DNA from: Phascolarctobacterium sp.
Lineage (GTDB): Bacteria > Bacillota > Negativicutes > Acidaminococcales > Acidaminococcaceae
Direction: 5' to 3'
NCBI RefSeq assembly: GCF_030531065.1
Contig: NZ_JAUNOQ010000007.1
Location: 1-64,000, forward strand
Length of the DNA stretch: 64,000 bases
Positions within the stretch are counted from its first letter, which is position 1. The number at the start of each line of letters is the position of its first letter. This document shows, piece by piece, positions 1-64,000 of this stretch. Made by a program: the position numbers and the translations under genes. The notes beneath the pieces are model-generated. The model had not been told where the DNA came from. It saw nothing but the letters and a program-made list of their open reading frames with translations, and ran no database searches.

Positions 1-64
1 CCATGACCTTTTTAAACATAAAATCGTTACTGATGGGCAGAGTGTCAAAGCTGCTATTCGTCAT
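1..64 (-). CDS. Rpn family nuclease/transposase-like protein, N-terminus only
   Basis: The minus strand from 64 down to the window edge encodes the same first 21 residues as the complete gene at 561-1379 (MTNSSFDTLPISND...), preceded by an AAGGAG ribosome binding site. The rest of the gene lies outside the window. It is a paralogue of the next gene, and the two share 289 bp of near-identical 5' coding and upstream DNA. Whether this copy is intact cannot be seen. Confidence 0.7.
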   Translation of the reverse strand, partial: MTNSSFDTLPISNDFMFKKVM

Positions 65-159
65 GTTCTTCTCCTTAATTATAACATATTTGCGGCTGGG
101 CCGCGCGGATAAATTATTTAGCGAATTATATTACAGCAAGATAATCACCGCCTTGAAAA

Positions 160-213
160 TAAAAAAGCAGTACCGCCGACTGCGTTTAAATTCGCAATCG
201 GATTGGTACTGCT
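160..213 (-). terminator. Intrinsic terminator (minus strand) inside the repeat
   Basis: A 9-bp perfect stem (AGCAGTACC at 166-174 with GGTACTGCT at 205-213) is followed on the minus strand by a run of T (160-166). It lies downstream of the gene at 561-1379 and probably ends its transcript. The same hairpin occurs in the second repeat copy at 1481-1528. The 30-nt loop is long for a terminator, which lowers confidence. Confidence 0.55.
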
Positions 214-289
214 AAATTTCGCTTAGAGTTTCTCAAAGAAATTCCTCATCGTAATCGCGGCGCGCTTTGGGAAGGCCGCCGCTTACTGC

Positions 290-560
290 TTTTTTAGTTG
301 TCAAAGAATTACTGATTTTAGTATAACAGCAATTTCGCTTACAGGCAAGCGCATATTCTTCCTAATCTAAAAATCAAATTTTCTCCCTTCCCCTCGCCAA
401 ACGCGCTGAGGAAAATGTTCGTTATAAATTTTCGGCGCGCTTCCTGGAACGAATCGTTCCCCAAAAGAATGTTTGTGATAAAAGCAACGCCCGCGCGTAC
501 TGCGGTAGTACGCCGGACGTTTGCGGTTTTAGAAAAAACGATTTAGTTTCGCGATAAAAT
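290..560. other. Intergenic stretch between Rpn paralogues
   Basis: No open reading frame with a ribosome binding site was found. The only structure noticed is a short inverted repeat, GTACT/AGTAC with a 5-nt loop, near 508-522. Nothing else recognisable was seen. Confidence 0.4.
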
Positions 561-1379
561 TTATTCTACGACTTCCAAGCCGTTGGCCTGCGCCAAGGCA
601 TAAACTTCTTCCTTACTTAAATCGGAATAGGCAATAATTTTAGACGCAGGCTCTTGGCATTTAAGCATTTTCAAAGCCATATCAATCCGCCCTTCCTTGC
701 GCCCTTCCATGCGTTCGTCCTTTAATCTTGTAGATAAAACCATATATTCTCGCCTCGCTTTCTTATCCTGACGCAATCGTATTACTTCCGCTTGCACTTC
801 CTGGGTAAATTCATCCGTAGGCACATTCTCGTTTACGTAACGCAAAAAGTTTTTGACCTGCGGCGTTACGTCTCCATGCGTACCCTGCGAATTTAAAAGC
901 ATCACGGTTACGTCGTTTTTTAATTCCAACGCTAAATTTTCCAAACACCTGCTTTTAAAAGTATAGACATAGCGCCCTTCGTTGAAAAAGTCAAAGGCGC
1001 AGATAAAAACTAAAACCAACGGGTTCAATTCGTCGAAGTCCTGCCCTTTTTGCAGCATATCCATGTCCATGATGGATTGGTAGTAGCGCGTGCGTTTTGG
1101 CAGTACCGGCTCGCCCGTCGTGTCGCCCAAAGTATTTTTCACCTGCATTTCCAGATTGTAGCGCGTGCGCTTCTCATCCGCAATAATAACATCCAGGCGC
1201 ACGCCCCGGCTGTCATAGTAAAGTTCGATGGTTTTTTCCGTTTCGGTGTAAATAATATCGGCGATTTTCTTTTGCATAATTGCGCCGACAAGTTTTTTAC
1301 ACAAGCGCTCATTCTCCATGACCTTTTTAAACATAAAATCGTTACTGATGGGCAGAGTGTCAAAGCTGCTGTTCGTCAT
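561..1379 (-). CDS. Rpn family recombination-promoting nuclease / PD-(D/E)XK transposase-like protein
   Basis: This 272-residue protein has the typical start of the Rpn/transposase-31-like family (LPISNDFMFKKVM), then a PD-(D/E)XK-type core: Asp in RLDVIIADE at about 58-66, followed by the ExQ of YNLEMQ about 12 residues later. The family comprises DNA endonucleases that promote RecA-independent recombination; many copies per genome and mobility are usual. The C-terminal third is charged (RLKDERMEGRKEGR) and ends in a short helix typical of the family. The ATG follows AAGGAG. It lies in a pair with the truncated paralogue at the window edge and shares that gene's leader. Family call is solid; in vivo activity is unknown. 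Confidence 0.85.
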   Translation of the reverse strand: MTNSSFDTLPISNDFMFKKVMENERLCKKLVGAIMQKKIADIIYTETEKTIELYYDSRGVRLDVIIADEKRTRYNLEMQVKNTLGDTTGEPVLPKRTRYYQSIMDMDMLQKGQDFDELNPLVLVFICAFDFFNEGRYVYTFKSRCLENLALELKNDVTVMLLNSQGTHGDVTPQVKNFLRYVNENVPTDEFTQEVQAEVIRLRQDKKARREYMVLSTRLKDERMEGRKEGRIDMALKMLKCQEPASKIIAYSDLSKEEVYALAQANGLEVVE

Positions 1380-1604
1380 GTTCTTCTCCTTTATTATAAC
1401 ATATTTGCGGCTGGGCCGCGCGGATAAATTATTTAGCGAGCTATACTACAGCAAGATAATCACCGCCTTGAAAAACAAAAAGCAGTACCGCCGATTGAGT
1501 TTAAATTCGCCATCGGATTGGTACTGCTAAATTTCGCTTGGGATTTCTCAAAGAAATTCCTCATCGTAATCGCGGCGCGCTTTGGGAAGGCCGCCGCTTA
1601 CTGC
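1316..1604. repeat. 289-bp direct repeat, copy 2
   Basis: Partner of 1-289. It covers the first 21 codons of the Rpn gene at 561-1379, its ribosome binding site and its upstream region, including a hairpin at 1481-1528. With the terminator at 1693-1730 it fills the gap between the Rpn gene and the dynamin operon. Confidence 0.9.
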
Positions 1605-1692
1605 CTGTTTGAATTTGTAAAAGCGTTCGCTATAAAATAATTATAGCAAAGATTTTGCTTGCGTTCAAGCGGCTTTAATTCGCCAATCGCAC

Positions 1693-1730
1693 AAAAACTA
1701 CCGCCGCAAAATTACGACGGTAGTTTTTTT
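1693..1730. terminator. Intrinsic terminator ending the dynamin operon
   Basis: The stem AAACTACCG/CGGTAGTTT has a 14-nt loop, with A-runs on one side and T-runs on the other, so it can work in both directions. On the minus strand it sits 50-80 nt beyond the last gene of the six-gene operon starting at 9374. Confidence 0.8.
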
Positions 1731-1776
1731 AAATGAATGCATATTGTAATTATCTTATTACTTAACAGCGGATTTT

Positions 1777-2190
1777 TTATTTCGTTATATCGAAAGGATT
1801 AGCATGATATTCCCCGGCGTGCGCTAACGGATCCTGATAACCTAACACCGTGCTGGCGTTACCGTTAAACGACAAATAATCTTCGCCGCCAAAAACATTG
1901 GGCAGCGTGGTCAGCGCCTTAGCGTGCCCGCGATAAATATCCTGCCCGCCGAAAATGTTATCGTGCGACGTTTCTACAATCTGTCCGTTTACGCGCACCT
2001 GCTCCTCGCCTGTTACCGGGTCGGTAATGCGCAGCACCTGCCTACCGTCTTCAAAATTTTGCAACATCGGCTCATGGTGATGCAGCAAAGAGCCGTTATG
2101 CATTACGTCCGCGCTGCCGTCATGCTGGGGAACGCTGCTATAATAACCGTCGCCATACTGGGCGTCAAATTGTGTAAATACGCTCATCAT
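1777..2190 (-). CDS. Small acidic protein, unknown function (paralogue of 2211-2609)
   Basis: About 137 residues, last gene of the dynamin operon. No family recognised. It opens with MMSVFTQFD and ends near DPLAHAGEYHANPF; the preceding gene has MMSIFSQFD and DPLAHAHCYHCHPF, plus a shared HxPML segment, so the two are distant paralogues. The ribosome binding region and start (CAGGAGGTGTGATGATGAGC) are also identical in the two genes. The middle contains a VTGEEQVRVNGQIVET segment and is acidic; there is no signal peptide or membrane segment. I chose the first ATG after AGGAGG; a GTG one codon earlier is possible. Function unknown; position suggests an accessory to the dynamin-like GTPases. 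Confidence 0.7.
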   Translation of the reverse strand: MMSVFTQFDAQYGDGYYSSVPQHDGSADVMHNGSLLHHHEPMLQNFEDGRQVLRITDPVTGEEQVRVNGQIVETSHDNIFGGQDIYRGHAKALTTLPNVFGGEDYLSFNGNASTVLGYQDPLAHAGEYHANPFDITK

Positions 2191-2210
2191 CACACCTCCT
2201 GCGCCAAAAA

Positions 2211-2609
2211 CTATCTAAAAGAAAAATTATTAGTCAGGTCGCCGTCCGGCGCAGTACGATAATGCTCCTGCACATATGTACCGTCGCTGCGATAATAACC
2301 GTCCACATGCACTAAAGGCCTGCCGTCGTCTCCAAGCAAAAACGGATGGCAATGATAACAATGAGCATGAGCCAGCGGGTCGTTCTGACATAAGAGGCAG
2401 TTAATATTACAATGATCCGCAAGCCCGCCATCCTGTTCTAACATAGGATGATAGTCTTCATATCCATAGGCATCGTTTCCATAATCCGCGGTCAACAGAT
2501 GGTCGCTATGCCCCGGCGTATCGTCCGCATAATCATATTGTTCCTGATAGTCGTAACTATAAGGGCTGTCCATTATATTATTATCGAATTGAGAAAATAT
2601 GCTCATCAT
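2211..2609 (-). CDS. Small acidic His/Cys-rich protein, unknown function
   Basis: About 132 residues, not recognised. The N-terminal half is very rich in Tyr and Asp (YSYDYQEQYDYADD). The middle carries a His/Cys cluster (HCNINCLLC...HAHCYHCHPF, around 65-90) that could bind a metal. It shares the N-terminal MMSxFxQFD and the DPLAHAxxYHxxPF motif with the gene at 1777-2190. Its start codon overlaps the stop of the upstream dynamin gene (TGATG), so translation is probably coupled. The preserved coupling and duplication argue that it is a real gene. Soluble, no signal peptide. Confidence 0.7.
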   Translation of the reverse strand: MMSIFSQFDNNIMDSPYSYDYQEQYDYADDTPGHSDHLLTADYGNDAYGYEDYHPMLEQDGGLADHCNINCLLCQNDPLAHAHCYHCHPFLLGDDGRPLVHVDGYYRSDGTYVQEHYRTAPDGDLTNNFSFR

Positions 2610-4411
2610 CACACCTCCTGCAGTTTCTGCAAATATTTTTGCACCTCGCCTATCTGCACCGTTAAACGCTGCACCTCCGCCGCAAGGTCGCTGCTCGCCG
2701 TTTCCTTGTCGCTGATTTCTGCGTCGATGCGCTCCTCTAGCGACGCCAAAATATCATCATAAGCGTACTCGGAATTTTTTATGATTACCGCGCACTTTTC
2801 ATCAATATATTTATGAATGTGTTCTCGCAAATTCAAAATATACTCTGCCATTTGCTCCTGAATAGCGGGGATAACCTGTTCCTTGGCCGACGCCAGCTGG
2901 TTTTCTAAAAATTTACGCTGTAAAAACGGAAAAGCCGCCATACTGATAAAAGGCATAAGCACCGGCCCGCCGATAAGCATCATCAGCCCCGCGCCTCCGG
3001 CCGCGATAGCGCCAGCCTTCACCGAAGAATTGGAAACATCCCTCGCCGTAATATTAAACCCGCGCGTATTGCCCTGCATCGTCCCGCCGAAGTTGGCGTT
3101 AAGCAATAACTTTTGATTAAAGCGATAGGAAATACCGCGGGCGATTTCCTTTTCCAAAGCGCGTAGCAAGACGTCCACATTGGGCGCGTAGCAAGCCACC
3201 CAATTTTCCAGCTCTCGCTGAATAGTTTTTGATATGCGCTGCTCTATATAATCCTTAAAATCCAGTCCCTTGTAAAACTGTACGTCGTCGATAATTTTAT
3301 CCTCGAACTTTTTATAAAAATACTGTAATGACTTATCCGCCATAGCGTAAATATTTTTCTTTTCCACTTCCGCATAGCTGCGGATATGGTCTTTGTTTTC
3401 CTGCTGCTCGCGCAGCATCTCCTGCAAATTCTGCTTTGCTTCGCGCAGCTTATCGACGTCCGCTGCCTTCAACGCCCGCTGGTTTTCCAGACCGCCGTTC
3501 AAACTTAAAAGCAGTTCCTGCATACGCCCCTTATAACGCTGCAACTTCAGCTCCTCCACGCGGCCTTCCTGCACGCAACGCCGCAAGGCTTCCTTAACCT
3601 CGTTAATACCCGAAGCCTCGATTAAAGCGGCGTTATTCTGCAAAATTCCCTGCAGCGCCATCTTAGCGGACAGCGGATATAATTGCAGCGTTTTCAGCTG
3701 ATGCTCATTTTCAGAAAAAGCGCGCATCATATGCAGCTGCAAATTTTCCAAAAAATCCGCGTCCTCCTCCTCGTCCACGCTGTCGTATTTATTGACAACG
3801 AAAATAATATTATCTATGCCCTGGGATAAAAGCTTTGTATCGATAAAATCCTTTTCCGTCTTTTTCAGCGGCGAATTAGCGTCCAGCAAAAACAATACCG
3901 TATTGGCCTTGGGAATAAAGCGATAAGTTACTTCGCAGCGCTGCTCGTTTAAATCGGATACGCCGGGAGTATCGACTATTACCGTGCGGTTTTCCAGCAG
4001 TTTAAAGGGATAACCGATTTTAATATATTTTATCTGATTGACGTCGCTGTCCAGATTTCTTGCCGAATAGCGCTCCAAAAAGCTTCTTTCTGCCCTCCCC
4101 TGCTGTACCGTGCCGTCCTGCATCACAATCTGCAGCTCCGGCTTTTCGTTGTACATGATGGCGTTAATAGTAGCCGTTTCCGGCAGCACGTCGGTGGGCA
4201 GCAAATCCTCGCCCAGCAAAGCGTTAATAAACGTGGACTTGCCGCGCTTGAACTCGCCCAGCACCACCACGGTAAAAAAATCGTTGGCCAAATCACGCTG
4301 CAGGTCGAGCAAAGCTTTCATGCAAGCTTCGTCTTTCTGTACAAAAGGCAGCGTCAGCAGCTCGTCCACATTTTGGCTAAACCTTTTCTTAACTTCCGCC
4401 ATATTCATCAT
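2609..4411 (-). CDS. Dynamin-like GTPase (second of tandem pair)
   Basis: 600 residues. The GTPase domain shows G1 GEFKRGKS (about 52-59), a G2 threonine in PETATINAI, G3 DTPGVSD and G4 NKYD. Long helical segments with high coiled-coil character follow (about 300-450). A glycine-rich hydrophobic stretch near 465-500 (AGLMMLIGGPVLMPF) fits a membrane-inserting paddle, and another coiled coil closes the protein. This is the layout of bacterial dynamin-like proteins, which bind and remodel membranes and often occur in adjacent pairs that assemble as heteromers. It overlaps the upstream dynamin gene by 4 bp (ATGA). Role is inferred: membrane remodelling or surveillance, possibly defence. Confidence 0.88.
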   Translation of the reverse strand: MMNMAEVKKRFSQNVDELLTLPFVQKDEACMKALLDLQRDLANDFFTVVVLGEFKRGKSTFINALLGEDLLPTDVLPETATINAIMYNEKPELQIVMQDGTVQQGRAERSFLERYSARNLDSDVNQIKYIKIGYPFKLLENRTVIVDTPGVSDLNEQRCEVTYRFIPKANTVLFLLDANSPLKKTEKDFIDTKLLSQGIDNIIFVVNKYDSVDEEEDADFLENLQLHMMRAFSENEHQLKTLQLYPLSAKMALQGILQNNAALIEASGINEVKEALRRCVQEGRVEELKLQRYKGRMQELLLSLNGGLENQRALKAADVDKLREAKQNLQEMLREQQENKDHIRSYAEVEKKNIYAMADKSLQYFYKKFEDKIIDDVQFYKGLDFKDYIEQRISKTIQRELENWVACYAPNVDVLLRALEKEIARGISYRFNQKLLLNANFGGTMQGNTRGFNITARDVSNSSVKAGAIAAGGAGLMMLIGGPVLMPFISMAAFPFLQRKFLENQLASAKEQVIPAIQEQMAEYILNLREHIHKYIDEKCAVIIKNSEYAYDDILASLEERIDAEISDKETASSDLAAEVQRLTVQIGEVQKYLQKLQEV

Positions 4412-6294
4412 CTAACCACCGCCTCCAATTTAACATATAGCGCGTTGATCTGCTCCTGTTGCCGTTGCAAGCCCGCGCGTATTTCTTCCACGCTCTGCGC
4501 TTTCGATTCTTTTTGTTCGATCAGCGCTTGCAGCTGCTCGTTCATCAAGGATAAGCGCTCTTCCACCTCGCTTTGCAAATCGCGGCACACCTGCTGCGCA
4601 TTACGCTTGTATTGTTCGCCTATTTTCTCGCTGAAGCCCTGCAAATTAGCTGCGTACTGACGGCGCACCTGCTCCTTGATTTTTACCTTATCATCGGCAA
4701 AAGGATTACCCCCGCCGCTCAAAAACCAACCCGCCGCAGCCGCCACAATCCCCACAGGCCCGCCGAACAAAGCGCCCGCTACTAAATACGAACCAATGGC
4801 TATACCCAAGCTATTATTCGTATTATTTTTGTGTCCGCCGCCGTCCGTCTGAATTTCTCCCAAAGACGCCCAAGCGTTGGTAATGGGCAAAGCGTCCGCA
4901 TCAAATTCCATATCCTGCCACAGCTTGCGCAACGTGTCCGCCGCTTCGCTGACATTTTCTTGCAGCAGTTTTTGCTGAAGTTCGTTGATATCTGTCAGAA
5001 ACTGCTTCTGCACAGGCGTAACGGCAGCTTCCACTAATTGTTTGATTTCCTGGCTGTCCAACGCATTGATATCTCCCCGGTAACCGTCGACGGCTCCCAT
5101 CGCCGCCTGTTTAATTTTATTTACCGCCGCGTCTGCCAGTTGTTCTACTTCCATCTGCCCGCTCAAAAGCTGAGTTTGCAAATATTGCACAATGCGTTCT
5201 GCCTCGCGTTTGGTTTTAGTAAATTTAGGACGCTCTTCAAATAGTTTTTGCTTTAAATCGTCTAAAGAATGATTTAACCCTTCCTGCTTGACGCCGATAT
5301 CGCGTTCCGCTTCTTTCAAAGCCAATTGGCAACGCGCCGCGTATTTACGCAATTTAGCCGCGCCCTTTTCTTCGCTCAAAAATTTGCCCAACGCCCGCTC
5401 AAATTCCGGGAACCCTGTTTCTTCCAGCGTATTGGGGCAATTTAATAAAGCCGTAGGCTTTAAAGTTTCACCGTTCTCCCTACGGCGGTACAGCAGCGCC
5501 TGCTTGCTGCTGACCATAAAAATGCGTTGGGAAAAGTCCTGCACGTCGACCAAATTGTCCAGCGCGTATTTTATAAGCCGTTCCTCTTGACCGACGACTT
5601 CATCCTTATAGTTAATGACGATAAAGATATCCTTAATATTATTGCCGACCACCTGCTCTACCAGAAATTCCTTTTCCGTTTCCGTCAGCAGCTGCGCCGC
5701 CGATAAAACCAGAATAGCCGCTTCGGCCTGTCGCAAATATCTGTAGGTAATCTCGATACGCCCCACGTTCAAATCGTTAGTGCCGGGCGTATCCACCACG
5801 TCCACCTGATTAGCGCAAAAGTCCAAAGGATAGGCTATCTGCGCGTAGGCAATATTGCCGAAATCGATGCTGTGCTTTTCCTGCCAAACCTTGGCGGCTA
5901 TATTATGCAGCATGGCAAATTTGTCGGGCTTGTTTTCCGTCTGCGCTTTGATAAGGTCAAATTCGTCCTTGGTAATCTGCTGCTCCTTGCCGTCCTTATA
6001 AAAAAGCTTAAATTGCGGCGTATCGCCGTAAACGATTTTGCTGATGACGTTGGTGGTAGCCTCCTTGCTGGCAGGCAAGATAGCCTTGCCCAGCATGGCG
6101 TTGACGAAGGTAGATTTACCGCGGGAAAATTCGCCGATGACTACCAAATTAAAACGCTCGTCCGCCAAACGCGCGGCGTCTTCCTGCAGGCGGCGCTGCG
6201 CGGCGGTCAGCTTTAAATCCTGCAAAAGTGAAAGCGTTTCTGCGATATGCTGTTGTAGTAATGATTTTTGTTGGTTGTAGTGTGTGAAGTCCAT
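4408..6294 (-). CDS. Dynamin-like GTPase (first of tandem pair)
   Basis: 628 residues. G1 is GEFSRGKS (54-61), G2 lies in KEATTNVI, G3 is DTPGTND. The expected G4 position reads INYKDE rather than the usual T/NKxD, a departure that could weaken guanine specificity. The middle and C-terminus are helical coiled coil, and a glycine/alanine-rich hydrophobic hairpin (about 485-530) is the likely membrane paddle. It is translationally coupled to the second dynamin gene (4-bp overlap) and follows the GNAT-like gene by 8 bp. Tandem dynamin pairs in bacteria typically form a two-component membrane tether, which I infer here. Confidence 0.88.
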   Translation of the reverse strand: MDFTHYNQQKSLLQQHIAETLSLLQDLKLTAAQRRLQEDAARLADERFNLVVIGEFSRGKSTFVNAMLGKAILPASKEATTNVISKIVYGDTPQFKLFYKDGKEQQITKDEFDLIKAQTENKPDKFAMLHNIAAKVWQEKHSIDFGNIAYAQIAYPLDFCANQVDVVDTPGTNDLNVGRIEITYRYLRQAEAAILVLSAAQLLTETEKEFLVEQVVGNNIKDIFIVINYKDEVVGQEERLIKYALDNLVDVQDFSQRIFMVSSKQALLYRRRENGETLKPTALLNCPNTLEETGFPEFERALGKFLSEEKGAAKLRKYAARCQLALKEAERDIGVKQEGLNHSLDDLKQKLFEERPKFTKTKREAERIVQYLQTQLLSGQMEVEQLADAAVNKIKQAAMGAVDGYRGDINALDSQEIKQLVEAAVTPVQKQFLTDINELQQKLLQENVSEAADTLRKLWQDMEFDADALPITNAWASLGEIQTDGGGHKNNTNNSLGIAIGSYLVAGALFGGPVGIVAAAAGWFLSGGGNPFADDKVKIKEQVRRQYAANLQGFSEKIGEQYKRNAQQVCRDLQSEVEERLSLMNEQLQALIEQKESKAQSVEEIRAGLQRQQEQINALYVKLEAVVR

Positions 6295-6302
6295 AAATCA
6301 AT

Positions 6303-6860
6303 TTAGTTATGTCTTATATTTTTATAAAAGAAGCTGTTATTAATACTCTCTTCATTATTATTTCTTTCTTCTCGACAGTTGTTTCCAATGTTAAATTTTT
6401 CAATTTTCTCTATTTCTTCATTCATACTAATAAATCTACATTCACATAACATTCTCTCAATATGTTCCCTTAGCCTATTATTAGCTCTTACGCATGCATA
6501 TATACAATCATCATCCTTTGTTAACTCTTCCCAATCAGGTACCAATGTTTGGAAATTTCTTAAGCATGTTGTCCCATATCTTGGTGCGCTTTGCGATTCA
6601 TTCGCAAAATTACCACGTTGATACTCATCAAAAATTCCTATTTCTATTTCATGACCATATCCTTTTATATCGTCCTTTATTGATATAAAAAAGAAACCTA
6701 CTTTATTTTCTCCGTCGCAAATATTATATAAATATGAATCATCCGGAACATCAACTCCTACTGTTAAATTTTCGTCTCCATTATACGCATCGGGATGATT
6801 GTGTATAAAATTCACTATAGCTTCTTCAAACCTATCAATTCTTCTTAATTGAATACACAT
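6303..6860 (-). CDS. GNAT-like acetyltransferase domain protein (tentative)
   Basis: 185 residues, clearly more AT-rich than its neighbours. The central part resembles a GNAT fold: a strand with EIEIGIFDEYQRG, then YGTTCLRNF, then a C-terminal CVRANNRLREHIERML..C.F segment, as in the last helix and strand of GNAT enzymes. A canonical RxxGxG/A acetyl-CoA loop is not evident, so activity is doubtful. The last 35 residues are Asn/Glu-rich and look unstructured. It lies between the Sel1-dynamin gene (27 bp) and the tandem dynamins (8 bp) in one operon. It may be an acquired regulator or modifier of the GTPases; that is inference. Confidence 0.5.
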   Translation of the reverse strand: MCIQLRRIDRFEEAIVNFIHNHPDAYNGDENLTVGVDVPDDSYLYNICDGENKVGFFFISIKDDIKGYGHEIEIGIFDEYQRGNFANESQSAPRYGTTCLRNFQTLVPDWEELTKDDDCIYACVRANNRLREHIERMLCECRFISMNEEIEKIEKFNIGNNCREERNNNEESINNSFFYKNIRHN

Positions 6861-6887
6861 TGTTATCTACCTCCGTAAGTTTAAAAA

Positions 6888-9374
6888 TTAAAATATTGCT
6901 AATAACGCCAACACAACCAATGCTCCTAAAATTGGCAGCAAGCAACCGGAGCTTTGCGAGGCTCTTGCAGTCTGCGCTTTACCGCGCCATTGCGCGGCAG
7001 CTTCTTTATTAACAGGAACATTACCCGTTCCCTGCTCCAAATATTCCGCTACCTTTTCCTGCGCTGCAATATGTCCTTGCTCAGCTGCTTTTTTATACCA
7101 TCTATATGCTTCTGCTTTATTTACAGCAATTCCGCCTGCTCCTTCTTCATAATACTTGGCAAGCATGTACTGAGCATCATCATAGCCTTGTTCCGCAGAT
7201 TTTTTATACCATTTTACAGCCTCGCTTCCATTTGCCTCAACGCCAATTCCGTAGTTTAAACACCTTGCCAAATTATATTGCGCATAAAGCTGCCCCTGTT
7301 CCGCCGCCTTTCTATACCATTCTACCGCTTCTTCTTCATCGACAGTTATGCCGCCCCCTCCTTCTTCCAAATAGCTACCTACCATATATTGGGCATTGGC
7401 ATCACCTTGTTCCGCCGCTTTTCTATACCATTTGTAGGCTTCTCCTTTATTGACGGCAACTCCCATTCCATCAAACAAGCAATCAGCCAAATTACATTGC
7501 GCATAAAGCTGCCCCTGTTCCGCCGCCTTTCTATACCATTCTACCGCTTCTTCTTCATCGACAGTTATGCCGCCCCCTCCTTCTTCCAAATAGCTACCTA
7601 CCATATATTGGGCATTGGCATCACCTTGTTCCGCCGCTTTTCTATACCATTTGTAGGCTTCTCCTTTATTGACGGCAACTCCCATTCCATTAAACAAGCA
7701 ATCAGCTAAATTCATTTGCGCTATCGCTAATCCTTGCTCCGCCGCCTTCCTATACCATTCTACCGCTTCAGATTTATTAACGATTACGCCTCCCCAGCCT
7801 TTTTCTAAGTATCTACCTACCCAATTTTGCGCTTCCGCATAGCCCTGCTCTGCCGCTTTTTGATACCAGGCAAATTTTTCTTCCGCATTAGAAGCGTAAT
7901 ATCGTCCCATAGCGTACTGCGCCGCCGCAAATCTTTGCTCGGCGCTCTTGCCAAACCATTGCAGCGCCGCGGCCATATCCCGCTCCGTTCCCACTGCGTC
8001 GTAATAGCAACGCCCTAAATTATATTGCGCCGCCGCCAATCCCTGTTCCGCCGCTTTAGCATACCACGAGCAGGCTTCCTCCGTCTTTTCTCTTGTTTCC
8101 AAGACGCTTCCGTATTCGTTTTGCGCACGCGGGTTGCCTTGCTCCGCCAAAACCTTGAGCCAATATTCGGCTTTGTCCGCATTGCCGCCGTCTTTATAAA
8201 AACGGTACATATTGATAAGCGCGCCTTCATGCTTTTTCAGAGCTGCCTTTTGGTAAAAATCCAAGGCTTTATCCGTATTTTGCAATACGCCGATGCCGCC
8301 GTCGTAAAGCACGCCCAACAGGAATAACGCCTGCTCGTTACGCCGCCCCGCTTCGCGCTCGCAATAATCTTGAATGGTAGCGATAGCAGTCCCCAAAATT
8401 TCTTCTATTTGTAGAATTTGCTGCTCGCTAGCAATATAAGCGGCGTAATCAACGTCCTTCTTCCGCGCGTTTTCTTCTTTCCAGGCGGCAAAATATTTAT
8501 TGAAATCGTTAAAATAATATCCCAATTCGTCCAAGAGCGTATTTAATTTGAAGACGTCGCGATGCGGCACCACCAACGTCATAATCGCCTCGTTCAGCGC
8601 CGATAAATTTCCTATTTGCTTTTTCAGCGCATTATTTTCTTTTTGCCCCTCCCAAGCGTACTTAGCCGAAATACCTATAACCGCCTGCACTTTGCCCTGC
8701 AAAGTTTTTTCGATTTTAGCCAAAAATTCCTGCGGGTCGTCTTCTTCCTCGTCGATAAGATCCATTTTATTAACCACGGCGATAGGTTTTAAACGCGGCG
8801 TCAAGCGATCCATCGCGGCAACTTCTTTCCTGCTAGCCGCCTGCATACTGGAAAACATCCACAAAACCGTGTCGGCCTTGTTTACAAAAGCTTCCGTAGC
8901 CGCCGAATGCTGTTCGTTGACGTCGTTCAAACCCGGGCTATCGATAATGCTGACTTGCCGTAAAATTTCAATGGGCATTTGCCGTTCCACATAATCTATA
9001 GATGCGTGGATCACGTTTTGCTGCGCGTCGTCGTTTACTGCCGTCAACCTGGAAAACTCTGCCGGACTATAAACCTTGCTATCGCCGTTGCGAAAATATA
9101 CTGTCAATTTATCCTGTGCACCATAGCACAGCTTGGTTACTACGGCTGTCGTAGGTTTAGCTTCCACCGCAGCAATTTCTTCGCCTACCAAAGCGTTAAT
9201 AAACGACGATTTTCCCGTAGAAAAAGAACCCATGACCATCAGCATCAAAGGTTCTTCCGTATGTTTAATAATTTCATCCAGTCCTGCGGCATATTTAGCT
9301 AACTGCTGCTTGCCCAGCTCCTGACTAACTGTTTGTAAACCGGCGATAACGTCTTTGACTTCTGCGATAAGCAT
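6888..9374 (-). CDS. Dynamin-like GTPase fused to Sel1 repeats, tail-anchored
   Basis: 828 residues. The N-terminal dynamin-type GTPase domain has G1 GSFSTGKSS (49-57), a G2 threonine in AKPTTAVVT, G3 DSPGLND and G4 NKMD. From about 345 to 800 there are 13 Sel1-like (TPR-related) repeats, recognisable by WYRKAAEQG and AQYxLGxxY. The last 19 residues are one hydrophobic segment (GCLLPILGALVVLALLAIF) with nothing after it, as in tail-anchored proteins. Sel1 arrays normally bind partner proteins, so this looks like a membrane-anchored GTPase with a docking arm. Two consecutive repeats are duplicated almost exactly at DNA level (7283-7720). First gene of a six-gene operon. Confidence 0.85.
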   Translation of the reverse strand: MLIAEVKDVIAGLQTVSQELGKQQLAKYAAGLDEIIKHTEEPLMLMVMGSFSTGKSSFINALVGEEIAAVEAKPTTAVVTKLCYGAQDKLTVYFRNGDSKVYSPAEFSRLTAVNDDAQQNVIHASIDYVERQMPIEILRQVSIIDSPGLNDVNEQHSAATEAFVNKADTVLWMFSSMQAASRKEVAAMDRLTPRLKPIAVVNKMDLIDEEEDDPQEFLAKIEKTLQGKVQAVIGISAKYAWEGQKENNALKKQIGNLSALNEAIMTLVVPHRDVFKLNTLLDELGYYFNDFNKYFAAWKEENARKKDVDYAAYIASEQQILQIEEILGTAIATIQDYCEREAGRRNEQALFLLGVLYDGGIGVLQNTDKALDFYQKAALKKHEGALINMYRFYKDGGNADKAEYWLKVLAEQGNPRAQNEYGSVLETREKTEEACSWYAKAAEQGLAAAQYNLGRCYYDAVGTERDMAAALQWFGKSAEQRFAAAQYAMGRYYASNAEEKFAWYQKAAEQGYAEAQNWVGRYLEKGWGGVIVNKSEAVEWYRKAAEQGLAIAQMNLADCLFNGMGVAVNKGEAYKWYRKAAEQGDANAQYMVGSYLEEGGGGITVDEEEAVEWYRKAAEQGQLYAQCNLADCLFDGMGVAVNKGEAYKWYRKAAEQGDANAQYMVGSYLEEGGGGITVDEEEAVEWYRKAAEQGQLYAQYNLARCLNYGIGVEANGSEAVKWYKKSAEQGYDDAQYMLAKYYEEGAGGIAVNKAEAYRWYKKAAEQGHIAAQEKVAEYLEQGTGNVPVNKEAAAQWRGKAQTARASQSSGCLLPILGALVVLALLAIF
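7283..7720. repeat. 219-bp tandem duplication inside the Sel1 array
   Basis: Two copies of a 219-bp unit (73 codons, two Sel1 repeats) lie at about 7283-7501 and 7502-7720 and differ at only a few positions. For example, the sequence CGCATAAAGCTGCCCCTG occurs at 7281 and again at 7500. The high identity compared with the other, diverged repeats points to recent duplication and possible length variation between strains. Confidence 0.9.
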
Positions 9375-9558
9375 TTAAACAATCCCCCTGTAATATTGCT
9401 TTATAAATTACTGTTTCTTCCCATACAATAAAATCCCGCTGCGCTTCTTTAGCCGCCTGGCGCAATAAGAGTGCCGGGAAATATTTTTACATTGACGCCT
9501 GTACGCGCCAAATTTTTCTGACGGCTGCTACTGAAAAAAATGACACATATTCAATTTT

Positions 9559-9586
9559 AGTATAGCACCCCGTCCCCCCCGGTCAA
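9559..9586 (-). promoter_or_regulatory. Promoter of the dynamin operon, G7 spacer
   Basis: Reading on the minus strand: -35 TTGACC (9586-9581), 16-bp spacer starting with seven G (9580-9574), then an extended -10 TGC-TATACT (9564-9559). The start site would be near 9552, leaving a leader of about 180 nt. A homopolymer in the spacer changes -35/-10 distance when it slips. The tpsB promoter has the same tract. Confidence 0.75.
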
Positions 9587-9611
9587 GCAAAAGTGCATCG
9601 AGCACTTTTGC
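9587..9611. promoter_or_regulatory. Perfect palindrome abutting the -35 box
   Basis: GCAAAAGTGC and GCACTTTTGC face each other across a 5-nt loop (9597-9601), ending exactly where the -35 hexamer begins. It could be an operator. A wider inverted relation (GCCTTGAA near 9610 and TTCAAGGC near 9659) encloses GC-rich DNA and makes a larger foldable element. Confidence 0.45.
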
Positions 9612-9744
9612 CTTGAAGCGCTGTCGCGCGAAGCGTTGCCAGCGAAGCGCAAAACAAATTTCAAGGCGCTGCACGTTAATCTTTAAATCAAGCATGGTCT
9701 GTACTTGCACAACCAATCTAGCCCGGCTGAATAAACCGCAAGCA

Positions 9745-9777
9745 AAAACGCCGCCGACGTTGTGTCAGCGGCGTTTT
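9745..9777. terminator. Intrinsic terminator of the Wadjet operon
   Basis: A 10-bp stem, AAAACGCCGC/GCGGCGTTTT, with a 13-nt loop and flanking A/T runs lies 20-50 nt beyond the stop codon of the last Wadjet-operon gene (9797). It separates Wadjet transcription from the dynamin operon promoter. Confidence 0.85.
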
Positions 9778-9796
9778 GTTATTTGTAACGCTTATC

Positions 9797-10411
9797 TTAA
9801 TTCAGTTCTGCTTCGTTATCCTCAATGGGAACCAGACTGTTATCGGAAAATGTGCCTAACGGCAGCGAGCATCTTTCCAGCCATTCTTCTGTAGCTAATT
9901 CCGGGATTGGGTCTAATAAACATTTTCGTCTCATACAATCCCGGCTCATATCCACAAGCTTCTGGTCATAGTTAGTCTGCAAAACCTTAAAAATCTCCCA
10001 ACGCACATCATCCGGCAAATGCAGTAAAGTAATCTGCGTCTTACCGGCAAATTCATAAATATCCATCACTTTAAAGCGAGCTCCCCGCCCTGCTATGACC
10101 CATCCCCAGTTTTCATCGTCAATGCTGCCAAGATCGCGAAAATGATTACTTAAAATAGCGTAGCGATGCGTGGTAACCATGCCGCCCACTCTCCATGAAG
10201 CATCAGTAAAGAACGGCACTCTGATAATCTGCCCTGCTTTATAGGGAGCCATTTCTTCCGTAGTTAAATTTATATCGCGCACATAAATAGATAAGCCGGG
10301 AAATAGCTCATTTAACAAGTCTTCTATTATTTCTTTTGTTAATTCCACCGTCAGCCTGTTATCCTCCTTGTATATCTCAAAAGCTTTCAAATATTTTTTT
10401 ATCTGCGGCAC
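9797..10411 (-). CDS. Unknown protein, fifth gene of the Wadjet operon
   Basis: 204 residues, no family recognised. It begins 9 bp after jetD in the same direction and precedes the operon terminator, so it is probably cotranscribed with jetABCD. It is acidic and soluble with no signal peptide. Visible features are a PFFTDASWRVGGMVTTHRYAILSNHF segment and a central NWGWVIAGRGARF segment. The start is the first ATG (MPQIKKYL). Wadjet needs only JetA-D, so this may be an accessory factor, a passenger, or an unrelated gene. Confidence 0.75.
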   Translation of the reverse strand: MPQIKKYLKAFEIYKEDNRLTVELTKEIIEDLLNELFPGLSIYVRDINLTTEEMAPYKAGQIIRVPFFTDASWRVGGMVTTHRYAILSNHFRDLGSIDDENWGWVIAGRGARFKVMDIYEFAGKTQITLLHLPDDVRWEIFKVLQTNYDQKLVDMSRDCMRRKCLLDPIPELATEEWLERCSLPLGTFSDNSLVPIEDNEAELN

Positions 10412-10420
10412 GCTTTAATT

Positions 10421-11635
10421 TTATCTTTGTTCTCCCAAACTAACAATCTCCTGCTCCAGCTTGACGTTATGCTCCAGCATATAATCGACCAGCTCGCGCA
10501 GTTCCGGGTTCCCGCGCAAGGACGCCAGCCGTTCCCGGTCGCGCTGCGTCAAGGGCAGCAGGCAGCTTTGGTGGCGCGCGTCGGCCAGCTCCCGCGCCGA
10601 CATTTTGTACATGGCGAAGGGCGCGCCCGTCGAACGGCGCAGATGCTCGTAAATAAACAGGCCCCCGGCGTCGATATCGCCGAAATGGTAGTAACGCGCG
10701 CGCGGGTTATCGCGGTAAACTTTCTTCAAAAAATCCCGCTGCCCGCGCGACATAAAGCCGCCCAGATAAAAATACGCCGTGTCCGCGGCTTGCAAACGCT
10801 GGTAGGAAGTTTTATTTTCCACCGTCATGAAGGCGCCCGCGCGCACAGAAATTTTTTCGATACGCGCCAGCTCCGCCGCCGCGAACTCTATGCCGCCCTC
10901 AAACAAGCCGACGTCCACTTCGCGCCCCGCAATCGTCAAAACGATTGCTCCCTTCAGGCACAGACGCGGCTGCTCCTTATAAATTGCAAAGCGCTGCAAA
11001 ATTTCGTCGTTTAATTCTTCTTCGGCGCAAGGCGCGGCATAGCTCCGCCGCAAAATCGACGCGACCGCCTCCAGCGTATTTTCTTCAAAATATTTGCTGC
11101 CACCGTAAATCAGCATGGATGCTTCGCGCAAATATAATTGGCGCTCGTTGCGCTCCACAAAAAGCAGCGCCCTGAAAATATCCTCCAGCCTGGACAAATC
11201 CTTGGGAACTGCGCGCCTGGCCAACGCTTCTTTCAGCTTGGCGCATTCGGCGGTAAGCGCCCGCGTTTTGCCGTCGTAAGCGTCTATTAAGCGCCGCAAA
11301 TTTTCCAAAGCTTCATCGCGCGGCTCGTAGCCGTATTTTTCCGCGAGATATTTTTCTATCGCGCCGACGCTGGCGTCGACTAAATAAATTTTGCGAATCT
11401 CGCTGCTGAACGGAATTTTTTCGCACGTCAGCCAGCCTTTTTGCGCCAGCGACTCGACGACTGCGTTCACCGCCGCCACCTTGGCCAAATCGGCGTCGTT
11501 ATCGTTATATTTTTTATACAAACGGTTGGGCGCGAGCTGCGTGCGCCTTTGGATAAGATTGGAGCCGTCGTCCTTTTTGCTCCTGCGGTACTTTTCCACC
11601 AGCGATTTTAGCAGTTGCTCTTCATATTGCGGCAT
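10421..11635 (-). CDS. jetD: Wadjet system nuclease subunit JetD
   Basis: 404 residues. The C-terminal half contains the Toprim-like signature RYYHFGDIDAGGLFIYEHLR (about 315-334), with the DxD expected of topoisomerase VI A / DUF2220-type nucleases. The N-terminal part is the winged-helix/coiled-coil DUF3322-like region. In Wadjet systems JetD cuts closed circular DNA once the JetABC motor has extruded the plasmid, restricting plasmid transformation. It overlaps jetC by 14 bp. Catalytic residues look intact. Confidence 0.88.
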   Translation of the reverse strand: MPQYEEQLLKSLVEKYRRSKKDDGSNLIQRRTQLAPNRLYKKYNDNDADLAKVAAVNAVVESLAQKGWLTCEKIPFSSEIRKIYLVDASVGAIEKYLAEKYGYEPRDEALENLRRLIDAYDGKTRALTAECAKLKEALARRAVPKDLSRLEDIFRALLFVERNERQLYLREASMLIYGGSKYFEENTLEAVASILRRSYAAPCAEEELNDEILQRFAIYKEQPRLCLKGAIVLTIAGREVDVGLFEGGIEFAAAELARIEKISVRAGAFMTVENKTSYQRLQAADTAYFYLGGFMSRGQRDFLKKVYRDNPRARYYHFGDIDAGGLFIYEHLRRSTGAPFAMYKMSARELADARHQSCLLPLTQRDRERLASLRGNPELRELVDYMLEHNVKLEQEIVSLGEQR

Positions 11636-14600
11636 AAGCTTTCTCCTCGTGGAACTGGATGACGCCCAGCTGCATATCGCCCGCGCCGACGCGCAGGGCC
11701 GGCAGGATAACTTCGCATTCGTTGCCTATGGCTTCCGTTTTATCAGGCGAACAGAAAATCATCTGCAATTTCTGCCGCTTCATAAAATCCAGCATAATCT
11801 GCACGTTATGCGGGTCCATTTTCGCAAACGGCTCGTCGATAAACGCCAGGCGCGTGGAATTGGCCTTTTGGTTGTAGTACATCAAAAGCGCGGCGATTAA
11901 AATCAACAGGTACGGTATCTGCACCTCCGCGCCGGAATTGTAGCCCGTTTGCCTGGACAGCTTCGCCTTGCTGAGCACGGCGTTGCTGACGAGAATTTCA
12001 TATTCCATATAATTGCGGTAATCGGCAAAGCGGCTTATCAAATCTTCGCTCTTGCCGGACATGATGCCGTCGATAATCCGGCGCAATTCTTTTGCCAAAG
12101 CCTCGCCGCGTTCGTCGTCCGTTGCGGCGAAGCCTCCCAGCGTAAGTTCGCCTTCGCCCGCGCCCAGCTCCGTCCGCTCTTCTAAATATTTTGCGTACTC
12201 CAAAATTTTAGCGTAATCGCTGCCGTCCGCTTTGCCGCGCACTTCAAACTGGTACTTGGCGGCGAAGTTCAATTTGCTCAACTCCAGATTGATGCGGCGC
12301 AAATCGTCCTTAGCGGCTTCGCACAATTCGTAAACGCGCAGCACGAATTCTTTTTTAAAAACGCTTTCGTACTTAGCCGTCTGCTCCCGCAAGTTTTGCC
12401 GGACTTCCTCAAAATCGTCCATCCTGATATGCTCGAAGCGCGCCGCATAGTCGGCTCTGTCGGCAAAGTCCAAAGCTTGGTTTCTATTATCGTAAGCGCC
12501 CTTCAAGCTGTATAAAATTTCCCGGCTCTGGTTAATGCGCTGCTGCAAACGTTCGCGGCTTTGCGGCTGCAAAATGTTGCCGCGCTTCGCCCCGCCCAGA
12601 TAAGCGTCGTACTCTTCTTTGGCCTGCCGCGTCAAAGCGTAATCTTCAACTTCGCATTGGGCGAACGCTTCGCGCTGTTCCCGCAGCTCGGTCGCGGCTT
12701 TTTTAAGAAACGCTTCGCCCTGCTCCAGCTCGATTTTCAAAGACGTTTTCCGATAATGCAGTCGCTGTTGCTCCTCGTCGCAAACCTTTTTCTGCTCCTC
12801 CAGTTCGCCGAGCAGGATGGTCAGTTCCATAAATTCGCTGTTCTGCTTCTGCGCCTCTGCCAAATCGCGGTACTGTTTTTCGCTTTCACGTATCTGCTCG
12901 CGCAGCGCCTGCAATTTTTGCCGGACGCCGTAATCGTATTCGCCGAAAGCTTCCTGGTACTCCTGCAAGCGCTTGCGCAAATTTTCCGTGTCCTGTACGC
13001 GCGCCAGCAGCGTTTTCTTTTCCTGCTGCAAACGCGCGGCTTCTTTTTCCGCGCGCTTCCTGTTTAATTCAAAGATCCTGTGCCCCAAATAATAATAGCC
13101 GATACGGTCGAAGCGCAAAAAATAACTATCCATCGCTACGGACACGCGCCCTTCGACGGAAATGGCGTTTTCAAAATTACGCGCCTCGTCTAGCTTGACG
13201 CCGTGCATCCTGCCCAACTGGAAATCGAAATAGCGCTGCGCGACCCGGTTTTTAATTTCCAACTGGCGCACCACGGAATCGTTTTCCACTTTGATTTGCT
13301 TGCGCATTAAAAGCTTGGTGTTAAAGATATGCGCGTATTTGAATTTAGAGCCGTTCAAAACCTCGTCCGCGATATCGTAATACTGCGGCTCCACCAAAAT
13401 CGCGTAACGGCGCGCCCCTAAAAAAGCCTCGACGCTGTCGCGCCACGCTTCGTCCTTGAGGGCGACGACGTACTCACAGGCAAATTTAGCCTGCGCCTGT
13501 AAATTGCGTTTCGCTAATTCTCTGTTGATTTCCTCGCGCAGGCCCACGTAATCGGGGATGTTTTGGTAAGCGTTGCGGTGTTTCCTGCAATCCTCGATAA
13601 TTTTATATTGCGCGGCCAGATTTTTTTCTAAGCTCGCCAGGTCGTCGCGCATTTTGCGCAGCTCCCCTACCTGCCCGTCGTAAAATTCAAAAACGAAATT
13701 ACGCAAGGAGGCCGCGGCCTTTTGCTTAACGGCTTCCGCATAATCCGCGCTGAGCAAATTTGCCAAAACGTCCTTTTCTTCGACGTTCGCCCCGTGGCTT
13801 TGCAAAACCTGCAGCAAGCCGTCTACCTGCCGCTGAAAACGCTCCAGCTTCGCCGACTTTTCTTCCAGCTCGCGCTTTTGCTTTTGCAAAATTTGCAGCC
13901 GCTCCCGCGCTTTTTCTAAAAGCTGCGCGCAATCCATGCGGCTCAGACCGGCTTCCGTTTCGCGCAGCTTACCGGCGATAAAATTACTTTTGTCCTCCGC
14001 TTCGCGCAGCGCCTGCCCGACGGTCTCCGCTTCCCGCCGCGTCAGCTCCGCTTCCTGCTCGCGCTGCGCGATAGCGTTTGCTAAATCCTTCAGCCCTTTA
14101 TAAACGATTTTGATATCGTCGCGCTTTAACAGCTTTTCTTCGTTATCCAGCGCGTCGAACGCCTGCAAAATCGCCTGCAAATCGTCCATTTCCCGGCTGA
14201 TAACTTCAAAACCGCTTTGCAATTTTGCGATATTTTCTTTGGCTTCGATAAGCTTGGCAAAATCCACCGCGCGCTCCGCCAAAACGCTATTGCGGATAAA
14301 TTCGTCGATTTTCGCTTCCGGTTTATAAGTCATCAGCCCGCGCAATTTGCGCAAATAAATCTGCAAATTATGCGAATCCAGCTTCAAGCCCGTCATGCGC
14401 AAAAATTTTTGCAAGCCCTGCTCCCTGTTCAGCAGCTCTACTTTATAACGCTGGCGGAACTGCGTCGCGCTGTACGGCAGCAGCAAACCGTCCTGCGTAT
14501 AAGTATGCTCGACCTTATCTAAAGCCGCGTTATCCAGCGCGTACCTGAAAACCTGGCAGTTATTGCTGGGCGGGGTTTCGATAATCGTGCCCAGAATAAA

Positions 14601-14924
14601 ATTTTTCTTCGCCACCTCGTCGTAATATTCCAAAGCGATATGCGTATAAACATTGGGCGCTTTATCCGCCGGGCGCATATAGGTAGTGTTGGTAGCGTCC
14701 AGCAAGCCGCGCGTATAGGAAGAAATCGTGCGGCTACGCTCGCCCTTGATATCGGAAGATTTATTAAAGACCGTGTCGCCGTAAGCGGCGTATTTGATGG
14801 CGTCCAACAGCACGGATTTGCCGTTGCCGTTCTTACCCGCGATGAGCGTAAAAAAGCCTATGGGAGCGGTAATATTCGTAAAGCCGTACCAATTTATTAA
14901 CCGCACTTTCTTGAGCAGTATCAT
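11622..14924 (-). CDS. jetC: Wadjet SMC-like ATPase JetC
   Basis: 1100 residues. Walker A is GKNGNGKS at about 31-38. Long coiled coils surround a central hinge-like segment (about 480-620). A C-terminal ATPase half carries the signature-like SGAEVQIPYLL and Walker B LAFIDEPFAKMD. This is the MukB-like SMC protein of Wadjet, which forms the loop-extruding motor with JetA (kleisin) and JetB. Adjacent genes overlap by 4 and 14 bp, so the subunits are translationally coupled. The length fits the family. Confidence 0.9.
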   Translation of the reverse strand: MILLKKVRLINWYGFTNITAPIGFFTLIAGKNGNGKSVLLDAIKYAAYGDTVFNKSSDIKGERSRTISSYTRGLLDATNTTYMRPADKAPNVYTHIALEYYDEVAKKNFILGTIIETPPSNNCQVFRYALDNAALDKVEHTYTQDGLLLPYSATQFRQRYKVELLNREQGLQKFLRMTGLKLDSHNLQIYLRKLRGLMTYKPEAKIDEFIRNSVLAERAVDFAKLIEAKENIAKLQSGFEVISREMDDLQAILQAFDALDNEEKLLKRDDIKIVYKGLKDLANAIAQREQEAELTRREAETVGQALREAEDKSNFIAGKLRETEAGLSRMDCAQLLEKARERLQILQKQKRELEEKSAKLERFQRQVDGLLQVLQSHGANVEEKDVLANLLSADYAEAVKQKAAASLRNFVFEFYDGQVGELRKMRDDLASLEKNLAAQYKIIEDCRKHRNAYQNIPDYVGLREEINRELAKRNLQAQAKFACEYVVALKDEAWRDSVEAFLGARRYAILVEPQYYDIADEVLNGSKFKYAHIFNTKLLMRKQIKVENDSVVRQLEIKNRVAQRYFDFQLGRMHGVKLDEARNFENAISVEGRVSVAMDSYFLRFDRIGYYYLGHRIFELNRKRAEKEAARLQQEKKTLLARVQDTENLRKRLQEYQEAFGEYDYGVRQKLQALREQIRESEKQYRDLAEAQKQNSEFMELTILLGELEEQKKVCDEEQQRLHYRKTSLKIELEQGEAFLKKAATELREQREAFAQCEVEDYALTRQAKEEYDAYLGGAKRGNILQPQSRERLQQRINQSREILYSLKGAYDNRNQALDFADRADYAARFEHIRMDDFEEVRQNLREQTAKYESVFKKEFVLRVYELCEAAKDDLRRINLELSKLNFAAKYQFEVRGKADGSDYAKILEYAKYLEERTELGAGEGELTLGGFAATDDERGEALAKELRRIIDGIMSGKSEDLISRFADYRNYMEYEILVSNAVLSKAKLSRQTGYNSGAEVQIPYLLILIAALLMYYNQKANSTRLAFIDEPFAKMDPHNVQIMLDFMKRQKLQMIFCSPDKTEAIGNECEVILPALRVGAGDMQLGVIQFHEEKAYAAI

Positions 14925-15541
14925 ACGCGCTCCTCCTCTTCCGCCGTTTCCGCGCCGTCAGCTTCCTTCATATATTCTTGCGCCGTCGTTTTAAACTGCG
15001 CCAGGTCCCAGCTGAATTGCAGGGACGGGTACAAGGTTATTTCCTGTTCTTCGCTGTCGTCGTCCTCGTCGTAATCGATAAGATTATACTTTTTGAATAA
15101 TTTAAAGGCTACGCGCAGTTCCGTGCTAATCACCGGCACGCCGAAGAATTTTATTTTATCGATGATATCGCCCTTGGCGGCCGTGATTCTTTCGCTGTAG
15201 CCCACGTTTTCCAAATAAATTTTCCACAACACCAACAGCAGATGATATTGCAAAGTAGAAAAGCGCACTACGTTGGCCTGCTTGAGCCCGACTTCGTTTT
15301 CGTCCTCTTCATTAGCTATAAGCATGGCCAGACCGATTTTATCGTCGACGTGCAGATCGAAACCCATGGCGCGCAAATAAACCGCCAAATCCTGCCTGTT
15401 GGCTTCCCGCGACGCGAACGCGTATAACTTGGCGTCCTTATCGCGCAGCAAAAAAGTTCCTTCCAATAATTTACGCACGCAGCGTTTAAAAAGCAGCGCG
15501 TATTCTTCTCTAATCGTTAATTGCAAATTTATTTCGTTCAT
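14921..15541 (-). CDS. jetB: Wadjet subunit JetB (DUF4194-like)
   Basis: 206 residues, MukE-like small subunit. It has a tandem winged-helix character, with the segment LQYHLLLVLWKIY in the middle and an acidic tail (DEDDDSEEQE) before the last strand. It lies between jetA and jetC with 4-bp overlaps on both sides. In the known complex JetB bridges the JetA kleisin and helps clamp DNA. The assignment rests mainly on gene order and size, supported by the winged-helix pattern. Confidence 0.8.
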   Translation of the reverse strand: MNEINLQLTIREEYALLFKRCVRKLLEGTFLLRDKDAKLYAFASREANRQDLAVYLRAMGFDLHVDDKIGLAMLIANEEDENEVGLKQANVVRFSTLQYHLLLVLWKIYLENVGYSERITAAKGDIIDKIKFFGVPVISTELRVAFKLFKKYNLIDYDEDDDSEEQEITLYPSLQFSWDLAQFKTTAQEYMKEADGAETAEEEERV

Positions 15542-16950
15542 CTGTCGACCCTTTGAATATCGAATTTATTTATCGCCGCAATTTTCGTCTGCAGCGTCCC
15601 GTCCCGGAATTGCACCCGGAAGGGAAAGGCGCTAGCCCCGGAATAAATTATCGCCGCGGCCAGCATCATTACTTCGCCGCGCGTATCGGCAGGGCAGTCC
15701 TCCACAGGCACTGCGTCTTTGTCGCCCAATAAATTTTCCAAATACGCGGCGGCGTTCCGCATACTATATCTGTCTGGATATTCCTTCAACAATTCGTCCG
15801 TCAGCCGCCGCTTTTCTTCTTCGCTGAGCGTCGCCGCTTCTAAGCCCGCGGTTTTAGCGTTGGGCTTGACGCGCTTGCGCCTGTTGATGGACTTCCTGCC
15901 GACGAAGCCATAGCTCAAGAGGCGGCTGCAGGCGGCCAGCTTTTGCAAAGCTTCTTCGCGCTCTGCCTGCGGCAAGTCTTTCAGCGCCAGCAATAAGCGG
16001 TTGAGTTGCTGCTCCAAATTATTGCTGGCGCCCAAAACCATCATCATGCGCACGGAATAAAGATTGTAGTACGTATTGATTCTTTTGTCGATATAGCTCA
16101 TCTCGTTTTCGTATTCCAGATTCAGGAACACGTCGAGCTGGTCGAACATACCGTTGATATGCTCTCTGGCGGCTCCGGCGTCGGCGTTATACAAACTTCT
16201 GTATTCCGTTTCCATTTTGGCCGCCAGCTCGGAGCGCCGCAATTTGTTGAGCAGCCTGTTGATATTCTGCAAATAAACGGGAATCGACCCGCTGCGCTTG
16301 ATAAAAAAGTAATCGTTAAAAAAGCGTTTTAAAAGTTCGTCCTTCAGCAAAAATTGCCCGAAGCTGTTGGCGTCGCTCAATTTCATCACCAGGCGCATAA
16401 TCGTGCGGATGCTGTCCTTGAGCGCCAGCAATTCGTTTTTCAAATCGGCGGCGTATTCCGAAAGCGGCTCCAAGACGTTGGTATAAGGACGGACGGCGCG
16501 CGCGCTGTCTTTTTCCAGCGCCGAACGCAGCACCTCGTAAATAGAAAAAATGCGGTTCGTAATGGCGCCGTTGGCGTCGCGCTGAAAAATTTTTTCCATC
16601 GCGCCGATGAGCTGGCGGCAGTAAATATTGACGGCGGCTATATTGTCGCCGCTGCGTCCTATTTCTCTTTCGGACAGCCAGCCGCAGCGCCGGAAATAGC
16701 GGATGATAGCGGCGGCGTTATCCTGCGCCGAGTATTGCCCGCTGATTTCGTCGCCGATGTTTTCCGTTTCCAAAACGTACTGGCAATTTTCTAAATACAG
16801 GCAAATCCTGTCCTTAGCGTCCTGCTCGTATAACACGGGTAAGGTTTTCGACGCTTCGACGAACAGCTTAATGCATTCCCAATATATTTCTTTATTTTTA
16901 CAACAAAAGGGGTTGAAGAAATTATCGTTGATATTTTTTAATAACGACAC
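15538..16950 (-). CDS. jetA: Wadjet kleisin subunit JetA (DUF5716-like)
   Basis: 470 residues, almost entirely helical. It begins MSLLKNINDNFFNPF and contains the CGWLSEREIG winged-helix-like motif (about 90-100), features of the JetA family annotated as DUF5716 rather than the DUF3375 type. It is the first gene of the operon. The start is GTG, preceded by GAAGGGGG. I leave the Wadjet subtype open; the JetA type points away from type I. An 85-bp fragment of the aminotransferase gene lies 34 bp upstream. Confidence 0.82.
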   Translation of the reverse strand: MSLLKNINDNFFNPFCCKNKEIYWECIKLFVEASKTLPVLYEQDAKDRICLYLENCQYVLETENIGDEISGQYSAQDNAAAIIRYFRRCGWLSEREIGRSGDNIAAVNIYCRQLIGAMEKIFQRDANGAITNRIFSIYEVLRSALEKDSARAVRPYTNVLEPLSEYAADLKNELLALKDSIRTIMRLVMKLSDANSFGQFLLKDELLKRFFNDYFFIKRSGSIPVYLQNINRLLNKLRRSELAAKMETEYRSLYNADAGAAREHINGMFDQLDVFLNLEYENEMSYIDKRINTYYNLYSVRMMMVLGASNNLEQQLNRLLLALKDLPQAEREEALQKLAACSRLLSYGFVGRKSINRRKRVKPNAKTAGLEAATLSEEEKRRLTDELLKEYPDRYSMRNAAAYLENLLGDKDAVPVEDCPADTRGEVMMLAAAIIYSGASAFPFRVQFRDGTLQTKIAAINKFDIQRVDR

Positions 16951-16983
16951 TTCTTCACCCCCTTCAAAAATTTTTCTCGCTTA

Positions 16984-17068
16984 TTTTTACAAATCCTCGA
17001 TAACGTCCGCCGTCTGCCTTACCGCGTCGCGGAACTCTTCCAAAACGTGGTCGATGACTGCCAACGGC
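16984..17068. repeat. 85-bp direct repeat (left copy): displaced 3' end of the aminotransferase gene
   Basis: Identical to 24978-25062, which contains the stop codon and last 27 codons of the aminotransferase gene. Here it is an isolated fragment without the rest of the gene. Both copies have the same orientation and bracket the restriction/SIR2-HerA island, as expected of attachment-site-like boundaries. Confidence 0.95.
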
Positions 17069-17276
17069 CGGCTGTATTTTCATCAACGGCGACCACCAAA
17101 GCTTCGACATTGTAGGAACTTATATCTTAAACAATTTTGTTTCTTCCAATTGGCTTACTTAGCCATATTATCTTAGCTATATGATGGAAGCTTATCAAAA
17201 CTTTATCAATGATGATCAACTTTGAAGATGATTTGATATAAATTGTTACGGGTAATTATACACCGGAACCAACATC

Positions 17277-17304
17277 ATTATAACATATTTATGGTAACAA
17301 TCAA
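17277..17304 (-). promoter_or_regulatory. Candidate jetABCD promoter
   Basis: -35 TTGATT (17304-17299), 16-bp spacer, -10 TATAAT (17282-17277) on the minus strand, about 325 bp upstream of jetA. It lies inside the island's left end (17069-17349, where no gene is seen), so insertion may have replaced the original upstream region of Wadjet. Confidence 0.45.
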
Positions 17305-17349
17305 AATAAGCCTTCGATTTTCTGATGTTATTTATTTAAGGATGGTTTG

Positions 17350-19053
17350 TTATTTTGACTGTTTTCTCAATGCTTCTACGGCACTGTCAATATCTACAGA
17401 AGGAGATTCCTTAGACCATTCATCCCAAAAATCAATAGTTGCACTTCGTGGCTTCATATCAGGTGGCGTAACTCGGATTCTACTTGGCAACAAACTGGCA
17501 TCTCCAACAACAAGTGCCTCTCCTATATCTAATATTGGAAGCATTTCTGCATAATCGCCTAAACTGTCCGGCAATAGCCGTTTTACAACTGCTTGGTCAT
17601 CAACGTTAGTAAGTCGCATTGCAATAAAATTATTACTTTGACTTAGTACAGTGCGATTTACTTCTGAAGGACGCTGAGATATTACAACTAATCCAATCCC
17701 GTATTTTCTACCTTCCTTTGAGATTCGTTCAAATGTTACCAAACTGGCATCGTCAATGCTTTTTTCAGTATTGGCAGGAATATACAAATGTGCTTCATCG
17801 CAAAAAAGCGCAATTGGATGCCGATGAGCAGAGTTTGTCCATTGCTGCACAGAAAAGATAACACGAGCGATAAGAGACACTATTAACGTAAGAATATCAG
17901 ACGGTACTTCCGAAAAATCAATAATCTTTACTCCTTTTTTGCCAGCGATAGATGGTAACATCAATTTACTACACAGTTCACTCATATAATCATAGTTGAG
18001 CAAACGTTTTTCTGATGCAAACATGAAATTCAACCGCTTATCTTTTTGTTTGGTTTCCAGACGTTGAATAAAGCGAGTCAATTTGCCGAAGTAGGGCCCC
18101 TGTTTTTCGCTTCTGGCACCAGAAACCATTTCTGTATCTTTAGACTTTAGGAAAGCAAGCAAATCGTCAAGGCTATATGGAACAGGACTATCCAACGTGA
18201 TGTTTGCTTCCATTTCAGCTTTATTTGCATTCCTCAGAAATTCTTTCTTTCCATCAATAACTGCGCTACTAAACATCATTGCCTGATTTGGAGCGTTATT
18301 GTCACTTCGGTCAAGCATGAGCGAGAGCATTTCTTCATACGTCAGAAGCCAATACGGAAGGAAAAGCATTCCTTCCTCTATAGCATCATTTGGTCCTGCC
18401 ACCTTAAGGTGTGTAAAATTATCACCTTGTAGAGAAGAATACTCCCCGTGAATATCGAACAGTATTGCATCTGCTGATTTGAGAGCTGCAACCTGTTCAA
18501 GAATTTTGGCAACACACCATGATTTTCCGGAACCTGTACTACCGACAATTACAGCATGGCGCTGAAATAATTTATTTCCGTTTAGCCAAGCTGTGGCATC
18601 TTCATCAATTGAATAGTTTCCAATTTGTAAACTAACTGCATCTTCTCCTTCGGGAATAGATGATATTGCTTGCATAAATCGTTTTAACCTATCTCCGTGG
18701 ATAAGGTGGCATTCTGCATTTATCGTTGGTATAGTCGCCAAGGAACGACGAAATACATTTTCTTTTCCAGCCTCTCTATCAAAGTGTGTTCCTATAAGAA
18801 TGACTTTGATAATATTAAACCCAAGCTCTGGGGTTAAATCTGCAGTTGAATCACTATATGCTGACTTGCGAATAATTTTCGACACCAAGCCAATCAAGTG
18901 TTGTCCTATTTTTGAACTTTGGATGGAGATTAAATGATTCACTTGTAGACCTCGTAATTTATCATCATTCTCCACTTTAACAATAACCGTAGATGTGTCT
19001 ACACTTTCAACAGTACCCAGCAGTTCCTCTGGTGTATATTCAAATATGCTCAT
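17350..19053 (-). CDS. herA: HerA-type ATPase (SIR2-HerA defence pair)
   Basis: 567 residues. It has an N-terminal HAS-barrel-like beta domain, Walker A VGSTGSGKSW (about 170-180), Walker B IALFCDEAHLY, and a downstream sensor region, SQRPSEV. HerA hexamers are DNA translocases. When encoded next to a SIR2 NADase they form a large complex that depletes NAD+ or cuts DNA on phage infection. The start at 19053 follows AAGGAGGGG. The SIR2 gene ends 11 bp upstream. Last gene of the four-gene island operon. Confidence 0.88.
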   Translation of the reverse strand: MSIFEYTPEELLGTVESVDTSTVIVKVENDDKLRGLQVNHLISIQSSKIGQHLIGLVSKIIRKSAYSDSTADLTPELGFNIIKVILIGTHFDREAGKENVFRRSLATIPTINAECHLIHGDRLKRFMQAISSIPEGEDAVSLQIGNYSIDEDATAWLNGNKLFQRHAVIVGSTGSGKSWCVAKILEQVAALKSADAILFDIHGEYSSLQGDNFTHLKVAGPNDAIEEGMLFLPYWLLTYEEMLSLMLDRSDNNAPNQAMMFSSAVIDGKKEFLRNANKAEMEANITLDSPVPYSLDDLLAFLKSKDTEMVSGARSEKQGPYFGKLTRFIQRLETKQKDKRLNFMFASEKRLLNYDYMSELCSKLMLPSIAGKKGVKIIDFSEVPSDILTLIVSLIARVIFSVQQWTNSAHRHPIALFCDEAHLYIPANTEKSIDDASLVTFERISKEGRKYGIGLVVISQRPSEVNRTVLSQSNNFIAMRLTNVDDQAVVKRLLPDSLGDYAEMLPILDIGEALVVGDASLLPSRIRVTPPDMKPRSATIDFWDEWSKESPSVDIDSAVEALRKQSK

Positions 19054-19064
19054 TCTACCCCTCC

Positions 19065-20063
19065 TTACCAAATATTTAAGAAGTTATCCAACAGCCAATA
19101 TTGCCCTTCGTAGGTTTCTTCCCATCCGTTTCCATATACCTTGGTATGCAAATCATCCGCATTCTCAAAAACGAGATATTTCTGTATTCCTGCATCAACA
19201 ATATGTTTTCGGCAAGCTGCTGTCATTGTTCTTGCAAGAACAACAATTGGCTTACCTTTAGAAATTTGAGTTAAAAGCTTTGGTTGAATATGTTCGTCAT
19301 TAAACCCATAACCAATACATAAGTATGCACCTGCCTGCACAAATGCGTTGTCTGCTTCCGCAATCATTGTCCTGTATGGCTCATCGTGTATAGTACTATA
19401 CTTTTCCTTCCCGGGAGGAATAATTAGCGGTTGAAAAGTATCTGGAATTTTTCGCGACAGAGGAAAAGCTGCCACAGTTCCATCAGGAGCTATAAACCAA
19501 TCCAATGAGCCATGAACTTTCCAAATATCGACAACCCGCTCCCGAGCACGTGTACGCCGCATTCTTAACTGTGCTACAGGTAGCTCTAATTTCTTTATCA
19601 ACGTTCCTTCAAAACCTGTAACTGTAGTTGCACCAACTCCATCCGCAGAATATTCAGCCAAGCGATCATAATTGGTTGTAACAATTACCGCTTTATTGGG
19701 AGTAGGTGCGAGTACCTTTCGAATTAGATCAGCCAAAGCCTGAGGCGGATTTACGGAATTTCTATCAAAATAAGAAAGATCATTTTCGTTGACCGTTTTC
19801 CAAACAACACATCTTATGGCGTTTAATGTTTGAGGTAACAACGCAACTGAATCTATGGCACTCTCAAGCCCTAAACTATCTATCGCCGTACAGAGTGTAC
19901 CATAATTAGGATCGGAAATAACAATGGCTGATTTCTTTATTTCTTCCGCAAGAATCCCCATAGAAGGAAGCCCGTATGGCATAGATGCACCAGAGCCTAA
20001 AACAATCAATGGCCTATTCTCCAAATATTCCTGTAGCATACTCATACATACGTTCCATTCCAT
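19065..20063 (-). CDS. SIR2-like NADase defence protein
   Basis: 332 residues. The SIR2 Rossmann core shows VLGSGASMPYG (about 21-31), TTNYD (about 130) with the NAD-binding/catalytic Asn, and WKVHGSLDW (about 195) with the catalytic His; a second GYGFND motif lies in the C-terminal half. Bacterial defence SIR2 proteins hydrolyse NAD+ to halt infected cells. Adjacent to HerA, it matches the described SIR2-HerA pair. Key residues look intact. The first ATG is used; ATGs 6 and 8 codons later are possible. Confidence 0.88.
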   Translation of the reverse strand: MEWNVCMSMLQEYLENRPLIVLGSGASMPYGLPSMGILAEEIKKSAIVISDPNYGTLCTAIDSLGLESAIDSVALLPQTLNAIRCVVWKTVNENDLSYFDRNSVNPPQALADLIRKVLAPTPNKAVIVTTNYDRLAEYSADGVGATTVTGFEGTLIKKLELPVAQLRMRRTRARERVVDIWKVHGSLDWFIAPDGTVAAFPLSRKIPDTFQPLIIPPGKEKYSTIHDEPYRTMIAEADNAFVQAGAYLCIGYGFNDEHIQPKLLTQISKGKPIVVLARTMTAACRKHIVDAGIQKYLVFENADDLHTKVYGNGWEETYEGQYWLLDNFLNIW

Positions 20064-20088
20064 TTAGTTCCACTTCCTTCCTTTGCCA

Positions 20089-21735
20089 TTAGCTAAAATG
20101 TTTTTCGTTGTATCCTCGCCCTAATCTTCTTTTCTGCATTTTCTTCCAAATAGCACGACACTTTTGACATATCTTAGAATCAATGCCTAACACATTTACA
20201 AGTAGTTCATTATCAACTGCATCCAGAGCATTTTCAATATCTCCATCGCAACGAACTACAGAATCAATATATGTCAACAACCCATCTCTAAGCGCAGAAT
20301 CAATTTTTTCTACCTTGGGCAGCAAAATATTCCCCATTTCACTAGGAAGAATTTCAAGTACACCACCACCATAGCTTCGTCCACAAATCTCGGTGAACGC
20401 AAAAGAAATGCTATTATAATAAGCAAGAAGAATAGTCTGTGGATCAACACCATCATTGAATTTCATTCTGTGCATCGTGTCCGTCGATACCGCATCGCAT
20501 TTATTCAAGACAAACTTTGGATAAAAGTTGTTTCTTCTCAAGAAAAACGCATCTGGCACCCATACAGAAGGAATAATATACCATCTATCCCTGATGGAGC
20601 ATTTGTAGCCCTCATGCTCTCCACTCTTTTCACCAAGCAAAATATACTCTTTATGTTCAGCAGGGTATTCTTCGTATGGAGTATCCGGGAAGTTAATCAG
20701 TCTTGCACGCTTACCTGTAGTCTTATTTCTTTCCCAATCTTCTGTTGTGAAATATATTCCATGAGTATGAGAACTTCTGCCCACCAGTGGAAGAGTCACA
20801 TCATCCAAATGATAGCGCTTAGAAGTACCTTCTGTAATTGAAAAATAACTATTATTTCCGGTTGTTATTCCAACGTTAATTATGCCATAATCAGAGAATT
20901 TTGCAAATCGCTCATCTGCACGGAGTTTCTGAATAAGAGCCATTTCATCAGCTGATACAAAGTATTTCGTCCATTTCTCCTTGACATGTTGCATTTTCTG
21001 GAAGCCGTTCTGTTCCAGATCTAGCCGCGAAAAACTGTCTAGATCATTCATTTCAATAATACGGATGCCCTTTTCTTCAGCTCCCTTTTCCCCAATAAAA
21101 ACGACTACTTCCTGCTCTATATCAGGAAACACAAGTTGTTCAAAGGTTATCAGCGTAATCTTTGCCAATTGCTCCGAAAGGAATAAGCGCAAGTCTTCGG
21201 CATATGCAACCTGGAGAATCTCTGCCGGTATGATAAAAGCAATTCTTCCATTATTAGAAAGCAACTGCACGCACGCTACCAAGAACGCCACCCAAGCATT
21301 GATAAGCTTGTTTGACTTCATCCCATGTGATGTAAGTATCTTCGATTGTAGTTCTCTCTGAGACTCTGTTAAATACTGATAGCGGATATAGGGAGGGTTT
21401 CCGAGAATCAAATCATAAAGTTTTTGACCAAGTATGCTGGTATAAAATTTGAAGAAATCTTCATTGAAAACCTGAATATGCTTATTGCAGCAATAAGTCT
21501 TTTTGACTTTTTCTACTTCATCAGACTCAATCTCAACAGCATCTATAGAGTCGATGTCATCCATTATACCTAATTGTGCAAGGCTATCGAGGAAGACTCC
21601 ATCACCACAACTTGGCTCAAGAACAGATTTAATATTTTCATGCGCAACAAGCCTAACCATAGCATTTGCAAATTGCAATGGTGTATAGTAAGCTCCTCGT
21701 AACTTCTGCTCTGAACTATCCTTCTTGAGTCTCAT
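20089..21735 (-). CDS. N6-adenine DNA methyltransferase (Eco57I-like)
   Basis: 548 residues. It has N-terminal YYTP, motif I EPSCGDGVFLD (about 41-51) and motif IV LGNPPYIRY (about 113-121), the NPPY of adenine methyltransferases. The C-terminal half looks like a TaqI/Eco57I-type target recognition region. It probably methylates the second strand of an asymmetric site recognised by the enzyme at 21750-24746, as in Eco57I-type systems with a separate modification enzyme. It starts 14 bp after that gene. Confidence 0.85.
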   Translation of the reverse strand: MRLKKDSSEQKLRGAYYTPLQFANAMVRLVAHENIKSVLEPSCGDGVFLDSLAQLGIMDDIDSIDAVEIESDEVEKVKKTYCCNKHIQVFNEDFFKFYTSILGQKLYDLILGNPPYIRYQYLTESQRELQSKILTSHGMKSNKLINAWVAFLVACVQLLSNNGRIAFIIPAEILQVAYAEDLRLFLSEQLAKITLITFEQLVFPDIEQEVVVFIGEKGAEEKGIRIIEMNDLDSFSRLDLEQNGFQKMQHVKEKWTKYFVSADEMALIQKLRADERFAKFSDYGIINVGITTGNNSYFSITEGTSKRYHLDDVTLPLVGRSSHTHGIYFTTEDWERNKTTGKRARLINFPDTPYEEYPAEHKEYILLGEKSGEHEGYKCSIRDRWYIIPSVWVPDAFFLRRNNFYPKFVLNKCDAVSTDTMHRMKFNDGVDPQTILLAYYNSISFAFTEICGRSYGGGVLEILPSEMGNILLPKVEKIDSALRDGLLTYIDSVVRCDGDIENALDAVDNELLVNVLGIDSKICQKCRAIWKKMQKRRLGRGYNEKHFS

Positions 21736-21749
21736 TGTTAATACCTCAC

Positions 21750-24746
21750 TTAATAGTCGAGTCTATATACTCGATCAATCAATCCTTGGATCTCAGAAAC
21801 AAGAGCTTCTTTCTGTCTCTGCAACAGATTTGCAATACGTTTTGCTGGACGTCCAGACAGTACACCATTGATTTCGTATATCTCTCTACTTGCTGCCACC
21901 ACTCTGTCATGGATGGCTTTTTGTTCTTCTATGGCAAAATCCAACTCTACAAAGGGTAGTGTCGAAAGAACAAATGTACCACGAGCTGTAAATCCACCCT
22001 CGAAATCGCTACCTACGATCTCCAAGATTTTCTCTGTAATGGGGTTTGATAACCATGCCTGAATGTATTCGAGCGCATATGGGCTACCATCTTTTTTGCT
22101 AACCGCACAATATCCGGCAGTACCGCCTGACGCAATCAGAATATCATTCGTATCTATCACATACATGGGTTCTTTGCTTAACACACCAACTATCAATTTG
22201 GGCGTGTTAATAAATGCAGTCAAGGCTTGCGTCCTTCCGTACTGATACCATGTTTCTGCGGTGGCATTTGGAACGTCACGAGTTCCATCAGTGGAAACAC
22301 ACTTGGGAACTAAGCGATCATAATAAGCTAAGAGATAAGCATATGTCCCTGGATAACTATTTTGCATTTCATCTATGCGTATAAGATGTCCGTTGCTATC
22401 GTAAGGGAAAATAATCTGCTTATCAGTTGCAAGAATACTATACGAATTCAAGCCCTTTTCTGCTTTTTTGGTTGGTTTGAAATAAGGGCGAAGCAAGGCT
22501 TTCTCAAGGGTGTAATTACTACCATCCCTGTTGATTTCGACAGTATCGGCATATTCAGCCACAATTTCATCTGACGAGAACCAATATATGGGCGTTGGCC
22601 TTTCTGCGCTTGTTTGAATACCATTAAAAATCTCTGCGTGTTTTGTGATTGGGACAGACACTTCATCCAACCTTTGGAGCATTGTCAAAAATTCAAAATC
22701 AGTTGTCAGTCTCCATGGTAGTCTGTTCAACACGGAAGAATTAAGTTCGACGGAATTTACTTTCTCGCCTGCCCACAGTTTATTAGCAGAATCAACGCTA
22801 CTGTAAATAAATGTTGTCTGCTTTTCTTTGGAAAGCAGAATAATCGAACTGTAAATGGTTTTATCCTCGAACAGCTGTGCATCGCCAAAGTCATCCAGGC
22901 TGACGAGCAGCCGTTCTTTAGCAATCAGGCTACGCAATTTCTCGCCAGCGCCAATCTTAAAGAATTTGTTGGGAACAATGTAGCATACCAAACCATGTCG
23001 CTTGATCTTGTTAATTGCCTGCTCTATAAAAATAAAATATTTATCAAACTGCTTGTGCGACGTCATGTATTTCTTTTTGTAGATTTCTACTTCTGCACTC
23101 GGCAGCAGCGTGTGCATTCCCTCGGTATTCACATACGGAGGATTGCCAATAATCACGTCAAAGCCACATCCATTGTTAATTGAGTTCCAATCAAACGGAA
23201 CTATTTCCATCACCTGATGATTTACCCCACTTATACCATTTAGTTCAGCTTGACTGACGAGGGAGTTGCCGAATTGGATATTGCTACTCAGATCAGGAAG
23301 AATCGGAACAACATCTGCTACCGAAAGTACAGTTTCATCTTCAATCAGTTTGATTAACAAAGAAAACTTAGCTACTTCAACTGCATGGATGTCAATATCT
23401 ATGCCATAAATACATGAGCAAAGTATATCTTTCTTCTCTTGAAGGGGCAGTTTATATAAATCAATACCCGTTTCAATCAAGTGATCCCTCTGTCCATTGG
23501 AAATATACCACTGCACGCAATAATTCTGCAAATAGGCAAATGCTTCTTCCAGAAAAATACCAGAACCACAAGCAATATCAGCCACACTGATATCCAAAAT
23601 CTCAGAAGGATCTTTTTCTTCACACACTTTGGAAAGCGTTTTATCTACCATATACTTAACGATTTCTGTTGGTGTAGTAACAACAGATCTATTCTGGCAA
23701 TCTTTTTTCTTGCCAAGAGCAATAGTTTTGTTTTCAAGCAACACTAACTGCTCAGTTAAAAACATCTCGTAAATCTTTCCAAGCAAATTAGGCTCGATAA
23801 TATTAAACAAATAAGGACTCTGAGGGTAATACAAATTCTCAATAATCCTTTTAATAACTTCACAGGAAAGATCGAAAACAATGTCTTCACCGGAAAACAT
23901 TCCAGAATTGTAGCGCCGATCAGCAGAACGGAATAACTCCTCCAACTTGGACTGCAGTTGATCAGCATCAGTAATAGTATCTTTCAACTTGTGATACAAC
24001 GGCAAATTCTTATCTTCGCAAATTCTCAGGAAAACAATTTGGTTAATAAACTCCTGCACAACATCGTTCAGCACTTCCAACGAAGCATATCGACCCCCTT
24101 TAGCATACAGCTCATTACTAAGAGCCACACGCCATTCGTTAATTTGAGAAAGAAACAGTTCATCAACCTGGTGGGTTTGTCCTCCAGTTACAGGAAAGTT
24201 TTCATCTAGATAAGCATCGAAAGCACCAGAATAAACAGTGTCTCTTGCAATCAATCCTACAATTTCTTCAATCTTTTCTACATACTCGGTATAATGGTAC
24301 AATCTGTATCTTGCCACAGCACATCTATCATCTTCGTGGGCAATATGGCAGGTGTCATAGATTGCAAGATATTCAAAATTCGAGAGAACAGCCAAACGAT
24401 GCTTTGCATTCCAACCGTACTTTCTAGTCTGGATTGCCGGAGCCGGATCTCTGGTAATATCTACCGCAGGTTTCTTCGCCTCTACAAAGAATTTAGGTAC
24501 ACCTCTAAGCGTAATGGTATAGTCAGGGCGATCAGTTCGACTAGAATAATTCTCCGCAATAACTTCCCTATATTGAGGAGGCAATCCCTTTTCGTTTGCA
24601 ACATCCCACCCCAAAAGCTTTAACAGAGGATCAATATATTCAATTCTACAAGAATACTCATTATATGGACTTCTTGCGTCCTTATAGAACCCAATATTAG
24701 CATGAAAACGATCTACAAGATTCTGCAATTTGGTCAGGTTAGTCAT
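21750..24746 (-). CDS. Type IIG restriction-modification enzyme (Eco57I-like)
   Basis: 998 residues in a single-chain R-M layout. An N-terminal PD-(D/E)XK nuclease is marked by D75 in RPDYTI and E89-A-K91 in FFVEAKKP. A methyltransferase core follows with motif I DIACGSGIFLEE (about 388-399) and motif IV IGNPPYVNTEG (about 530). The C-terminus is a specificity domain. It is the first gene of the island operon. Motifs are complete, so it should be active. The sequence is more AT-rich than the flanking core genes, consistent with transfer. Confidence 0.9.
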   Translation of the reverse strand: MTNLTKLQNLVDRFHANIGFYKDARSPYNEYSCRIEYIDPLLKLLGWDVANEKGLPPQYREVIAENYSSRTDRPDYTITLRGVPKFFVEAKKPAVDITRDPAPAIQTRKYGWNAKHRLAVLSNFEYLAIYDTCHIAHEDDRCAVARYRLYHYTEYVEKIEEIVGLIARDTVYSGAFDAYLDENFPVTGGQTHQVDELFLSQINEWRVALSNELYAKGGRYASLEVLNDVVQEFINQIVFLRICEDKNLPLYHKLKDTITDADQLQSKLEELFRSADRRYNSGMFSGEDIVFDLSCEVIKRIIENLYYPQSPYLFNIIEPNLLGKIYEMFLTEQLVLLENKTIALGKKKDCQNRSVVTTPTEIVKYMVDKTLSKVCEEKDPSEILDISVADIACGSGIFLEEAFAYLQNYCVQWYISNGQRDHLIETGIDLYKLPLQEKKDILCSCIYGIDIDIHAVEVAKFSLLIKLIEDETVLSVADVVPILPDLSSNIQFGNSLVSQAELNGISGVNHQVMEIVPFDWNSINNGCGFDVIIGNPPYVNTEGMHTLLPSAEVEIYKKKYMTSHKQFDKYFIFIEQAINKIKRHGLVCYIVPNKFFKIGAGEKLRSLIAKERLLVSLDDFGDAQLFEDKTIYSSIILLSKEKQTTFIYSSVDSANKLWAGEKVNSVELNSSVLNRLPWRLTTDFEFLTMLQRLDEVSVPITKHAEIFNGIQTSAERPTPIYWFSSDEIVAEYADTVEINRDGSNYTLEKALLRPYFKPTKKAEKGLNSYSILATDKQIIFPYDSNGHLIRIDEMQNSYPGTYAYLLAYYDRLVPKCVSTDGTRDVPNATAETWYQYGRTQALTAFINTPKLIVGVLSKEPMYVIDTNDILIASGGTAGYCAVSKKDGSPYALEYIQAWLSNPITEKILEIVGSDFEGGFTARGTFVLSTLPFVELDFAIEEQKAIHDRVVAASREIYEINGVLSGRPAKRIANLLQRQKEALVSEIQGLIDRVYRLDY

Positions 24747-24857
24747 TACTGTACGCTACCTTTCTTTTATCGTTTGTCACATTTTCTGCATTTCTGAAAT
24801 GATGCAAATTCGACTCATACAAGTAGTACCGTCAATACGATTTGTCTTACATAGAAT

Positions 24858-24870
24858 TTGACATTGTCAA
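24858..24870. promoter_or_regulatory. Palindromic operator candidate upstream of the R-M operon
   Basis: TTGAC-ATT-GTCAA is a perfect 5-3-5 palindrome 112 bp upstream of the type IIG gene. One arm on the minus strand also reads as a consensus -35 (TTGACA). Restriction operons are often controlled by C-protein-type operators, but no controller gene is present. The region 24747-24977 otherwise holds no gene. Confidence 0.35.
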
Positions 24871-24977
24871 GATGTGATTTTCCATTTAGCAGTAGCTTCT
24901 CGAAACATAATAAAATCATTTATATCAACCACTTTGTAATTTGCAAATACAAAAGTTCACTGTATTATAGTTAGTAC

Positions 24978-25062
24978 TTTTTACAAATCCTCGATAACGT
25001 CCGCCGTCTGCCTTACCGCGTCGCGGAACTCTTCCAAAACGTGGTCGATGACTGCCAACGGC
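24978..25062. repeat. 85-bp direct repeat (right copy), 3' end of aminotransferase gene
   Basis: Second copy of 16984-17068, part of the intact aminotransferase gene and including its stop codon. Together they define an inserted segment of about 7,994 bp. Confidence 0.95.
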
Positions 25063-26222
25063 ATAATCAAGGGCGGCTCCATGCGGATAACTTTGGGATT
25101 GTTCAGCGTATAGGCGACGATGATTTTTTTATCGATCATCAGGCTCATCAGCATACCGCCCGCGCCCTCTTTCGTCAGTTCGACGCCCAGCATCATGCCG
25201 CGGCCGCGCACTTCGGCGATAACCGACGGAAATTCGGCCGCGATTTTTTCCAGCCCGGCTTTAAGGTAAGCGCCCGCCTCGCGGCCGCGCCGCAGCAAAT
25301 CTTCCTCTTTAATAGCCTGAATAGCGGCCACGCCGGCGGCGCAGGCCAGCTGGTTGCCGCCGAAGGTGGAGGTGTGCAGGAACGGAGCTTCGATAAGCCC
25401 CTGCCAGGCGCGGGGCGTGCCGATAATCGCGCCGATGGGCATCACGCCGCCGCCCAAAGCTTTGGCGCAGGCCATCAGGTCGGGCTCCACGCCCTCCGCG
25501 TCCACACCGAACCACGCGCCCGTGCGGCCGATACCGGTCTGCACTTCGTCGGCGATGAGCAAAGCTCCTTTGGCTTCGCAGATTTCTTTCGCGCGGCGCA
25601 GATAACCTGCGGGAGGAACGATGATGCCGCCCTCGCCCTGAATCGGCTCTAAAATTACCGCCGCCGTGTCTTCGTCCACCGCGGCGGCCAAAGCGTCGGC
25701 GTCGCCGTAGTCCACGTGGGTAAAGCCGTTCAGCAGCGGCTTAAAGGGGTCGCGGTACAAATCGCGGCCCGTCGCCGTCAAGCTGCCGAAGGTTTTGCCG
25801 TGGAACGCGCCTTTAGCCGCGACGAATTTGGGGCGTTTGGTAGCCAGCCGCGCCACCTTTAAGCAGCCCTCGACGGCTTCCGTACCGCTGTTGACAAAAA
25901 AGCTGTACTGCAAAGCGCCCGGCGTGATTTCCGCCAAAGCTTCGGCCAGGTCGGCCATGGGGCGGTTAAACAAAACTTTGCCGCACATGGGCATGGCGTG
26001 CAGCTCGCGCTCCACGGCCTCTACTACTTTGGGATGGCGGTGGCCCAGGGCGAACATACCGTAGCCGCCCAGGCAATCGATGAACCGCTTGCCCTCGCTG
26101 TCGGTAATCGTCCAGCCTTCGGCGCTGCCCTCCACGCTGTTCAAACCCATAAAGCGAAATAATTTTGCTTGCGCCGGGTTGATATATTTTTCATATTTTG
26201 CAATCGTTTCTTCTACATACAT
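24981..26222 (-). CDS. Class III PLP-dependent aminotransferase (putrescine/ornithine type)
   Basis: 413 residues. Typical fold-type I class III features are present: NSGTEAVEGCLK (about 110-121), LEPIQGEGG, LIADEVQTGIGRTG, and the PLP lysine in CAKALGGG (about 255). It resembles the putrescine aminotransferase/acetylornithine transaminase branch and transfers an omega-amino group to 2-oxoglutarate. The substrate cannot be fixed from sequence. The start ATG is followed by YVEETIAKY. Its last 27 codons are the sequence duplicated at the far end of the island, so the gene served as insertion site yet stays intact. Confidence 0.85.
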   Translation of the reverse strand: MYVEETIAKYEKYINPAQAKLFRFMGLNSVEGSAEGWTITDSEGKRFIDCLGGYGMFALGHRHPKVVEAVERELHAMPMCGKVLFNRPMADLAEALAEITPGALQYSFFVNSGTEAVEGCLKVARLATKRPKFVAAKGAFHGKTFGSLTATGRDLYRDPFKPLLNGFTHVDYGDADALAAAVDEDTAAVILEPIQGEGGIIVPPAGYLRRAKEICEAKGALLIADEVQTGIGRTGAWFGVDAEGVEPDLMACAKALGGGVMPIGAIIGTPRAWQGLIEAPFLHTSTFGGNQLACAAGVAAIQAIKEEDLLRRGREAGAYLKAGLEKIAAEFPSVIAEVRGRGMMLGVELTKEGAGGMLMSLMIDKKIIVAYTLNNPKVIRMEPPLIMPLAVIDHVLEEFRDAVRQTADVIEDL

Positions 26223-26275
26223 AACGCTTACCTCTTTTATTTTTCCAAAAGCAAATCTGATTTAGCCGCGCCGCC

Positions 26276-27550
26276 TTAATACAGCAGCTCCGTTACCGGA
26301 ACGAAGGTAATGCCCGTCTTTTTAAATTCGTCGGCGTATTGCTGCCAGCATTTTACCGTATTGGTACGCGCGTGGCAAATAGCGATAGCGCTGCCGTTTT
26401 TCTCGGCGATAGCCATCGCCTTATAAATTTGCCGGCGAATTTCTTCCACGTTGGTGCTGTTATCCAAAAAGATATCGTTGCGCGCCGTGGGCACGCCCAT
26501 GCTCTGCGCCATGTCCCGCGCTACGGACGCGGACGACGTCCTGCTGTCCAGGAAGAACAGATTTTGTTTTTGCAAAACCTGCAGAACAGCTTTCATCGTC
26601 GCCTTGTCGCCGGTAGCGCGCGATCCCTGATGGTTGTTGACGCCCACCACGCCGTTCAAACCGCTCAAAGCTTTTTTCACCTGCGCCTGCTTCTGCGCCG
26701 CGCTCTGGTCGACCAAAACCGTTCTGCTGCCCTCGGACATAGCGCTGCGGTTCAGCGGCTCCATGGGCAGGTGCAGCATGGGGACGCGCCCCTTGCTCCT
26801 GACCATTTCCAGCACGTCGCTGCTGTAAGCCTTGTCCGGCAAAATCGCGTAGCTGAAGGGCAGGCCCGTATTCAGCAGCGAGCGCACGGACGCCATATCC
26901 GCGCCGCAATCGTCGACAACGATGGCTAATTTTCCCTGATAACGCCTGGCGCTTTCCTTGGGCTGTTCTTTCGCAGGTTTCTCCGGCAGGTTTTTCACGT
27001 CCTTATCCTCTTTTTTCAAATTGGAATTATGGAAAAAGACGATGGTATCGGTGACGAAGCTTTTGCTGCCGTCGCCAGCTTTCACCTTAATACCAACTTC
27101 CGCCTTAAAGGCGTCCCATTTTTTATATTTGCTCGTCTCGCCGGAGATGTAGACGAGCCCGGCCTGTTCAATTTTTTCCTGCAGCCAGTCCCCCGCGCCC
27201 GTCAGGCTGGTGCTGTTGGGAATACCCACCGCCAGATTGCGCTGGTTTATCTGCACCTTCGCGCCCGATTCTTCCACCGTCACATTTTTCTTGCCGTGGT
27301 CGTTTTCAATCAGCTGCCAGTTATCCTTTTGCAGCAAAATATTATCCACCAAACGCTGCGCCTCGATGGATTCGTCGAGCAGGCTCACTTCCTTCGGCGC
27401 GCCGTCGGTTTTAGCGTCGCCGACGTCCTTCTTGCTGCGGTCGTTGGCGTAAAAGAAGCCGCAGGCTACGGCCAATAACGCGATTACCGCTATGAGCGCC
27501 AAAATCACATATTTGCCGCTCGATGATTTTTTCTTTCTTCTTGTTGCCAT
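26276..27550 (-). CDS. Divergent polysaccharide deacetylase family protein (YibQ-like)
   Basis: 424 residues. An N-terminal positive stretch and single membrane segment (KYVILALIAVIALLAVACGFFY, about 13-34) anchors it to the inner membrane. The C-terminal half is a divergent polysaccharide deacetylase fold: LAIVVDDCGAD (about 208-218), HLPMEP, GVNNHQGSRAT, FFLDSRTSS, and ICHARTNT near the end. The family acts at the cell envelope on an unproven substrate. Between anchor and enzyme lies a mixed alpha/beta region. It sits 22 bp after xerD, a frequent arrangement in Negativicutes. Confidence 0.82.
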   Translation of the reverse strand: MATRRKKKSSSGKYVILALIAVIALLAVACGFFYANDRSKKDVGDAKTDGAPKEVSLLDESIEAQRLVDNILLQKDNWQLIENDHGKKNVTVEESGAKVQINQRNLAVGIPNSTSLTGAGDWLQEKIEQAGLVYISGETSKYKKWDAFKAEVGIKVKAGDGSKSFVTDTIVFFHNSNLKKEDKDVKNLPEKPAKEQPKESARRYQGKLAIVVDDCGADMASVRSLLNTGLPFSYAILPDKAYSSDVLEMVRSKGRVPMLHLPMEPLNRSAMSEGSRTVLVDQSAAQKQAQVKKALSGLNGVVGVNNHQGSRATGDKATMKAVLQVLQKQNLFFLDSRTSSASVARDMAQSMGVPTARNDIFLDNSTNVEEIRRQIYKAMAIAEKNGSAIAICHARTNTVKCWQQYADEFKKTGITFVPVTELLY

Positions 27551-27572
27551 TATTCCGCTCCTTTTGCGGGCG

Positions 27573-28466
27573 TCAAGCCCGCGGATGAGTTTTATCGTAC
27601 ACCTCGCGCAGCCGCGCTACGTCGAGATGCGTATAAATCTGCGTCGTCGAAATATTCGCGTGACCCAAAAGCTCCTGCACTACGCGCAAATCCGTGCCGT
27701 TGTTCAGCAAATGGGTGGCGAAGGAATGCCGCAGCATATGGGGCGTTATTTTTTTGCCGATGCCCGCGCTGACGCCGTATTCTTCGATAATTTCGTTTAC
27801 CCGCTGACGGGTCATGCCTCCGCCCCAACCGGTAACGAAAAGCTCCGCCGCCGCGTCCGGCTTGCCGTGCAGCAGCTGCGGGCGCACCACGTTCAGGTAA
27901 CGCTCCAGATAACGCAGCGCCGTGCGGCCTAAGGGGAGCATGCGCTCCTTGCTGCCCTTGCCCATGACGATAAGGTATTGCATTTTTAAATCCACGTTTT
28001 GCACCGGCACGCTGATAAGCTCGGACACGCGCATACCCGTGGCGTACAGCAGCTCCAGCATGGTTTTGTCGCGGTAGCCGTCCAGCGTCCCTAAATTGGG
28101 CTGGTCCAGCAGCCTGTCCACCTCGTCCACGCTCAGCACCTTGGGCAGCTGCAAGCCCTTGTTCGCGGCCTCCAGCACTGCCGCCGGGTCGCGGCGGATA
28201 TAGCGCTCCGCCGTTAAAAAGCGGTAAAAGGCTTTAATCGACGCCAGCTTGCGGGCGATGGTGGAAGCGCTGCGCCCCGCCTGCTTGAGCTGCACCAGAT
28301 AGGCCAAAAGCTGGCGACGACCGACCTCTAGCAACTCCTCCGCTTCCCGCAGTCCCAAAGCTTTTTGCAGCAAGCGCAAATCGCGCAGGTAAGCGGCGCG
28401 GGTATTTGGCGCAAGGCCCAGCTCCACTAGTAAATATTCTTCAAAGAGAGCCAAATAATCAAACAT
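27573..28466 (-). CDS. xerD: Tyrosine recombinase XerD
   Basis: 297 residues from the preferred ATG at 28466, which follows GGAGCGGGG. An upstream start would add 9 residues. It has the N-terminal SAM-like core-binding domain, then the catalytic R in ATGMRVSEL, K in GKGSKERMLP, HxLRH in HMLRHSFATHLL, and LLGHANISTTQIYTH with the final Tyr nucleophile. Size and motifs fit the chromosome dimer resolvase rather than a phage or island integrase. Located next to hfq and miaA. Confidence 0.88.
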   Translation of the reverse strand: MFDYLALFEEYLLVELGLAPNTRAAYLRDLRLLQKALGLREAEELLEVGRRQLLAYLVQLKQAGRSASTIARKLASIKAFYRFLTAERYIRRDPAAVLEAANKGLQLPKVLSVDEVDRLLDQPNLGTLDGYRDKTMLELLYATGMRVSELISVPVQNVDLKMQYLIVMGKGSKERMLPLGRTALRYLERYLNVVRPQLLHGKPDAAAELFVTGWGGGMTRQRVNEIIEEYGVSAGIGKKITPHMLRHSFATHLLNNGTDLRVVQELLGHANISTTQIYTHLDVARLREVYDKTHPRA

Positions 28467-28567
28467 TTTACCCCGCTCCAAAAAGAAAAACAACGCCGCA
28501 GCGCCGTTTTTATATTGTACTAATGAGAAAGCGCCAGATATGCGAATGCAGCTGGCGCCTTATGGTT

Positions 28568-28816
28568 TTAATCTCTTTTTTCCGGCTGCATAATGGTAAT
28601 ATTCGTCGCCGGCGCGATAGTAGAAATAGCGTGCTTGTAAACAAGCTGCTGTTTACCTTCGTTTTCAATAATTACCGTAAAATTATCGAAGCCGCGCACT
28701 AAGCCGCGGATTTGAAAGCCGTTCATCAGATAAATAATTACGCCCAGGTTTTCCTTGCGCACATGATTTAAAAAGCTATCTTGTAAATTCATTGCTGGTT
28801 TTGCAGAGTTAATCAT
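28568..28816 (-). CDS. hfq: RNA chaperone Hfq
   Basis: 82 residues from the ATG at 28816, which follows GGAGGGG; the longer frame begins with an improbable TTG. Sm1 ([25 protein letters not shown]) and Sm2 ([10 protein letters not shown]) motifs are complete, with the KHAIS proximal-face signature. Hfq hexamers bind small RNAs and A-rich mRNA. It follows miaA, the conserved miaA-hfq arrangement. Confidence 0.95.
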
Positions 28817-28839
28817 ATATAACCCCTCCAATCGTCTAT

Positions 28840-29784
28840 CTATATATTATCATTGTACAACGAAAATTTCTTTTCCACAAGTATTTCACAAATTCTCCCC
28901 ACAACCTCGTCGTAATTCGGCTCTGCGTCCAGGTGCAGCCACTCGATGTAGGGCATTTTCTTATACCAGGTAATCTGCCGCTTGGCGAAATTGCGCGTGG
29001 CCTGCTTTAATTTTTCCACGGCCTCCGCATAACTCATACTGCCGTTAATGTACCAAACCATCTGACGGTAGCCGATGCTCTGCATGCTTTGGCAAGCGGG
29101 ACTCACGCCCCGCGCGAGCAAACCGCGTACCTCCTGCTCCAGCCCCGCCGCCAGCATCGCGTCCACGCGCCTATTGATGCGCTCGTATAACGCGCCGCGC
29201 TCCATAGCGAGGCCGATAACCACTGCGTCGTAGGGCATTTCCGCCGCGCCGCTCGCGCTGACGCCGTCGCCGCCCATAGCGGCCTCCAAGGCCCGCACTA
29301 CGCGACGCACATTATTAGGATGAATGCGCTCCGCCGCAACTGGGTCCAATTGCCGCAGCCGTTCGTACAAAGCGTCGCCGCCTAAAACGCGCGCTTCTTC
29401 TTCTAACTGCCGCCGCACTTCGCCGTTGCCCTCCACGCTGCTGAAAGCATAGCCCTCCAGCAGCGCCTTAATATACAGTCCCGTACCTCCGGCAATAATG
29501 GGCAGACGCCCCCGCTCGTTGATTATTTTTATCAATCGCGCGGCCTGCCGCTGAAAATCCGCCACGTTAAAGCCGGCCTCCGGCGGCAGAATATCCACCA
29601 AATGGTGCGGCGCGGCCGCCAGCTCCGCCGCCGTCGGCTTGGCCGTGCCGATATCCATACCGCGGTACACCAGCATGGAATCGCCGGAAATAATTTCTCC
29701 GTGAAATTTTTTAGCAAGCTCGATAGCGCAATGGCTTTTACCGGTCGCCGTCGCGCCTAAAATCACCACTACCTTTTGCTTCAC
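28840..29784 (-). CDS. miaA: tRNA dimethylallyltransferase MiaA
   Basis: About 314 residues from GTG at 29784, which has AGGAGG 7 nt upstream and lies just after the previous stop codon; this gives the usual family length. Walker A is GATATGKS, followed by [25 protein letters not shown] and the C-terminal QMVWY...[12 protein letters not shown]. It adds dimethylallyl to A37 of UNN-reading tRNAs. The product is the substrate of MiaB, encoded upstream in the same cluster. Confidence 0.93.
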
Positions 29785-29788
29785 CGCT

Positions 29789-30574
29789 TTACCTCCTGAC
29801 GACGCCGTAAACGACGCGGCTGTATTTACCGCCGACAAATTCACGGCAGCCATAGCTTTGCAGAATAGTCGCGTTCCGCTCTTTAATAACCACTACGGGA
29901 GCGGCTCGCAGCGCCAGCTCCACGACGGCTTTTTCCAAAGGCCGCTCCCAAGCCAGCGGGCGCAAAGCCTCCATATTTTTAGAGCCTGTTACCGGATGGC
30001 GGAACATGGGGTCAAAATAAACCGCGTCAAAGCTGTCCGCCGCGCAGGCTCTTAAATAAGCTTCCGCCGTAATATTAACGGTTTGAATCCGGCGCAGCGC
30101 CGCGTTCAGCTCCGCGTCCTTCGTTTCGTAATGCGCCAGGCCCCAGCTCACGGCAAAATGCAGCAAGGGCGACGCCTCCAGTCCCACAACGCAGCCCGCC
30201 GCCCCCACGGCATAGGAAGCGACGGCGGCGTCGCTGCCCAGGCCGAGGGTGCAGTCCAAAACGCGCATACCGGGATGCAGGCCCAAAGCGCTTACTAAAT
30301 GGTCCTGTCCGCCCCGCTGCAAATTCTGCACGCGCAGGCCCGCCATGCTGGGATGATAGGCAAAGCTGCCCTCCCGGCAATGCACTCGCGGCCCGCCGCT
30401 TTCCACTACCACCAGAGCAGCCAAATTGCGCTGCGCCAGTAATTCCGGTACGGATAAATTATGGGGCCGCTCGATATACTCTCCCCGCAGCGCCACCGCC
30501 CATTCTTTGGCCTGCGCCACCGCGCCGCCCGCATTATTGCGGGACACGGTTACGCCCACGCTTCCCGTCAGCAT
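29789..30574 (-). CDS. Class I SAM-dependent methyltransferase (RsmJ-like)
   Basis: 261 residues. After an N-terminal region comes motif I LDCTLGLGSDAAV (about 99-111), then VGLEASPLL, and motif IV YFDPMFRHP (about 175). The DPMF is close to the DPMY of RsmJ, which methylates a guanine of 16S rRNA; the equivalent Firmicute proteins are uncharacterised. It lies between mutL and miaA, sharing a junction with both, and is presumably cotranscribed. Confidence 0.75.
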   Translation of the reverse strand: MLTGSVGVTVSRNNAGGAVAQAKEWAVALRGEYIERPHNLSVPELLAQRNLAALVVVESGGPRVHCREGSFAYHPSMAGLRVQNLQRGGQDHLVSALGLHPGMRVLDCTLGLGSDAAVASYAVGAAGCVVGLEASPLLHFAVSWGLAHYETKDAELNAALRRIQTVNITAEAYLRACAADSFDAVYFDPMFRHPVTGSKNMEALRPLAWERPLEKAVVELALRAAPVVVIKERNATILQSYGCREFVGGKYSRVVYGVVRR

Positions 30575-32598
30575 TAAAAGCCCGTCCTTTTGAACATCTT
30601 ATACAGCTGGTCGCTGTCGATAGCGATCATGCAGGGGCGTCCGTGCGGACAGGTAAAGGGATGCTCCGTATTGCACAAATCGATAATCAGCTGGCGCATC
30701 TGGCGCATATTCAACAGCTGCCCGGCCTTAATCGCCGCCTTGCAGGCCGTCATATGCAGCACGCTTTGGCGCAAATCGCTGCCGCTGACGCTGCGCAGCT
30801 CGCCCAGCATTTTGCTGATTTCGTTAATAAAGTCCTGCGCGTCCTCCGCCTTAATATCGGCGGGCAGGCTGTTGACGCGCAGCAGCTTGTCGCCGCCGGC
30901 CTCCGCGTCCACGCCCAGCCGCAAAAATTCTTCGCGCCGCTCTTCGATAAGAGCGATATCGTCGTTACTCATATCCACATACAGGGGCATCAGCAGCTGC
31001 TGCGCCGGGATATCGGCGTGCGACGCCACCAGCTTGTCGTACAAAATACGCTCGTGCGCCGCATGCTGGTCGATTAAATACAGCGTGTCCTCCGATTGGG
31101 CGATAATAAAGGTTTTATCCACCTGCCCGATGGGCCAGATGGTCGCCACGCCGCTGTCCGTATCCGTAAAAGAAATGGTTTCGCGCCCTTGCGGCGTATC
31201 GTAAGCCGACGAAGCCAAAGGCTCGTCCTTGGCGAACCGCTCCCTCGCTTCATAAACGCTGAAAACGGTTTCCCGCTTGCCCGCGTCGTATTGCGCTTCC
31301 TTACTCTTAGCAAAATCCTCGTAGGGCTGCCACATCGTCCGCTGCTCGGCCTGCGGCCTGCTGACGCTGACGGGAGCAGGCCGGGCTTGCAAAAGCGGCT
31401 CGCCCTGCGCACTATCCTTATCGTTTTTTTCCGGCGTTTTAAAAACTTGTTCCGCGCCCGTCCTGGCAAAAACGTCAAAGGCGGGACGCGCAGCTTTCGG
31501 CGTTGCCACCGCGGCGGGCTGCTCTGATACGGCCTTCTTTTCCACAAAAGCGTTCAGCTCCGAATCCGGCAACAGCGTGATTTCCGTTTTCTGCGCGCTC
31601 ATAGGCCGCGTCAAAGCGTCCGTCAGCGCCTTGTACATAGCCTTGTAAACGCGGCTGTCATCGCTGAATTTAATTTCGCTTTTCTGCGGATGCACGTTAA
31701 CGTCCACCGACGCCGTGTCCACCGTAATATTCAGCACGGCGAAGGGAAAGCCGCTCTTGGGAATCTGCGACTGATAAGCGTGGTCGATGGCCTTGGCCAG
31801 CATTTTATTGCCGATGCTGCGGCCGTTGACGAACAGCGTCTGCCATTGGCGCGTGCCCTTGAGCAGCGTCGGCTTGCCGATAAAGCCGCTGATTTTTATT
31901 TTCTCGTCGGCAAAATCCACCGTCAGCAGCTCCTGGGATACGCTTTTGCCGTACAGCGCGCGGATAGCGCCCGCCAGATCGCCGTCCCCCGGCGTATGCA
32001 GCACCTCTTTATCGTTATTTATCAATTTAAAGCGCACATCGGGGCGGGACAGCGCCAGCTTTGTCAAAAGCTCACTGATATAACGCCCCTCCGTGCTGAC
32101 GGTTTTCAAAAATTTGCGCCGCGCCGGCACGTTGAAGAAAAGATTTTCCACAATTACCGTCGTGCCCGCGCTGCCGCCCGTACTGCTGACCTCCATATTT
32201 TCGCCGCCGTCGATGCGCACAGACGTAGCAAATTCGGCGTCGGCAGGCCGCGTCAGCAGCGTAAAATTAGCGACGGAGGCGATGCTGGGCAGCGCTTCAC
32301 CGCGAAAGCCAAGCGTATGCAGGCTCAACAAATCCTCCGCCTTGACGATTTTGCTGGTAGCGTGGCGCAGCACCGCCAGACGGGCGTTCTCCTCGCTCAT
32401 GCCGCAGCCGTTGTCCGTCACGCGGATATATTCGGTACCGCCGGCAAAAACCGTTACCTCGATTTGCGTCGCTCCGGCGTCCAGCGCGTTTTCCACCAGC
32501 TCCTTGACTACGGAGGCCGGCTTTTCCACTACCTCGCCCGCCGCAATCTGGTTGGCCGTATTGGTATCCAAAAGCTGTACTTTATGTGTATCTGCCAT
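30574..32598 (-). CDS. mutL: DNA mismatch repair protein MutL
   Basis: 674 residues. The start at 32598 overlaps the mutS stop (TGATG). GHKL ATPase motifs are present: ELVENALDAGA (about 36-46), DNGCGM, TLGFRGEALPS. The C-terminal endonuclease domain has QHAAHERILYDKL and ends ACKAAIKAGQ...CPHGRP. The DQHAAHERI and CPHGRP patterns belong to MutL with metal-dependent nicking activity, as usual in bacteria lacking MutH. A Pro/Ala-rich linker separates the domains. Confidence 0.94.
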   Translation of the reverse strand: MADTHKVQLLDTNTANQIAAGEVVEKPASVVKELVENALDAGATQIEVTVFAGGTEYIRVTDNGCGMSEENARLAVLRHATSKIVKAEDLLSLHTLGFRGEALPSIASVANFTLLTRPADAEFATSVRIDGGENMEVSSTGGSAGTTVIVENLFFNVPARRKFLKTVSTEGRYISELLTKLALSRPDVRFKLINNDKEVLHTPGDGDLAGAIRALYGKSVSQELLTVDFADEKIKISGFIGKPTLLKGTRQWQTLFVNGRSIGNKMLAKAIDHAYQSQIPKSGFPFAVLNITVDTASVDVNVHPQKSEIKFSDDSRVYKAMYKALTDALTRPMSAQKTEITLLPDSELNAFVEKKAVSEQPAAVATPKAARPAFDVFARTGAEQVFKTPEKNDKDSAQGEPLLQARPAPVSVSRPQAEQRTMWQPYEDFAKSKEAQYDAGKRETVFSVYEARERFAKDEPLASSAYDTPQGRETISFTDTDSGVATIWPIGQVDKTFIIAQSEDTLYLIDQHAAHERILYDKLVASHADIPAQQLLMPLYVDMSNDDIALIEERREEFLRLGVDAEAGGDKLLRVNSLPADIKAEDAQDFINEISKMLGELRSVSGSDLRQSVLHMTACKAAIKAGQLLNMRQMRQLIIDLCNTEHPFTCPHGRPCMIAIDSDQLYKMFKRTGF

Positions 32599-35171
32599 CA
32601 GCGCCCGCACTCCTTCCTGGCCTCGTCCTGCAATTTATATAAGGTATTCATCGCCTCGATGGGCGTCATGCTCATCACGTCAAGCTTTAACAGCTGCTCT
32701 GCCAGGCCGCTGCTGAACAACGAGCGCATCATATCCGGCTGCTGCTCTGCAGGCGCTGCCGCCGGACGGCTATTGTCGCTGTCGTATTCCTGCAGGCATT
32801 CCTCCGCCCGGTCCAGCACCTTCTTCGGCAAACCTGCCAGACGCGCCACATGCACGCCATAGCTGCGGTCGGTGCCGCCGGGCACGATGCGGCGCAGAAA
32901 AACAATATCCTTCCCCCGCTCCTTAACGGCTACGGAATAATTTTTTACGCCGCTCAGCTCCTGCTCCATAGCAATCAGCTGATGGTAATGGGTGGCAAAA
33001 AGCGTTTTGGCCTTAATCTTATCGTGAATATATTCCATAACGGCGCGGGCGATGCTCATGCCGTCGAAGGTCGACGTGCCGCGTCCCACCTCGTCCAGGA
33101 TTATCAGGCTGTTTTTCGTCGCATAGCGCAAAATCTGCGCCACCTCGTTCATTTCCACCATAAAGGTGCTCTGCCCCGTCGCCAGGTCGTCGCTGGCGCC
33201 CACGCGGGTAAAAATTTTATCCACCGGGCACACGCTGGCCTGACGCGCCGGAATAAAGCTTCCCATCTGCGTCATCAGCACCAAAAGCGCAATCTGCCGC
33301 ATATAAGTCGACTTGCCCGCCATATTGGGGCCGGTCAGAATAATCATGCGCTCGTCGTCGTTATTCAGGTTGACGTTATTCGGCACAAAAATTTCCTTTT
33401 CCAGCAGCCGCTCCACCACGGGATGGCGGCCGTCGGTAATTTTAATTTCGCCCGCGTTGTTCAGCTCCGGGCGCACGTAATTATATTTATACGCCGCCAG
33501 AGCCAAACCGTTCAGCACGTCCAGCGTGCCGATAGTGCGCGCCGTTTCCTGAATTTCGGTTATTTTGCTTCTTATCAAAGCGCGCAGCTCGTCGAACAGA
33601 TAATATTCCAGGCTTTGGATTTTTTCTTTCGCGCCTAAAATTTTATTTTCAAATTCTTTCAGCTCCGGCACTATGTAACGCTCGGCGTTGACCAGCGTCT
33701 GCTTGCGCACGAAGTAATCCGGCACGCTGTTCGTCTGCCCCTTGGATACTTCGATATAATAGCCGAAAACTTTATTATAGCCCACCTTCATGGTCTTAAT
33801 GCCGGTTTCTTCTTTAATTTTCCGCTCAAAATTCTGCATCCAGGTTTTATTGTCAGCCGCGATTAAATGCAGCTCGTCCAGCTCCGCGTTATAGCCGCGG
33901 CGGATCATGCCGCCCTCGCGCACGGAAAACGGCGGCTCGTCCACAATAGCCTGCTGTAATTTAGCATACAGCTCCTCGTGCAGATGCAGTCCGCCGTACA
34001 GCCTTTGCAGCAGCCGCGCCTTGCAGCCGGCCAGTACATTCTGCAAGCCGGGCAGCGCGGAGAAGGAATTGCGCAAAGCGACCAAATCGCGGGCGTTGGC
34101 GCTGCCCACCTCGATGCGGCTGACGATGCGCTCCAAATCGGCCACGCCCTTCAGCTGTTCCACCACCGCATCCCGCAGTCCGGAATTTTCCAGCAGCTCG
34201 GCGACGGCCTCCTGCCGCTCGTAAATGCGGCCCAAATCCAGCAGCGGGCTTTCAATCCAGCCGCGCAGACGGCGCGCGCCCATACTGGTCTTGGTAAAAT
34301 CCAGCACGTCCAGCAGCGTGCCGCGCTTGCTTCCGTCGGCCATGCTGCGCACCAGCTCCAAATTGCGGATAGCCGTAACGTCCAGACTCATAAAGCTTGC
34401 GCGCACAATTTCCGTCAAGCGATTGATATGGCTCAGGTCGGCCATCACCGTGCCGTGCAAATAGCGCAGCAACAGCTCCACAGCCCAGCGCACAAGTTCC
34501 GCAGTCTGCTTATCTGGGAAATGCCGCGCAAAATAATCCGCCTCCGGCGCTTCTTCAACATATTTGCTGACGGCGCATTCCGGCAGCTTGGCGTGCAGCC
34601 AGTCGCGCAGTTCCGCCGCTTTGGCGAAATCTTCCGTCAGCACCAGCTCCGCCGGCTGCAAACGGTACAGCTGCTCCGTAATTTCCAGCATACGTTCGCC
34701 GCCGCTGGCCGTAAACCACTGGCACTCGCCCGTGGAAACGTCTGCCGCAGCTAAGCAGATTACGTCGTCCCGCTCCAGCAGCAGCGCCAGATAACGGTTG
34801 TGCTTATCCTCCAAAAGCTGCTCGTTCAAAGCCGTGCCCGGCGTAATAATTTTAATTACCTTACGCTGCACAATGCCTTTCGCTAATTTCGGATCTTCAA
34901 TCTGCTCGCAGATAGCGATGCGGTAGCCCTTGCGCACCAGCTTGGCAATATAGCCGTCCACCGAATGATAGGGCACGCCGCACATGGGCATATTGTCCAT
35001 GCCGCCCGCGCGCTTCGTTAAAGTAATATTTAATTCGCGGGACGCCGTAATCGCGTCCTCAAAAAACATTTCGTAAAAATCGCCCAGGCGGAAGAACAGC
35101 AGCTCGTTTTTATGCTGTTCCTTCACGGCCAGATATTGCTGAACCATGGGCGTATAATTTGCAGCAGTCAT
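32598..35171 (-). CDS. mutS: DNA mismatch repair protein MutS
   Basis: 857 residues. The N-terminal mismatch-binding motif FFRLGDFYEMF (with the Phe-x-Glu wedge) lies at about 26-36. The C-terminal ATPase has Walker A GPNMAGKSTY, LDEVGRGTSTFDG, and the ATHYHQL segment. Recognises mismatches and recruits MutL. Its start overlaps the miaB stop, so miaB, mutS and mutL are coupled. Confidence 0.95.
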   Translation of the reverse strand: MTAANYTPMVQQYLAVKEQHKNELLFFRLGDFYEMFFEDAITASRELNITLTKRAGGMDNMPMCGVPYHSVDGYIAKLVRKGYRIAICEQIEDPKLAKGIVQRKVIKIITPGTALNEQLLEDKHNRYLALLLERDDVICLAAADVSTGECQWFTASGGERMLEITEQLYRLQPAELVLTEDFAKAAELRDWLHAKLPECAVSKYVEEAPEADYFARHFPDKQTAELVRWAVELLLRYLHGTVMADLSHINRLTEIVRASFMSLDVTAIRNLELVRSMADGSKRGTLLDVLDFTKTSMGARRLRGWIESPLLDLGRIYERQEAVAELLENSGLRDAVVEQLKGVADLERIVSRIEVGSANARDLVALRNSFSALPGLQNVLAGCKARLLQRLYGGLHLHEELYAKLQQAIVDEPPFSVREGGMIRRGYNAELDELHLIAADNKTWMQNFERKIKEETGIKTMKVGYNKVFGYYIEVSKGQTNSVPDYFVRKQTLVNAERYIVPELKEFENKILGAKEKIQSLEYYLFDELRALIRSKITEIQETARTIGTLDVLNGLALAAYKYNYVRPELNNAGEIKITDGRHPVVERLLEKEIFVPNNVNLNNDDERMIILTGPNMAGKSTYMRQIALLVLMTQMGSFIPARQASVCPVDKIFTRVGASDDLATGQSTFMVEMNEVAQILRYATKNSLIILDEVGRGTSTFDGMSIARAVMEYIHDKIKAKTLFATHYHQLIAMEQELSGVKNYSVAVKERGKDIVFLRRIVPGGTDRSYGVHVARLAGLPKKVLDRAEECLQEYDSDNSRPAAAPAEQQPDMMRSLFSSGLAEQLLKLDVMSMTPIEAMNTLYKLQDEARKECGR

Positions 35172-36499
35172 CAGTCTACCGCCTTACCTTTCACTAACCA
35201 GGTCTGGGCTGCGTCAAGCAAAACCCTGACCTTCTGTCCCGCTTCATACTTTTTATCTTCCACAGGCCACAAAACCAGTACGCCGGTGCGCGTGCGTCCC
35301 GCCCACACGTCGGCCTGCCTGCTGGGGCCTTCCGCCAGCACCTCGACGGTTTTCCCTACCAGCTGCTGGTGGTAGCGCAGGCTGTTTTCATTTTGCAGCG
35401 CCATCAAACGGTTCAAGCGTTCTTTTTTAACCGGCAGCGGCACCTGGTTTTCCATTTTCGCGGCGGGCGTACCGCTGCGCTTGGAATAAATAAAAGTAAA
35501 GGCGGACGCGAAGCCGACGCGGCGCACCACGTCCAGCGTTTCCTCAAAATCCTCCTCCGTTTCGCCGGGGAAGCCCACGATAATATCCGTAGTAATAGCG
35601 GCGTCCGGCACATAGCGGCGAATCAAATCGATCAGCGCCAAATATTTTTCCTTGCTGTAGCCGCGGTTCATACGGCGCAGGATTTCGCTGCTGCCGGCCT
35701 GAAAGGGTACGTGGAAATTTTCGCAGATATGCTCGCATTCGGCCACGGCTTTGACTACTTCCTCGCTCATATCGCGGGGGTGGCTGGTCATATAATGGAT
35801 GCGCTCCACGCCGGGAATTTTATCCACGCGGCGCAGCAGCCTGGCAAAGGCGTCCGTCTCGCCCCAATCCTTTCCATAAGAATTTACGTTCTGTCCCAGC
35901 AGCGTAAACTCCTTGTAGCCGTCGCGCACGGCAGCCTCGATTTCCGCCACAATATTTTCCACGCTGCGGCTGCGCTCGCGGCCGCGCACATAGGGCACGA
36001 TGCAATACGTGCAAAAATTATTGCAGCCGTACATAATCGGTATCCAGGCGGCGAAGGGGCTCTGGCGCACCATACGCCCCTCAAATTCACTCTGGTGAAT
36101 AGTTAAATCGGTATAGGCTCCGCCTTTGCGGTCCGCCAGATAATCCTGCAGCACCTGCTTAAAATCGTTCACGTACGCCGTACCCAGCAGCAAATCCACC
36201 TGCGGATGCTTCTTAATCAGCTTTTCGCCGTCCTTCTGCGCCATACAGCCCGCCACACAGATTACCACGTCGGAATTTTTAGTCTTAACCGCCTTCAGCT
36301 CGCCTATCTTGCCGGCAATCTTTTTTTCGGCGCTTTCGCGCACGCAGCAGGTGTTGACCAGGATAACGTCCGCTATATGAAAATCGTCGACGGGCGCGTA
36401 GCCCATTTCCTCCAGCTGCCCGGCGTAATGCTCCGTGTCGGATTCGTTCATCTGACAGCCGTAATTGATTAGGCAGTATGTTTTCGTTTTTTCCGTCAT
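35171..36499 (-). CDS. miaB: tRNA methylthiotransferase MiaB
   Basis: 442 residues from ATG at 36499, which has GGAGG 8 nt upstream; an ATG further up lacks a site. N-terminal cluster cysteines are in NYGCQMNESD, NTCCVRESA and VAGCMAQ. The radical-SAM CNNFCTYC (about 160) binds the second [4Fe-4S] cluster, and a TRAM domain closes the protein. It adds methylthio to i6A37 of tRNA, the step after MiaA. Confidence 0.94.
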   Translation of the reverse strand: MTEKTKTYCLINYGCQMNESDTEHYAGQLEEMGYAPVDDFHIADVILVNTCCVRESAEKKIAGKIGELKAVKTKNSDVVICVAGCMAQKDGEKLIKKHPQVDLLLGTAYVNDFKQVLQDYLADRKGGAYTDLTIHQSEFEGRMVRQSPFAAWIPIMYGCNNFCTYCIVPYVRGRERSRSVENIVAEIEAAVRDGYKEFTLLGQNVNSYGKDWGETDAFARLLRRVDKIPGVERIHYMTSHPRDMSEEVVKAVAECEHICENFHVPFQAGSSEILRRMNRGYSKEKYLALIDLIRRYVPDAAITTDIIVGFPGETEEDFEETLDVVRRVGFASAFTFIYSKRSGTPAAKMENQVPLPVKKERLNRLMALQNENSLRYHQQLVGKTVEVLAEGPSRQADVWAGRTRTGVLVLWPVEDKKYEAGQKVRVLLDAAQTWLVKGKAVD

Positions 36500-36555
36500 G
36501 CAAGAAACCTCCATCATCTATACTTAAATGTTCATGGCAATTTAATCATCATTAT

Positions 36556-36585
36556 ATTATACTAAATTTATCTGTTTTCCCGCAA
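36556..36585 (-). promoter_or_regulatory. Promoter of miaB-mutS-mutL cluster
   Basis: Minus strand: -35 TTGCGG (36585-36580), 18-bp spacer, -10 TATAAT (36561-36556), with a second overlapping TATAAT at 36551. About 55 bp upstream of miaB. Confidence 0.6.
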
Positions 36586-36612
36586 GTTATAAAAAAAATT
36601 TAGTAGCAGGTA

Positions 36613-36641
36613 TTGAAATCTGCATCTAATATGATTACAAT
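36613..36641 (+). promoter_or_regulatory. Promoter of the DUF2939-like gene
   Basis: -35 TTGAAA (36613-36618), 17-bp spacer, -10 TACAAT (36636-36641), 45 bp before the start codon at 36687. Confidence 0.65.
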
Positions 36642-36686
36642 ATATGGCAAGCAAGCAATTTGCTGCACATGAGGAAGGTATGCAAA

Positions 36687-37718
36687 ATGAAAAACAAAAA
36701 AACTATTTTTCTCTTATTCATAATTATTGCCGCCCTTGCCGGAGCGGCCTTTTATTTCCTATATTTTATCCGTACCCCGCTTTACGCTTTAAACGCCGCA
36801 CGCCAGGCTTTGCAGCAGCACGATACCGCCAAATTTGAGCGCTATGTGGACGTGCATTCCGTCATGGACAACGCCTTTGAGGATATTATCAAATCCGAAA
36901 GCCAAATCAATAACGATAATCTGTTTTCCAATCCCTTTGCCATCAGCATTCTGCATATGCTCAAGCCCGCCGTCGTGGACCTGATGCAGCAGGAGGCTCT
37001 GGACAGGATTGCCGCTAAGCCCGCGGACAGCGCGCAAAAAAGCGCCGACCCGGTGCCTGACGCTATGAAACGCAATATGGAGCGCCACATTCCTTTGGAC
37101 AAGCTGACCATCAAGGATTTGCAGCTTACCAAAACCGACGCTAACGGAGCCACCGCTTCTTTGGCGCTGCATAACGCTTATCTCGACAAGGATTTTATCG
37201 CCCAGCTGCAAATGAACGTCAACGACAAGGGCGATTGGCAGATTAAAAAGGTCAGCAATCTGACCCAGCTCATCGTACAATTCGACGCCGCCAAAAAAGC
37301 CAAGCAGGCGGCCGCTAACAAGCCCATCATGGAGCGGTTGAGCAAAGCCGTGCAAACCTACGAAACGCGCCTCAGTATTTTTACCGACGCCAGCGCTTCG
37401 CCGGAGCCGCAAACCGCGCTCAGCGCCATAGTAACGGCGAAAAATATGACCGACGTGCCCATCAACCGTATGTATTACGACGTGCTGATTTTTGACGAGC
37501 AGGGCAAGCAAATCTATTCTTACCCGGAGCATTTCCGCGGCAGCATAGCGCCGGGACAGTCCGTAGAGCTTAATACTAAAAAATTTTTAAACAAAATGCT
37601 CCCCGACGACAAAAAGTTAATTGGAAGCGACGTCAACAAAGAAAAATGTAAGATTCAAATTACCTACATCGCTTTCGACGACGGCAACGTCCTGTCGCCC
37701 AACACCTTTATCGAATAA
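36687..37718 (+). CDS. DUF2939-like membrane-anchored protein
   Basis: 343 residues from ATG at 36687, preceded by GAGGAAGG; a frame-matching upstream ATG has no site. One N-terminal membrane helix (IFLLFIIIAALAGAAFYFLYF) is followed by TPLYALNAARQALQQHDTAKFERYVDVHSVMD, the typical start of DUF2939 proteins. The rest is a periplasmic/extracytoplasmic mixed domain with a C-terminal beta-rich part (ALSAIVTAKNMTDVPINRMYY, FxxSIAPGQS) resembling an FxLYD-like fold. Single-gene transcript with its own promoter and terminator. Function unknown. Confidence 0.75.
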   Translation: MKNKKTIFLLFIIIAALAGAAFYFLYFIRTPLYALNAARQALQQHDTAKFERYVDVHSVMDNAFEDIIKSESQINNDNLFSNPFAISILHMLKPAVVDLMQQEALDRIAAKPADSAQKSADPVPDAMKRNMERHIPLDKLTIKDLQLTKTDANGATASLALHNAYLDKDFIAQLQMNVNDKGDWQIKKVSNLTQLIVQFDAAKKAKQAAANKPIMERLSKAVQTYETRLSIFTDASASPEPQTALSAIVTAKNMTDVPINRMYYDVLIFDEQGKQIYSYPEHFRGSIAPGQSVELNTKKFLNKMLPDDKKLIGSDVNKEKCKIQITYIAFDDGNVLSPNTFIE

Positions 37719-37734
37719 AATCATAACGCACAGC

Positions 37735-37778
37735 AAAACAGCCCGACCAAAGCGCAAGCCGCAGTCAGGCTGTTTTTT
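37735..37778 (+). terminator. Intrinsic terminator
   Basis: The stem AAAACAGCC/GGCTGTTTT extends through GAC/GTC and is followed by TTTTTT, 17 bp after the stop of the DUF2939-like gene. Confidence 0.8.
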
Positions 37779-37782
37779 CGTT

Positions 37783-37811
37783 TTGCATTTTACATACGTC
37801 TGTGTTACAAT
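37783..37811 (+). promoter_or_regulatory. Promoter of the BASS transporter
   Basis: -35 TTGCAT (37783-37788), 17-bp spacer, -10 TACAAT (37806-37811). It gives a leader of about 90 nt that folds into several hairpins (37817-37879). Confidence 0.65.
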
Positions 37812-37905
37812 AGAGCGGGATTTGAAAAATCCCCGTATTGCCGCTCTGGCAATAGCAACGTGACTATCGTTAAGGATAGCATGTATGTAAGGAGGAAAAT
37901 TGAAC

Positions 37906-38904
37906 ATGAACAAAGAAACCGGACTACTCTATCTCTTAGGCAAGGCGAGCGCCTTTCTGTCGAAGTATTTCGCTTTGGTCATTGTCCTGACCAGCGCTTT
38001 CGCCTTTATGCGTCCGGAGGGATTCACGTGGATTCCCAAGTACACGGCCTTCTTCTTAGGTACGGCGATGTTTGGCATGGGCCTGACCATCAAAAAACAG
38101 GACTTCCAAATAGTTTTTTCCCGACCTAAAGAAATTTTTGCCGGCTGTGTGCTACAGTACACCATCATGCCCTTTGCCGCCTATCTTTTAGCTGTAGTTT
38201 TAAACCTGGACGCCGACCTGGCGCTGGGCGTTATTCTGGTAGGCTGCTGTCCCGGCGGCACCGCCAGCAATGTTATCGCCTATATTGCCAAAGGCGACGT
38301 GCCCCTGTCCGTCGGCATGACCATCGCATCCACGCTGATAGCTCCGCTGGTAACGCCTTTTCTGGTATACGTTTTAGCGGGCGCCTGGGTTGAGGTAAGC
38401 TTTTGGGCTATGGTAATGTCCGTAGTCAATATCGTGCTGCTGCCCGTTATCACCGGTATTATTCTGAACAGCCTGTTCCATGATACTATCGAAAAGCTGG
38501 GCGCAATTTTGCCGCTGGTTTCCATTGTCGCCATCGTGACCATCATCGACGGCATCGTCGCCGTCAGCGCAGGCAAGCTGATGAGCTGCGGCCTGATCGT
38601 TATTGCGCTGGTTGTGCTGCATAACGGCATCGGCCTCGGCATGGGCCTCTTCATGGCTAAAGTAATGAAAGTGAACTACGCTAAGGAAACCTCCATCGCC
38701 ATCGAGGTAGCTATGCAGAACAGCGGTCTGGCAGTAGCGCTGGCAACCGTCAACTTTGCCGCTAATCCTTTGGCCAGCCTTCCGGGAGCAGTGTTCAGCG
38801 TATGGCACAACGTATCGGGCTCCATGTTCGCCAGCTATCGCATCAAAGAGCTGGAAAACCGGGACGCTGCCGCATTGAGCAACAACGCGCTGACGGCAAA
38901 ATAA
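37906..38904 (+). CDS. Bile acid:sodium symporter (BASS) family transporter
   Basis: 332 residues from ATG at 37906 after AAGGAGG. Nine to ten hydrophobic helices. The family signatures are GMGLTIKKQDF (about 65) and the sodium-site motif LVGCCPGGTASNVIAY (about 110-125); QNSGLAVALA near 272 is the second crossover helix. Members move bile acids, pantothenate, pyruvate or other organic anions with Na+; the substrate here is unknown. It stands alone between a promoter and a bidirectional terminator. Confidence 0.88.
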   Translation: MNKETGLLYLLGKASAFLSKYFALVIVLTSAFAFMRPEGFTWIPKYTAFFLGTAMFGMGLTIKKQDFQIVFSRPKEIFAGCVLQYTIMPFAAYLLAVVLNLDADLALGVILVGCCPGGTASNVIAYIAKGDVPLSVGMTIASTLIAPLVTPFLVYVLAGAWVEVSFWAMVMSVVNIVLLPVITGIILNSLFHDTIEKLGAILPLVSIVAIVTIIDGIVAVSAGKLMSCGLIVIALVVLHNGIGLGMGLFMAKVMKVNYAKETSIAIEVAMQNSGLAVALATVNFAANPLASLPGAVFSVWHNVSGSMFASYRIKELENRDAAALSNNALTAK

Positions 38905-38956
38905 AATTTTAAAAACAGTTTCAATAAGCTCGCAACAAACATCGATAAGAAAAAAT

Positions 38957-38992
38957 TTATGGCAGCCAGAACTTTTCTGACTGCCATTTTTT
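38957..38992. terminator. Bidirectional intrinsic terminator
   Basis: ATGGCAG (38959-38965) pairs with CTGCCAT (38981-38987), extended by CAGA/TCTG, with T-runs on both strands. It lies between the converging BASS and TVP38 genes and probably serves both. Confidence 0.85.
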
Positions 38993-39686
38993 ATTTTCTC
39001 CGGTAACGGCTGTACGCGAAAAAAATCAAAGCCACGATAACTACTAAAATAGCCAGACGGTCGCTGTTCTGCTGGTAGTTGACCACATCATGGCCGATAA
39101 CAACCTCCAGCGCCGTCGACGGAAATTTACCGATAAGATTGGCGATGATATAATCTCTGGCGCTGATGCTGCTCACCGCCCCCACCGCCGTCAAAATGCC
39201 TGACGGGAAATAGGGCAGCGCCCTGGCGAAGGCCATCCACTCCAAGCCGTGCTTGCCGCTGGCCTCGTCGATATGCTTCAGCGCATTGCTCTTTTCAATC
39301 AGCTTTTCCGCAGCACTGCGGAAGAAAAAGCGCATCAGATAAAAGCTAATGACCACGCCCGTAGTTTCCGCCAGCCAGGAAATCAGTATGCCCATGGGCA
39401 AGCCGAACAGCAGGCCGTTGGCCGTGGATAAAAAAATAGAAGGAAAAACGCTGCCCGCGTTAATCAAAACGTCCAAAATAAAGCTGATAACCATGGCCCA
39501 GGGGCCGAAGGAACGCAAATAAGCCGCCAGCCCGTTGACATCGCCGCTGATCGCCAGCTTAAAGGTGTTGGTAAAAAAGCCGTCGGCAAAACAATGAATG
39601 CAAAGCAGAAGCAGCGCCAGAAGCAGCGCCGCCGCTATCTTAGTTACAATATCCGGTTTTTCCAGCCAGCTCTTTATCTTATTCAA
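38991..39686 (-). CDS. TVP38/TMEM64 family membrane protein
   Basis: 231 residues, 5-6 hydrophobic segments. The VTT/SNARE-associated core is clear: NAGSVFPSIFLSTANGLLFG (about 92-111), GxxxSxxLAExxG-like ISWLAETTG, and FARALPYFPSGILTAVGAVS with the conserved Arg and Pro. The family (DedA-related) is linked to lipid scrambling or envelope homeostasis. It follows recG by 33 bp and ends at the shared terminator. Confidence 0.82.
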   Translation of the reverse strand: MNKIKSWLEKPDIVTKIAAALLLALLLLCIHCFADGFFTNTFKLAISGDVNGLAAYLRSFGPWAMVISFILDVLINAGSVFPSIFLSTANGLLFGLPMGILISWLAETTGVVISFYLMRFFFRSAAEKLIEKSNALKHIDEASGKHGLEWMAFARALPYFPSGILTAVGAVSSISARDYIIANLIGKFPSTALEVVIGHDVVNYQQNSDRLAILVVIVALIFFAYSRYRRK

Positions 39687-39719
39687 AATAGACTACCTCT
39701 GTATCGTAATAGCTCAGCG

Positions 39720-41780
39720 TTAAGTATTAAAAATCATGCCGAAGCGTTCGCCGAACTGCATATCCACCATGCGGCGCAGCTCCTGCCGCCCATTGGGCTT
39801 AGCCAGTTCCTGCCCGGCCAGGCGCCGCACCTGCGCAATAGTATCGGTATCTCGCATTATATCAGCAATCCGTAAATCTGGCAAGCCGTGCTGGCGCAAG
39901 CCGAACAACTGGCCTACGCCGCGCTGCTCCAAATCCTTTTCCGCCAGATAAAAGCCGTCCTCGCTGTCGTGCAGCACCTGCAAGCGCGCCAAAGCCTCGG
40001 GCGAATCCGTTCCGGCCAGCAGCACGCAATAGGACTGCTGGTCGCCGCGGCCTACGCGCCCGCGCAGCTGATGCAGCTGCGCCAGGCCAAAGCGTTCGGC
40101 GTTTTCCACAATCATCAGCGTAGCGTTGGGCACGTTGACGCCAACCTCGATGACCGTCGTACTGACCAGCGCTTTAATTTTTCCCGCTGCAAAATCAGCC
40201 ATAATCGCTTCTTTTTCCGCGCCCTTTAAACGCCCGTGCAGCAAAGCGCAGGGAATATTTTTCAGCACGCCGCCGCGCAGCTCCTCGTACACATTCTCGG
40301 CGCTGCGTACCCGCAGCGTTTCCGACTGCTCGATCAGCGGGCAAACCACGTAAGCCTGCCGCCCCGCCTGCAGCTGACGCACAAGTCCCTCGTAAACCTC
40401 CCGCCGCCTGCTTTCGTTATAGCACAGCGTTTGTACCGGCTTGCGTCCCGGCGGCCGTCCTTTCATCAGCGAAATATCCAAATCGCCGTAAACGGTCAGC
40501 GCTAAAGTGCGGGGGATGGGCGTCGCCGTCATGACCAAAACGTCGGGAGCTATTTGCGATTTGTTTGCCAGCCGCGCCCGCTGCTCCACGCCAAAGCGGT
40601 GCTGCTCGTCCGTCACCGCCAGCGATAAATGCGCGAAGCGCACATCCTCCTCCAGCAACGCGTGCGTGCCTACCAAAACGTCTATCAGCCCCAGCTCCAG
40701 ATTCAGCAGCAGCTCCCGCCGCGCCCTGGCGCGCATACCGCCGGTCAAAAGCGCCACGCGCAGCCCGGCAGGCTGCAAAAATTCCCGCAGCGTATCGTAA
40801 TGCTGGGCCGCCAGAATTTCCGTTGGAGCCATAATGCAGCCCTGATAACCGTTTTCCGCAGCCTTCGCCAAGGCCAGAGCGCTGATAACAGTCTTGCCGC
40901 TGCCCACATCGCCCTGCAAAATACGGTGCATGGGCCGCTTATCCTGCATATCCAGCGAAATTTCCCGCCACGCCCGCTGCTGCTGCTCGGTAAGCTCAAA
41001 TGGCAAATGCTCCCGCACCTGCCGCAGCAAAGCCCCGTCGGCGCCGTGCTTCACGCCCTCCCTTTGGTCGCGGTTTTGCTGGCGGTAATACAAAAGCCCG
41101 CATTGCAGCAAAAATAATTCTTCAAAAACAAAGCGCCGCTTAGCCGACCGCAGCGCCTCCCAGCTGGCAGGGAAATGAATATTCCGCAGCGCCGTCAAAC
41201 GGTCCGGCAGCGCCTCTTTTTTTATAACAGCCTCCGGCAGGCTTTCCGGCAGATCTTTGGCCGCCAGCTTCAGCGCCTCCGCCATCCACTTGCGCAAATT
41301 ATTCTGCGACAGATTGCCGCTCAAGGCGTACACCGGCAGAATCCCCGGAGCCTTGGCCTCCTTCGCGTCAATGTCTTGCACGTCTACCTCGGACACGCTC
41401 TTAGCCGTGCGCCCCTGCCGCACTCTGCCCGTTATCAGCAGTTTTGTGCCCAGCGCCAGCTTCTGCGCCTTGTAGCGCTGGCCGGCAAAAAAATACAGGC
41501 CCGCATAGCCCGTTTCGTCGCGTACCGTCACCAGCGTATAAGCCCTGCGGCTGGAGCCGTACCCATTGCGCACCTGACAGACCTCCGCCTTAAAAATCTG
41601 CTTACTGCCGTCCGTCAGCAAATCCTTGATTCGTTTCAGATTGGCGTAATCAAGATAAGCCCCCTGCCGGGGATAATATTCCAGCAGGTCGCCCACCGTA
41701 GCAATATTAAGCTCTGCCAGCTCGGCAGCCTTTTTCACGCCGATTCCCTTTAAACTTGTCACCGGTTCTTTCCACCACAT
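39720..41780 (-). CDS. recG: ATP-dependent DNA helicase RecG
   Basis: 686 residues. The N-terminal wedge/OB domain is followed by Walker A LQGDVGSGKT (about 289-298), TDEQHRFG (DExH variant), MTATPIPRT and the C-terminal helicase part with QLRGRVGR and the TRG-type end. RecG reverses stalled replication forks and branch-migrates junctions. The gene starts 30 bp from the divergent rpmB promoter. Confidence 0.94.
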   Translation of the reverse strand: MWWKEPVTSLKGIGVKKAAELAELNIATVGDLLEYYPRQGAYLDYANLKRIKDLLTDGSKQIFKAEVCQVRNGYGSSRRAYTLVTVRDETGYAGLYFFAGQRYKAQKLALGTKLLITGRVRQGRTAKSVSEVDVQDIDAKEAKAPGILPVYALSGNLSQNNLRKWMAEALKLAAKDLPESLPEAVIKKEALPDRLTALRNIHFPASWEALRSAKRRFVFEELFLLQCGLLYYRQQNRDQREGVKHGADGALLRQVREHLPFELTEQQQRAWREISLDMQDKRPMHRILQGDVGSGKTVISALALAKAAENGYQGCIMAPTEILAAQHYDTLREFLQPAGLRVALLTGGMRARARRELLLNLELGLIDVLVGTHALLEEDVRFAHLSLAVTDEQHRFGVEQRARLANKSQIAPDVLVMTATPIPRTLALTVYGDLDISLMKGRPPGRKPVQTLCYNESRRREVYEGLVRQLQAGRQAYVVCPLIEQSETLRVRSAENVYEELRGGVLKNIPCALLHGRLKGAEKEAIMADFAAGKIKALVSTTVIEVGVNVPNATLMIVENAERFGLAQLHQLRGRVGRGDQQSYCVLLAGTDSPEALARLQVLHDSEDGFYLAEKDLEQRGVGQLFGLRQHGLPDLRIADIMRDTDTIAQVRRLAGQELAKPNGRQELRRMVDMQFGERFGMIFNT

Positions 41781-41810
41781 ATAAAATACCTGCCTAAAAA
41801 TAAATTCTGC

Positions 41811-41839
41811 TTGCTTTTCTGCGCTCTTTATGGTATGAT
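41811..41839 (+). promoter_or_regulatory. rpmB promoter
   Basis: -35 TTGCTT (41811-41816), 17-bp spacer, -10 TATGAT (41834-41839), 58 bp before the rpmB start. Confidence 0.65.
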
Positions 41840-41897
41840 ACTTTTGTTAAATTTGAATGTGCCTTATGCCTTATCACGTTTAAGGAGGTGGGAAATT

Positions 41898-42089
41898 ATG
41901 GCATCTATCTGCGAAATCTGCGGTAAAGGAAAACTCGCTGGCAACAATGTCAGCCACTCCAATAGACACACCAAACGTGCTTGGAACCCGAACATCCAAC
42001 AAGTAAGAGCAGTTGTTGATGGTTCTGTTAAGCGTGTAAACGTTTGCACCCGCTGCCTGCGTTCCGGTAAAGTTAACCGCGCAATCTAA
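41898..42089 (+). CDS. rpmB: 50S ribosomal protein L28
   Basis: 63 residues from ATG at 41898, which follows AAGGAGG. Two CxxC pairs (CEIC at 5-8, CTRC near 51-54) mark the zinc-binding form, with VSHSNRHTKRAWNPN between. The longer open frame upstream has no ribosome binding site. Own promoter and terminator. Confidence 0.95.
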   Translation: MASICEICGKGKLAGNNVSHSNRHTKRAWNPNIQQVRAVVDGSVKRVNVCTRCLRSGKVNRAI

Positions 42090-42104
42090 TCTTCGGATTT
42101 AAAA

Positions 42105-42141
42105 AGAAGCCAAATACCTTGCGGTATTTGGTTTCTTTTTT
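42105..42141 (+). terminator. rpmB terminator
   Basis: CCAAATACC pairs with GGTATTTGG across a 4-nt loop, stem extended by AAGAA/TTCTT, followed by T6. It can also act on the opposite strand. Confidence 0.9.
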
Positions 42142-42149
42142 ATTTTGCT

Positions 42150-42551
42150 TTATTTTACCTTGCAGCCGCACTCCGGGCAGAATTTGACGGACGAGCTGAT
42201 TTTAGCGGAGCAGCCGGGACACAGGATAAAGGCGCGGAACTCGCGCAGCTTATTGTCAAACAAATCGTAAAACAAATTTACCTCTTTATCCTCGCGCTTC
42301 CAGTTATAAATCTGCAAGCGTTCTTTAGTCGAATCCATGATGACCTGCACCGTTTCCTCATCCAACGCCTGCAAAGCCACCTGCATCACTTTCTTTTTAT
42401 TATGAAAATGAATCATGCGCTGCGCTTCGTTAAGCTCGTCCACCGTCACGCCCATTTCGTTAATGCACAGCAGCGCGATATTCCACGCCACGTCGATATC
42501 GATTTCATAAATGCGGTTGTCGAAGCAGCCGCCCGCGCCGTCTATTCTCAT
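42150..42551 (-). CDS. Zinc-ribbon protein, unknown function
   Basis: 133 residues. The last 25 residues form a zinc ribbon, CPGCSAKISSSVKFCPECGCKVK (C at 111, 114, 126, 129). The preceding 105 residues are not recognised; they contain YEIDIDVAWNIALLCINEMG and a helical middle. No signal peptide. It lies between converging rpmB and rny terminators, probably as a single gene. Confidence 0.75.
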   Translation of the reverse strand: MRIDGAGGCFDNRIYEIDIDVAWNIALLCINEMGVTVDELNEAQRMIHFHNKKKVMQVALQALDEETVQVIMDSTKERLQIYNWKREDKEVNLFYDLFDNKLREFRAFILCPGCSAKISSSVKFCPECGCKVK

Positions 42552-42632
42552 AAGAACCTCCCCGAATGAAATATATTTTAATTATATCACAAAACTGCCC
42601 GCCGCACAGCAAAACGGCTGCAACAAATTTGT

Positions 42633-42662
42633 AAAAAGGCGCGCCCCTTGCGGAACGCGCCC
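42633..42662 (-). terminator. rny terminator
   Basis: On the minus strand GGCGCG pairs with CGCGCC across a 12-nt loop, followed by TTTTT (42637-42633), 14 bp after the rny stop codon. Confidence 0.75.
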
Positions 42663-42675
42663 TAGCTGTAATATT

Positions 42676-44211
42676 TTATTTTGCGTAATCCACCGCGCGG
42701 GTCTCGCGAATAATAACCACCTTGATCTGTCCGGGATATTCCATCTCCGCTTCGATCTTTTTGGAAATATCGCGCGCCAGCAGTACGGCGGAAGCATCGT
42801 CGATCATCTCGGGCTTCACCATAATGCGTATCTCGCGGCCGGCCTGTACGGCATAGCATTTATCAACGCCGTCAAAGGATTCGGAAATCTCCTCCAGACG
42901 GGTCAAGCGCTTCAGATAGCTTTCCAAAGTCTCGCGGCGAGCGCCAGGACGGGCGGCGGATACGGCGTCAGCGGCGGATACCAGTACGGCCTCCACGCTC
43001 TTAGGCTCGCAATCGCCATGATGCGCCAAAATAGCGTTAATAATTAAATCGGACTCGCGGAATTTCTTGGCGATTTCGCCGCCGATTTCCACATGGGAGC
43101 CCTCCATCTCGTGGTCGATAGCCTTGCCGATATCGTGCAGCAAGCCTGCGCGTTTGGCCAAAACCACGTCCACGCCCAGCTCGGACGCCATAACGCCGGC
43201 CAGGTTAGCTACCTCCACAGAATGGTTCAGCACATTCTGGCCATAGCTGGTGCGGTATTTCAAGCGGCCCAGCAGCTTAATCAGCTCCGGATGCAGGCCG
43301 TGTACGCCGACGGCGAAGGTTGCCTGCTCGCCGGCTTCCTTGATTTTCTGCTCAACCTCTTTCTGAGCCTTTTCAACCATTTCTTCGATACGGGACGGAT
43401 GAATACGACCGTCGTTGATCAGCTTTTCCAAAGCGATACGCGCTACCTCGCGGCGTACCGGATCGAAGCCGGAAATAATAACAGCCTCCGGCGTATCGTC
43501 AATAATCAGGTCGATACCGGTCAGAGTTTCCAGCGTGCGGATATTACGCCCCTCGCGGCCGATGATGCGTCCTTTCATTTCGTCGTTGGGCAGACCTACT
43601 ACGGAAACGGTAGTTTCGGCCACATGGTCGGCAGCGCAGCGCTGAATTGCCAGGGAAATAATCTCGCGCGCCTTCTTATCGGCCTCATCCTTAGCCTGCT
43701 GCTCCAAATCCTTGATCAGCATAGCGGATTCGTGCTTAACCTCGTCGCCCAGGGATTGCAAAAGCTCCTGCTTCGCCTCCTCGCTGGTCAAACCGGACAA
43801 ACGCTCCAGCTCCGCCATTTGCTTTTGGCACAGCTGCTCGGCCTTCTCCTGGGCGGCGTTCAGACGCTGCTCCTTAGCGGCCAGCTTTTCCTCCTTGCGT
43901 TCAAAGGACTCCATTTTGCGATCCAGGTTTTCTTCCTTTTGCACCAGACGACGCTCCTGACGCTGCAGGTCATTGCGTCTGTCTTTATTTTCGCGCTCCA
44001 TTTCGGAACGCAGACGATGGATCTCCTCTTTAGCCTCCATCATCATTTCCTTGCGTTTCGCTTCGCAAGCCTGCTCGGCCTCCTGCACAATATGCACAGC
44101 CTGCTCTTCAGCAGTAGCGATCTTGCTTTCAGCGACGTTTTTGCGAACCAGATAGCCCACGGCGCCGCCTGCCAAACCAACTACGACAGCGGTTCCAATA
44201 ATCTCTAAAAT
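42676..44211 (-). CDS. rny: Ribonuclease Y
   Basis: About 511 residues. An N-terminal membrane helix ([19 protein letters not shown]) is followed by a long coiled coil (about 30-200), the KH domain with [15 protein letters not shown], and the HD domain with [10 protein letters not shown]...[12 protein letters not shown]...HHGD. It initiates mRNA decay at the membrane. The start is unusual: no ATG, GTG or TTG stands at the right distance from AGGAGG (44225-44220); an in-frame ATT at 44211 does, 8 nt away. GTG at 44220 overlaps the Shine-Dalgarno itself. I chose ATT. Confidence 0.9.
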
Positions 44212-44360
44212 AGTCCTCACCTCCTGATTGTAAAATTTTTTCAAAATTTTTTTGCATAGCAACAGCAGGCGCCTCTGCGTCTGCTATTAATGTCCTTATT
44301 CCATTGAATATTAATCAATTAATTTAAAAATTAACGTATTATCAATTCTGAAACAGGGCA

Positions 44361-44391
44361 AAAAAGAAAGGCAACATATTAAGACGTCGCC
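44361..44391 (-). terminator. recA-recX terminator
   Basis: Minus strand: GGCGAC (44391-44386) pairs with GTTGCC (44375-44370) and is followed by TTTCTTTTTT. It lies about 80 bp beyond recX. Confidence 0.65.
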
Positions 44392-44469
44392 TCGTGAAAA
44401 CCAGTGATATAATCACGACGGTATAATTACATTGTAATTAAATTTAACAAAATTGTCAAGATGGGCACA

Positions 44470-44976
44470 CTACATATCGTTATCGCAGCGCAGCTTTTCC
44501 AACAAAATCGTCATATATCTTGAAGAAAAACCACGCGCCGCCATAAAGCGTCCCGCCGCCGCGTATATTTTTTTGTCGTACTGCCGCGCCCCCGCCAGCT
44601 TGCGGCGATTACGCTGCAAAAAAAGCTCCGCCGCATTTTCCGCCAGCTCGCTCTCCCGCTCCGGCGTAAAGCGCTGCAAAATTTCGCTTACCAGCTCCTG
44701 CCCCACGCCCCGTTTTTGCAGCTCGGCCTGCAAATGCAGCCTGCCATAGCAGCGCTTATTGAGCCAGGCCTCGTAAACGCGCTCCGCATAGCGCCGCTCG
44801 TCCACCAGACCGTAATGCCGCAGCTTAGCGATGGCCGCGTCGGCCTGCTCTTCATCCGCGCCCTTCTGCTGCAAGCGTTCGCGCAGCTTCTGCTCGCTGT
44901 AATCCTTATAAGAAAGTAAATCCAGCGCACAGCTGTAAGCCTGCTGCGCGCTGGTAAATTTTTCCTTAGAGTTCAT
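44470..44976 (-). CDS. recX: Regulatory protein RecX
   Basis: 168 residues from ATG at 44976, overlapping the recA 3' end by 11 bp. Motifs are [29 protein letters not shown] and [14 protein letters not shown], the three-helix RecX repeats. It binds and restrains RecA filaments. A longer start inside recA is open but has no support. The recA-recX pairing is conserved. Confidence 0.88.
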
Positions 44977-46027
44977 CTTTGAAGATTGTTTCCACATCTG
45001 CTTCCTGCTCTTCGTCCGCATCGGCAGCAACGCTCGGCTTAGCCACGGTAGCCGCACGGATTTTAGCTTCGATTTCTTTGGCAATCTCCGGATTGTCGCG
45101 CAGAAAATCCTTCACCTTCTCCTTGCCTTGGCCCAAACGGGTATCGCCGTATGAATACCAGGCGCCGCTCTTATTGATAATATCCAGATCTGCGCCCAAA
45201 TCCACCAAACAGCCCTCGTGAGAAATGCCCTTGCCGTACATAATATCAAACTCCGCCTGCTTAAAGGGAGGCGCAACTTTATTTTTAACAACCTTCACGC
45301 GCGTACGGCTGCCAATAACCTCGTTGCCGTTTTTCAGCGTATCGGCACGGCGCACCTCCAAACGCACGGTGGAATAAAATTTCAGCGCACGGCCGCCCGT
45401 AGTGGTCTCCGGATTGCCGAACATTACGCCCACCTTTTCACGAATCTGGTTGATAAAAATAGTGGCGCATTTGGATTTAGCGATTAAACCGGTCAGCTTG
45501 CGCAAAGCCTGGCTCATCAACCGCGCCTGCAAACCTACGTGGGAATCGCCCATTTCGCCCTCAATTTCAGCGCGGGGAACCAGGGCCGCAACAGAGTCGA
45601 TAACGATAATATCGATCGCGCCGCTGCGCACCAAAGCGTCGGCAATCTCCAAAGCCTGCTCGCCGTTGTCCGGCTGGGAAATCAGCAAATTGTCGATATC
45701 AACGCCCAAATGACGGGCATATTCCGGGTCCAGTGCGTGCTCCGCATCGATAAAAGCGGCATACCCGCCCGCCTTCTGCGCTTCGGCAATCATGTGCAGC
45801 GCTACCGTAGTCTTACCGGAAGATTCAGGCCCGTAAATTTCAATAACGCGGCCGCGGGGAATACCGCCCACGCCCAGAGCAATATCCAGCGACAATGCGC
45901 CGGTGGGAATAACTTCTATATTCATTTTGGCGCTGGCCTCGCCGAGCTTCATAATGCTGCCCTTGCCAAAATCTTTTTCAATCTGGTGCATAGCCATATC
46001 CAAGGCTTTCTTTTTATCTGCATCCAT
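44966..46027 (-). CDS. recA: Recombinase RecA
   Basis: 353 residues from ATG at 46027 (AGGAGG 8 nt upstream). Walker A is GPESSGKTT, then the conserved DAEHALDP and the MAW-region [21 protein letters not shown]; the acidic C-terminus is normal and there is no intein. Strand exchange and SOS coprotease. No LexA box of the CGAAC-N4-GTTCG type was seen in front of it. Confidence 0.97.
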
Positions 46028-46066
46028 CAGCATGTCCTCCTGCTATTAAATTTTCTCGCTAAATAA

Positions 46067-46095
46067 ATTATACAAACAAAAGTTTTTCTTGTCAA
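46067..46095 (-). promoter_or_regulatory. recA promoter, perfect consensus
   Basis: Minus strand: TTGACA (46095-46090), 17-bp spacer, TATAAT (46072-46067), 40 bp before the recA start. Matches the sigma70 consensus at all 12 positions. Confidence 0.85.
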
Positions 46096-46107
46096 GGATA
46101 GTTTTGC

Positions 46108-46968
46108 CTATTTTGCCGCCAACAGCTTCTGCACTTCCTGCTGCGTAAAGGCATAGGTAGTATTGCAGAACTGGCAGTGAGCCTCCGTCACCTCGTCCTG
46201 AGCCAGCTCCGTCAGCGATTTTTTATCCAGCGCGCCCAAGGCCGCCAGAATGCGGTCGCGGCTGCAGCGGCATTTAAACTGCAGCGGCAAACTTTCCTTA
46301 ATGTCCACGTCAAGGCCGCGCCCCAAAATTTCAATCATCTTAGCCGGCGTATAGCCAAGCTCCAGCAGCTGCGTAACGTAGGGCGTCAGGCCGACGTTTT
46401 CCTCCAGCTTGGCCAGCACCTCGTCGGCGCAGCCAGGCATAGCCTGAATAAAAAAGCCGCCCGCCGCCGTGACCAGTCCGTCCTTATCCACCAAAACGCC
46501 CAGGGCCACGCTGCTGGGAGTCTGCTCCGACACATAAAGATACTTCGTCAAATCGCTGGCAATTTCGCCGTCGGCCAGCTCGCAGTAACCGGTAAAAGGC
46601 TCGGCGTTCTGCAAATAGCGGGTAACGATAATATTTCCCTGGCCGATACCGCCGCCCACATCCAGCTTGCCGTCCTCCTTCAGCGGCAAAAAAGCGTCGG
46701 GATTTTCCACATAACCGCGCACATTACCGCCCTCGGCGTCCGCCACTACCTCGCCCAGGGGACCGTCGCCCTTCAACCGCAGGCTGATGCGTTCGCCGTC
46801 CTTCATCATGGCCGCCAGCAGCAGCGCTCCGCTCATAGCGCGTCCCAGGGCCGCGCTGGCCAAATGAGAACAGCCGTGCTTCCGCGCCGCCTCGCGCACC
46901 AGGTTAGTGGTGTTCAAAGCGTAAATGCGCACGCCGTCGGCCGTAGCCTTAGTTAAAATGTCTTTCAT
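46108..46968 (-). CDS. hslO: Redox-regulated chaperone Hsp33
   Basis: 286 residues from ATG at 46968 after GAGGT. The Hsp33 core has GRAMSGALLLAAMMKDGERISLRLKGDGPLG and the C-terminal redox switch CRC (about 238-240) plus CQFC (about 268-271), the four zinc cysteines. Oxidation releases zinc and activates holdase function. Its 5' region contains a promoter and terminator that make a short RNA or an attenuator. Confidence 0.93.
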   Translation of the reverse strand: MKDILTKATADGVRIYALNTTNLVREAARKHGCSHLASAALGRAMSGALLLAAMMKDGERISLRLKGDGPLGEVVADAEGGNVRGYVENPDAFLPLKEDGKLDVGGGIGQGNIIVTRYLQNAEPFTGYCELADGEIASDLTKYLYVSEQTPSSVALGVLVDKDGLVTAAGGFFIQAMPGCADEVLAKLEENVGLTPYVTQLLELGYTPAKMIEILGRGLDVDIKESLPLQFKCRCSRDRILAALGALDKKSLTELAQDEVTEAHCQFCNTTYAFTQQEVQKLLAAK

Positions 46969-47044
46969 AATCTTACCTCGTCCTCGCAAAGCTCTGCTGC
47001 AAATGTCAACCCGGCTGCGCGTGAGCCTCGCTTGTTCTTTTTTA

Positions 47045-47076
47045 CAAAAATAAGCCCACTAACTACTAGCGGGCTT
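47045..47076 (-). terminator. Terminator inside the hslO 5' region
   Basis: Minus strand AAGCCC/GGGCTT with a 13-nt loop, followed by TATTTTTG. It sits 76 nt before the hslO start codon and about 45 nt after the promoter's start point region ends, so it ends a short transcript or attenuates hslO. Confidence 0.7.
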
Positions 47077-47121
47077 GTACTTCTCACGTCAGGAACTCGC
47101 CTGCAGCCGCAGGCTATCCTG
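47045..47121 (-). ncRNA. Candidate 77-nt small RNA or hslO leader
   Basis: Starts about 7 nt after the -10 box at 47133-47128 and ends at the T-run of the terminator. The 5' part folds as a double stem: CAGGA pairs with TCCTG, enclosing CCTGC-GGCT-GCAGG. A 14-nt single strand (ACGTGAGAAGTACA) joins it to the terminator hairpin. No Rfam family recognised. Either a free small RNA (Hfq is encoded in this window) or a leader with read-through control of hslO. Confidence 0.5.
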
Positions 47122-47127
47122 TCTTTT

Positions 47128-47156
47128 ATTATACGGCAAATCAAATTAAAATGCAA
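47128..47156 (-). promoter_or_regulatory. Promoter of the hslO leader/small RNA
   Basis: Minus strand: -35 TTGCAT (47156-47151), 17-bp spacer, -10 TATAAT (47133-47128). Confidence 0.75.
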
Positions 47157-47234
47157 CGCTAAAACTAACGCCGGGGCGCTATACTTTATGTAAAGATTTT
47201 TTGAATAGCGTTTCGTTATGGAAAAGAGCGCTGC

Positions 47235-47696
47235 TTACATTTCCTTAAACAGGTTGACCATTTCCATAGCCGTCATAGCGCAGTCCACGCCCTTATTGCC
47301 GGCCTTAGTGCCCGCGCGCTCCACAGCCTGCTGAATATTTTCCGTAGTCAGCACGCCGAACGCCACCGGCACGCCGGTTTGCAAGCTGACCTGGGCGATG
47401 CCCTTGGAAGCTTCGGCGCAGACATAATCAAAATGAGGCGTAGCGCCGCGGATAACTGCGCCCAGGCAAATAACGGCGTCGTACTTGCCGCTTTCCGCCA
47501 GCTTTTTAGCGGCCATAGGAATCTCAAAAGCGCCCGGCACCCAGGCCACGGTCAAATCCTCGTCGGCCGCCTCGTGGCGCACCAGGCAGTCCACGCAGCC
47601 GCTCAGCAGCTTACTGGTAATAAATTCATTAAAGCGAGCCACCACAATGGCAAATTTCAAACCCTTCGCCGTTAATTTACCTTCTAATACGTTCAT
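47235..47696 (-). CDS. ribH: 6,7-dimethyl-8-ribityllumazine synthase
   Basis: 153 residues from ATG at 47696, with GAGGAGG upstream. Conserved [43 protein letters not shown] and [17 protein letters not shown] cover the whole lumazine synthase fold. It condenses ribityl-aminouracil with the RibB product. Last gene of the rib operon, 140 bp after ribBA. Confidence 0.95.
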
Positions 47697-47872
47697 GATA
47701 AAATCCTCCTCGTATAATATTTTCAGATACAAAAATTTTCTTTAATCACTTATCAACAACTGAAGTAAGCAATTACTATATCGCCAAGCGAAACAAAAAT
47801 TACGGCGCTGCGCGCAATGCGCGTCCAAAATTTCGCTGACCGCCGCAATATCTAATTGCAAATTACAACAAA

Positions 47873-49102
47873 TTATTTGTGGCAGCCGCAGCCGCATTCG
47901 TGCAGCTTATGCCCCATCTTTTCTTCTTTCACATCGAGATAATGCTCGTTGTACTGATTGGGCTCCATCACAATGGGCACGCGCTCCGTAATCGTGATGC
48001 CGTAGCCGCTCAAGCCAATGCGCTTAGCCGGGTTATTGGTAATTAGGCGGATGCTGGTCAGCCCCAAATCGGACAGAATCTGCGCGCCCAGGCCGTAATC
48101 CCGCAGGTCGGGCGCAAAGCCCAGGCGCACATTGGCCTCCACCGTATCCAGCCCCGTGTCCTGCAAAGCGTAGGCGCGAATCTTATTGGCCAGGCCGATA
48201 CCGCGTCCCTCCTGGCGCATATACACCACAGCGCCGCAGCCCTCGCGCTCAATCATGCGCAAAGCCGTGGCCAGCTGGTCGCCGCAATCGCAGCGCAGGC
48301 TGCCGAAAGCGTCGCCGGTCAAGCATTCGCTGTGTACGCGCACCAGCACGTCCTTTTTCCCGGCAATGTCGCCCTTGACGATGGCCACGTGGCACAAATT
48401 ATCCAAATCGTTTTCATAAGCGATAATGCGGAATTTGCCGTACTTGGTCGGCAGCGCCGCTTCAGCCGCACGATGCACCATCTTTTCATGGGATTTGCGG
48501 TAGGCCACCAAATCGGCTACGGTAATAAATACCAGGCCATGCTTTTGGGCGAACTTAATTAAATCGGGAGTGCGCGCCATATGCCCGTCGTCGTTCATAA
48601 TCTCGCAGCAAATGCCCACGGGCTTCAACCCGGCCAACTTGCACAAATCCACCGTGGTTTCCGTGTGGCCGGTGCGCACCAGTACGCCGCCCTCACGGGC
48701 GCGCAACGGGAACACATGACCGGGACGGCGGAAATCGCCGGGCTGCGCGCCGTCCTCAGCGCATTTTTTCATGGTGTAGGCCCGCTCGTAAGCCGAAATT
48801 CCCGTGCTCGTATCCACATGGTCCACGGATACGGAAAAGGCCGTTTCATGGTTATCCGTATTCTTGCTGACCATAGCGCCGAATTGCAGCTTGTCCATAA
48901 CGGAACCGTCCGCCGGCATACAAATCAAGCCGCGGGCCTCCTTAGCCATAAAATTGATCGCCTCCGGCGTGCACAGCTCGGCGGCCATAATCAAATCGCC
49001 CTCGTTCTCGCGCTCCTCGTCGTCGGTGACCAGCACCATTTTGCCTGCCTTAATCGCAGCTACAGCTTCCTCAATCGTATTATACTTAAATTTTTCCTGC
49101 AT
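47873..49102 (-). CDS. ribBA: Bifunctional 3,4-dihydroxy-2-butanone-4-phosphate synthase / GTP cyclohydrolase II
   Basis: 409 residues. The N-terminal RibB half has [16 protein letters not shown] and the acidic loop, plus [23 protein letters not shown]. The C-terminal RibA half has zinc-binding [21 protein letters not shown] and [11 protein letters not shown]. It supplies both entry substrates of riboflavin synthesis. A His/Cys-rich tail ([10 protein letters not shown]) is common in Firmicute versions. The start follows GAGGG. Confidence 0.95.
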
Positions 49103-49112
49103 GATTTATCCC

Positions 49113-49763
49113 TCACATAAAGCCGTTCGCCAACAGCGTATTTTTATCCAGCAGCGCCGCGCCGTCCTGTTTTTTATCCCAGCTCAGCATGCGCTCCACA
49201 TATTTGCCGATAATATCCGTTTCCAGATTCACCTTATCGCCCACATCCTTAAAGCCCAGCGTCGTTTCTTTCGCCGTATGGGGAATCAGCGATACGGAAA
49301 AATCCGTGTCCGTGATCTGCGTTACCGTCAGGCTGATGCCGTCGATAGCAACGCTGCCCTTCTTAATAATATATTTCAGCAGCTCCGGCGGCGCGGAAAT
49401 ATTTACCACCATAGCGATACCTTCGGGGCGGCGGCCGGCGATTACGCCCTGCCCCTCCACGTGGCCGCTGACGATATGCCCGTCGAGCCCGTCGCATAAA
49501 CGCAGCGTGCGCTCTAAATTCACCTTATCGCCCGTGCGCAGCTGCCCGATATTAGTCAGGCGTACCGTTTCCGGCATCACGTCCGCCGTAAAAGCGCCGC
49601 CGTCCAGACGCACCACCGTCAGGCAAGCGCCGTTGACCGCCACGCTGTCGCCTATCTTTAAATTTTGCATAACCTTAGCGGCGCTGACAGTCAAATGGTA
49701 CGACTCGCCCTGCCGCGCCAAATTTTGTACCGTGCCTAATTCGGCAACCAAACCCGTGAACAT
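49113..49763 (-). CDS. ribE: Riboflavin synthase alpha chain
   Basis: 216 residues. Two lumazine-binding repeats are present: MFTGLVAELGTV with DSVAVNGACLTV, and the second with GHIVSGHVEGQG and GSVAIDGISLTV. Converts two ribityllumazines to riboflavin. Start overlaps the ribD stop (TAATG). Confidence 0.94.
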   Translation of the reverse strand: MFTGLVAELGTVQNLARQGESYHLTVSAAKVMQNLKIGDSVAVNGACLTVVRLDGGAFTADVMPETVRLTNIGQLRTGDKVNLERTLRLCDGLDGHIVSGHVEGQGVIAGRRPEGIAMVVNISAPPELLKYIIKKGSVAIDGISLTVTQITDTDFSVSLIPHTAKETTLGFKDVGDKVNLETDIIGKYVERMLSWDKKQDGAALLDKNTLLANGFM

Positions 49764-50863
49764 TATTCCGCCTCCTTTGGCACGAGGCCCGTTACTAAGA
49801 AGTCAGGCCCCAGCTGACGCGCTTCCACCTGCTCCAATAGCCAGCCGTCCTCGATGAACGCGCAGCCTGCGCCGCCGACAGGAGTACAAGCCTTACTGCC
49901 GCCGATAATTTTCGGCGCTATAAAAGCGTACACCCTGTCCGCCAGCCCTGCGTCACGAAAAGCGCCGTGAACCGCGCCGCCGCCTTCTACCAACAGGCTC
50001 GTAATGCCGCGCCGGGCCAGCTCGTCGATTACCTGGGAAACAGGCAGCTTGCCTTCAATCAAGGGCAGCCGCACTACCTCCACATTGGGCAGCGCGTTTA
50101 AAGCGTCCGCCTTTACTGCGTCTGCCGCGAGGCCTGTAAAAATCAACGTATCTGCCGCCGGGTTCAGCACCGCAGCCGTCAGCGACAGCCGCAGACGTCC
50201 GTCCAGCACTACCCGCACGGGATTTTTGCCCTCCACCATGCGCGTGGTCAGCTCCGGGTCGTCGGCCAGCACCGTACCTGCGCCTACCAAAACGGCGTCG
50301 TGCGCACGGCGCAGCCTGTGCGCAAAAGTTCGCGCCTCCTCGCCGGTAATCCATTTGCTGTCCCCGGTGCGGGCAGCAATCTTACCGTCCAAAGTCATAG
50401 CATATTTCAAGCTGATAAAGGGCCGCCGCTTCGTTATCCAGGTAAAAAAGCGCTCGTTTAAGCGCAGCGCCTGCTTTTCGCACACGCCCGTCACAACTTC
50501 TATGCCCTGCAAGCGCAGGTACTGCAAGCCCTGCCCCGCTACCTGGGGATTGGGGTCCGTACAGGCCACAACAACCTTTTTAATGGCCGCACGCGCTAAA
50601 GCTACGCAGCAGGGGCCGGTGCGGCCGTAATGAGCGCAGGGCTCCAGGGTAACGTAGGCGGTGGCGCCGCGAGCCAGCTGCTTGGCTTCAGCCAGAGCGT
50701 TGACCTCCGCGTGAGCCTCGCCTGCCTTGTGGTGATAGCCCTCGCCCACAATATTACCGTCGTCGTCGACAATTACGCAGCCCACCATCGGGTTAGGGCT
50801 GGTATTGCCTTCAGCCTGCAGCGCCAGCGCCAACGCCCGCTGCATATACTGTTCGTCCGTCAT
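49763..50863 (-). CDS. ribD: Bifunctional pyrimidine deaminase/reductase RibD
   Basis: 366 residues. The deaminase half has zinc motifs HAEVNAL and VTLEPCAHYGRTGPC. The reductase half has ISLKYAMTLDGKIAARTGDSKWITG and LLVEGGGAVHGAF. It catalyses two successive steps of riboflavin synthesis. First gene of the operon, 75 bp after the FMN riboswitch aptamer. Confidence 0.95.
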   Translation of the reverse strand: MTDEQYMQRALALALQAEGNTSPNPMVGCVIVDDDGNIVGEGYHHKAGEAHAEVNALAEAKQLARGATAYVTLEPCAHYGRTGPCCVALARAAIKKVVVACTDPNPQVAGQGLQYLRLQGIEVVTGVCEKQALRLNERFFTWITKRRPFISLKYAMTLDGKIAARTGDSKWITGEEARTFAHRLRRAHDAVLVGAGTVLADDPELTTRMVEGKNPVRVVLDGRLRLSLTAAVLNPAADTLIFTGLAADAVKADALNALPNVEVVRLPLIEGKLPVSQVIDELARRGITSLLVEGGGAVHGAFRDAGLADRVYAFIAPKIIGGSKACTPVGGAGCAFIEDGWLLEQVEARQLGPDFLVTGLVPKEAE

Positions 50864-50901
50864 TCATTATCACCTTCAAACTTCAAATTAGGGGTCAAAG
50901 C

Positions 50902-50937
50902 AAAAATCGCGCCAAGACCTCGGGGTCCCAGCGCGAC
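50902..50937 (-). terminator. Riboswitch expression-platform terminator
   Basis: Minus strand TCGCGC (50936-50931) pairs with GCGCGA (50912-50907), followed by TTTTTG. It lies between the FMN aptamer and ribD, so FMN binding should stop transcription here. Confidence 0.8.
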
Positions 50938-50949
50938 GCATAATGCTCC

Positions 50950-51062
50950 AGCCACCTTTTCTCATCCAGACTCTACTGTCGGTACCGGAATTGCGCCGGT
51001 TCGTGCCTTACGGCTCGCGGACTATAACCGCCGGTAGGGAATTGCACCCTGCCCCAAAGGTT
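50950..51062 (-). ncRNA. FMN riboswitch (RFN element)
   Basis: The minus strand shows the conserved RFN blocks in order: CTTTGGGGCAGGGTG, AATTCCCTACCGGCGGT, AGTCCGCGAGCC, then ATTCCGGTACCGACAGT, AGAGTCTGGATGAGA and the closing GGTGGC. It is followed by an intrinsic terminator and ribDEBAH, the classic feedback control of riboflavin synthesis. Confidence 0.95.
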
Positions 51063-51082
51063 TACCTTATGAAGTTGTTTTT

Positions 51083-51111
51083 ATTATAACGGCTGCTTAT
51101 AAATTAGTCAA
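51083..51111 (-). promoter_or_regulatory. rib operon promoter
   Basis: Minus strand: -35 TTGACT (51111-51106), 17-bp spacer, -10 TATAAT (51088-51083), directly before the FMN aptamer. Confidence 0.8.
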
Positions 51112-51127
51112 GCGAAGGAATTGTGAC

Positions 51128-51160
51128 AAAAACAGACGGCCGTCCTAAAGCGACCGTCTG
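51128..51160 (-). terminator. Terminator of the tpsBA operon
   Basis: CAGACGG pairs with CCGTCTG across 14 nt on the minus strand, followed by TTTTTG. It lies 31 bp after the tpsA stop codon. Confidence 0.8.
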
Positions 51161-51190
51161 CAAAAGCATTATAAGATATTATTGGGATTA

Positions 51191-54100
51191 TTAATCAATC
51201 TCCATACCGCCGTCGACAAAGTGAACCTCTGCCTTGCGTTCGCGTTTATTGCGCTGCTTATCCCATTGGTACCAGGGATATTTATCCTCGGCCTGCCAAA
51301 TATCGTAATTACGAGGATCGTCGGGATCGATAACAGGCGGTACTACCGGCTCGAACGGGTCGTATTTCACGACTTTAACCGTCAACGGTTCGATATCGTA
51401 ACCCAAATTATTATGGCTCTTGTCTACAACATTGATTTGCTGCGTTGTAAACAAGTTATACGTGCCAACGGAGTCGACCGCTTTGCCCGACAGCAAGCCG
51501 TTCAAGCCGTCTTGATTCATGCTGCTTAGATAATCTGCCATGCTATGCGCGCCGTTAGGATCGGCAGCCTGAATATAACCTATCTGGACTTCCTTGCCCG
51601 CAGCGTTCTGCGTATAAACATTGACAGTATCGCCCACCGCTCTTACCACGATGCTCTGCTGCCCAGCAGCAATAAGTTGCACGTCGGCAGTCTGCACGAA
51701 TTTAATTTTCGTCAGGAACACTTTCAGCAGCTTATTATAACCGTACTTATTACCGCCATCGTAGGACTTCCAAACGGTATCGTTATCAACGCTATAATCT
51801 TCTCCATTGAGGTCGTAATAATCGAAAGCGCTGCTATTAGCACCTTTATTGCCAATAACTTGTTGATTTGTACCGTCATTTACCGCTCCGGCGTTAAACA
51901 CCTGGTCAACAGCGCTTTCGTTATTGCCAACTACGCCGCCTACGCTCGTGCCGCCTAAAACTTTACCGGTGTTGTACGCCGCAGTTAAAGCGCCTGTGCC
52001 TTTTAAAGTATCTGCGGCATTATTGCCAACCACACCTCCGATATTCGAGCTGCTAGTATCTACGGTATAATAGCCAATTACATTGCCAGCCGCGTCCTTC
52101 ACTGCTACAGCGTCAGCGCTATCACTTTCGCTATACTCGCCGCCTACTACCGTACCATTGTTGTAAACTTGATGTGCATAATAGTTATTCTGACTGTCGC
52201 GTCCGCCTGCTACCGTACCGTAGTTGATACCAAGTAAGCCGCCTACGTTAGCGCTGCCGATTACCACGCCGTCAACTTCGCCAATAAGATTGGATTGATT
52301 GATATCTCCGTAGTTTACGCCAATCAAGCCGCCTGTGCCGCTGGTACCTTGACCATAGACAATACCGCCGTTAATCAGCGTTACATGCTGCATATTGCTT
52401 TCATTAACGCCAAAGATACCGCCTGCGCCGCCCTTTATAGCATATACATAGCCGTCGTTGCGCACTTTCGTAGGATCATCAGTCGTGCCGCTGACCATAC
52501 CTTTATTCAAGCCGGCAATACCGCCTACGTAATTATCGCCGACAACCTTGCCGCTGTTGGCGTTGCCTGCGCCGGTAATTCTGCCCTTTTCGGTATTGAT
52601 GCCGGTAATACCGCCTACATATTTTGCTCCTGCGACATTAACTGAACCAGTATTGGTAGCGTTAATAATCAGGCCATCGTTATAACCGGCCACGCCGCCG
52701 AAATACTGAGCGTTACTACCATCTACATACAAGGTAAGATTGCTGTTCATATACCTGATAGTGCCGCTTTCTTCGTTAAAGCCAGCTACGCCGCCTACAT
52801 TAGTATGGCCGTGGATAGAGCCGTTATTGATTAAGTCGCTGCCCTCGGCGTCGATGCTGCCCTGGTTGACGCCCGCGATGCCGCCGACGTTAGTCGTGCC
52901 CACGATGGTCGCGCTGCCGTCGTTCGTCACATGATTCAGCGCGGAGCTTTCTCCGTTCGTGCCGACCATGCCGCCGACATTGTTGACGCCGTGAATAAAG
53001 CCGGTGTTGCGCGCGTTGGTAATCGTCGTATTCTGGTTATTGCCGACTACGCCGCCGGCGTTTTGCGCTTTTTTGTCAACGTCCAAACCGTCGGAGTTAC
53101 TGGTAATATTGCCCGCGTTGACGGCGTTGGTTATCGTATTTTTTGCGCTGTTATCGCTGCCGCTGTAGCCGACTACGCCGCCCACTCCGTTGCCGCCGAT
53201 AAGATGCGCTTCGTTGTAAGCGTTGACGATGCTCGCGCCGTTGTAGTTGACGCCCGCGATGCCGCCGACGTTGTCCGTACTGCGGATTTCTGTATTACCA
53301 GAACCATCAACGCCCTTGTACTTGCCGTTGAGGACGCCCCAGCTTTCAATGGTATTGAGTTCAGCGTTCTCGCCGTAGTTAATACCAACCACGCCGCCCA
53401 AGGCCTGCGCGTCACCGCTGTTGCTGGTAATAGCGGAATTAGTTGTGCTGCCGCTAATCTCCTTAATATTGACGCCCGCAATACCGCCCGCAGTGGAATC
53501 TAAGCGCGTAACGCCCGCGCCGTCATTTTGAATGCCAGCGTCACCAGCAATCACCGCGTCGCTGGTCGTAACATTGCTAATCGCGCCCGCGTTGATGCCC
53601 GCGATACCACCCGCCGCGCTGACGTGATGATGCTCACCGTCGCTAAAAACGTTAGTCGTATGGACGTTGCCATTGCTCTCCACCCTGTTGCCGAAGGTCG
53701 TAACATTAGAGATTGTGCCATCGTTCACACCGGCGACCGCGCCCACGCTGCCGCCCGTAAAATTGGACGAGATGATGTTCAAATCTTTCACGCTGCCAGC
53801 CGTGCCGATATGGCTGAACAAGCCCGCGTAATCAAAATTGCTATGCGTAGTTGCGTCCGGCGTAACGCTCAGTCCGATAATGCTGTAGCCGCGTCCGTCC
53901 AGCGAACCGGTAAAGGCCATATTAAAATCGTCGGTATTACCGCCGCCGTTGCCTCCCGCAACGCCGTAACCGATACCATGGAAATTTTGCAAATTGTTGG
54001 CGTCGATGTCGTTTTTCAAAGCGAATTGATAGCTAAAAATTTTGCTGCTATTATTATTTTTGTAATAATTGTTGATGCCCTGCAGCTGTTCGGCGTTCTC

Positions 54101-57100
54101 CAGCCAAATATGGATTTTATTTTGGTTAGCGCCTAATTTCTCAGTCGCCTTACTAAATGTTTCGCCAACAATATTATATTGCTGTAAATCAAGCTTGCCT
54201 TCGTCCTGTGCGCTCGACATATCGATAGCGATAATCGCGTCCGGAGTAATAGCCTTGCCATCTGCGTCTGTGCTTTGACCTACGAAACTAAGCTTATCGT
54301 CTGTTGCTTGCGATAAGAAATCATGCAGATATTCGACGTTAGTTTTGCTATTATCCTGCGCCGTCTGCACCTTGCCGATGTTGCTGATATCCAGCACGGC
54401 TTCGTCGGCGTTGAAAGTCAACTTATCGCCGAAGCTCAAATCGCTGTCCACGTAAACGCTGGCGCCGTTCAAGGTAATGCTGCCCGCGCTCTGCACGTAA
54501 CCGTTTTGCGCCACGCCGAAGAGCACGTCCACGTCGCCAGTAGAAGTAATAGCAACATTGCCGTTTGCGCCGCTTTCAACTATTCTGCCATAGTAATCCG
54601 CCACATCCGGCATTGCGGCATAAATGTCGTTTACATTTTGCAACTGATTCTTTAATATGGCTTTTGTTTCATCATCTACCGTCGGCGTGCTGTCGACGCC
54701 CTCTACAATAACTTTTTCGCCCGTAGCCGCAGACTTAACCGTGCCGATAATTTCTACGCCCTCGTAGCCGTCTAAGGTAATATCGGCGCTGCCGCTTTGT
54801 CCGGTCGAAGCAATGCTACCATAGCTTGTCAGCTGCCCAGCGCTTTTAATATCGATGCTACTGCCGTACAGCAGGGAGCCGCTGCCCAGCAGAATATCGC
54901 CGCTGTTAGTAATGTTACCGTCAGCATCCTTAATTATAGCATTCTCTATCGTCAACGCATCGTCGGCGTAAAGCGTGCCGCCGAAATAATTGCCGTTGTT
55001 GTAGAAATTGCTGATAGTCAAAGAACCGTTGTACACAGCGAAGGAAGCGTTCTTGGCTACGCCCATGGCGCCCCAATCAAGTTCAATATTAGCGTTGTTA
55101 TTAGCGTTGATGATGGTCAGCGTGGGGTTGTAGGCCGTGCCGTATTGCAAACTGTCGATACCTAAGCTGCTAAGATTATCTTTATTCGCCGAAAAATATG
55201 CTTCCGCGTCGGGCAGGAACGCGTTGAGGATGGGTGTAGTAAAGTCTTCGTAAATGCGCCAAGGAGCTTCTTTATTCTCTACAACTGCACCATTGTTTTT
55301 AATTTCGCTAAAAACAAAATTATTTGTCGATTCGCTACTATCAATGTAGCTGTTCGCATTCATTCTATCAGCGAACTCAATAACCGTGGTTCTATCTAAA
55401 TTGGAATTTTTATACTCATTCTTATTAGCGTCGCTCAAATTGCCAAATACAGTTTCGTCTTCCGGAGTAATATAGTAAGCTTGGTTGACAGTCACATGGC
55501 TTTTGTTAAGTTCATTAAAGCCGCCGTACATAGCTCCTACATATGCGTTTTCATCAAGCTTATAGCCATTATTGCCATCAGGAATTCCAGCATATATATT
55601 GCCCAAGGTATATGCGTTCTTGATAGTCAGCTTGAATGAAGTATCATCAGGATGGAGATCATGATCATGGTCAAGAATTCTGCCGATAATACCGCCCACA
55701 TAATTATCTCCGGAATTGCTATTGTATTTAAAAGATCTTACAGTTCCCAAATTATAAACATTTTCAATGCTCAATTCAAAGCCACGCACATCGTAACCGC
55801 CTACGACGCCTCCCACCGTGCTGGCATAATGGTTATGATTAAGTACCGTGACATTACCTGTATTGAAGCAGTCCTTAATACTGCCATAATCCACATAACC
55901 CACGACGCCGCCGACAACGTTGCTGCCGTTGTAAATTGCGCCGGTATTGTACGCCTTTTCCACATAACCGGCAAGACGGCCAACTACGCCGCCCACGTGG
56001 CGCGCATAATAATCGAAATTCTCCGAGCCGATAACGCCGCTGTTATACACGTCGTAGACAATAACTCTCGCGTCGGTCTTTTCCGAGGATTCGCCCACGA
56101 TACCGCCCATATTTACAGGTACAGTACCGTTAGCGTCTCTGCGAGTCGTTTGGATATGCCCCAAATTATAGGAACCGGTAACTTCGCCGTTAAACATTTG
56201 CCCGGCAATACCGCCCACACTGGTAAAGCCTTGCACATCGCCGGTATTATAGCACTCGCTTATGGCGGCTTTTGTCGGGACTTCTTTTATAGCAGCTATT
56301 CTAACATTTAAATCTTCCGTAGTAGCGCGCGCAATCTTACCAACGATGCCGCCGACATTGGCAGCTTGGGCTGCTTTCGGAATATTACCGTGGTCTACAA
56401 TATACATAGAATGAACGCTGCCGCGATTGCCGCTCTGGCTGATGTAGGCGTTTTCGCCGTACATATAGCCCACGATACCACCCATATTGCCGATATAGGT
56501 AGTCGACGTGTTGCGCCCCCCTAACCATTCATCAGCAAAATATTCTGTACCTATTACGCCATATGCGCCGGTCGCCATAATTTCGCCGCCGTTATTCAAG
56601 GCGTTGCTTACGCTGCCGTTTTCCAAATAACCGGCAATACCGCCCACATTATGCGAACCATAAACCGTATTTTCCTTATTAACGGCGTTGGTAATAGTGA
56701 CGTTTACGCCGCCAACATCGCCTTTGACATAGCCTACGATGCCGCCGATATTACCCGCATTGTAATAATCTTTTATTTCATCATTAAATACTGCCTTAGA
56801 ACTTTGTACATTGCCGCCGTCGTTAGTTACATTCGTTAAAGCAGACGTTCCTGTGATGCTACCTGCGATGCCCCCCGTATTCGCTAAGCGAGTCCATTGT
56901 CCTTCAATTTTTTTATTGGGGTTATCAGAAGTATATCTAAGATAATAATAGTGTTCCGCACGATAACCAACACCATCCGCCGTAATATCCGCAGTATTAA
57001 CGGCGTCATTAAGCGTAATACTAGCGCCGCTGCCAAGAATACCGCCTACGTTATAGGAGCCGGTAACCGTCATATCATTTTGCAGCCCGCTCAAAGTTGC

Positions 57101-58543
57101 ATTATTGCTGGCAGAGCCTGCAAGACCGCCAATATTATGGGAGGAATTTTCTGTATTTGTATTAGCTGTCGTTTTAACAAACACGCCGCTGATTTGTCCC
57201 AAATTGCGCGCGTTCGCCAGCGTGCCGCCGTCCAAGCTGCCCACGATGCCGCCCACGTTTTTATGCCCGGTAACCGCGCCGGTGTTCAGCAGCGGGTCGT
57301 CCGCCGACAAGCCCGTTATCGAACCGTCCGTCATGCTGCCGACAACGCCGCCCACATTATCCGTACCGCTGACGTCCGCGCTGGTGGTAATATTTTCAAT
57401 CGTCGTATTATTAGCGCTGCCCACCAGTATGCCAACGTTGTCCTTACCCGTCGCGCTGCCGGATACGAAAAGCAAATTTTTCAGCGTCGCGCCTTCGGTC
57501 GAAGCAAATAAGCCGACGTTATCGCTCAAATTATCTTCGTCGCCCACGTGCAAATCGAAAATGCCGAAGTCCACGCCCTCGACGCGCCCCGCTAAACCGT
57601 CCAACTTGCCTTCAAAACCAGCAATCGCTGCAAAAGGTTTTTCCGCCGTATTGGTGGCGTCAATGCCGTTACGCAAAGCGTAATTGCCCGTTAAATTGGT
57701 GTTCATCGCCTGCAGCTGCTCGACGTCCTCAATCCACATATAGCCGTCGGCTTTGGTGAAGCTTGCATAACTATCTGAACTATTAGCTTTATAGTTAGCT
57801 AGTTTTACAGAAACAGAATTTGCTTCTTTATAGCCAATCGCCTTGCCTGTAGTAGAATCTACAGTTTCGTCATACGCTTCATAACCTAAAACGACGTCGT
57901 TTTTATCAGGCGCAATGATATTGATATTGTCCTCGCCAATCGGCGTATCGATACCGTTGGTCACATATTCCGTATCCAACACAATGCGATTACCGTCGAA
58001 GGTAACCTGCATAGCGTTGATATGCCCCAGGCTCATCAGCTCGGCGCCGGATGGAGCGGCGCTGGTCAAAGCATCTTTAGCAGCGTCAAAATCAAGCTCA
58101 CCATTGCCTTCTAAACCGTCTATCCTTTTATTGGACACGTACAAACTGCCCACGTCGATTTGCGCCGACTTGCCGATGAACACGCCCGCCGGGTTCACCA
58201 AGTAGACGTTGCCGCCCTGCGCGTTCAGCGTGCCGTGGATTTGCGACATATTGCCGCCGTTGACATAGTTCAAAACGTTAAAATTTTTATCGCCGGAAAA
58301 GTTGACCGTCGCCACGCTGCCGATATTGAAGTCCTGCCATTTAATTACGGTATTGGTCAAATTGGTAATATCCATAGTATTACCAGATGTACTTATAGTA
58401 CCTTTGCCAGCAACGACGTCCCAACCCGAAGGCAACGCCGTATTGGCCATAACGGCCGCGTACCCTGCGGCGCTGTAACAGAATAACGCGCCTACCAGGC
58501 AAGTGGTGCGAATCAAGTAATTTATCTTTTTACTTCTTTTCAT
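51191..58543 (-). CDS. TpsA: filamentous-haemagglutinin-type exoprotein with GLUG repeats
   Basis: 2450 residues. A signal peptide (about 1-29, ending SAAGYA) is followed by the TPS secretion domain (about 30-160): SGWDVVAGKGTIS, NFNVLNYVNGGNMSQIHGTL and NVYLVNPAGVFIG are hallmark motifs. The body is a long beta-helix candidate with dozens of GLUG-type units (NVGGIVG, YNTGxV). An FHA-like adhesin segment (about 1140-1260: DITLDGYEG, GNVAITSTGDVDV) divides two GLUG arrays. There is no C-terminal membrane anchor; it ends in a Trp/Tyr-rich charged tail. Probably a surface adhesin exported by TpsB, encoded 12 bp upstream. Ligand unknown. Confidence 0.88.
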   Translation of the reverse strand: MKRSKKINYLIRTTCLVGALFCYSAAGYAAVMANTALPSGWDVVAGKGTISTSGNTMDITNLTNTVIKWQDFNIGSVATVNFSGDKNFNVLNYVNGGNMSQIHGTLNAQGGNVYLVNPAGVFIGKSAQIDVGSLYVSNKRIDGLEGNGELDFDAAKDALTSAAPSGAELMSLGHINAMQVTFDGNRIVLDTEYVTNGIDTPIGEDNINIIAPDKNDVVLGYEAYDETVDSTTGKAIGYKEANSVSVKLANYKANSSDSYASFTKADGYMWIEDVEQLQAMNTNLTGNYALRNGIDATNTAEKPFAAIAGFEGKLDGLAGRVEGVDFGIFDLHVGDEDNLSDNVGLFASTEGATLKNLLFVSGSATGKDNVGILVGSANNTTIENITTSADVSGTDNVGGVVGSMTDGSITGLSADDPLLNTGAVTGHKNVGGIVGSLDGGTLANARNLGQISGVFVKTTANTNTENSSHNIGGLAGSASNNATLSGLQNDMTVTGSYNVGGILGSGASITLNDAVNTADITADGVGYRAEHYYYLRYTSDNPNKKIEGQWTRLANTGGIAGSITGTSALTNVTNDGGNVQSSKAVFNDEIKDYYNAGNIGGIVGYVKGDVGGVNVTITNAVNKENTVYGSHNVGGIAGYLENGSVSNALNNGGEIMATGAYGVIGTEYFADEWLGGRNTSTTYIGNMGGIVGYMYGENAYISQSGNRGSVHSMYIVDHGNIPKAAQAANVGGIVGKIARATTEDLNVRIAAIKEVPTKAAISECYNTGDVQGFTSVGGIAGQMFNGEVTGSYNLGHIQTTRRDANGTVPVNMGGIVGESSEKTDARVIVYDVYNSGVIGSENFDYYARHVGGVVGRLAGYVEKAYNTGAIYNGSNVVGGVVGYVDYGSIKDCFNTGNVTVLNHNHYASTVGGVVGGYDVRGFELSIENVYNLGTVRSFKYNSNSGDNYVGGIIGRILDHDHDLHPDDTSFKLTIKNAYTLGNIYAGIPDGNNGYKLDENAYVGAMYGGFNELNKSHVTVNQAYYITPEDETVFGNLSDANKNEYKNSNLDRTTVIEFADRMNANSYIDSSESTNNFVFSEIKNNGAVVENKEAPWRIYEDFTTPILNAFLPDAEAYFSANKDNLSSLGIDSLQYGTAYNPTLTIINANNNANIELDWGAMGVAKNASFAVYNGSLTISNFYNNGNYFGGTLYADDALTIENAIIKDADGNITNSGDILLGSGSLLYGSSIDIKSAGQLTSYGSIASTGQSGSADITLDGYEGVEIIGTVKSAATGEKVIVEGVDSTPTVDDETKAILKNQLQNVNDIYAAMPDVADYYGRIVESGANGNVAITSTGDVDVLFGVAQNGYVQSAGSITLNGASVYVDSDLSFGDKLTFNADEAVLDISNIGKVQTAQDNSKTNVEYLHDFLSQATDDKLSFVGQSTDADGKAITPDAIIAIDMSSAQDEGKLDLQQYNIVGETFSKATEKLGANQNKIHIWLENAEQLQGINNYYKNNNSSKIFSYQFALKNDIDANNLQNFHGIGYGVAGGNGGGNTDDFNMAFTGSLDGRGYSIIGLSVTPDATTHSNFDYAGLFSHIGTAGSVKDLNIISSNFTGGSVGAVAGVNDGTISNVTTFGNRVESNGNVHTTNVFSDGEHHHVSAAGGIAGINAGAISNVTTSDAVIAGDAGIQNDGAGVTRLDSTAGGIAGVNIKEISGSTTNSAITSNSGDAQALGGVVGINYGENAELNTIESWGVLNGKYKGVDGSGNTEIRSTDNVGGIAGVNYNGASIVNAYNEAHLIGGNGVGGVVGYSGSDNSAKNTITNAVNAGNITSNSDGLDVDKKAQNAGGVVGNNQNTTITNARNTGFIHGVNNVGGMVGTNGESSALNHVTNDGSATIVGTTNVGGIAGVNQGSIDAEGSDLINNGSIHGHTNVGGVAGFNEESGTIRYMNSNLTLYVDGSNAQYFGGVAGYNDGLIINATNTGSVNVAGAKYVGGITGINTEKGRITGAGNANSGKVVGDNYVGGIAGLNKGMVSGTTDDPTKVRNDGYVYAIKGGAGGIFGVNESNMQHVTLINGGIVYGQGTSGTGGLIGVNYGDINQSNLIGEVDGVVIGSANVGGLLGINYGTVAGGRDSQNNYYAHQVYNNGTVVGGEYSESDSADAVAVKDAAGNVIGYYTVDTSSSNIGGVVGNNAADTLKGTGALTAAYNTGKVLGGTSVGGVVGNNESAVDQVFNAGAVNDGTNQQVIGNKGANSSAFDYYDLNGEDYSVDNDTVWKSYDGGNKYGYNKLLKVFLTKIKFVQTADVQLIAAGQQSIVVRAVGDTVNVYTQNAAGKEVQIGYIQAADPNGAHSMADYLSSMNQDGLNGLLSGKAVDSVGTYNLFTTQQINVVDKSHNNLGYDIEPLTVKVVKYDPFEPVVPPVIDPDDPRNYDIWQAEDKYPWYQWDKQRNKRERKAEVHFVDGGMEID

Positions 58544-58555
58544 GCCGCGCCTCCC

Positions 58556-60205
58556 TTAAAACATCTTATAAATTTGGAACCACATACGCCCGTCGTGGTT
58601 GTGGTCCTCGCTCGTGTAATCCTCGCCGTCTATCTTCCAGGCGTAATCGAACTGCGCGTACCAGTCGTTAGGTTTGGCGTAGCGCAGGCCCAGGCCCCAG
58701 CCCGCCAGCTTGCGGTGGTCGCCGTAATCCTTAAAGCGTTTTACCTCGCCCACGTCTACAAAGGCCGCAACTTCCAACCCTTCGATGTCGGTCGCGCGCC
58801 GCAGTTCCATCGTCGCCGTGTAACCGGTATCGCCGCTGGTCTCGCTGGCCGGGTAGGCGCGCACACCGCTTAACCCGCCTAAGTAGAAGCGTTCGCTGCC
58901 GTCCAACCCGCGGTTAGCCAGCTGCGCATGCGCCTCAAAGCGCAAATTCCACAGTTTCCAATAGCGCACATGGTTAAAGTCCGCCGTCAGCTTATGGTAC
59001 GCGCCGTCGTAATACGCGTCTCCGTCCTTGGTGTCGATATCGCCGTACCAATAGATTATATTGCCGCTGGTAAAACGGTTGGGCAGGTATTCGCTGGCGG
59101 CAATGCCCACGTGCAGCACGTCAGCTGTTTTTTCCGTACTCAAGCGCAAGCCCAGGCCCGCAAAGTCCAACTTCAAATCGTCGGTAATCTTGCGGTGGTC
59201 GTAACCGTAAATCGCCGTCGCCCGCTTGCTCATATCGCGGTACACCGTCGTCAGGCCGTAAAAGCTGAAGCCTTCGGATTCGCCCGTCGGGTTCCAAAAA
59301 TCCACGGTTCCCAAATCGTAGCTGCTGCGGCTGTAGCCCACGCCCCAACGCGTGCCCCTGCTGCCAATGGGCAGCTCATAGTTCACGCCGTAATTTTTCG
59401 TATGCTTATTGCTGATGTATCCCGTCACGCCGATTTTATCGCCGTTGCGTCCGGGATTGTTGATTTCCGTGTGGAAACCGTAGCGATAACGTCCGCTGCT
59501 CCGGCTGCCTCCATTATCTACGAACAGATAATTGTTCCACACCCTGCGCTCGATGGCTTCTATCTCCAAAGCCGTAGTCACAGGCTTGCTGCCGGGACGC
59601 AGCACGCCGCGAGCCGTTACTCCCGGTAGGTCGTTCAAATTATTCAAAACTCTTTCCAACTTTTTATCTGTAATTACTTCGCCGCTGCGCAAAGGTTCAG
59701 CAAAGCCCTGCAATACTTTGTCAACCACCGCGCTGTCGTTGCGCGTAATCTTCACCGTGTCAAAGCTGGCGACATAGACTTTGACTTCTAATTTTCCGTC
59801 CTCAATTTGCTGCGGCGGGACGACGGCCTGCGCCACTGTGTAGCCGCGGCGGCGGGCGTAGTCAGTAACTGCGGAAGTCAAATTTTGTAATTCGTCCATA
59901 CCTACGCTGCGGCGGCTGTAGCCTGCAAGAATATTTTGCAGCTCGCCTAATTCATCCGGAAGCTCAAACCCGGTAAGAATGATTTCTTGAACGTAAAAAG
60001 CCGGGCGCTCCTCCGTACCTGTGTTGCCCGTCCGGTATGCGGGCTGCTCGTTCTTGACCTCCGCCTGCTGTTGTCCAGTACGGTTGTAAGGATGAGTAGT
60101 GACCGCCTCCTTGTCAAAGCTGGGAATGGGCGAAGCGGCAAGAGCCGCCGTACTGATGGCGGTACACAGTAACGCCGTTGCCATAGTAGTAAACTTTTTC
60201 ATCAT
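58556..60205 (-). CDS. TpsB: ShlB/FhaC-type outer-membrane transporter
   Basis: 549 residues. The signal peptide ends near LAASPIPS. An N-terminal helix/linker precedes two POTRA domains (about 70-225; FYVQEIILTGFEL, RRGYTVAQAVVPPQQIEDGKLEV). A 16-strand barrel follows with the conserved GLSGVRAYPASE (strand 13/L6, RAYP in place of the common VRGY) and a terminal aromatic (IYKMF-COOH) for BAM-dependent insertion. It exports TpsA. Its presence shows that the organism is diderm. The first gene of the operon, it starts after AAGGAG. Confidence 0.9.
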   Translation of the reverse strand: MMKKFTTMATALLCTAISTAALAASPIPSFDKEAVTTHPYNRTGQQQAEVKNEQPAYRTGNTGTEERPAFYVQEIILTGFELPDELGELQNILAGYSRRSVGMDELQNLTSAVTDYARRRGYTVAQAVVPPQQIEDGKLEVKVYVASFDTVKITRNDSAVVDKVLQGFAEPLRSGEVITDKKLERVLNNLNDLPGVTARGVLRPGSKPVTTALEIEAIERRVWNNYLFVDNGGSRSSGRYRYGFHTEINNPGRNGDKIGVTGYISNKHTKNYGVNYELPIGSRGTRWGVGYSRSSYDLGTVDFWNPTGESEGFSFYGLTTVYRDMSKRATAIYGYDHRKITDDLKLDFAGLGLRLSTEKTADVLHVGIAASEYLPNRFTSGNIIYWYGDIDTKDGDAYYDGAYHKLTADFNHVRYWKLWNLRFEAHAQLANRGLDGSERFYLGGLSGVRAYPASETSGDTGYTATMELRRATDIEGLEVAAFVDVGEVKRFKDYGDHRKLAGWGLGLRYAKPNDWYAQFDYAWKIDGEDYTSEDHNHDGRMWFQIYKMF

Positions 60206-60225
60206 TTCAACTCCTTATGTCCAAC

Positions 60226-60231
60226 ATTATA
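60226..60231 (-). promoter_or_regulatory. Possible second tpsB promoter (extended -10)
   Basis: TGC-TATAAT on the minus strand, only 20 bp before the start codon; no good -35. It would give a very short leader, so it may be incidental. Confidence 0.3.
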
Positions 60232-60320
60232 GCAATTCCTAAGACAATATTTTTTTGCTAATGTCTACTTATCTCTCTGTATTTCCTTTATTAGTATGCA
60301 TTATTTCTTTCTCATTTTAT

Positions 60321-60348
60321 ATTATACAGTACTTGTCCCCCCCGGCAA
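60321..60348 (-). promoter_or_regulatory. tpsBA promoter, G7 spacer
   Basis: Minus strand: -35 TTGCCG (60348-60343), 16-bp spacer dominated by a run of seven G (60343-60337), -10 TATAAT (60326-60321). The segment CCGGGGGGGAC is shared exactly with the dynamin-operon promoter at 9559-9586. One extra G would give the optimal 17-bp spacing. Confidence 0.7.
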
Positions 60349-60477
60349 GTTTTTTGTTTGCATAAATATTATGTCTGTAGCTTGCCTCTGCGCTAGTTAT
60401 TAAACAGCCTACTTTTTATTTAGGGGGACAGCGTCACAGCAGCGCTAACTGCTGCCTGCGCTTCACAGTTTTTTCAC

Positions 60478-60506
60478 TTGACGAATTCATACTGTTTTAG
60501 TAAAAT
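60478..60506 (+). promoter_or_regulatory. Promoter of the PepSY gene
   Basis: -35 TTGACG (60478-60483), 17-bp spacer, -10 TAAAAT (60501-60506), 67 bp before the start codon; divergent from tpsB. The rest of 60206-60573 holds no gene. Confidence 0.65.
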
Positions 60507-60573
60507 TTAATTAAGCAAAATAAGGCTTAGCCCTTGTAAATAAACCACAACACCCCCAAAGGAGGATGCACTT

Positions 60574-61071
60574 ATGAAAAAATTAACCGCTATAGTTACC
60601 GCCGCTTTGGCGACTCTCGCTATTTCCGCTACCGCATTGGCTGCTACCTTGATTAGCGCGGACGAAGCTCTTGCTATCGCCAAAAAAGAAGTGCCTGCAA
60701 CCAGCACCCATATCGTAACTAAAGCTGAAAACGCAAAATTCAGACCATATTACGAAGTGAAATTCTACGACAACGCTACCCATACCGAATATGAGATTGA
60801 AGTGCTGCAAGCGAACGGCGCTATCAAAGAATTTTCCATGGATAACAAAACGCAGATTGGCAGCGCCAAAATTGTTTTATCCGCCAACGACGTGCAAAGC
60901 ATCGTTGCGAAAGAATATCCTAACGCTAGAATCTATAACTTAGAACTGGACAACGACGACGGACTTTACGAATATGAAGTAAAATTCCAAACTCCCGAAC
61001 TACGCGGCGAAATGAAAATCAATCCGGAAACCGGCGTAGTGATGGAAAAAGAACTGAAATACCAATTCTAA
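60574..61071 (+). CDS. Secreted PepSY-domain protein
   Basis: 165 residues. A signal peptide (KKLTAIVTAALATLAISATALA) is followed by two PepSY units, about 28-90 (ISADEALAIAKKEVP...YYEVKFYDNATHTEYEIEV) and 100-165 (LSANDVQSIVAKEYPNARIY...YEYEVKFQTPELRGEMKINPETG). PepSY domains are thought to inhibit peptidases or sense envelope conditions. AAGGAGG lies upstream. Own promoter and terminator. Confidence 0.85.
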   Translation: MKKLTAIVTAALATLAISATALAATLISADEALAIAKKEVPATSTHIVTKAENAKFRPYYEVKFYDNATHTEYEIEVLQANGAIKEFSMDNKTQIGSAKIVLSANDVQSIVAKEYPNARIYNLELDNDDGLYEYEVKFQTPELRGEMKINPETGVVMEKELKYQF

Positions 61072-61082
61072 ACTAATATCGC

Positions 61083-61117
61083 AAAAAATCCGCTGCAACG
61101 CGCAGCGGATTTTTTTA
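61083..61117. terminator. Bidirectional intrinsic terminator
   Basis: AATCCGCTGC pairs with GCAGCGGATT across a 6-nt loop, with A6 before and T7 after, between the converging PepSY and CoA-transferase genes. Confidence 0.9.
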
Positions 61118-61177
61118 TGCGTCCATCAGCTTTGCAATTTTCAAACCAATCTTGAAGCGCGTCCTAAAAGCTGGCGC

Positions 61178-62320
61178 TCAAGATTTATTTTTGGGCAAAA
61201 AATTTAATATCGCTTCCGTATCTTCGCCTAAGCGCGGCGCTCTTTTGCGCAGGCTGGCAGGCGTCTTGCTCAGCTTCATGGCGAAGCCCAGCTGTCGGTA
61301 TTCGCCCAGCTCCTCATCCTGCACCGTCAGCACCATTTCGTTGGCTTTGGTCTGCTCCGCCGCCACGGCTTCGGCAAAATCCAGCACCGGCGTCACGCAG
61401 GTATCCCGTCCGGCCAAAAGCTCCGTCCATTCCCGCAAAGTACGCTTGGCAAATTCCTGCCGCAGCTGCTGCATCAAATACGGATGCTTAGCGTTATCGT
61501 CCACTAAATCGACCATATCCTCCCGCTCCAGCGCCAAACATAAATTGCGCCAGAATTTCTTTTCCAAACAGCCTACGGCAAGATAACGACGGTCCTTCGT
61601 TTCATAAATATTATAATTAGCGTTAGCTCCTGTCAGCCAGTTATTGCCCCGCTGCGCCACAAAGCCGCTGCCAAAATACAGGCTGGCCGCGCCGGGCATC
61701 AGCGTCATCGCCACATTGTACAGCGAAATATCTATTTCCTGCCCCTCGCCCGTGGCCTGCGCATGGCGCAAAGCAATCATAATACTCATGCCCGCGGCAA
61801 GGGCGGCGTTCATATCCGCCATCAGCACGCCGGGAATAGCGGGCTTGCCGCCGGGTTCGCCGCTCATAGCCGTAATGCCGGCCAGGCTCACATAGCCGAT
61901 ATCATGGTCGGCCTGCTTAGCCAACGGCCCTTTCTTGCCATAGCCGGTCAGCGAGCAATAAATAATTTTAGGGTTGACCTTGCTGGCAGCGGCGTAATCC
62001 ACGCCCAGCTTTTGCAGCACTCCGGGACGGTAGCTTTCCACCACCACGTCGGCAGTCTTTACCAGCTCCAAAAAGGCTTGCTTGCCGGTCTCGCTCTTCA
62101 AATCCAGCGTTACGCTTTTTTTATTGCGGTTCAGCTGCAAATGCCAGTACCCGAAATCCTTTAAAAACGGCGGAAAGCTGCGGGAATAATCGCCCTTGCC
62201 GGGCTCTTCAATCTTAATGACCTCCGCGCCGAAATCGGCCAGCAGCATGGTGCAGTACGGCCCCGGCAGCAGCCGCGACATATCCAGTACCCGAATACCC
62301 TCTAACGCCAGCATAAGCAT
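61178..62320 (-). CDS. CaiB/BaiF family CoA-transferase
   Basis: 380 residues. Family III CoA-transferase features: GIRVLDMSRLLPGPYCTMLLADFGAEVIKIEEPGKGD at the N-terminus, the catalytic Asp in LMADMNAALAAG (about 167), and LNRNKKSVTLDLKSETG. Such enzymes swap CoA between carboxylic acids or racemise 2-methylacyl-CoA; substrate not predictable. It starts 12 bp after the methyltransferase gene and ends at a bidirectional terminator. Confidence 0.88.
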   Translation of the reverse strand: MLMLALEGIRVLDMSRLLPGPYCTMLLADFGAEVIKIEEPGKGDYSRSFPPFLKDFGYWHLQLNRNKKSVTLDLKSETGKQAFLELVKTADVVVESYRPGVLQKLGVDYAAASKVNPKIIYCSLTGYGKKGPLAKQADHDIGYVSLAGITAMSGEPGGKPAIPGVLMADMNAALAAGMSIMIALRHAQATGEGQEIDISLYNVAMTLMPGAASLYFGSGFVAQRGNNWLTGANANYNIYETKDRRYLAVGCLEKKFWRNLCLALEREDMVDLVDDNAKHPYLMQQLRQEFAKRTLREWTELLAGRDTCVTPVLDFAEAVAAEQTKANEMVLTVQDEELGEYRQLGFAMKLSKTPASLRKRAPRLGEDTEAILNFLPKNKS

Positions 62321-62332
62321 ACCCTCCTTCGC

Positions 62333-63556
62333 TTAAACGACCTGGAAAATATAAAATTTAAGATAATTTGTTTCCGGCACGGACCACAGAATAGGATGAT
62401 CCGGAGCCTGCTGCCGCGCTTCAATCTGCCGCAGGGACACATTGGCGTCCTTGGCAGCTTCCCTGAGCATTTCCACAAAATATTCTTCCTTCATAAAATG
62501 CGAGCAGGAGCAGGTTGCCAAATAACCGCCGCGGGGTAGCAGCTTCATAGCCTTCAAATTGATTTCTTTATAGCCGCGGATTGCATTTTTCACCGTGCTG
62601 CCGGATTTAGTAAAGGCCGGCGGGTCGAGAATAATAAAATCGTACTCCCGCGAATGCTTATTAACCAGCTCGCTAAGCAGATCAAAAACATTGGCCTGCA
62701 AGCCTCGCATCACATGGCCGTAGCCGTTAATCGCGGCGTTATGGTCGGCCATCTGCACGGCCTCCGCGCTGATATCCACCGCCGTAACGGAAGCAGCGCC
62801 GCCCTGCGCCGCGTTCAAAGCGAAAGACCCGGTGTGCGTAAAGCAATCCAAAACGTGTTTGCCCCTGGCAATTTTAGCGATGGCCTGACGGTTGTACTTC
62901 TGGTCCAAAAAGAAGCCCGTCTTTTGCCCGTTCTCCACGTCCACCGTATAGCGAATACCGTTTTCTATAATCTCGGTTGCAGGCAAGCCCGGCTGCGGCA
63001 GCAACGGCGTGGCAAACCACTGCTTGTTTTCTTCCATGCCTTCCAGCAGGCGAATCTTCACATCGTTGCGCTCAAAAATACCGCGGATCTCCTGCCCCAT
63101 TTCCCGCAAAATTTTCAGCAGCAGCTCAAACAGCATTTGCTTGCGCAGCTCGATGCCCAGGGACAAAGTCTGCGTCACCAGCAAATCGTTAAAGCGGTCC
63201 ACGGTCAAGCCGGGAAACATATCCGCTTCGCCAAAAATCAAGCGGCAGCATTTAAAATCCTGCTCGCCCATCACCGTGCGGCGGTAATCCAAAGCGTAGC
63301 GCAAACGCCGCTCCCAAAAAGCCTCGTCAAATTTATCATTCGTATTTGTGGAAATGATACGCACTCTGATTTTCGACGTATCGTTCACAAAGCCCGTTCC
63401 CAAATACTTCCCCTTAGGCGTAACTACGTCTACCAAATCACCATTGGCATAGCCGCCCTCCACATGGGTTACTTCCTCGCCGAACACCCAGGGATGGCCG
63501 CCGCGGGCTGCGCGCTCTCCCTTGGGCGTAAGATAAAATTTCGCATATTTGCGCAT
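62333..63556 (-). CDS. RlmI-like class I SAM-dependent rRNA methyltransferase
   Basis: 407 residues. An N-terminal PUA domain (LTPKGERAARGGHPWVFGEEV) precedes an EEHEE-like central region and a C-terminal Rossmann domain with motif I HVLDCFTHTGSFALNAA and ILDPPAFTKSG in motif IV. The conserved Cys in YLATCSCSHFM fits the m5C-type 23S rRNA enzymes of the RlmI/RlmK group. Probably cotranscribed with the CoA-transferase. Confidence 0.87.
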   Translation of the reverse strand: MRKYAKFYLTPKGERAARGGHPWVFGEEVTHVEGGYANGDLVDVVTPKGKYLGTGFVNDTSKIRVRIISTNTNDKFDEAFWERRLRYALDYRRTVMGEQDFKCCRLIFGEADMFPGLTVDRFNDLLVTQTLSLGIELRKQMLFELLLKILREMGQEIRGIFERNDVKIRLLEGMEENKQWFATPLLPQPGLPATEIIENGIRYTVDVENGQKTGFFLDQKYNRQAIAKIARGKHVLDCFTHTGSFALNAAQGGAASVTAVDISAEAVQMADHNAAINGYGHVMRGLQANVFDLLSELVNKHSREYDFIILDPPAFTKSGSTVKNAIRGYKEINLKAMKLLPRGGYLATCSCSHFMKEEYFVEMLREAAKDANVSLRQIEARQQAPDHPILWSVPETNYLKFYIFQVV

Positions 63557-63590
63557 GATCTACCTCTCACTTTTTCAAAATGGAGCCATA

Positions 63591-64000
63591 TTATTTTTTC
63601 ATCTTCGCAATGCCAAAGCCGGTAAAGCCAAAAATGATCGCGAACACAAAACTGCTGTAGCACAAAACCGTCCAAGGCAGATAACTCAAGGTAGGTACGC
63701 CCAGAGTAGTGGCCATGTAAGTACCGGCTACGGACCAGGGTACTAAAGGCACAGCGCAGGTACCGGCATCCTCCAGAGTACGGGAAAGATTTTTAGGCTC
63801 CAAATTAAACTTTTTATACAAATCGCGGAACATTTCGCCGGGAATTAAAATGGCCAAATAGGAGCTGCCGGTTACAATGCTCATGAACAAAGTGGAGCCT
63901 ACCGTCGCCGTCACCAGCTGCCCTACGGATTTAATCGATTCGATAATGCGCTCCAGCACTACCTCGATGCAGCCCGCTTTGCTGAAAATACCGGCAAAAG
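63591..64000 (-). CDS. NhaC-type Na+/H+ antiporter, C-terminal part
   Basis: The open frame runs off the window at 64000 (visible start ...FAGIFSKAGCIEVV), so only the last 136 or so residues are present. Segments such as SIVTGSSYLAILIPGEMF, LEDAGTCAVPLVPWSVAGTYMATTLGVPTLSYLPW and a final hydrophobic helix are typical of the NhaC C-terminus. Predicted to exchange Na+ (or malate/lactate in some members) for H+. Confidence 0.82.
   Translation of the reverse strand, partial: FAGIFSKAGCIEVVLERIIESIKSVGQLVTATVGSTLFMSIVTGSSYLAILIPGEMFRDLYKKFNLEPKNLSRTLEDAGTCAVPLVPWSVAGTYMATTLGVPTLSYLPWTVLCYSSFVFAIIFGFTGFGIAKMKK

Follow-up and report, generated by a model that had tools for sequence, protein, structure and literature searches.

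A conserved module of three dynamin-like GTPases and a small motif protein in a defence island of Phascolarctobacterium sp.

The window analysed here, a 64,000-nucleotide stretch of the genome of the gut bacterium Phascolarctobacterium sp., contains an operon that encodes three different dynamin-like GTPases (DLPA, DLPB and DLPC) together with two variants of a small acidic protein, S (Table 1). The grouping of these genes is genuine and conserved: it recurs in 33 loci from no fewer than three phyla, more than chance would give. By gene content, the core comprises four components, namely DLPA, DLPB, DLPC and S, which are inherited together and move horizontally. Its presence in distantly related bacteria, and also on a plasmid, makes it look like a membrane-acting defence machine. 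With moderate confidence, we favour its reading as a mobile membrane-surveillance module of four components directed against phages or plasmids; the composition is observed directly, while the function in defence is what we infer from it.

All six ORFs lie on the - strand between positions 9374 and 1777. Starting from 9374, the order is DLPC, a 185-aa gene, DLPA, DLPB, S2 and S1, with successive gaps of 27, 8, -4, -4 and 17 bp, so that DLPB overlaps each neighbour gene by 4 bp. This is the layout that the original prediction, made from the sequence alone, had described, that is, six genes with gaps of at most 27 bp or overlaps. It had also enclosed the unit between one promoter and one terminator. 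The terminator is convincing, as a G+C-rich hairpin is followed by T5. The promoter is less secure, as a 10/12 match is one of 30 such sites in 12 kb and thus only weakly indicates that the operon is transcribed from there. The Wadjet side closes with its own terminator-like hairpin (9761-9747).

Table 1. Features of the three-dynamin operon and of the island that contains it.
Feature	Coordinates	Strand	Description	Basis or remark
Defence island	1..24746	.	Inserted island: PDDEXK transposase and repeats, three-dynamin operon, Wadjet I, HerA-SIR2, MTase, type IIG RM	PADLOC; congener synteny
Terminator	1693..1730	-	Intrinsic terminator of the three-dynamin operon	Fold z-score -4.83; 0/200 shuffles as stable
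S1	1777..2193	-	138 aa; small acidic protein, C-terminal helix with QDPLAHA motif	
S2	2211..2612	-	133 aa; small acidic protein, DPLAH motif, C-terminal HVDGYYRSDGTYV..HYRTAPDG..NNF module	
DLPB	2609..4411	-	600 aa; predicted soluble dynamin-like GTPase, hydrophobic paddle-like segment at ~aa 476-494	Dynamin_N; 2j68, 5owv_A
DLPA	4408..6294	-	628 aa; predicted soluble dynamin-like GTPase, hydrophobic paddle-like segment at ~aa 496-514	Dynamin_N; PDB 2j68
185-aa gene	6303..6860	-	Variable slot between DLPC and DLPA	Earlier called GNAT-like; fold unproven
DLPC	6888..9374	-	828 aa; predicted dynamin GTPase (aa 1-~345), Sel1 repeats, C-terminal tail anchor (aa 810-828)	Pfam Dynamin_N, Sel1
Promoter-like site	9559..9586	-	TTGACC-N16-TATACT upstream of DLPC	10/12 consensus, extended -10

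The three large ORFs match Dynamin_N (Pfam) above the cut-off (3.4e-24 for DLPC, 2.3e-28 for DLPA and 2.1e-28 for DLPB) and keep the G1, G3 and G4 motifs intact (GxxxxGKS, D[ST]PG and N[KY]xD), features that assign them to the dynamin-like protein superfamily. The closest solved fold is that of Nostoc BDLP1 (PDB 2j68), which is matched by the family profile of DLPA at 1e-72 over positions 29-629, that is, through the stalk, by that of DLPB at 9e-51 and by DLPC at 4e-18. Profile matches to Cj-DLP of Campylobacter jejuni, like BDLP1 a membrane-active protein, reach 4e-39 for DLPB (5owv_A) and 5e-33 for DLPA (5owv). By sequence, each protein has a putative membrane-binding element, paddle-like in DLPA and DLPB and a tail anchor in DLPC, and membrane binding of the paddle type would be expected by analogy with BDLP1. 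For this last protein, we know of no DLPC-type anchor and no described S partner. DLPA and DLPB differ from each other and are encoded as neighbours, as in a heterotypic DLP pair; in 33/33 loci they adjoin or are separated by DLPC alone, and DLPB orthologues are 23-51% identical. No relative of DLPB was found in viral contigs. The one hit in a phage collection is an unverified, unannotated fecal scaffold.

DLPC had been described as a Sel1-fused, tail-anchored dynamin, and the protein in the window fits this description, since Dynamin_N is joined by Sel1 (Pfam, 5e-92, 10 significant stretches) and the C-terminus is a hydrophobic tail anchor, GCLLPILGALVVLALLAIF (KD 2.8). Across relatives, the part of DLPC that is conserved is its GTPase domain, kept in 30/33 loci. 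The outer part varies between loci and may be Sel1, TcaA NTF2-like, SH3b, a beta-helix or a second GTPase; Sel1 is, by these comparisons, one of several interchangeable C-terminal modules. The membrane anchor, of which there is usually one, is found at the tail, at the N-terminus or internally.

The two small proteins are acidic (pI 4.8 for S1 and 4.3 for S2) and related, as had been proposed, with 36% identity over 58 aa (E 6e-7). A [DN]PL motif is common to all S proteins, and DPL is found in 13/1827 small ORFs close to dynamins versus 0/1922 farther off. S1 is of the Selenomonadaceae type, with an N-terminal FDxxYG helix, a repeat beta-sheet (N.fGG.D.y) and a C-terminal QDPLAHA helix, and matches to its profile across 380 class genomes track the module. 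No S protein has a match above threshold in Pfam or NCBIfam, where only sub-threshold matches to the DUF3892 end-motif appear. The structural model of S1 has a pLDDT of 72; a Foldseek search of the S model against the PDB and viral libraries gave no significant match (best IceA2, E 0.04), so that no function is read from the fold. A single conserved motif with variable C-termini, which include HNH nuclease domains on two S proteins, both from Selenomonadaceae (Anaerovibrio An883 and S. montiformis), and the RTxPDG..NN module of S2 on Bacilli and plasmid S proteins, is what would be expected if S were the cargo or effector of a toxin system, delivered, sequestered or released at the membrane by the dynamins, and the two variants in the window are in line with this. 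Such a system is nevertheless improbable, given that most S proteins stop right after the motif or have no catalytic domain, that neither a secretion signal nor an immunity gene was seen with S, and that S is usually one per locus.

The 185-aa gene is not conserved and is probably a passenger, in a slot whose content varies. Its product has no match in Pfam, NCBIfam or the PDB and its AlphaFold model (pLDDT 38) is too poor to use; the idea of a GNAT-like protein thus finds no support. As no convincing homologue was found in 380 class genomes, and the slot between DLPC and DLPA holds other genes or is empty in relatives, the gene falls outside the core. Consequently, the proposed six-gene unit is reduced to its conserved part, the three dynamins and S.

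Conservation was assessed by comparing neighbourhoods at 80 loci out of 480 relatives, and the comparison set comprised 33 distinct relatives from Negativicutes, Bacilli, Peptococcaceae, Armatimonadota and Acidobacteriota. The original prediction would have fallen if homologues were scattered without each other. They are not: in addition to DLPA, present in 33/33 loci, DLPC is in the cluster at 30/33 and S in 30/30 loci whose contig runs on beyond DLPB. Distance matrices for DLPA, DLPB and DLPC correlate with one another at r = 0.82-0.86 over 31 loci (permutation maximum 0.25, n=2000), a co-evolution that in part reflects host phylogeny. In a pooled dynamin tree, DLPA and DLPC form clades and DLPB does not. 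Three-dynamin operons of Clostridia were rejected as the same module, as they hold other dynamins, a ~325-aa partner instead of S and housekeeping surroundings.

The latter operons, one of which adjoins ribosomal genes, and the frequency of operon pairs among bacterial dynamins (PMC6104087) might suggest that these are ordinary housekeeping dynamins, serving division or membrane homeostasis, whose grouping is due to chance or to co-expression. This is very improbable and already contradicted by the distribution of the module, which is absent from six congeners (1/7, including the host, has it) and from every other family member searched, is present in only 4/398 genomes of the phylum, and occurs as a plasmid copy and within an inserted island.

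The insertion site of this island is uninterrupted in three syntenic congeners, and its other flank is on contig C9, beside the same repeat as the island. JetA-D of Wadjet (PADLOC) are directly alongside the operon, as had been noted, and the plasmid copy of the module, complete on Lysinibacillus pFN9B, adjoins AbiE-type genes (AbiEii/AbiGii and DUF6088). Known defence genes are thus nearby and the distribution is patchy, as is the case for defence-island genes. Among 125 flank genes scanned with PADLOC, Septu and type I RM were found at some loci; since just some of the relatives have known defence genes at their flanks and the scan had no matched control set, it counts as weak evidence. Indeed, at many Bacilli loci, the flanking genes resemble ordinary metabolism.

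Defence is not the sole function that fits these data, since antibiotic or envelope stress has likewise been linked to solved relatives such as DynA, IniA and Cj-DLP: the first two respond to membrane-acting antibiotics and the last has been proposed to act in repair (PMC6104087, PMC8844932). The module could therefore be a general machine for envelope stress or membrane repair (antibiotics, peptides or osmotic damage) that is in the island by accident, with the outer domains of DLPC reading wall or membrane damage instead of phage. The extracytoplasmic-type TcaA_5th or SH3_3 domains that follow the anchor in Bacilli DLPC do suggest cell-wall reading, and the Bacilli loci devoid of defence neighbours agree with it. 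Nevertheless, we regard this as rather unlikely in view of the extreme rarity and patchiness of the module, the dense defence island, the AbiE-type neighbours of the plasmid copy and the HNH fused to S. Of the proposal of a membrane-acting defence or stress system, membrane association and the defence island are upheld; phage defence is still an inference.

Several known systems resemble parts of the module. Eleos, counted as anti-phage in defence catalogues, and ETEC LeoABC are likewise multi-gene dynamin-like systems, whose GTPases and helical regions are distantly homologous to those described here (PADLOC scores of 53-85 bits for LeoA and 22-61 bits for LeoBC; 1e-24 and 3e-17, respectively). 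Unlike the Leo models, the module has an anchored third dynamin with an exchangeable domain and S proteins, for which no Leo counterpart was detected. Membership of the named NCBIfam subfamilies was rejected, as the three dynamins score 44.8, 19.1 and 17.1 bits for LeoA/HP0731, the Eleos subfamily (NF041922, cut-off 325), 71.8, 52.0 and 46.4 bits for DynA (NF052648, cut-off 1600) and 18, 12 and 26 bits for the clamp-binding dynamin CrfC (NF007368, cut-off 1146). DynA of Bacillus subtilis protects against phage through delayed lysis, with two GTPase heads that act together (PMC8844932). It is a single fused protein of ~1200 aa without S or an anchored third dynamin, whereas the module is encoded in separate genes. 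Cj-DLP1 and Cj-DLP2 of C. jejuni are, like DLPA and DLPB, heterotypic dynamins encoded side by side; they tether membranes as a linker-joined tetramer, and their operon also holds an HcpA-like gene (PMC6104087). They differ from the module in being two dynamins with no S, fused anchor or defence island described. HcpC, the solved relative cited for the HcpA-like gene, is a Sel1-like repeat protein. No described system combining three dynamins and S was found in the open-access literature searched, and within that literature the earlier statement to this effect stands.

If the module acts in defence, DLPC would be both the anchor at the inner membrane and the sensor of a disturbance there, for instance by incoming phage DNA, by lysis proteins or by conjugation. 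Through its short motif, S would couple DLPC to a heterotypic DLPA:DLPB complex, and so play in trans a role similar to that of the random-coil linker of Campylobacter DLP2 in cis. Contact between S and the dynamins, the linker role of S and sensing by DLPC are suggested by architecture alone. On sensing, DLPA:DLPB would assemble with GTP on the membrane through the hydrophobic paddles, and the assembled pair may tether, seal or remodel the membrane, so that phage release is blocked or delayed or the cell is killed. As S carries HNH in a few lineages, the same trigger may there also free an effector that cuts nucleic acids. It is also conceivable, and we suggest it tentatively, that the module represents a new immune architecture, in which a membrane-anchored plug-in sensor dynamin, whose outer or scaffold domain is exchangeable and comes in at least five kinds, is connected by a motif adaptor, sometimes HNH-armed, to a generic two-dynamin remodeller.

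Bacterial dynamins have been described singly or in pairs, and the cue that tells them where and when to act is an open question. To these, the module adds a conserved third dynamin, with an anchor and with an outer domain that can be exchanged, together with S, a small motif protein recognised by none of the family libraries searched; with both supplied, the sensing and coupling steps become directly testable. If phage or plasmid defence is confirmed, membrane-remodelling immunity, as in DynA and Eleos, would be extended to a multi-part modular form present in at least three phyla and, more speculatively, the module would bear on the origin of eukaryotic antiviral dynamins such as the Mx and IRG proteins. 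The new architecture, if real, would correspond in bacteria to an immune receptor whose action is to reshape membranes.

The operon comprises six ORFs with the positions, strand and spacing first described for it (gaps of 27, 8, -4, -4 and 17 bp), and its three large ORFs, DLPC, DLPA and DLPB, encode genuine dynamin-like GTPases, with Dynamin_N matches of 3e-24, 2e-28 and 2e-28 and intact GxxxxGKS, D[ST]PG and N[KY]xD motifs in every one of them. S1 and S2, both small and acidic, are indeed related to each other. The terminator is strong (z = -4.8), and the proposed promoter is a weak match to the consensus. By contrast, the label "GNAT-like" for the 185-aa gene between DLPC and DLPA found no support. 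A search for homologues of this gene returned none that was convincing, and the same slot holds an NlpC/P60-like gene and a 332-aa gene in Anaerovibrio, a 396-aa gene in locus L066 and nothing in some relatives. The gene is treated as a passenger.

Locations of the operon genes, of neighbouring features and of related loci
Feature	Coordinates	Strand	Description
DLPC	6888-9374	-	dynamin GTPase, Sel1 repeats, C-terminal tail anchor
185-aa gene	6303-6860	-	
DLPA	4408-6294	-	dynamin-like GTPase, Dynamin_N match
DLPB	2609-4411	-	dynamin-like GTPase, Dynamin_N match
S2	2211-2612	-	small acidic protein
S1	1777-2193	-	small acidic protein
Transposase region	1-306, 561-1379, 1316-1623		PD-(D/E)XK (Rpn-type) transposase gene flanked by near-identical (94%) repeats
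204-aa gene	9797-10411		directly 3' of JetD
Aminotransferase	24981-26222		
Exoprotein and transporter	51191-60205		2450-aa haemagglutinin-like, then ShlB-type, by eye
Plasmid locus with the module	L200 (NZ_CP106864.1, 392-21360)		pFN9B, Lysinibacillus capsici
Operon remnant	L187:9546-11061		S gene and DLPC fragment
Sister-type operons	L205:7378-14909, L206:8163-16082		
Clostridia operons	L142:4092-9173, L146:9782-14986		

DLPA, DLPB, DLPC and S, the family of small proteins with a [DN]PL motif, form a conserved module. With DLPB as the query, close relatives were found among 380 genomes of the class in twelve further genomes, all from one other family, with 38-51% identity across the aligned part (full length unless the contig ends) and the same gene pattern around them. 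The co-occurrence search proposed with the original prediction drew on one scan over about 85,000 species (loci L082-L161), where all ORFs were searched with profiles for DLPA, DLPB, the GTPase of DLPC and the S motif. The 33 distinct loci (L082-L115, minus the duplicate L113) have hosts that include Selenomonas, Anaerovibrio, Schwartzia, Paenibacillus, Planococcus, Oceanobacillus, Neobacillus, Jeotgalibacillus, Peptococcaceae, Desulfitobacterium, an Armatimonadetes MAG and Acidipila. DLPA adjoins DLPB in all 33, with only DLPC intervening in three, and DLPC lies within the cluster in 30. S is also found in 30, most of the sequences counted being among those that built the final motif profile; the other three loci (L084, L089, L105) stop at DLPB or within it. 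On the opposite strand lie three of the S matches (L101, L104, L107), two of them marginal (E about 1e-3). A profile from Selenomonadaceae and the window alone already detected S in Bacilli, Peptococcaceae and Acidipila, and a simple DPL pattern marks 13 of 1827 small ORFs close to the dynamins versus 0 of 1922 farther off. Over 31 loci, the pairwise distances of the three dynamins are correlated with r = 0.82-0.86, 2000 permutations giving 0.25 at most; host phylogeny contributes to this correlation. The claim that no described system has this composition held within the open literature searched, where no three-dynamin operon with such partners was found.

S proteins are small and mostly acidic; many have FDxxYG at the N-terminus, and they share the core [YF]x[DN]PLxHxxxYxxPxL. 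A second module, HYVDGYYRSDGTYVxGYxR...RSNPDGNPFNN, precedes or follows this core in Bacilli and on the plasmid, whose S protein has the module order of S2, while S1 is of the Selenomonadaceae type, with N.fGG.D.Y repeats. In two Selenomonadaceae, the S protein continues into an HNH domain (PF01844, 2e-5 and 8e-6). Family libraries gave no name for S, the end motif alone nearing DUF3892 below its cut-off. The predicted model of S1 (pLDDT 72) combines a helix with an open repeat beta-sheet, a disordered region and short helices that carry the motif, and a fold search with it gave no significant match. Strong S matches occur in 13 of the 380 class genomes, including one with S at a contig end (G123) and one with a decayed operon remnant (G266). 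This remnant, in a Selenomonas relative, occupies the same chromosomal spot as L086, next to the same RluA-like gene; with this neighbour identified by eye, it is read as a module that has decayed or been lost where it stood.

A search for classical transmembrane helices in DLPA and DLPB found none; each has a hydrophobic, paddle-like segment. Their profiles match Nostoc BDLP1 (1e-72 and 9e-51) and also Campylobacter Cj-DLP. In DLPC, the GTPase domain is kept and the remainder is exchangeable among relatives: Sel1 repeats (the window, L084, L085, L088, L098), a MORN-like region read by eye after a transmembrane segment at aa 479 (L082), a right-handed beta-helix (L092), TcaA_5th NTF2-like domains (L094, L097, L103, L109), SH3_3 (the Lysinibacillus plasmid) or a second Dynamin_N (L088). 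A single anchor is usual in DLPC; it sits at the tail, at the N-terminus or around residue 590-660, and in this last case a long C-terminal part lies beyond it. TcaA and SH3b domains are as a rule extracytoplasmic, which makes it plausible that these parts of DLPC act as outward sensors or bind the wall. All three window dynamins score far below the curated cut-offs for LeoA, DynA and CrfC.

A sister type in Paenibacillus, Cohnella, Clostridium and two independently drawn genomes (L118, L122, L132, L157, L205, L206) has the order DLPA, DLPB, a small NvFGGxDyYd..GHsepN repeat protein and a third dynamin of 1083-1301 aa; thus, the four-part plan extends further. By eye, an AbiEii-like nucleotidyltransferase is close by in L205. 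The three-dynamin operon of Clostridia (L125-L161) is of another kind: its dynamins measure about 590, 690 and 590 aa, a conserved ~325-aa gene separates the second from the third, and a zinc-ribbon gene is often present. Since the copy in Ruminococcus adjoins what seem to be nusG and genes for ribosomal proteins, this operon looks core rather than mobile.

The island in the window holds a type IIG RM with MTase, HerA-SIR2, Wadjet I and the dynamin module, and the PDDEXK transposase gene lies at the contig end. Over 20 stretches related to this transposase and repeat region occur in the genome, and they probably broke the assembly between contigs C9 and C10. In three congeners (G001, G004, G005), the aminotransferase is directly followed by a short gene that looks SRPBCC/cyclase-type; in the source genome, this gene sits at the start of C9, and the first 82 bases of C9 match the repeat with which the window's contig begins. 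By this arrangement, at least 24.7 kb has been inserted. None of the six congeners searched has the module, and across the phylum it occurs in 4 of 398 genomes, two of which carry the related type 2. A full copy on plasmid pFN9B sits between AbiEii/AbiGii-type genes, DUF6088 genes and integrases; the plasmid also carries the chloramphenicol/florfenicol efflux gene fexA. An uncontrolled tally of 125 flank genes of relatives contains Septu, type I RM and candidate defence genes, in a minority of loci. Elsewhere in the window, the 204-aa gene, for which Pfam, NCBIfam and PADLOC gave no match, may belong to this Wadjet operon as an accessory, and the exoprotein and ShlB-type transporter are a probable two-partner secretion pair.

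The composition, co-inheritance, anchors and mobility of the module are direct observations. Among dynamins studied elsewhere, DynA clusters at the membrane and delays phage lysis (PMC8844932), and Cj-DLP1/2 form a membrane-tethering tetramer joined by a random-coil linker (PMC6104087). A module of this kind might serve general envelope repair, which seems rather unlikely, or effector delivery, which we consider improbable. We lean towards a membrane-acting defence, in which DLPC would be the membrane anchor and sensor, S would act as a coupler via its DPL motif and the DLPA:DLPB pair would reshape the membrane, so that phage release would be blocked or delayed or the cell would die.

Follow-up and report, generated by a model that had tools for sequence, protein, structure and literature searches.

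Nobusato et al. (2000) and Furuta et al. (2010) are reportedly the sources for the insertion of restriction-modification (R-M) systems with long target duplication. In the relevant sections of PMC3874152, R-M systems are described as inserting with long and variable target duplications, on the order of 100 bp, and without linkage to mobile elements, and parts of PMC3031569, PMC1643837, and PMC3154945 also describe R-M insertion with target duplication. Here we analyze a stretch of 64,000 nucleotides from Phascolarctobacterium sp. (the window, positions 1 to 64,000 of contig NZ_JAUNOQ010000007.1), in which an R-M unit lies between two copies of the 3′ end of an aminotransferase gene (Table 1). 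The locus best fits the published type of R-M insertion with long target duplication and no integrase, a reading towards which we lean with limited confidence. To this known process the present analysis adds the occurrence of different defense modules directly 3′ of the methylase.

Table 1. Features of the aminotransferase-linked insert and its surroundings, in window coordinates.
Feature	Position	Strand	Remarks
Wadjet operon, jetA-jetB-jetC and following gene in jetD position	10421-16950	-	Neighboring layer outside repeats
Direct repeat copy B, 85 bp	16984-17068		Identical to copy A; 33 nt before jetA start codon
Tail between HerA and copy B, 281 bp	17069-17349		31.7% GC; origin unexplained
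HerA ATPase of SIR2-HerA pair, 573 aa	17350-19071	-	PF01935; PADLOC PDLC04105, E 2e-235
SIR2-like protein of SIR2-HerA pair, 332 aa	19065-20063	-	PF13289; PADLOC PDLC04087, E 1.3e-105
M, M.Eco57I-type methylase, 548 aa	20089-21735	-	PF22837; in related loci the swap occurs at its 3′ end
R, Eco57I-type IIG restriction-methylase, 998 aa	21750-24746	-	PF07669, PF04313; PADLOC PDLC03604, E 3.9e-260
Leader upstream of R	24747-24977	-	L062 cassette homology reaches 24969, 8 bp short of copy A
Direct repeat copy A, 85 bp	24978-25062		Final 82 bp of aminotransferase gene including stop codon, plus 3 bp
Class-III aminotransferase, intact target gene, 413 aa	24981-26222	-	PF00202; context conserved in relatives
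XerD, housekeeping, nearest recombinase gene to insert	27573-28493		

The 7.9 kb between the repeats contain four co-directional genes, an Eco57I-type R-M pair followed by a SIR2-HerA pair, the latter presumably the anti-phage system called Nezha in some papers. This DNA is foreign, with 39% GC (0.391) compared to 52–60% around it (0.518 on the Wadjet side and 0.601 in the aminotransferase gene); the repeat itself has a GC content of 0.541. The motifs PD-x-EAK and NPPY in R, and TTNYD, HGS, and GSGKS in the SIR2-HerA pair, were picked out by eye, and the SIR2 and HerA proteins also match solved SIR2 and HerA chains. Because their scores fall under the NCBIfam equivalog cut-offs, the SIR2 and HerA proteins of the window represent a distant subfamily. 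Judging from the protein families alone, the R-M pair would cut unmodified incoming DNA and the SIR2-HerA pair could provide a second, NAD-depleting layer of defense. An earlier note on this DNA had seen no recombinase inside the repeats, and indeed none of the four genes filling the insert encodes an integrase, transposase, or resolvase. Terminal inverted repeats of the insert do not exceed chance (78 of 500 shuffles were as good). On the HerA side, homology to related cassettes stops at the HerA stop codon (17350), beyond which lies the 281-bp tail. The tail is matched in 14 of 200 genomes of the class, namely the window's own genome and 13 others with stretches of at most 46 bases, and in none of the phages or plasmids searched. 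A faint aminotransferase-like reading in the tail was dropped; against the aminotransferase gene, only the 85 bp align well.

The two copies of the repeat are 100% identical over 85 nt at a spacing of 7994 bp, as the earlier note had claimed, and exactly two copies, with no third, are present in the 2.37-Mb genome. The runner-up direct repeat in the 11.5-kb region measures just 22 nt at 82%, so the perfect 85-mer is not a product of chance, and the identity of all 85 positions indicates that the insertion is apparently recent. The accompanying claim, that the repeat includes the stop codon and the target gene stays whole, is likewise borne out. The stop codon (24981-24983) lies within copy A, which supplies the end of the gene and leaves it whole, and the alignment of the 413-residue product with its relatives spans residues 1–413. 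Among the 61 genomes searched, 4 match the 85 bp, and only the window's genome does so twice; the comparison with island-less relatives proposed in the earlier note thus returned one match at most per genome. Of the two outcomes that the note had named as refuting it, neither was encountered.

To assess the origin of the repeat, nucleotide identity over the last 27 codons of the aminotransferase gene was compared with that over the whole gene. The values are 74.1 versus 77.6% for G001 and 77.8 versus 77.3% for G003, the two closest relatives, and the GC3 of the gene end is 0.78. Since the divergence from these two relatives is about that of the whole gene and the GC3 is 0.78, the 85-bp repeat looks like native gene sequence. 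An att fragment imported from a foreign species should show silent-site differences. In seven other relatives compared, however, identity at the gene end falls short of the whole-gene value by 2 to 8 points, which counts against insertion with target duplication.

The earlier note also treated the 85-bp repeats as the bounds of a defense island. This part needs revision, as a Wadjet operon begins 33 nt beyond copy B, and the repeats enclose a single layer of a larger insert rather than the entire defense island. The genes jetA, jetB, and jetC were named by PADLOC (jetA also by PF18982), while the 404-aa jetD was named from its position and has no NCBIfam match. Between the Wadjet operon and the contig end are three dynamin-like GTPase genes (2609-9374), one with Sel1 repeats, which are possible further defense genes. 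At 1-1623, two copies of a 306–308-bp sequence, 94% alike, surround a PD-(D/E)XK-family gene; this repeat type probably broke the assembly between two contigs. The window also contains a very large open reading frame (2450 aa, 51191-58543) and no tRNA.

In related genomes, the aminotransferase gene is normally followed by a gene encoding a 144-aa protein. The family survey covered 59 genomes, 36 of which have both genes, and the two are adjacent on one contig in 34 of these 36. One of the two exceptions is G006, whose interval lacks a repeat of the aminotransferase end and holds genes named by eye as transposase-like. The other is the window's genome, in which a different contig begins with the 144-aa gene; the initial 82 bp of that contig match window positions 516-435 in reverse at 96%. 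With the junction over the contig break inferred, the aminotransferase gene and the 144-aa gene would be separated by about 25 kb at the least, made up of two or more layers. The relatives have a single aminotransferase end, no cassette, and no Wadjet match, the JetA search of 13 relatives having been run without a positive control. The Wadjet operon would be the older layer, present before the cassette. The housekeeping XerD gene is found beside the aminotransferase gene in 18 of 20 relative loci, the contigs of the other two starting too late to show it. XerD was set aside as the agent of insertion, as it adjoins the aminotransferase gene in relatives without the island too.

The interpretation in the earlier note is partly supported. 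Its comparison with site-specific integration finds little backing apart from the geometry, which is accompanied by no dyad above chance, no recurrent use of the site in the family, and no 12-bp match near the other tyrosine recombinases of the genome. The locus could be the remnant of an integrative element in the aminotransferase 3′ end, with the 85 bp as the sequence shared by attL and attR and with an integrase that was later lost or acts in trans. A repeat that spans the gene end with its stop codon preserved speaks for such an element, and its ending 3 bp past the stop codon is more natural under an integrase model than under R-M insertion. Related cassettes occur near tyrosine or serine recombinases, and a family search found five tyrosine recombinases in the genome besides XerD, one of which is taken for a second housekeeping Xer, judged by score and size only. 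However, the best imperfect dyad in the 85 bp is no better than chance (336 of 500 shuffles were as good), and the site is uninterrupted in 34 of the 36 family genomes that have both genes. The earlier note had also proposed a search for the same 85 bp next to integrases elsewhere; within this genome, the 10–18 kb around each of the five other tyrosine recombinases contain no match of at least 12 bp to the repeat. Neither the aminotransferase gene nor an exact 30-base stretch of the repeat occurs in the viral contigs searched, and no plasmid matches the insert at megablast level. Moreover, identity at 85 of 85 positions, silent sites included, demands an element adapted to this very species, and related cassettes elsewhere adjoin several unrelated recombinases, or none. 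Across the dyad, the site occupancy, the surroundings of the tyrosine recombinases, and the viral, plasmid, and phage collections, only the geometry speaks for site-specific integration at the aminotransferase end. Such an event is a weakly supported possibility, and we regard an integrative remnant as rather unlikely.

The earlier note allowed for mobilization in trans or a fixed island, a choice that omits a third, published option, R-M insertion with long target duplication. This option accommodates the presence of R-M genes, the perfectly duplicated target, the lack of a recombinase, and an insert nearly coextensive with the cassette, one edge of which lies 8 bp from the repeat. Against it stand the unexplained 281-bp tail and the finding that a long repeat abuts the cassette in 0 of the 48 related loci examined (of 55). 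A native-looking repeat could also arise by homologous or unequal recombination, if the cassette had earlier been located downstream of the aminotransferase gene in another copy or strain. The cassette would have arrived on a circle that carried the gene end and integrated through one crossover; alternatively, sister copies would have undergone an illegitimate crossover that fused the cassette tail to the gene 82 bp ahead of its stop codon. Identity at all 85 positions would then follow without any att site; the stop codon fixes one end of the repeat, while its other end looks arbitrary. But two steps and a prior copy beside the aminotransferase gene are needed, and no prior copy is found in the family, where the cassette HerA occurs in no other genome searched, making this origin improbable. 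Very improbable, in our view, is an assembly effect in which an excised circle or a second allele was placed into the chromosome at the 85-bp overlap. The assembly is a draft of 27 contigs and the contig start itself breaks at a repeat; yet reads normally exceed 85 bp in length, and if an excised circle did exist, the 85 bp would still represent a genuine junction of recombination.

Under R-M insertion with long target duplication, the cassette would have entered at the aminotransferase 3′ end beside the pre-existing Wadjet operon, and both 85-bp copies would derive from the target during insertion. Repair synthesis could produce the duplication, although the joining and copying steps proposed here are not established for such insertions. 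The empty site with one copy is a reconstruction. Homologous recombination between the two resident copies would then permit deletion or tandem amplification. The SIR2-HerA pair is best read as a passenger, a second defense system on a moving R-M unit.

A scan of species genomes yielded 55 loci with a relative of R, and M is found behind R in 50 of them. The methylase gene is followed by a gene on the same strand within 400 bp in 40 of these 50 loci and by none in 8, while the contig ends too soon in 2. These 40 genes fall into 23 BLAST groups, 16 of them with a single member. PADLOC analysis of ten proteins encoded behind M (first or second genes, from six loci) identified Shedu SduA, DUF4297, Gabija GajA and GajB, NsnA/PD-T4-2, PDC-M37A, PDC-S06, and a weak DrmC, with two proteins unmatched; a HerA gene was found behind DUF4297 by tblastn. 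Near-identical R proteins can have different partners, as in L065/L066 (99.0%) and L071/L074 (98.0%). The partner differs in 103 of 118 pairs of labeled loci with R at least 75% identical, a count made over non-independent pairs and with the L068 label assigned to the window by hand. Nine locus pairs, six of them with different partners, were compared by blastn. In each of the six, the R-M homology breaks off at the methylase end or no more than a few bases from it, and further on there is no long homology, with weaker local matches of 65–81% in three. The gene directly 3′ of the Eco57I-type methylase thus appears to be exchanged between loci while the R-M genes stay near-identical, resembling an exchangeable slot. 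No description of such a slot was met in a literature search, though we do not claim that it is unpublished.

The R protein of the window is closest to those of L062-L064 (92% protein identity), which are without SIR2-HerA, while its SIR2-HerA pair is closest to those of L068 and L110 (80–90%). By sequence similarity, the window cassette is therefore a mosaic in which R and SIR2-HerA have different closest loci. The C-terminal part of R (21747-22646), which is probably responsible for target recognition, is 87–90% identical to L062-L064 and L072 and 62–68% (DNA) to L068 and L110. A swap of the recognition domain of R is suggested. SIR2-HerA is also found in two viral contigs without R-M matches, L120 (8992-11716) and L121 (9015-11734).

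Recombinase or mobilization genes of several unrelated types are found near 23 of the 55 cassette loci, a count made on cassette loci only, from chosen seeds and with genes named by eye. Repeats were sought at 48 of the 55 loci, in stretches reaching at most 6 kb upstream of R and 9 kb downstream of M. Those of at least 20 bp occur only in L077, L080, L086, and L105, where all start more than 1.4 kb from R, and no tRNA was detected at them by ARAGORN. A repeat in L107 was discarded as an overlap of the two searched stretches. Long direct repeats with recombinase genes flank the cassettes of L077 (6253-6469 and 21088-21265) and L105 (4451-4640 and 18129-18319). Since no long repeat abuts the cassette at the 48 loci and 23 of 55 lie near recombinase or mobilization genes, the cassette seems usually to travel as cargo, a point against R-M insertion with long target duplication. 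In the sampled loci, cassettes appear to be situated mostly near ordinary mobile elements or without a visible vehicle, and the repeat-flanked form is found only in the window.

A more far-reaching and tentative proposal, which we consider unlikely, is that the Eco57I-type R-M pair could be a self-inserting carrier. It would move without a recombinase, leave target duplications, and bear at the methylase stop codon a docking slot in which whole defense modules are exchanged (SIR2-HerA, DUF4297-HerA, Shedu, Gabija, and others). If this were true, one selfish R-M unit would spread many unrelated immune systems. The growth of defense islands without integrases is poorly explained, and the locus offers a clean and apparently recent case beside another defense operon.

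Among described systems, the locus resembles tyrosine-integrase islands in gene 3′ ends in its direct repeat of the gene end and its intact target gene, but differs in having no integrase, no detectable core dyad, and a site that is not reused. Adjacent SIR2 and HerA genes matching the PADLOC models are shared with the SIR2-HerA anti-phage pair; in the window, however, the pair forms the 3′ part of an R-M cassette. The large restriction-methylase fusion and the separate methylase with an M_Eco57I_C domain are consistent with an Eco57I-type R-M system, one in which, unlike the known type, M in related loci is trailed by exchangeable defense genes. The locus shares with R-M insertions with long target duplication the absence of a recombinase and a direct repeat of target sequence measuring on the order of 100 bp, and is distinguished from them by a unit that also carries SIR2-HerA and adjoins a Wadjet operon.
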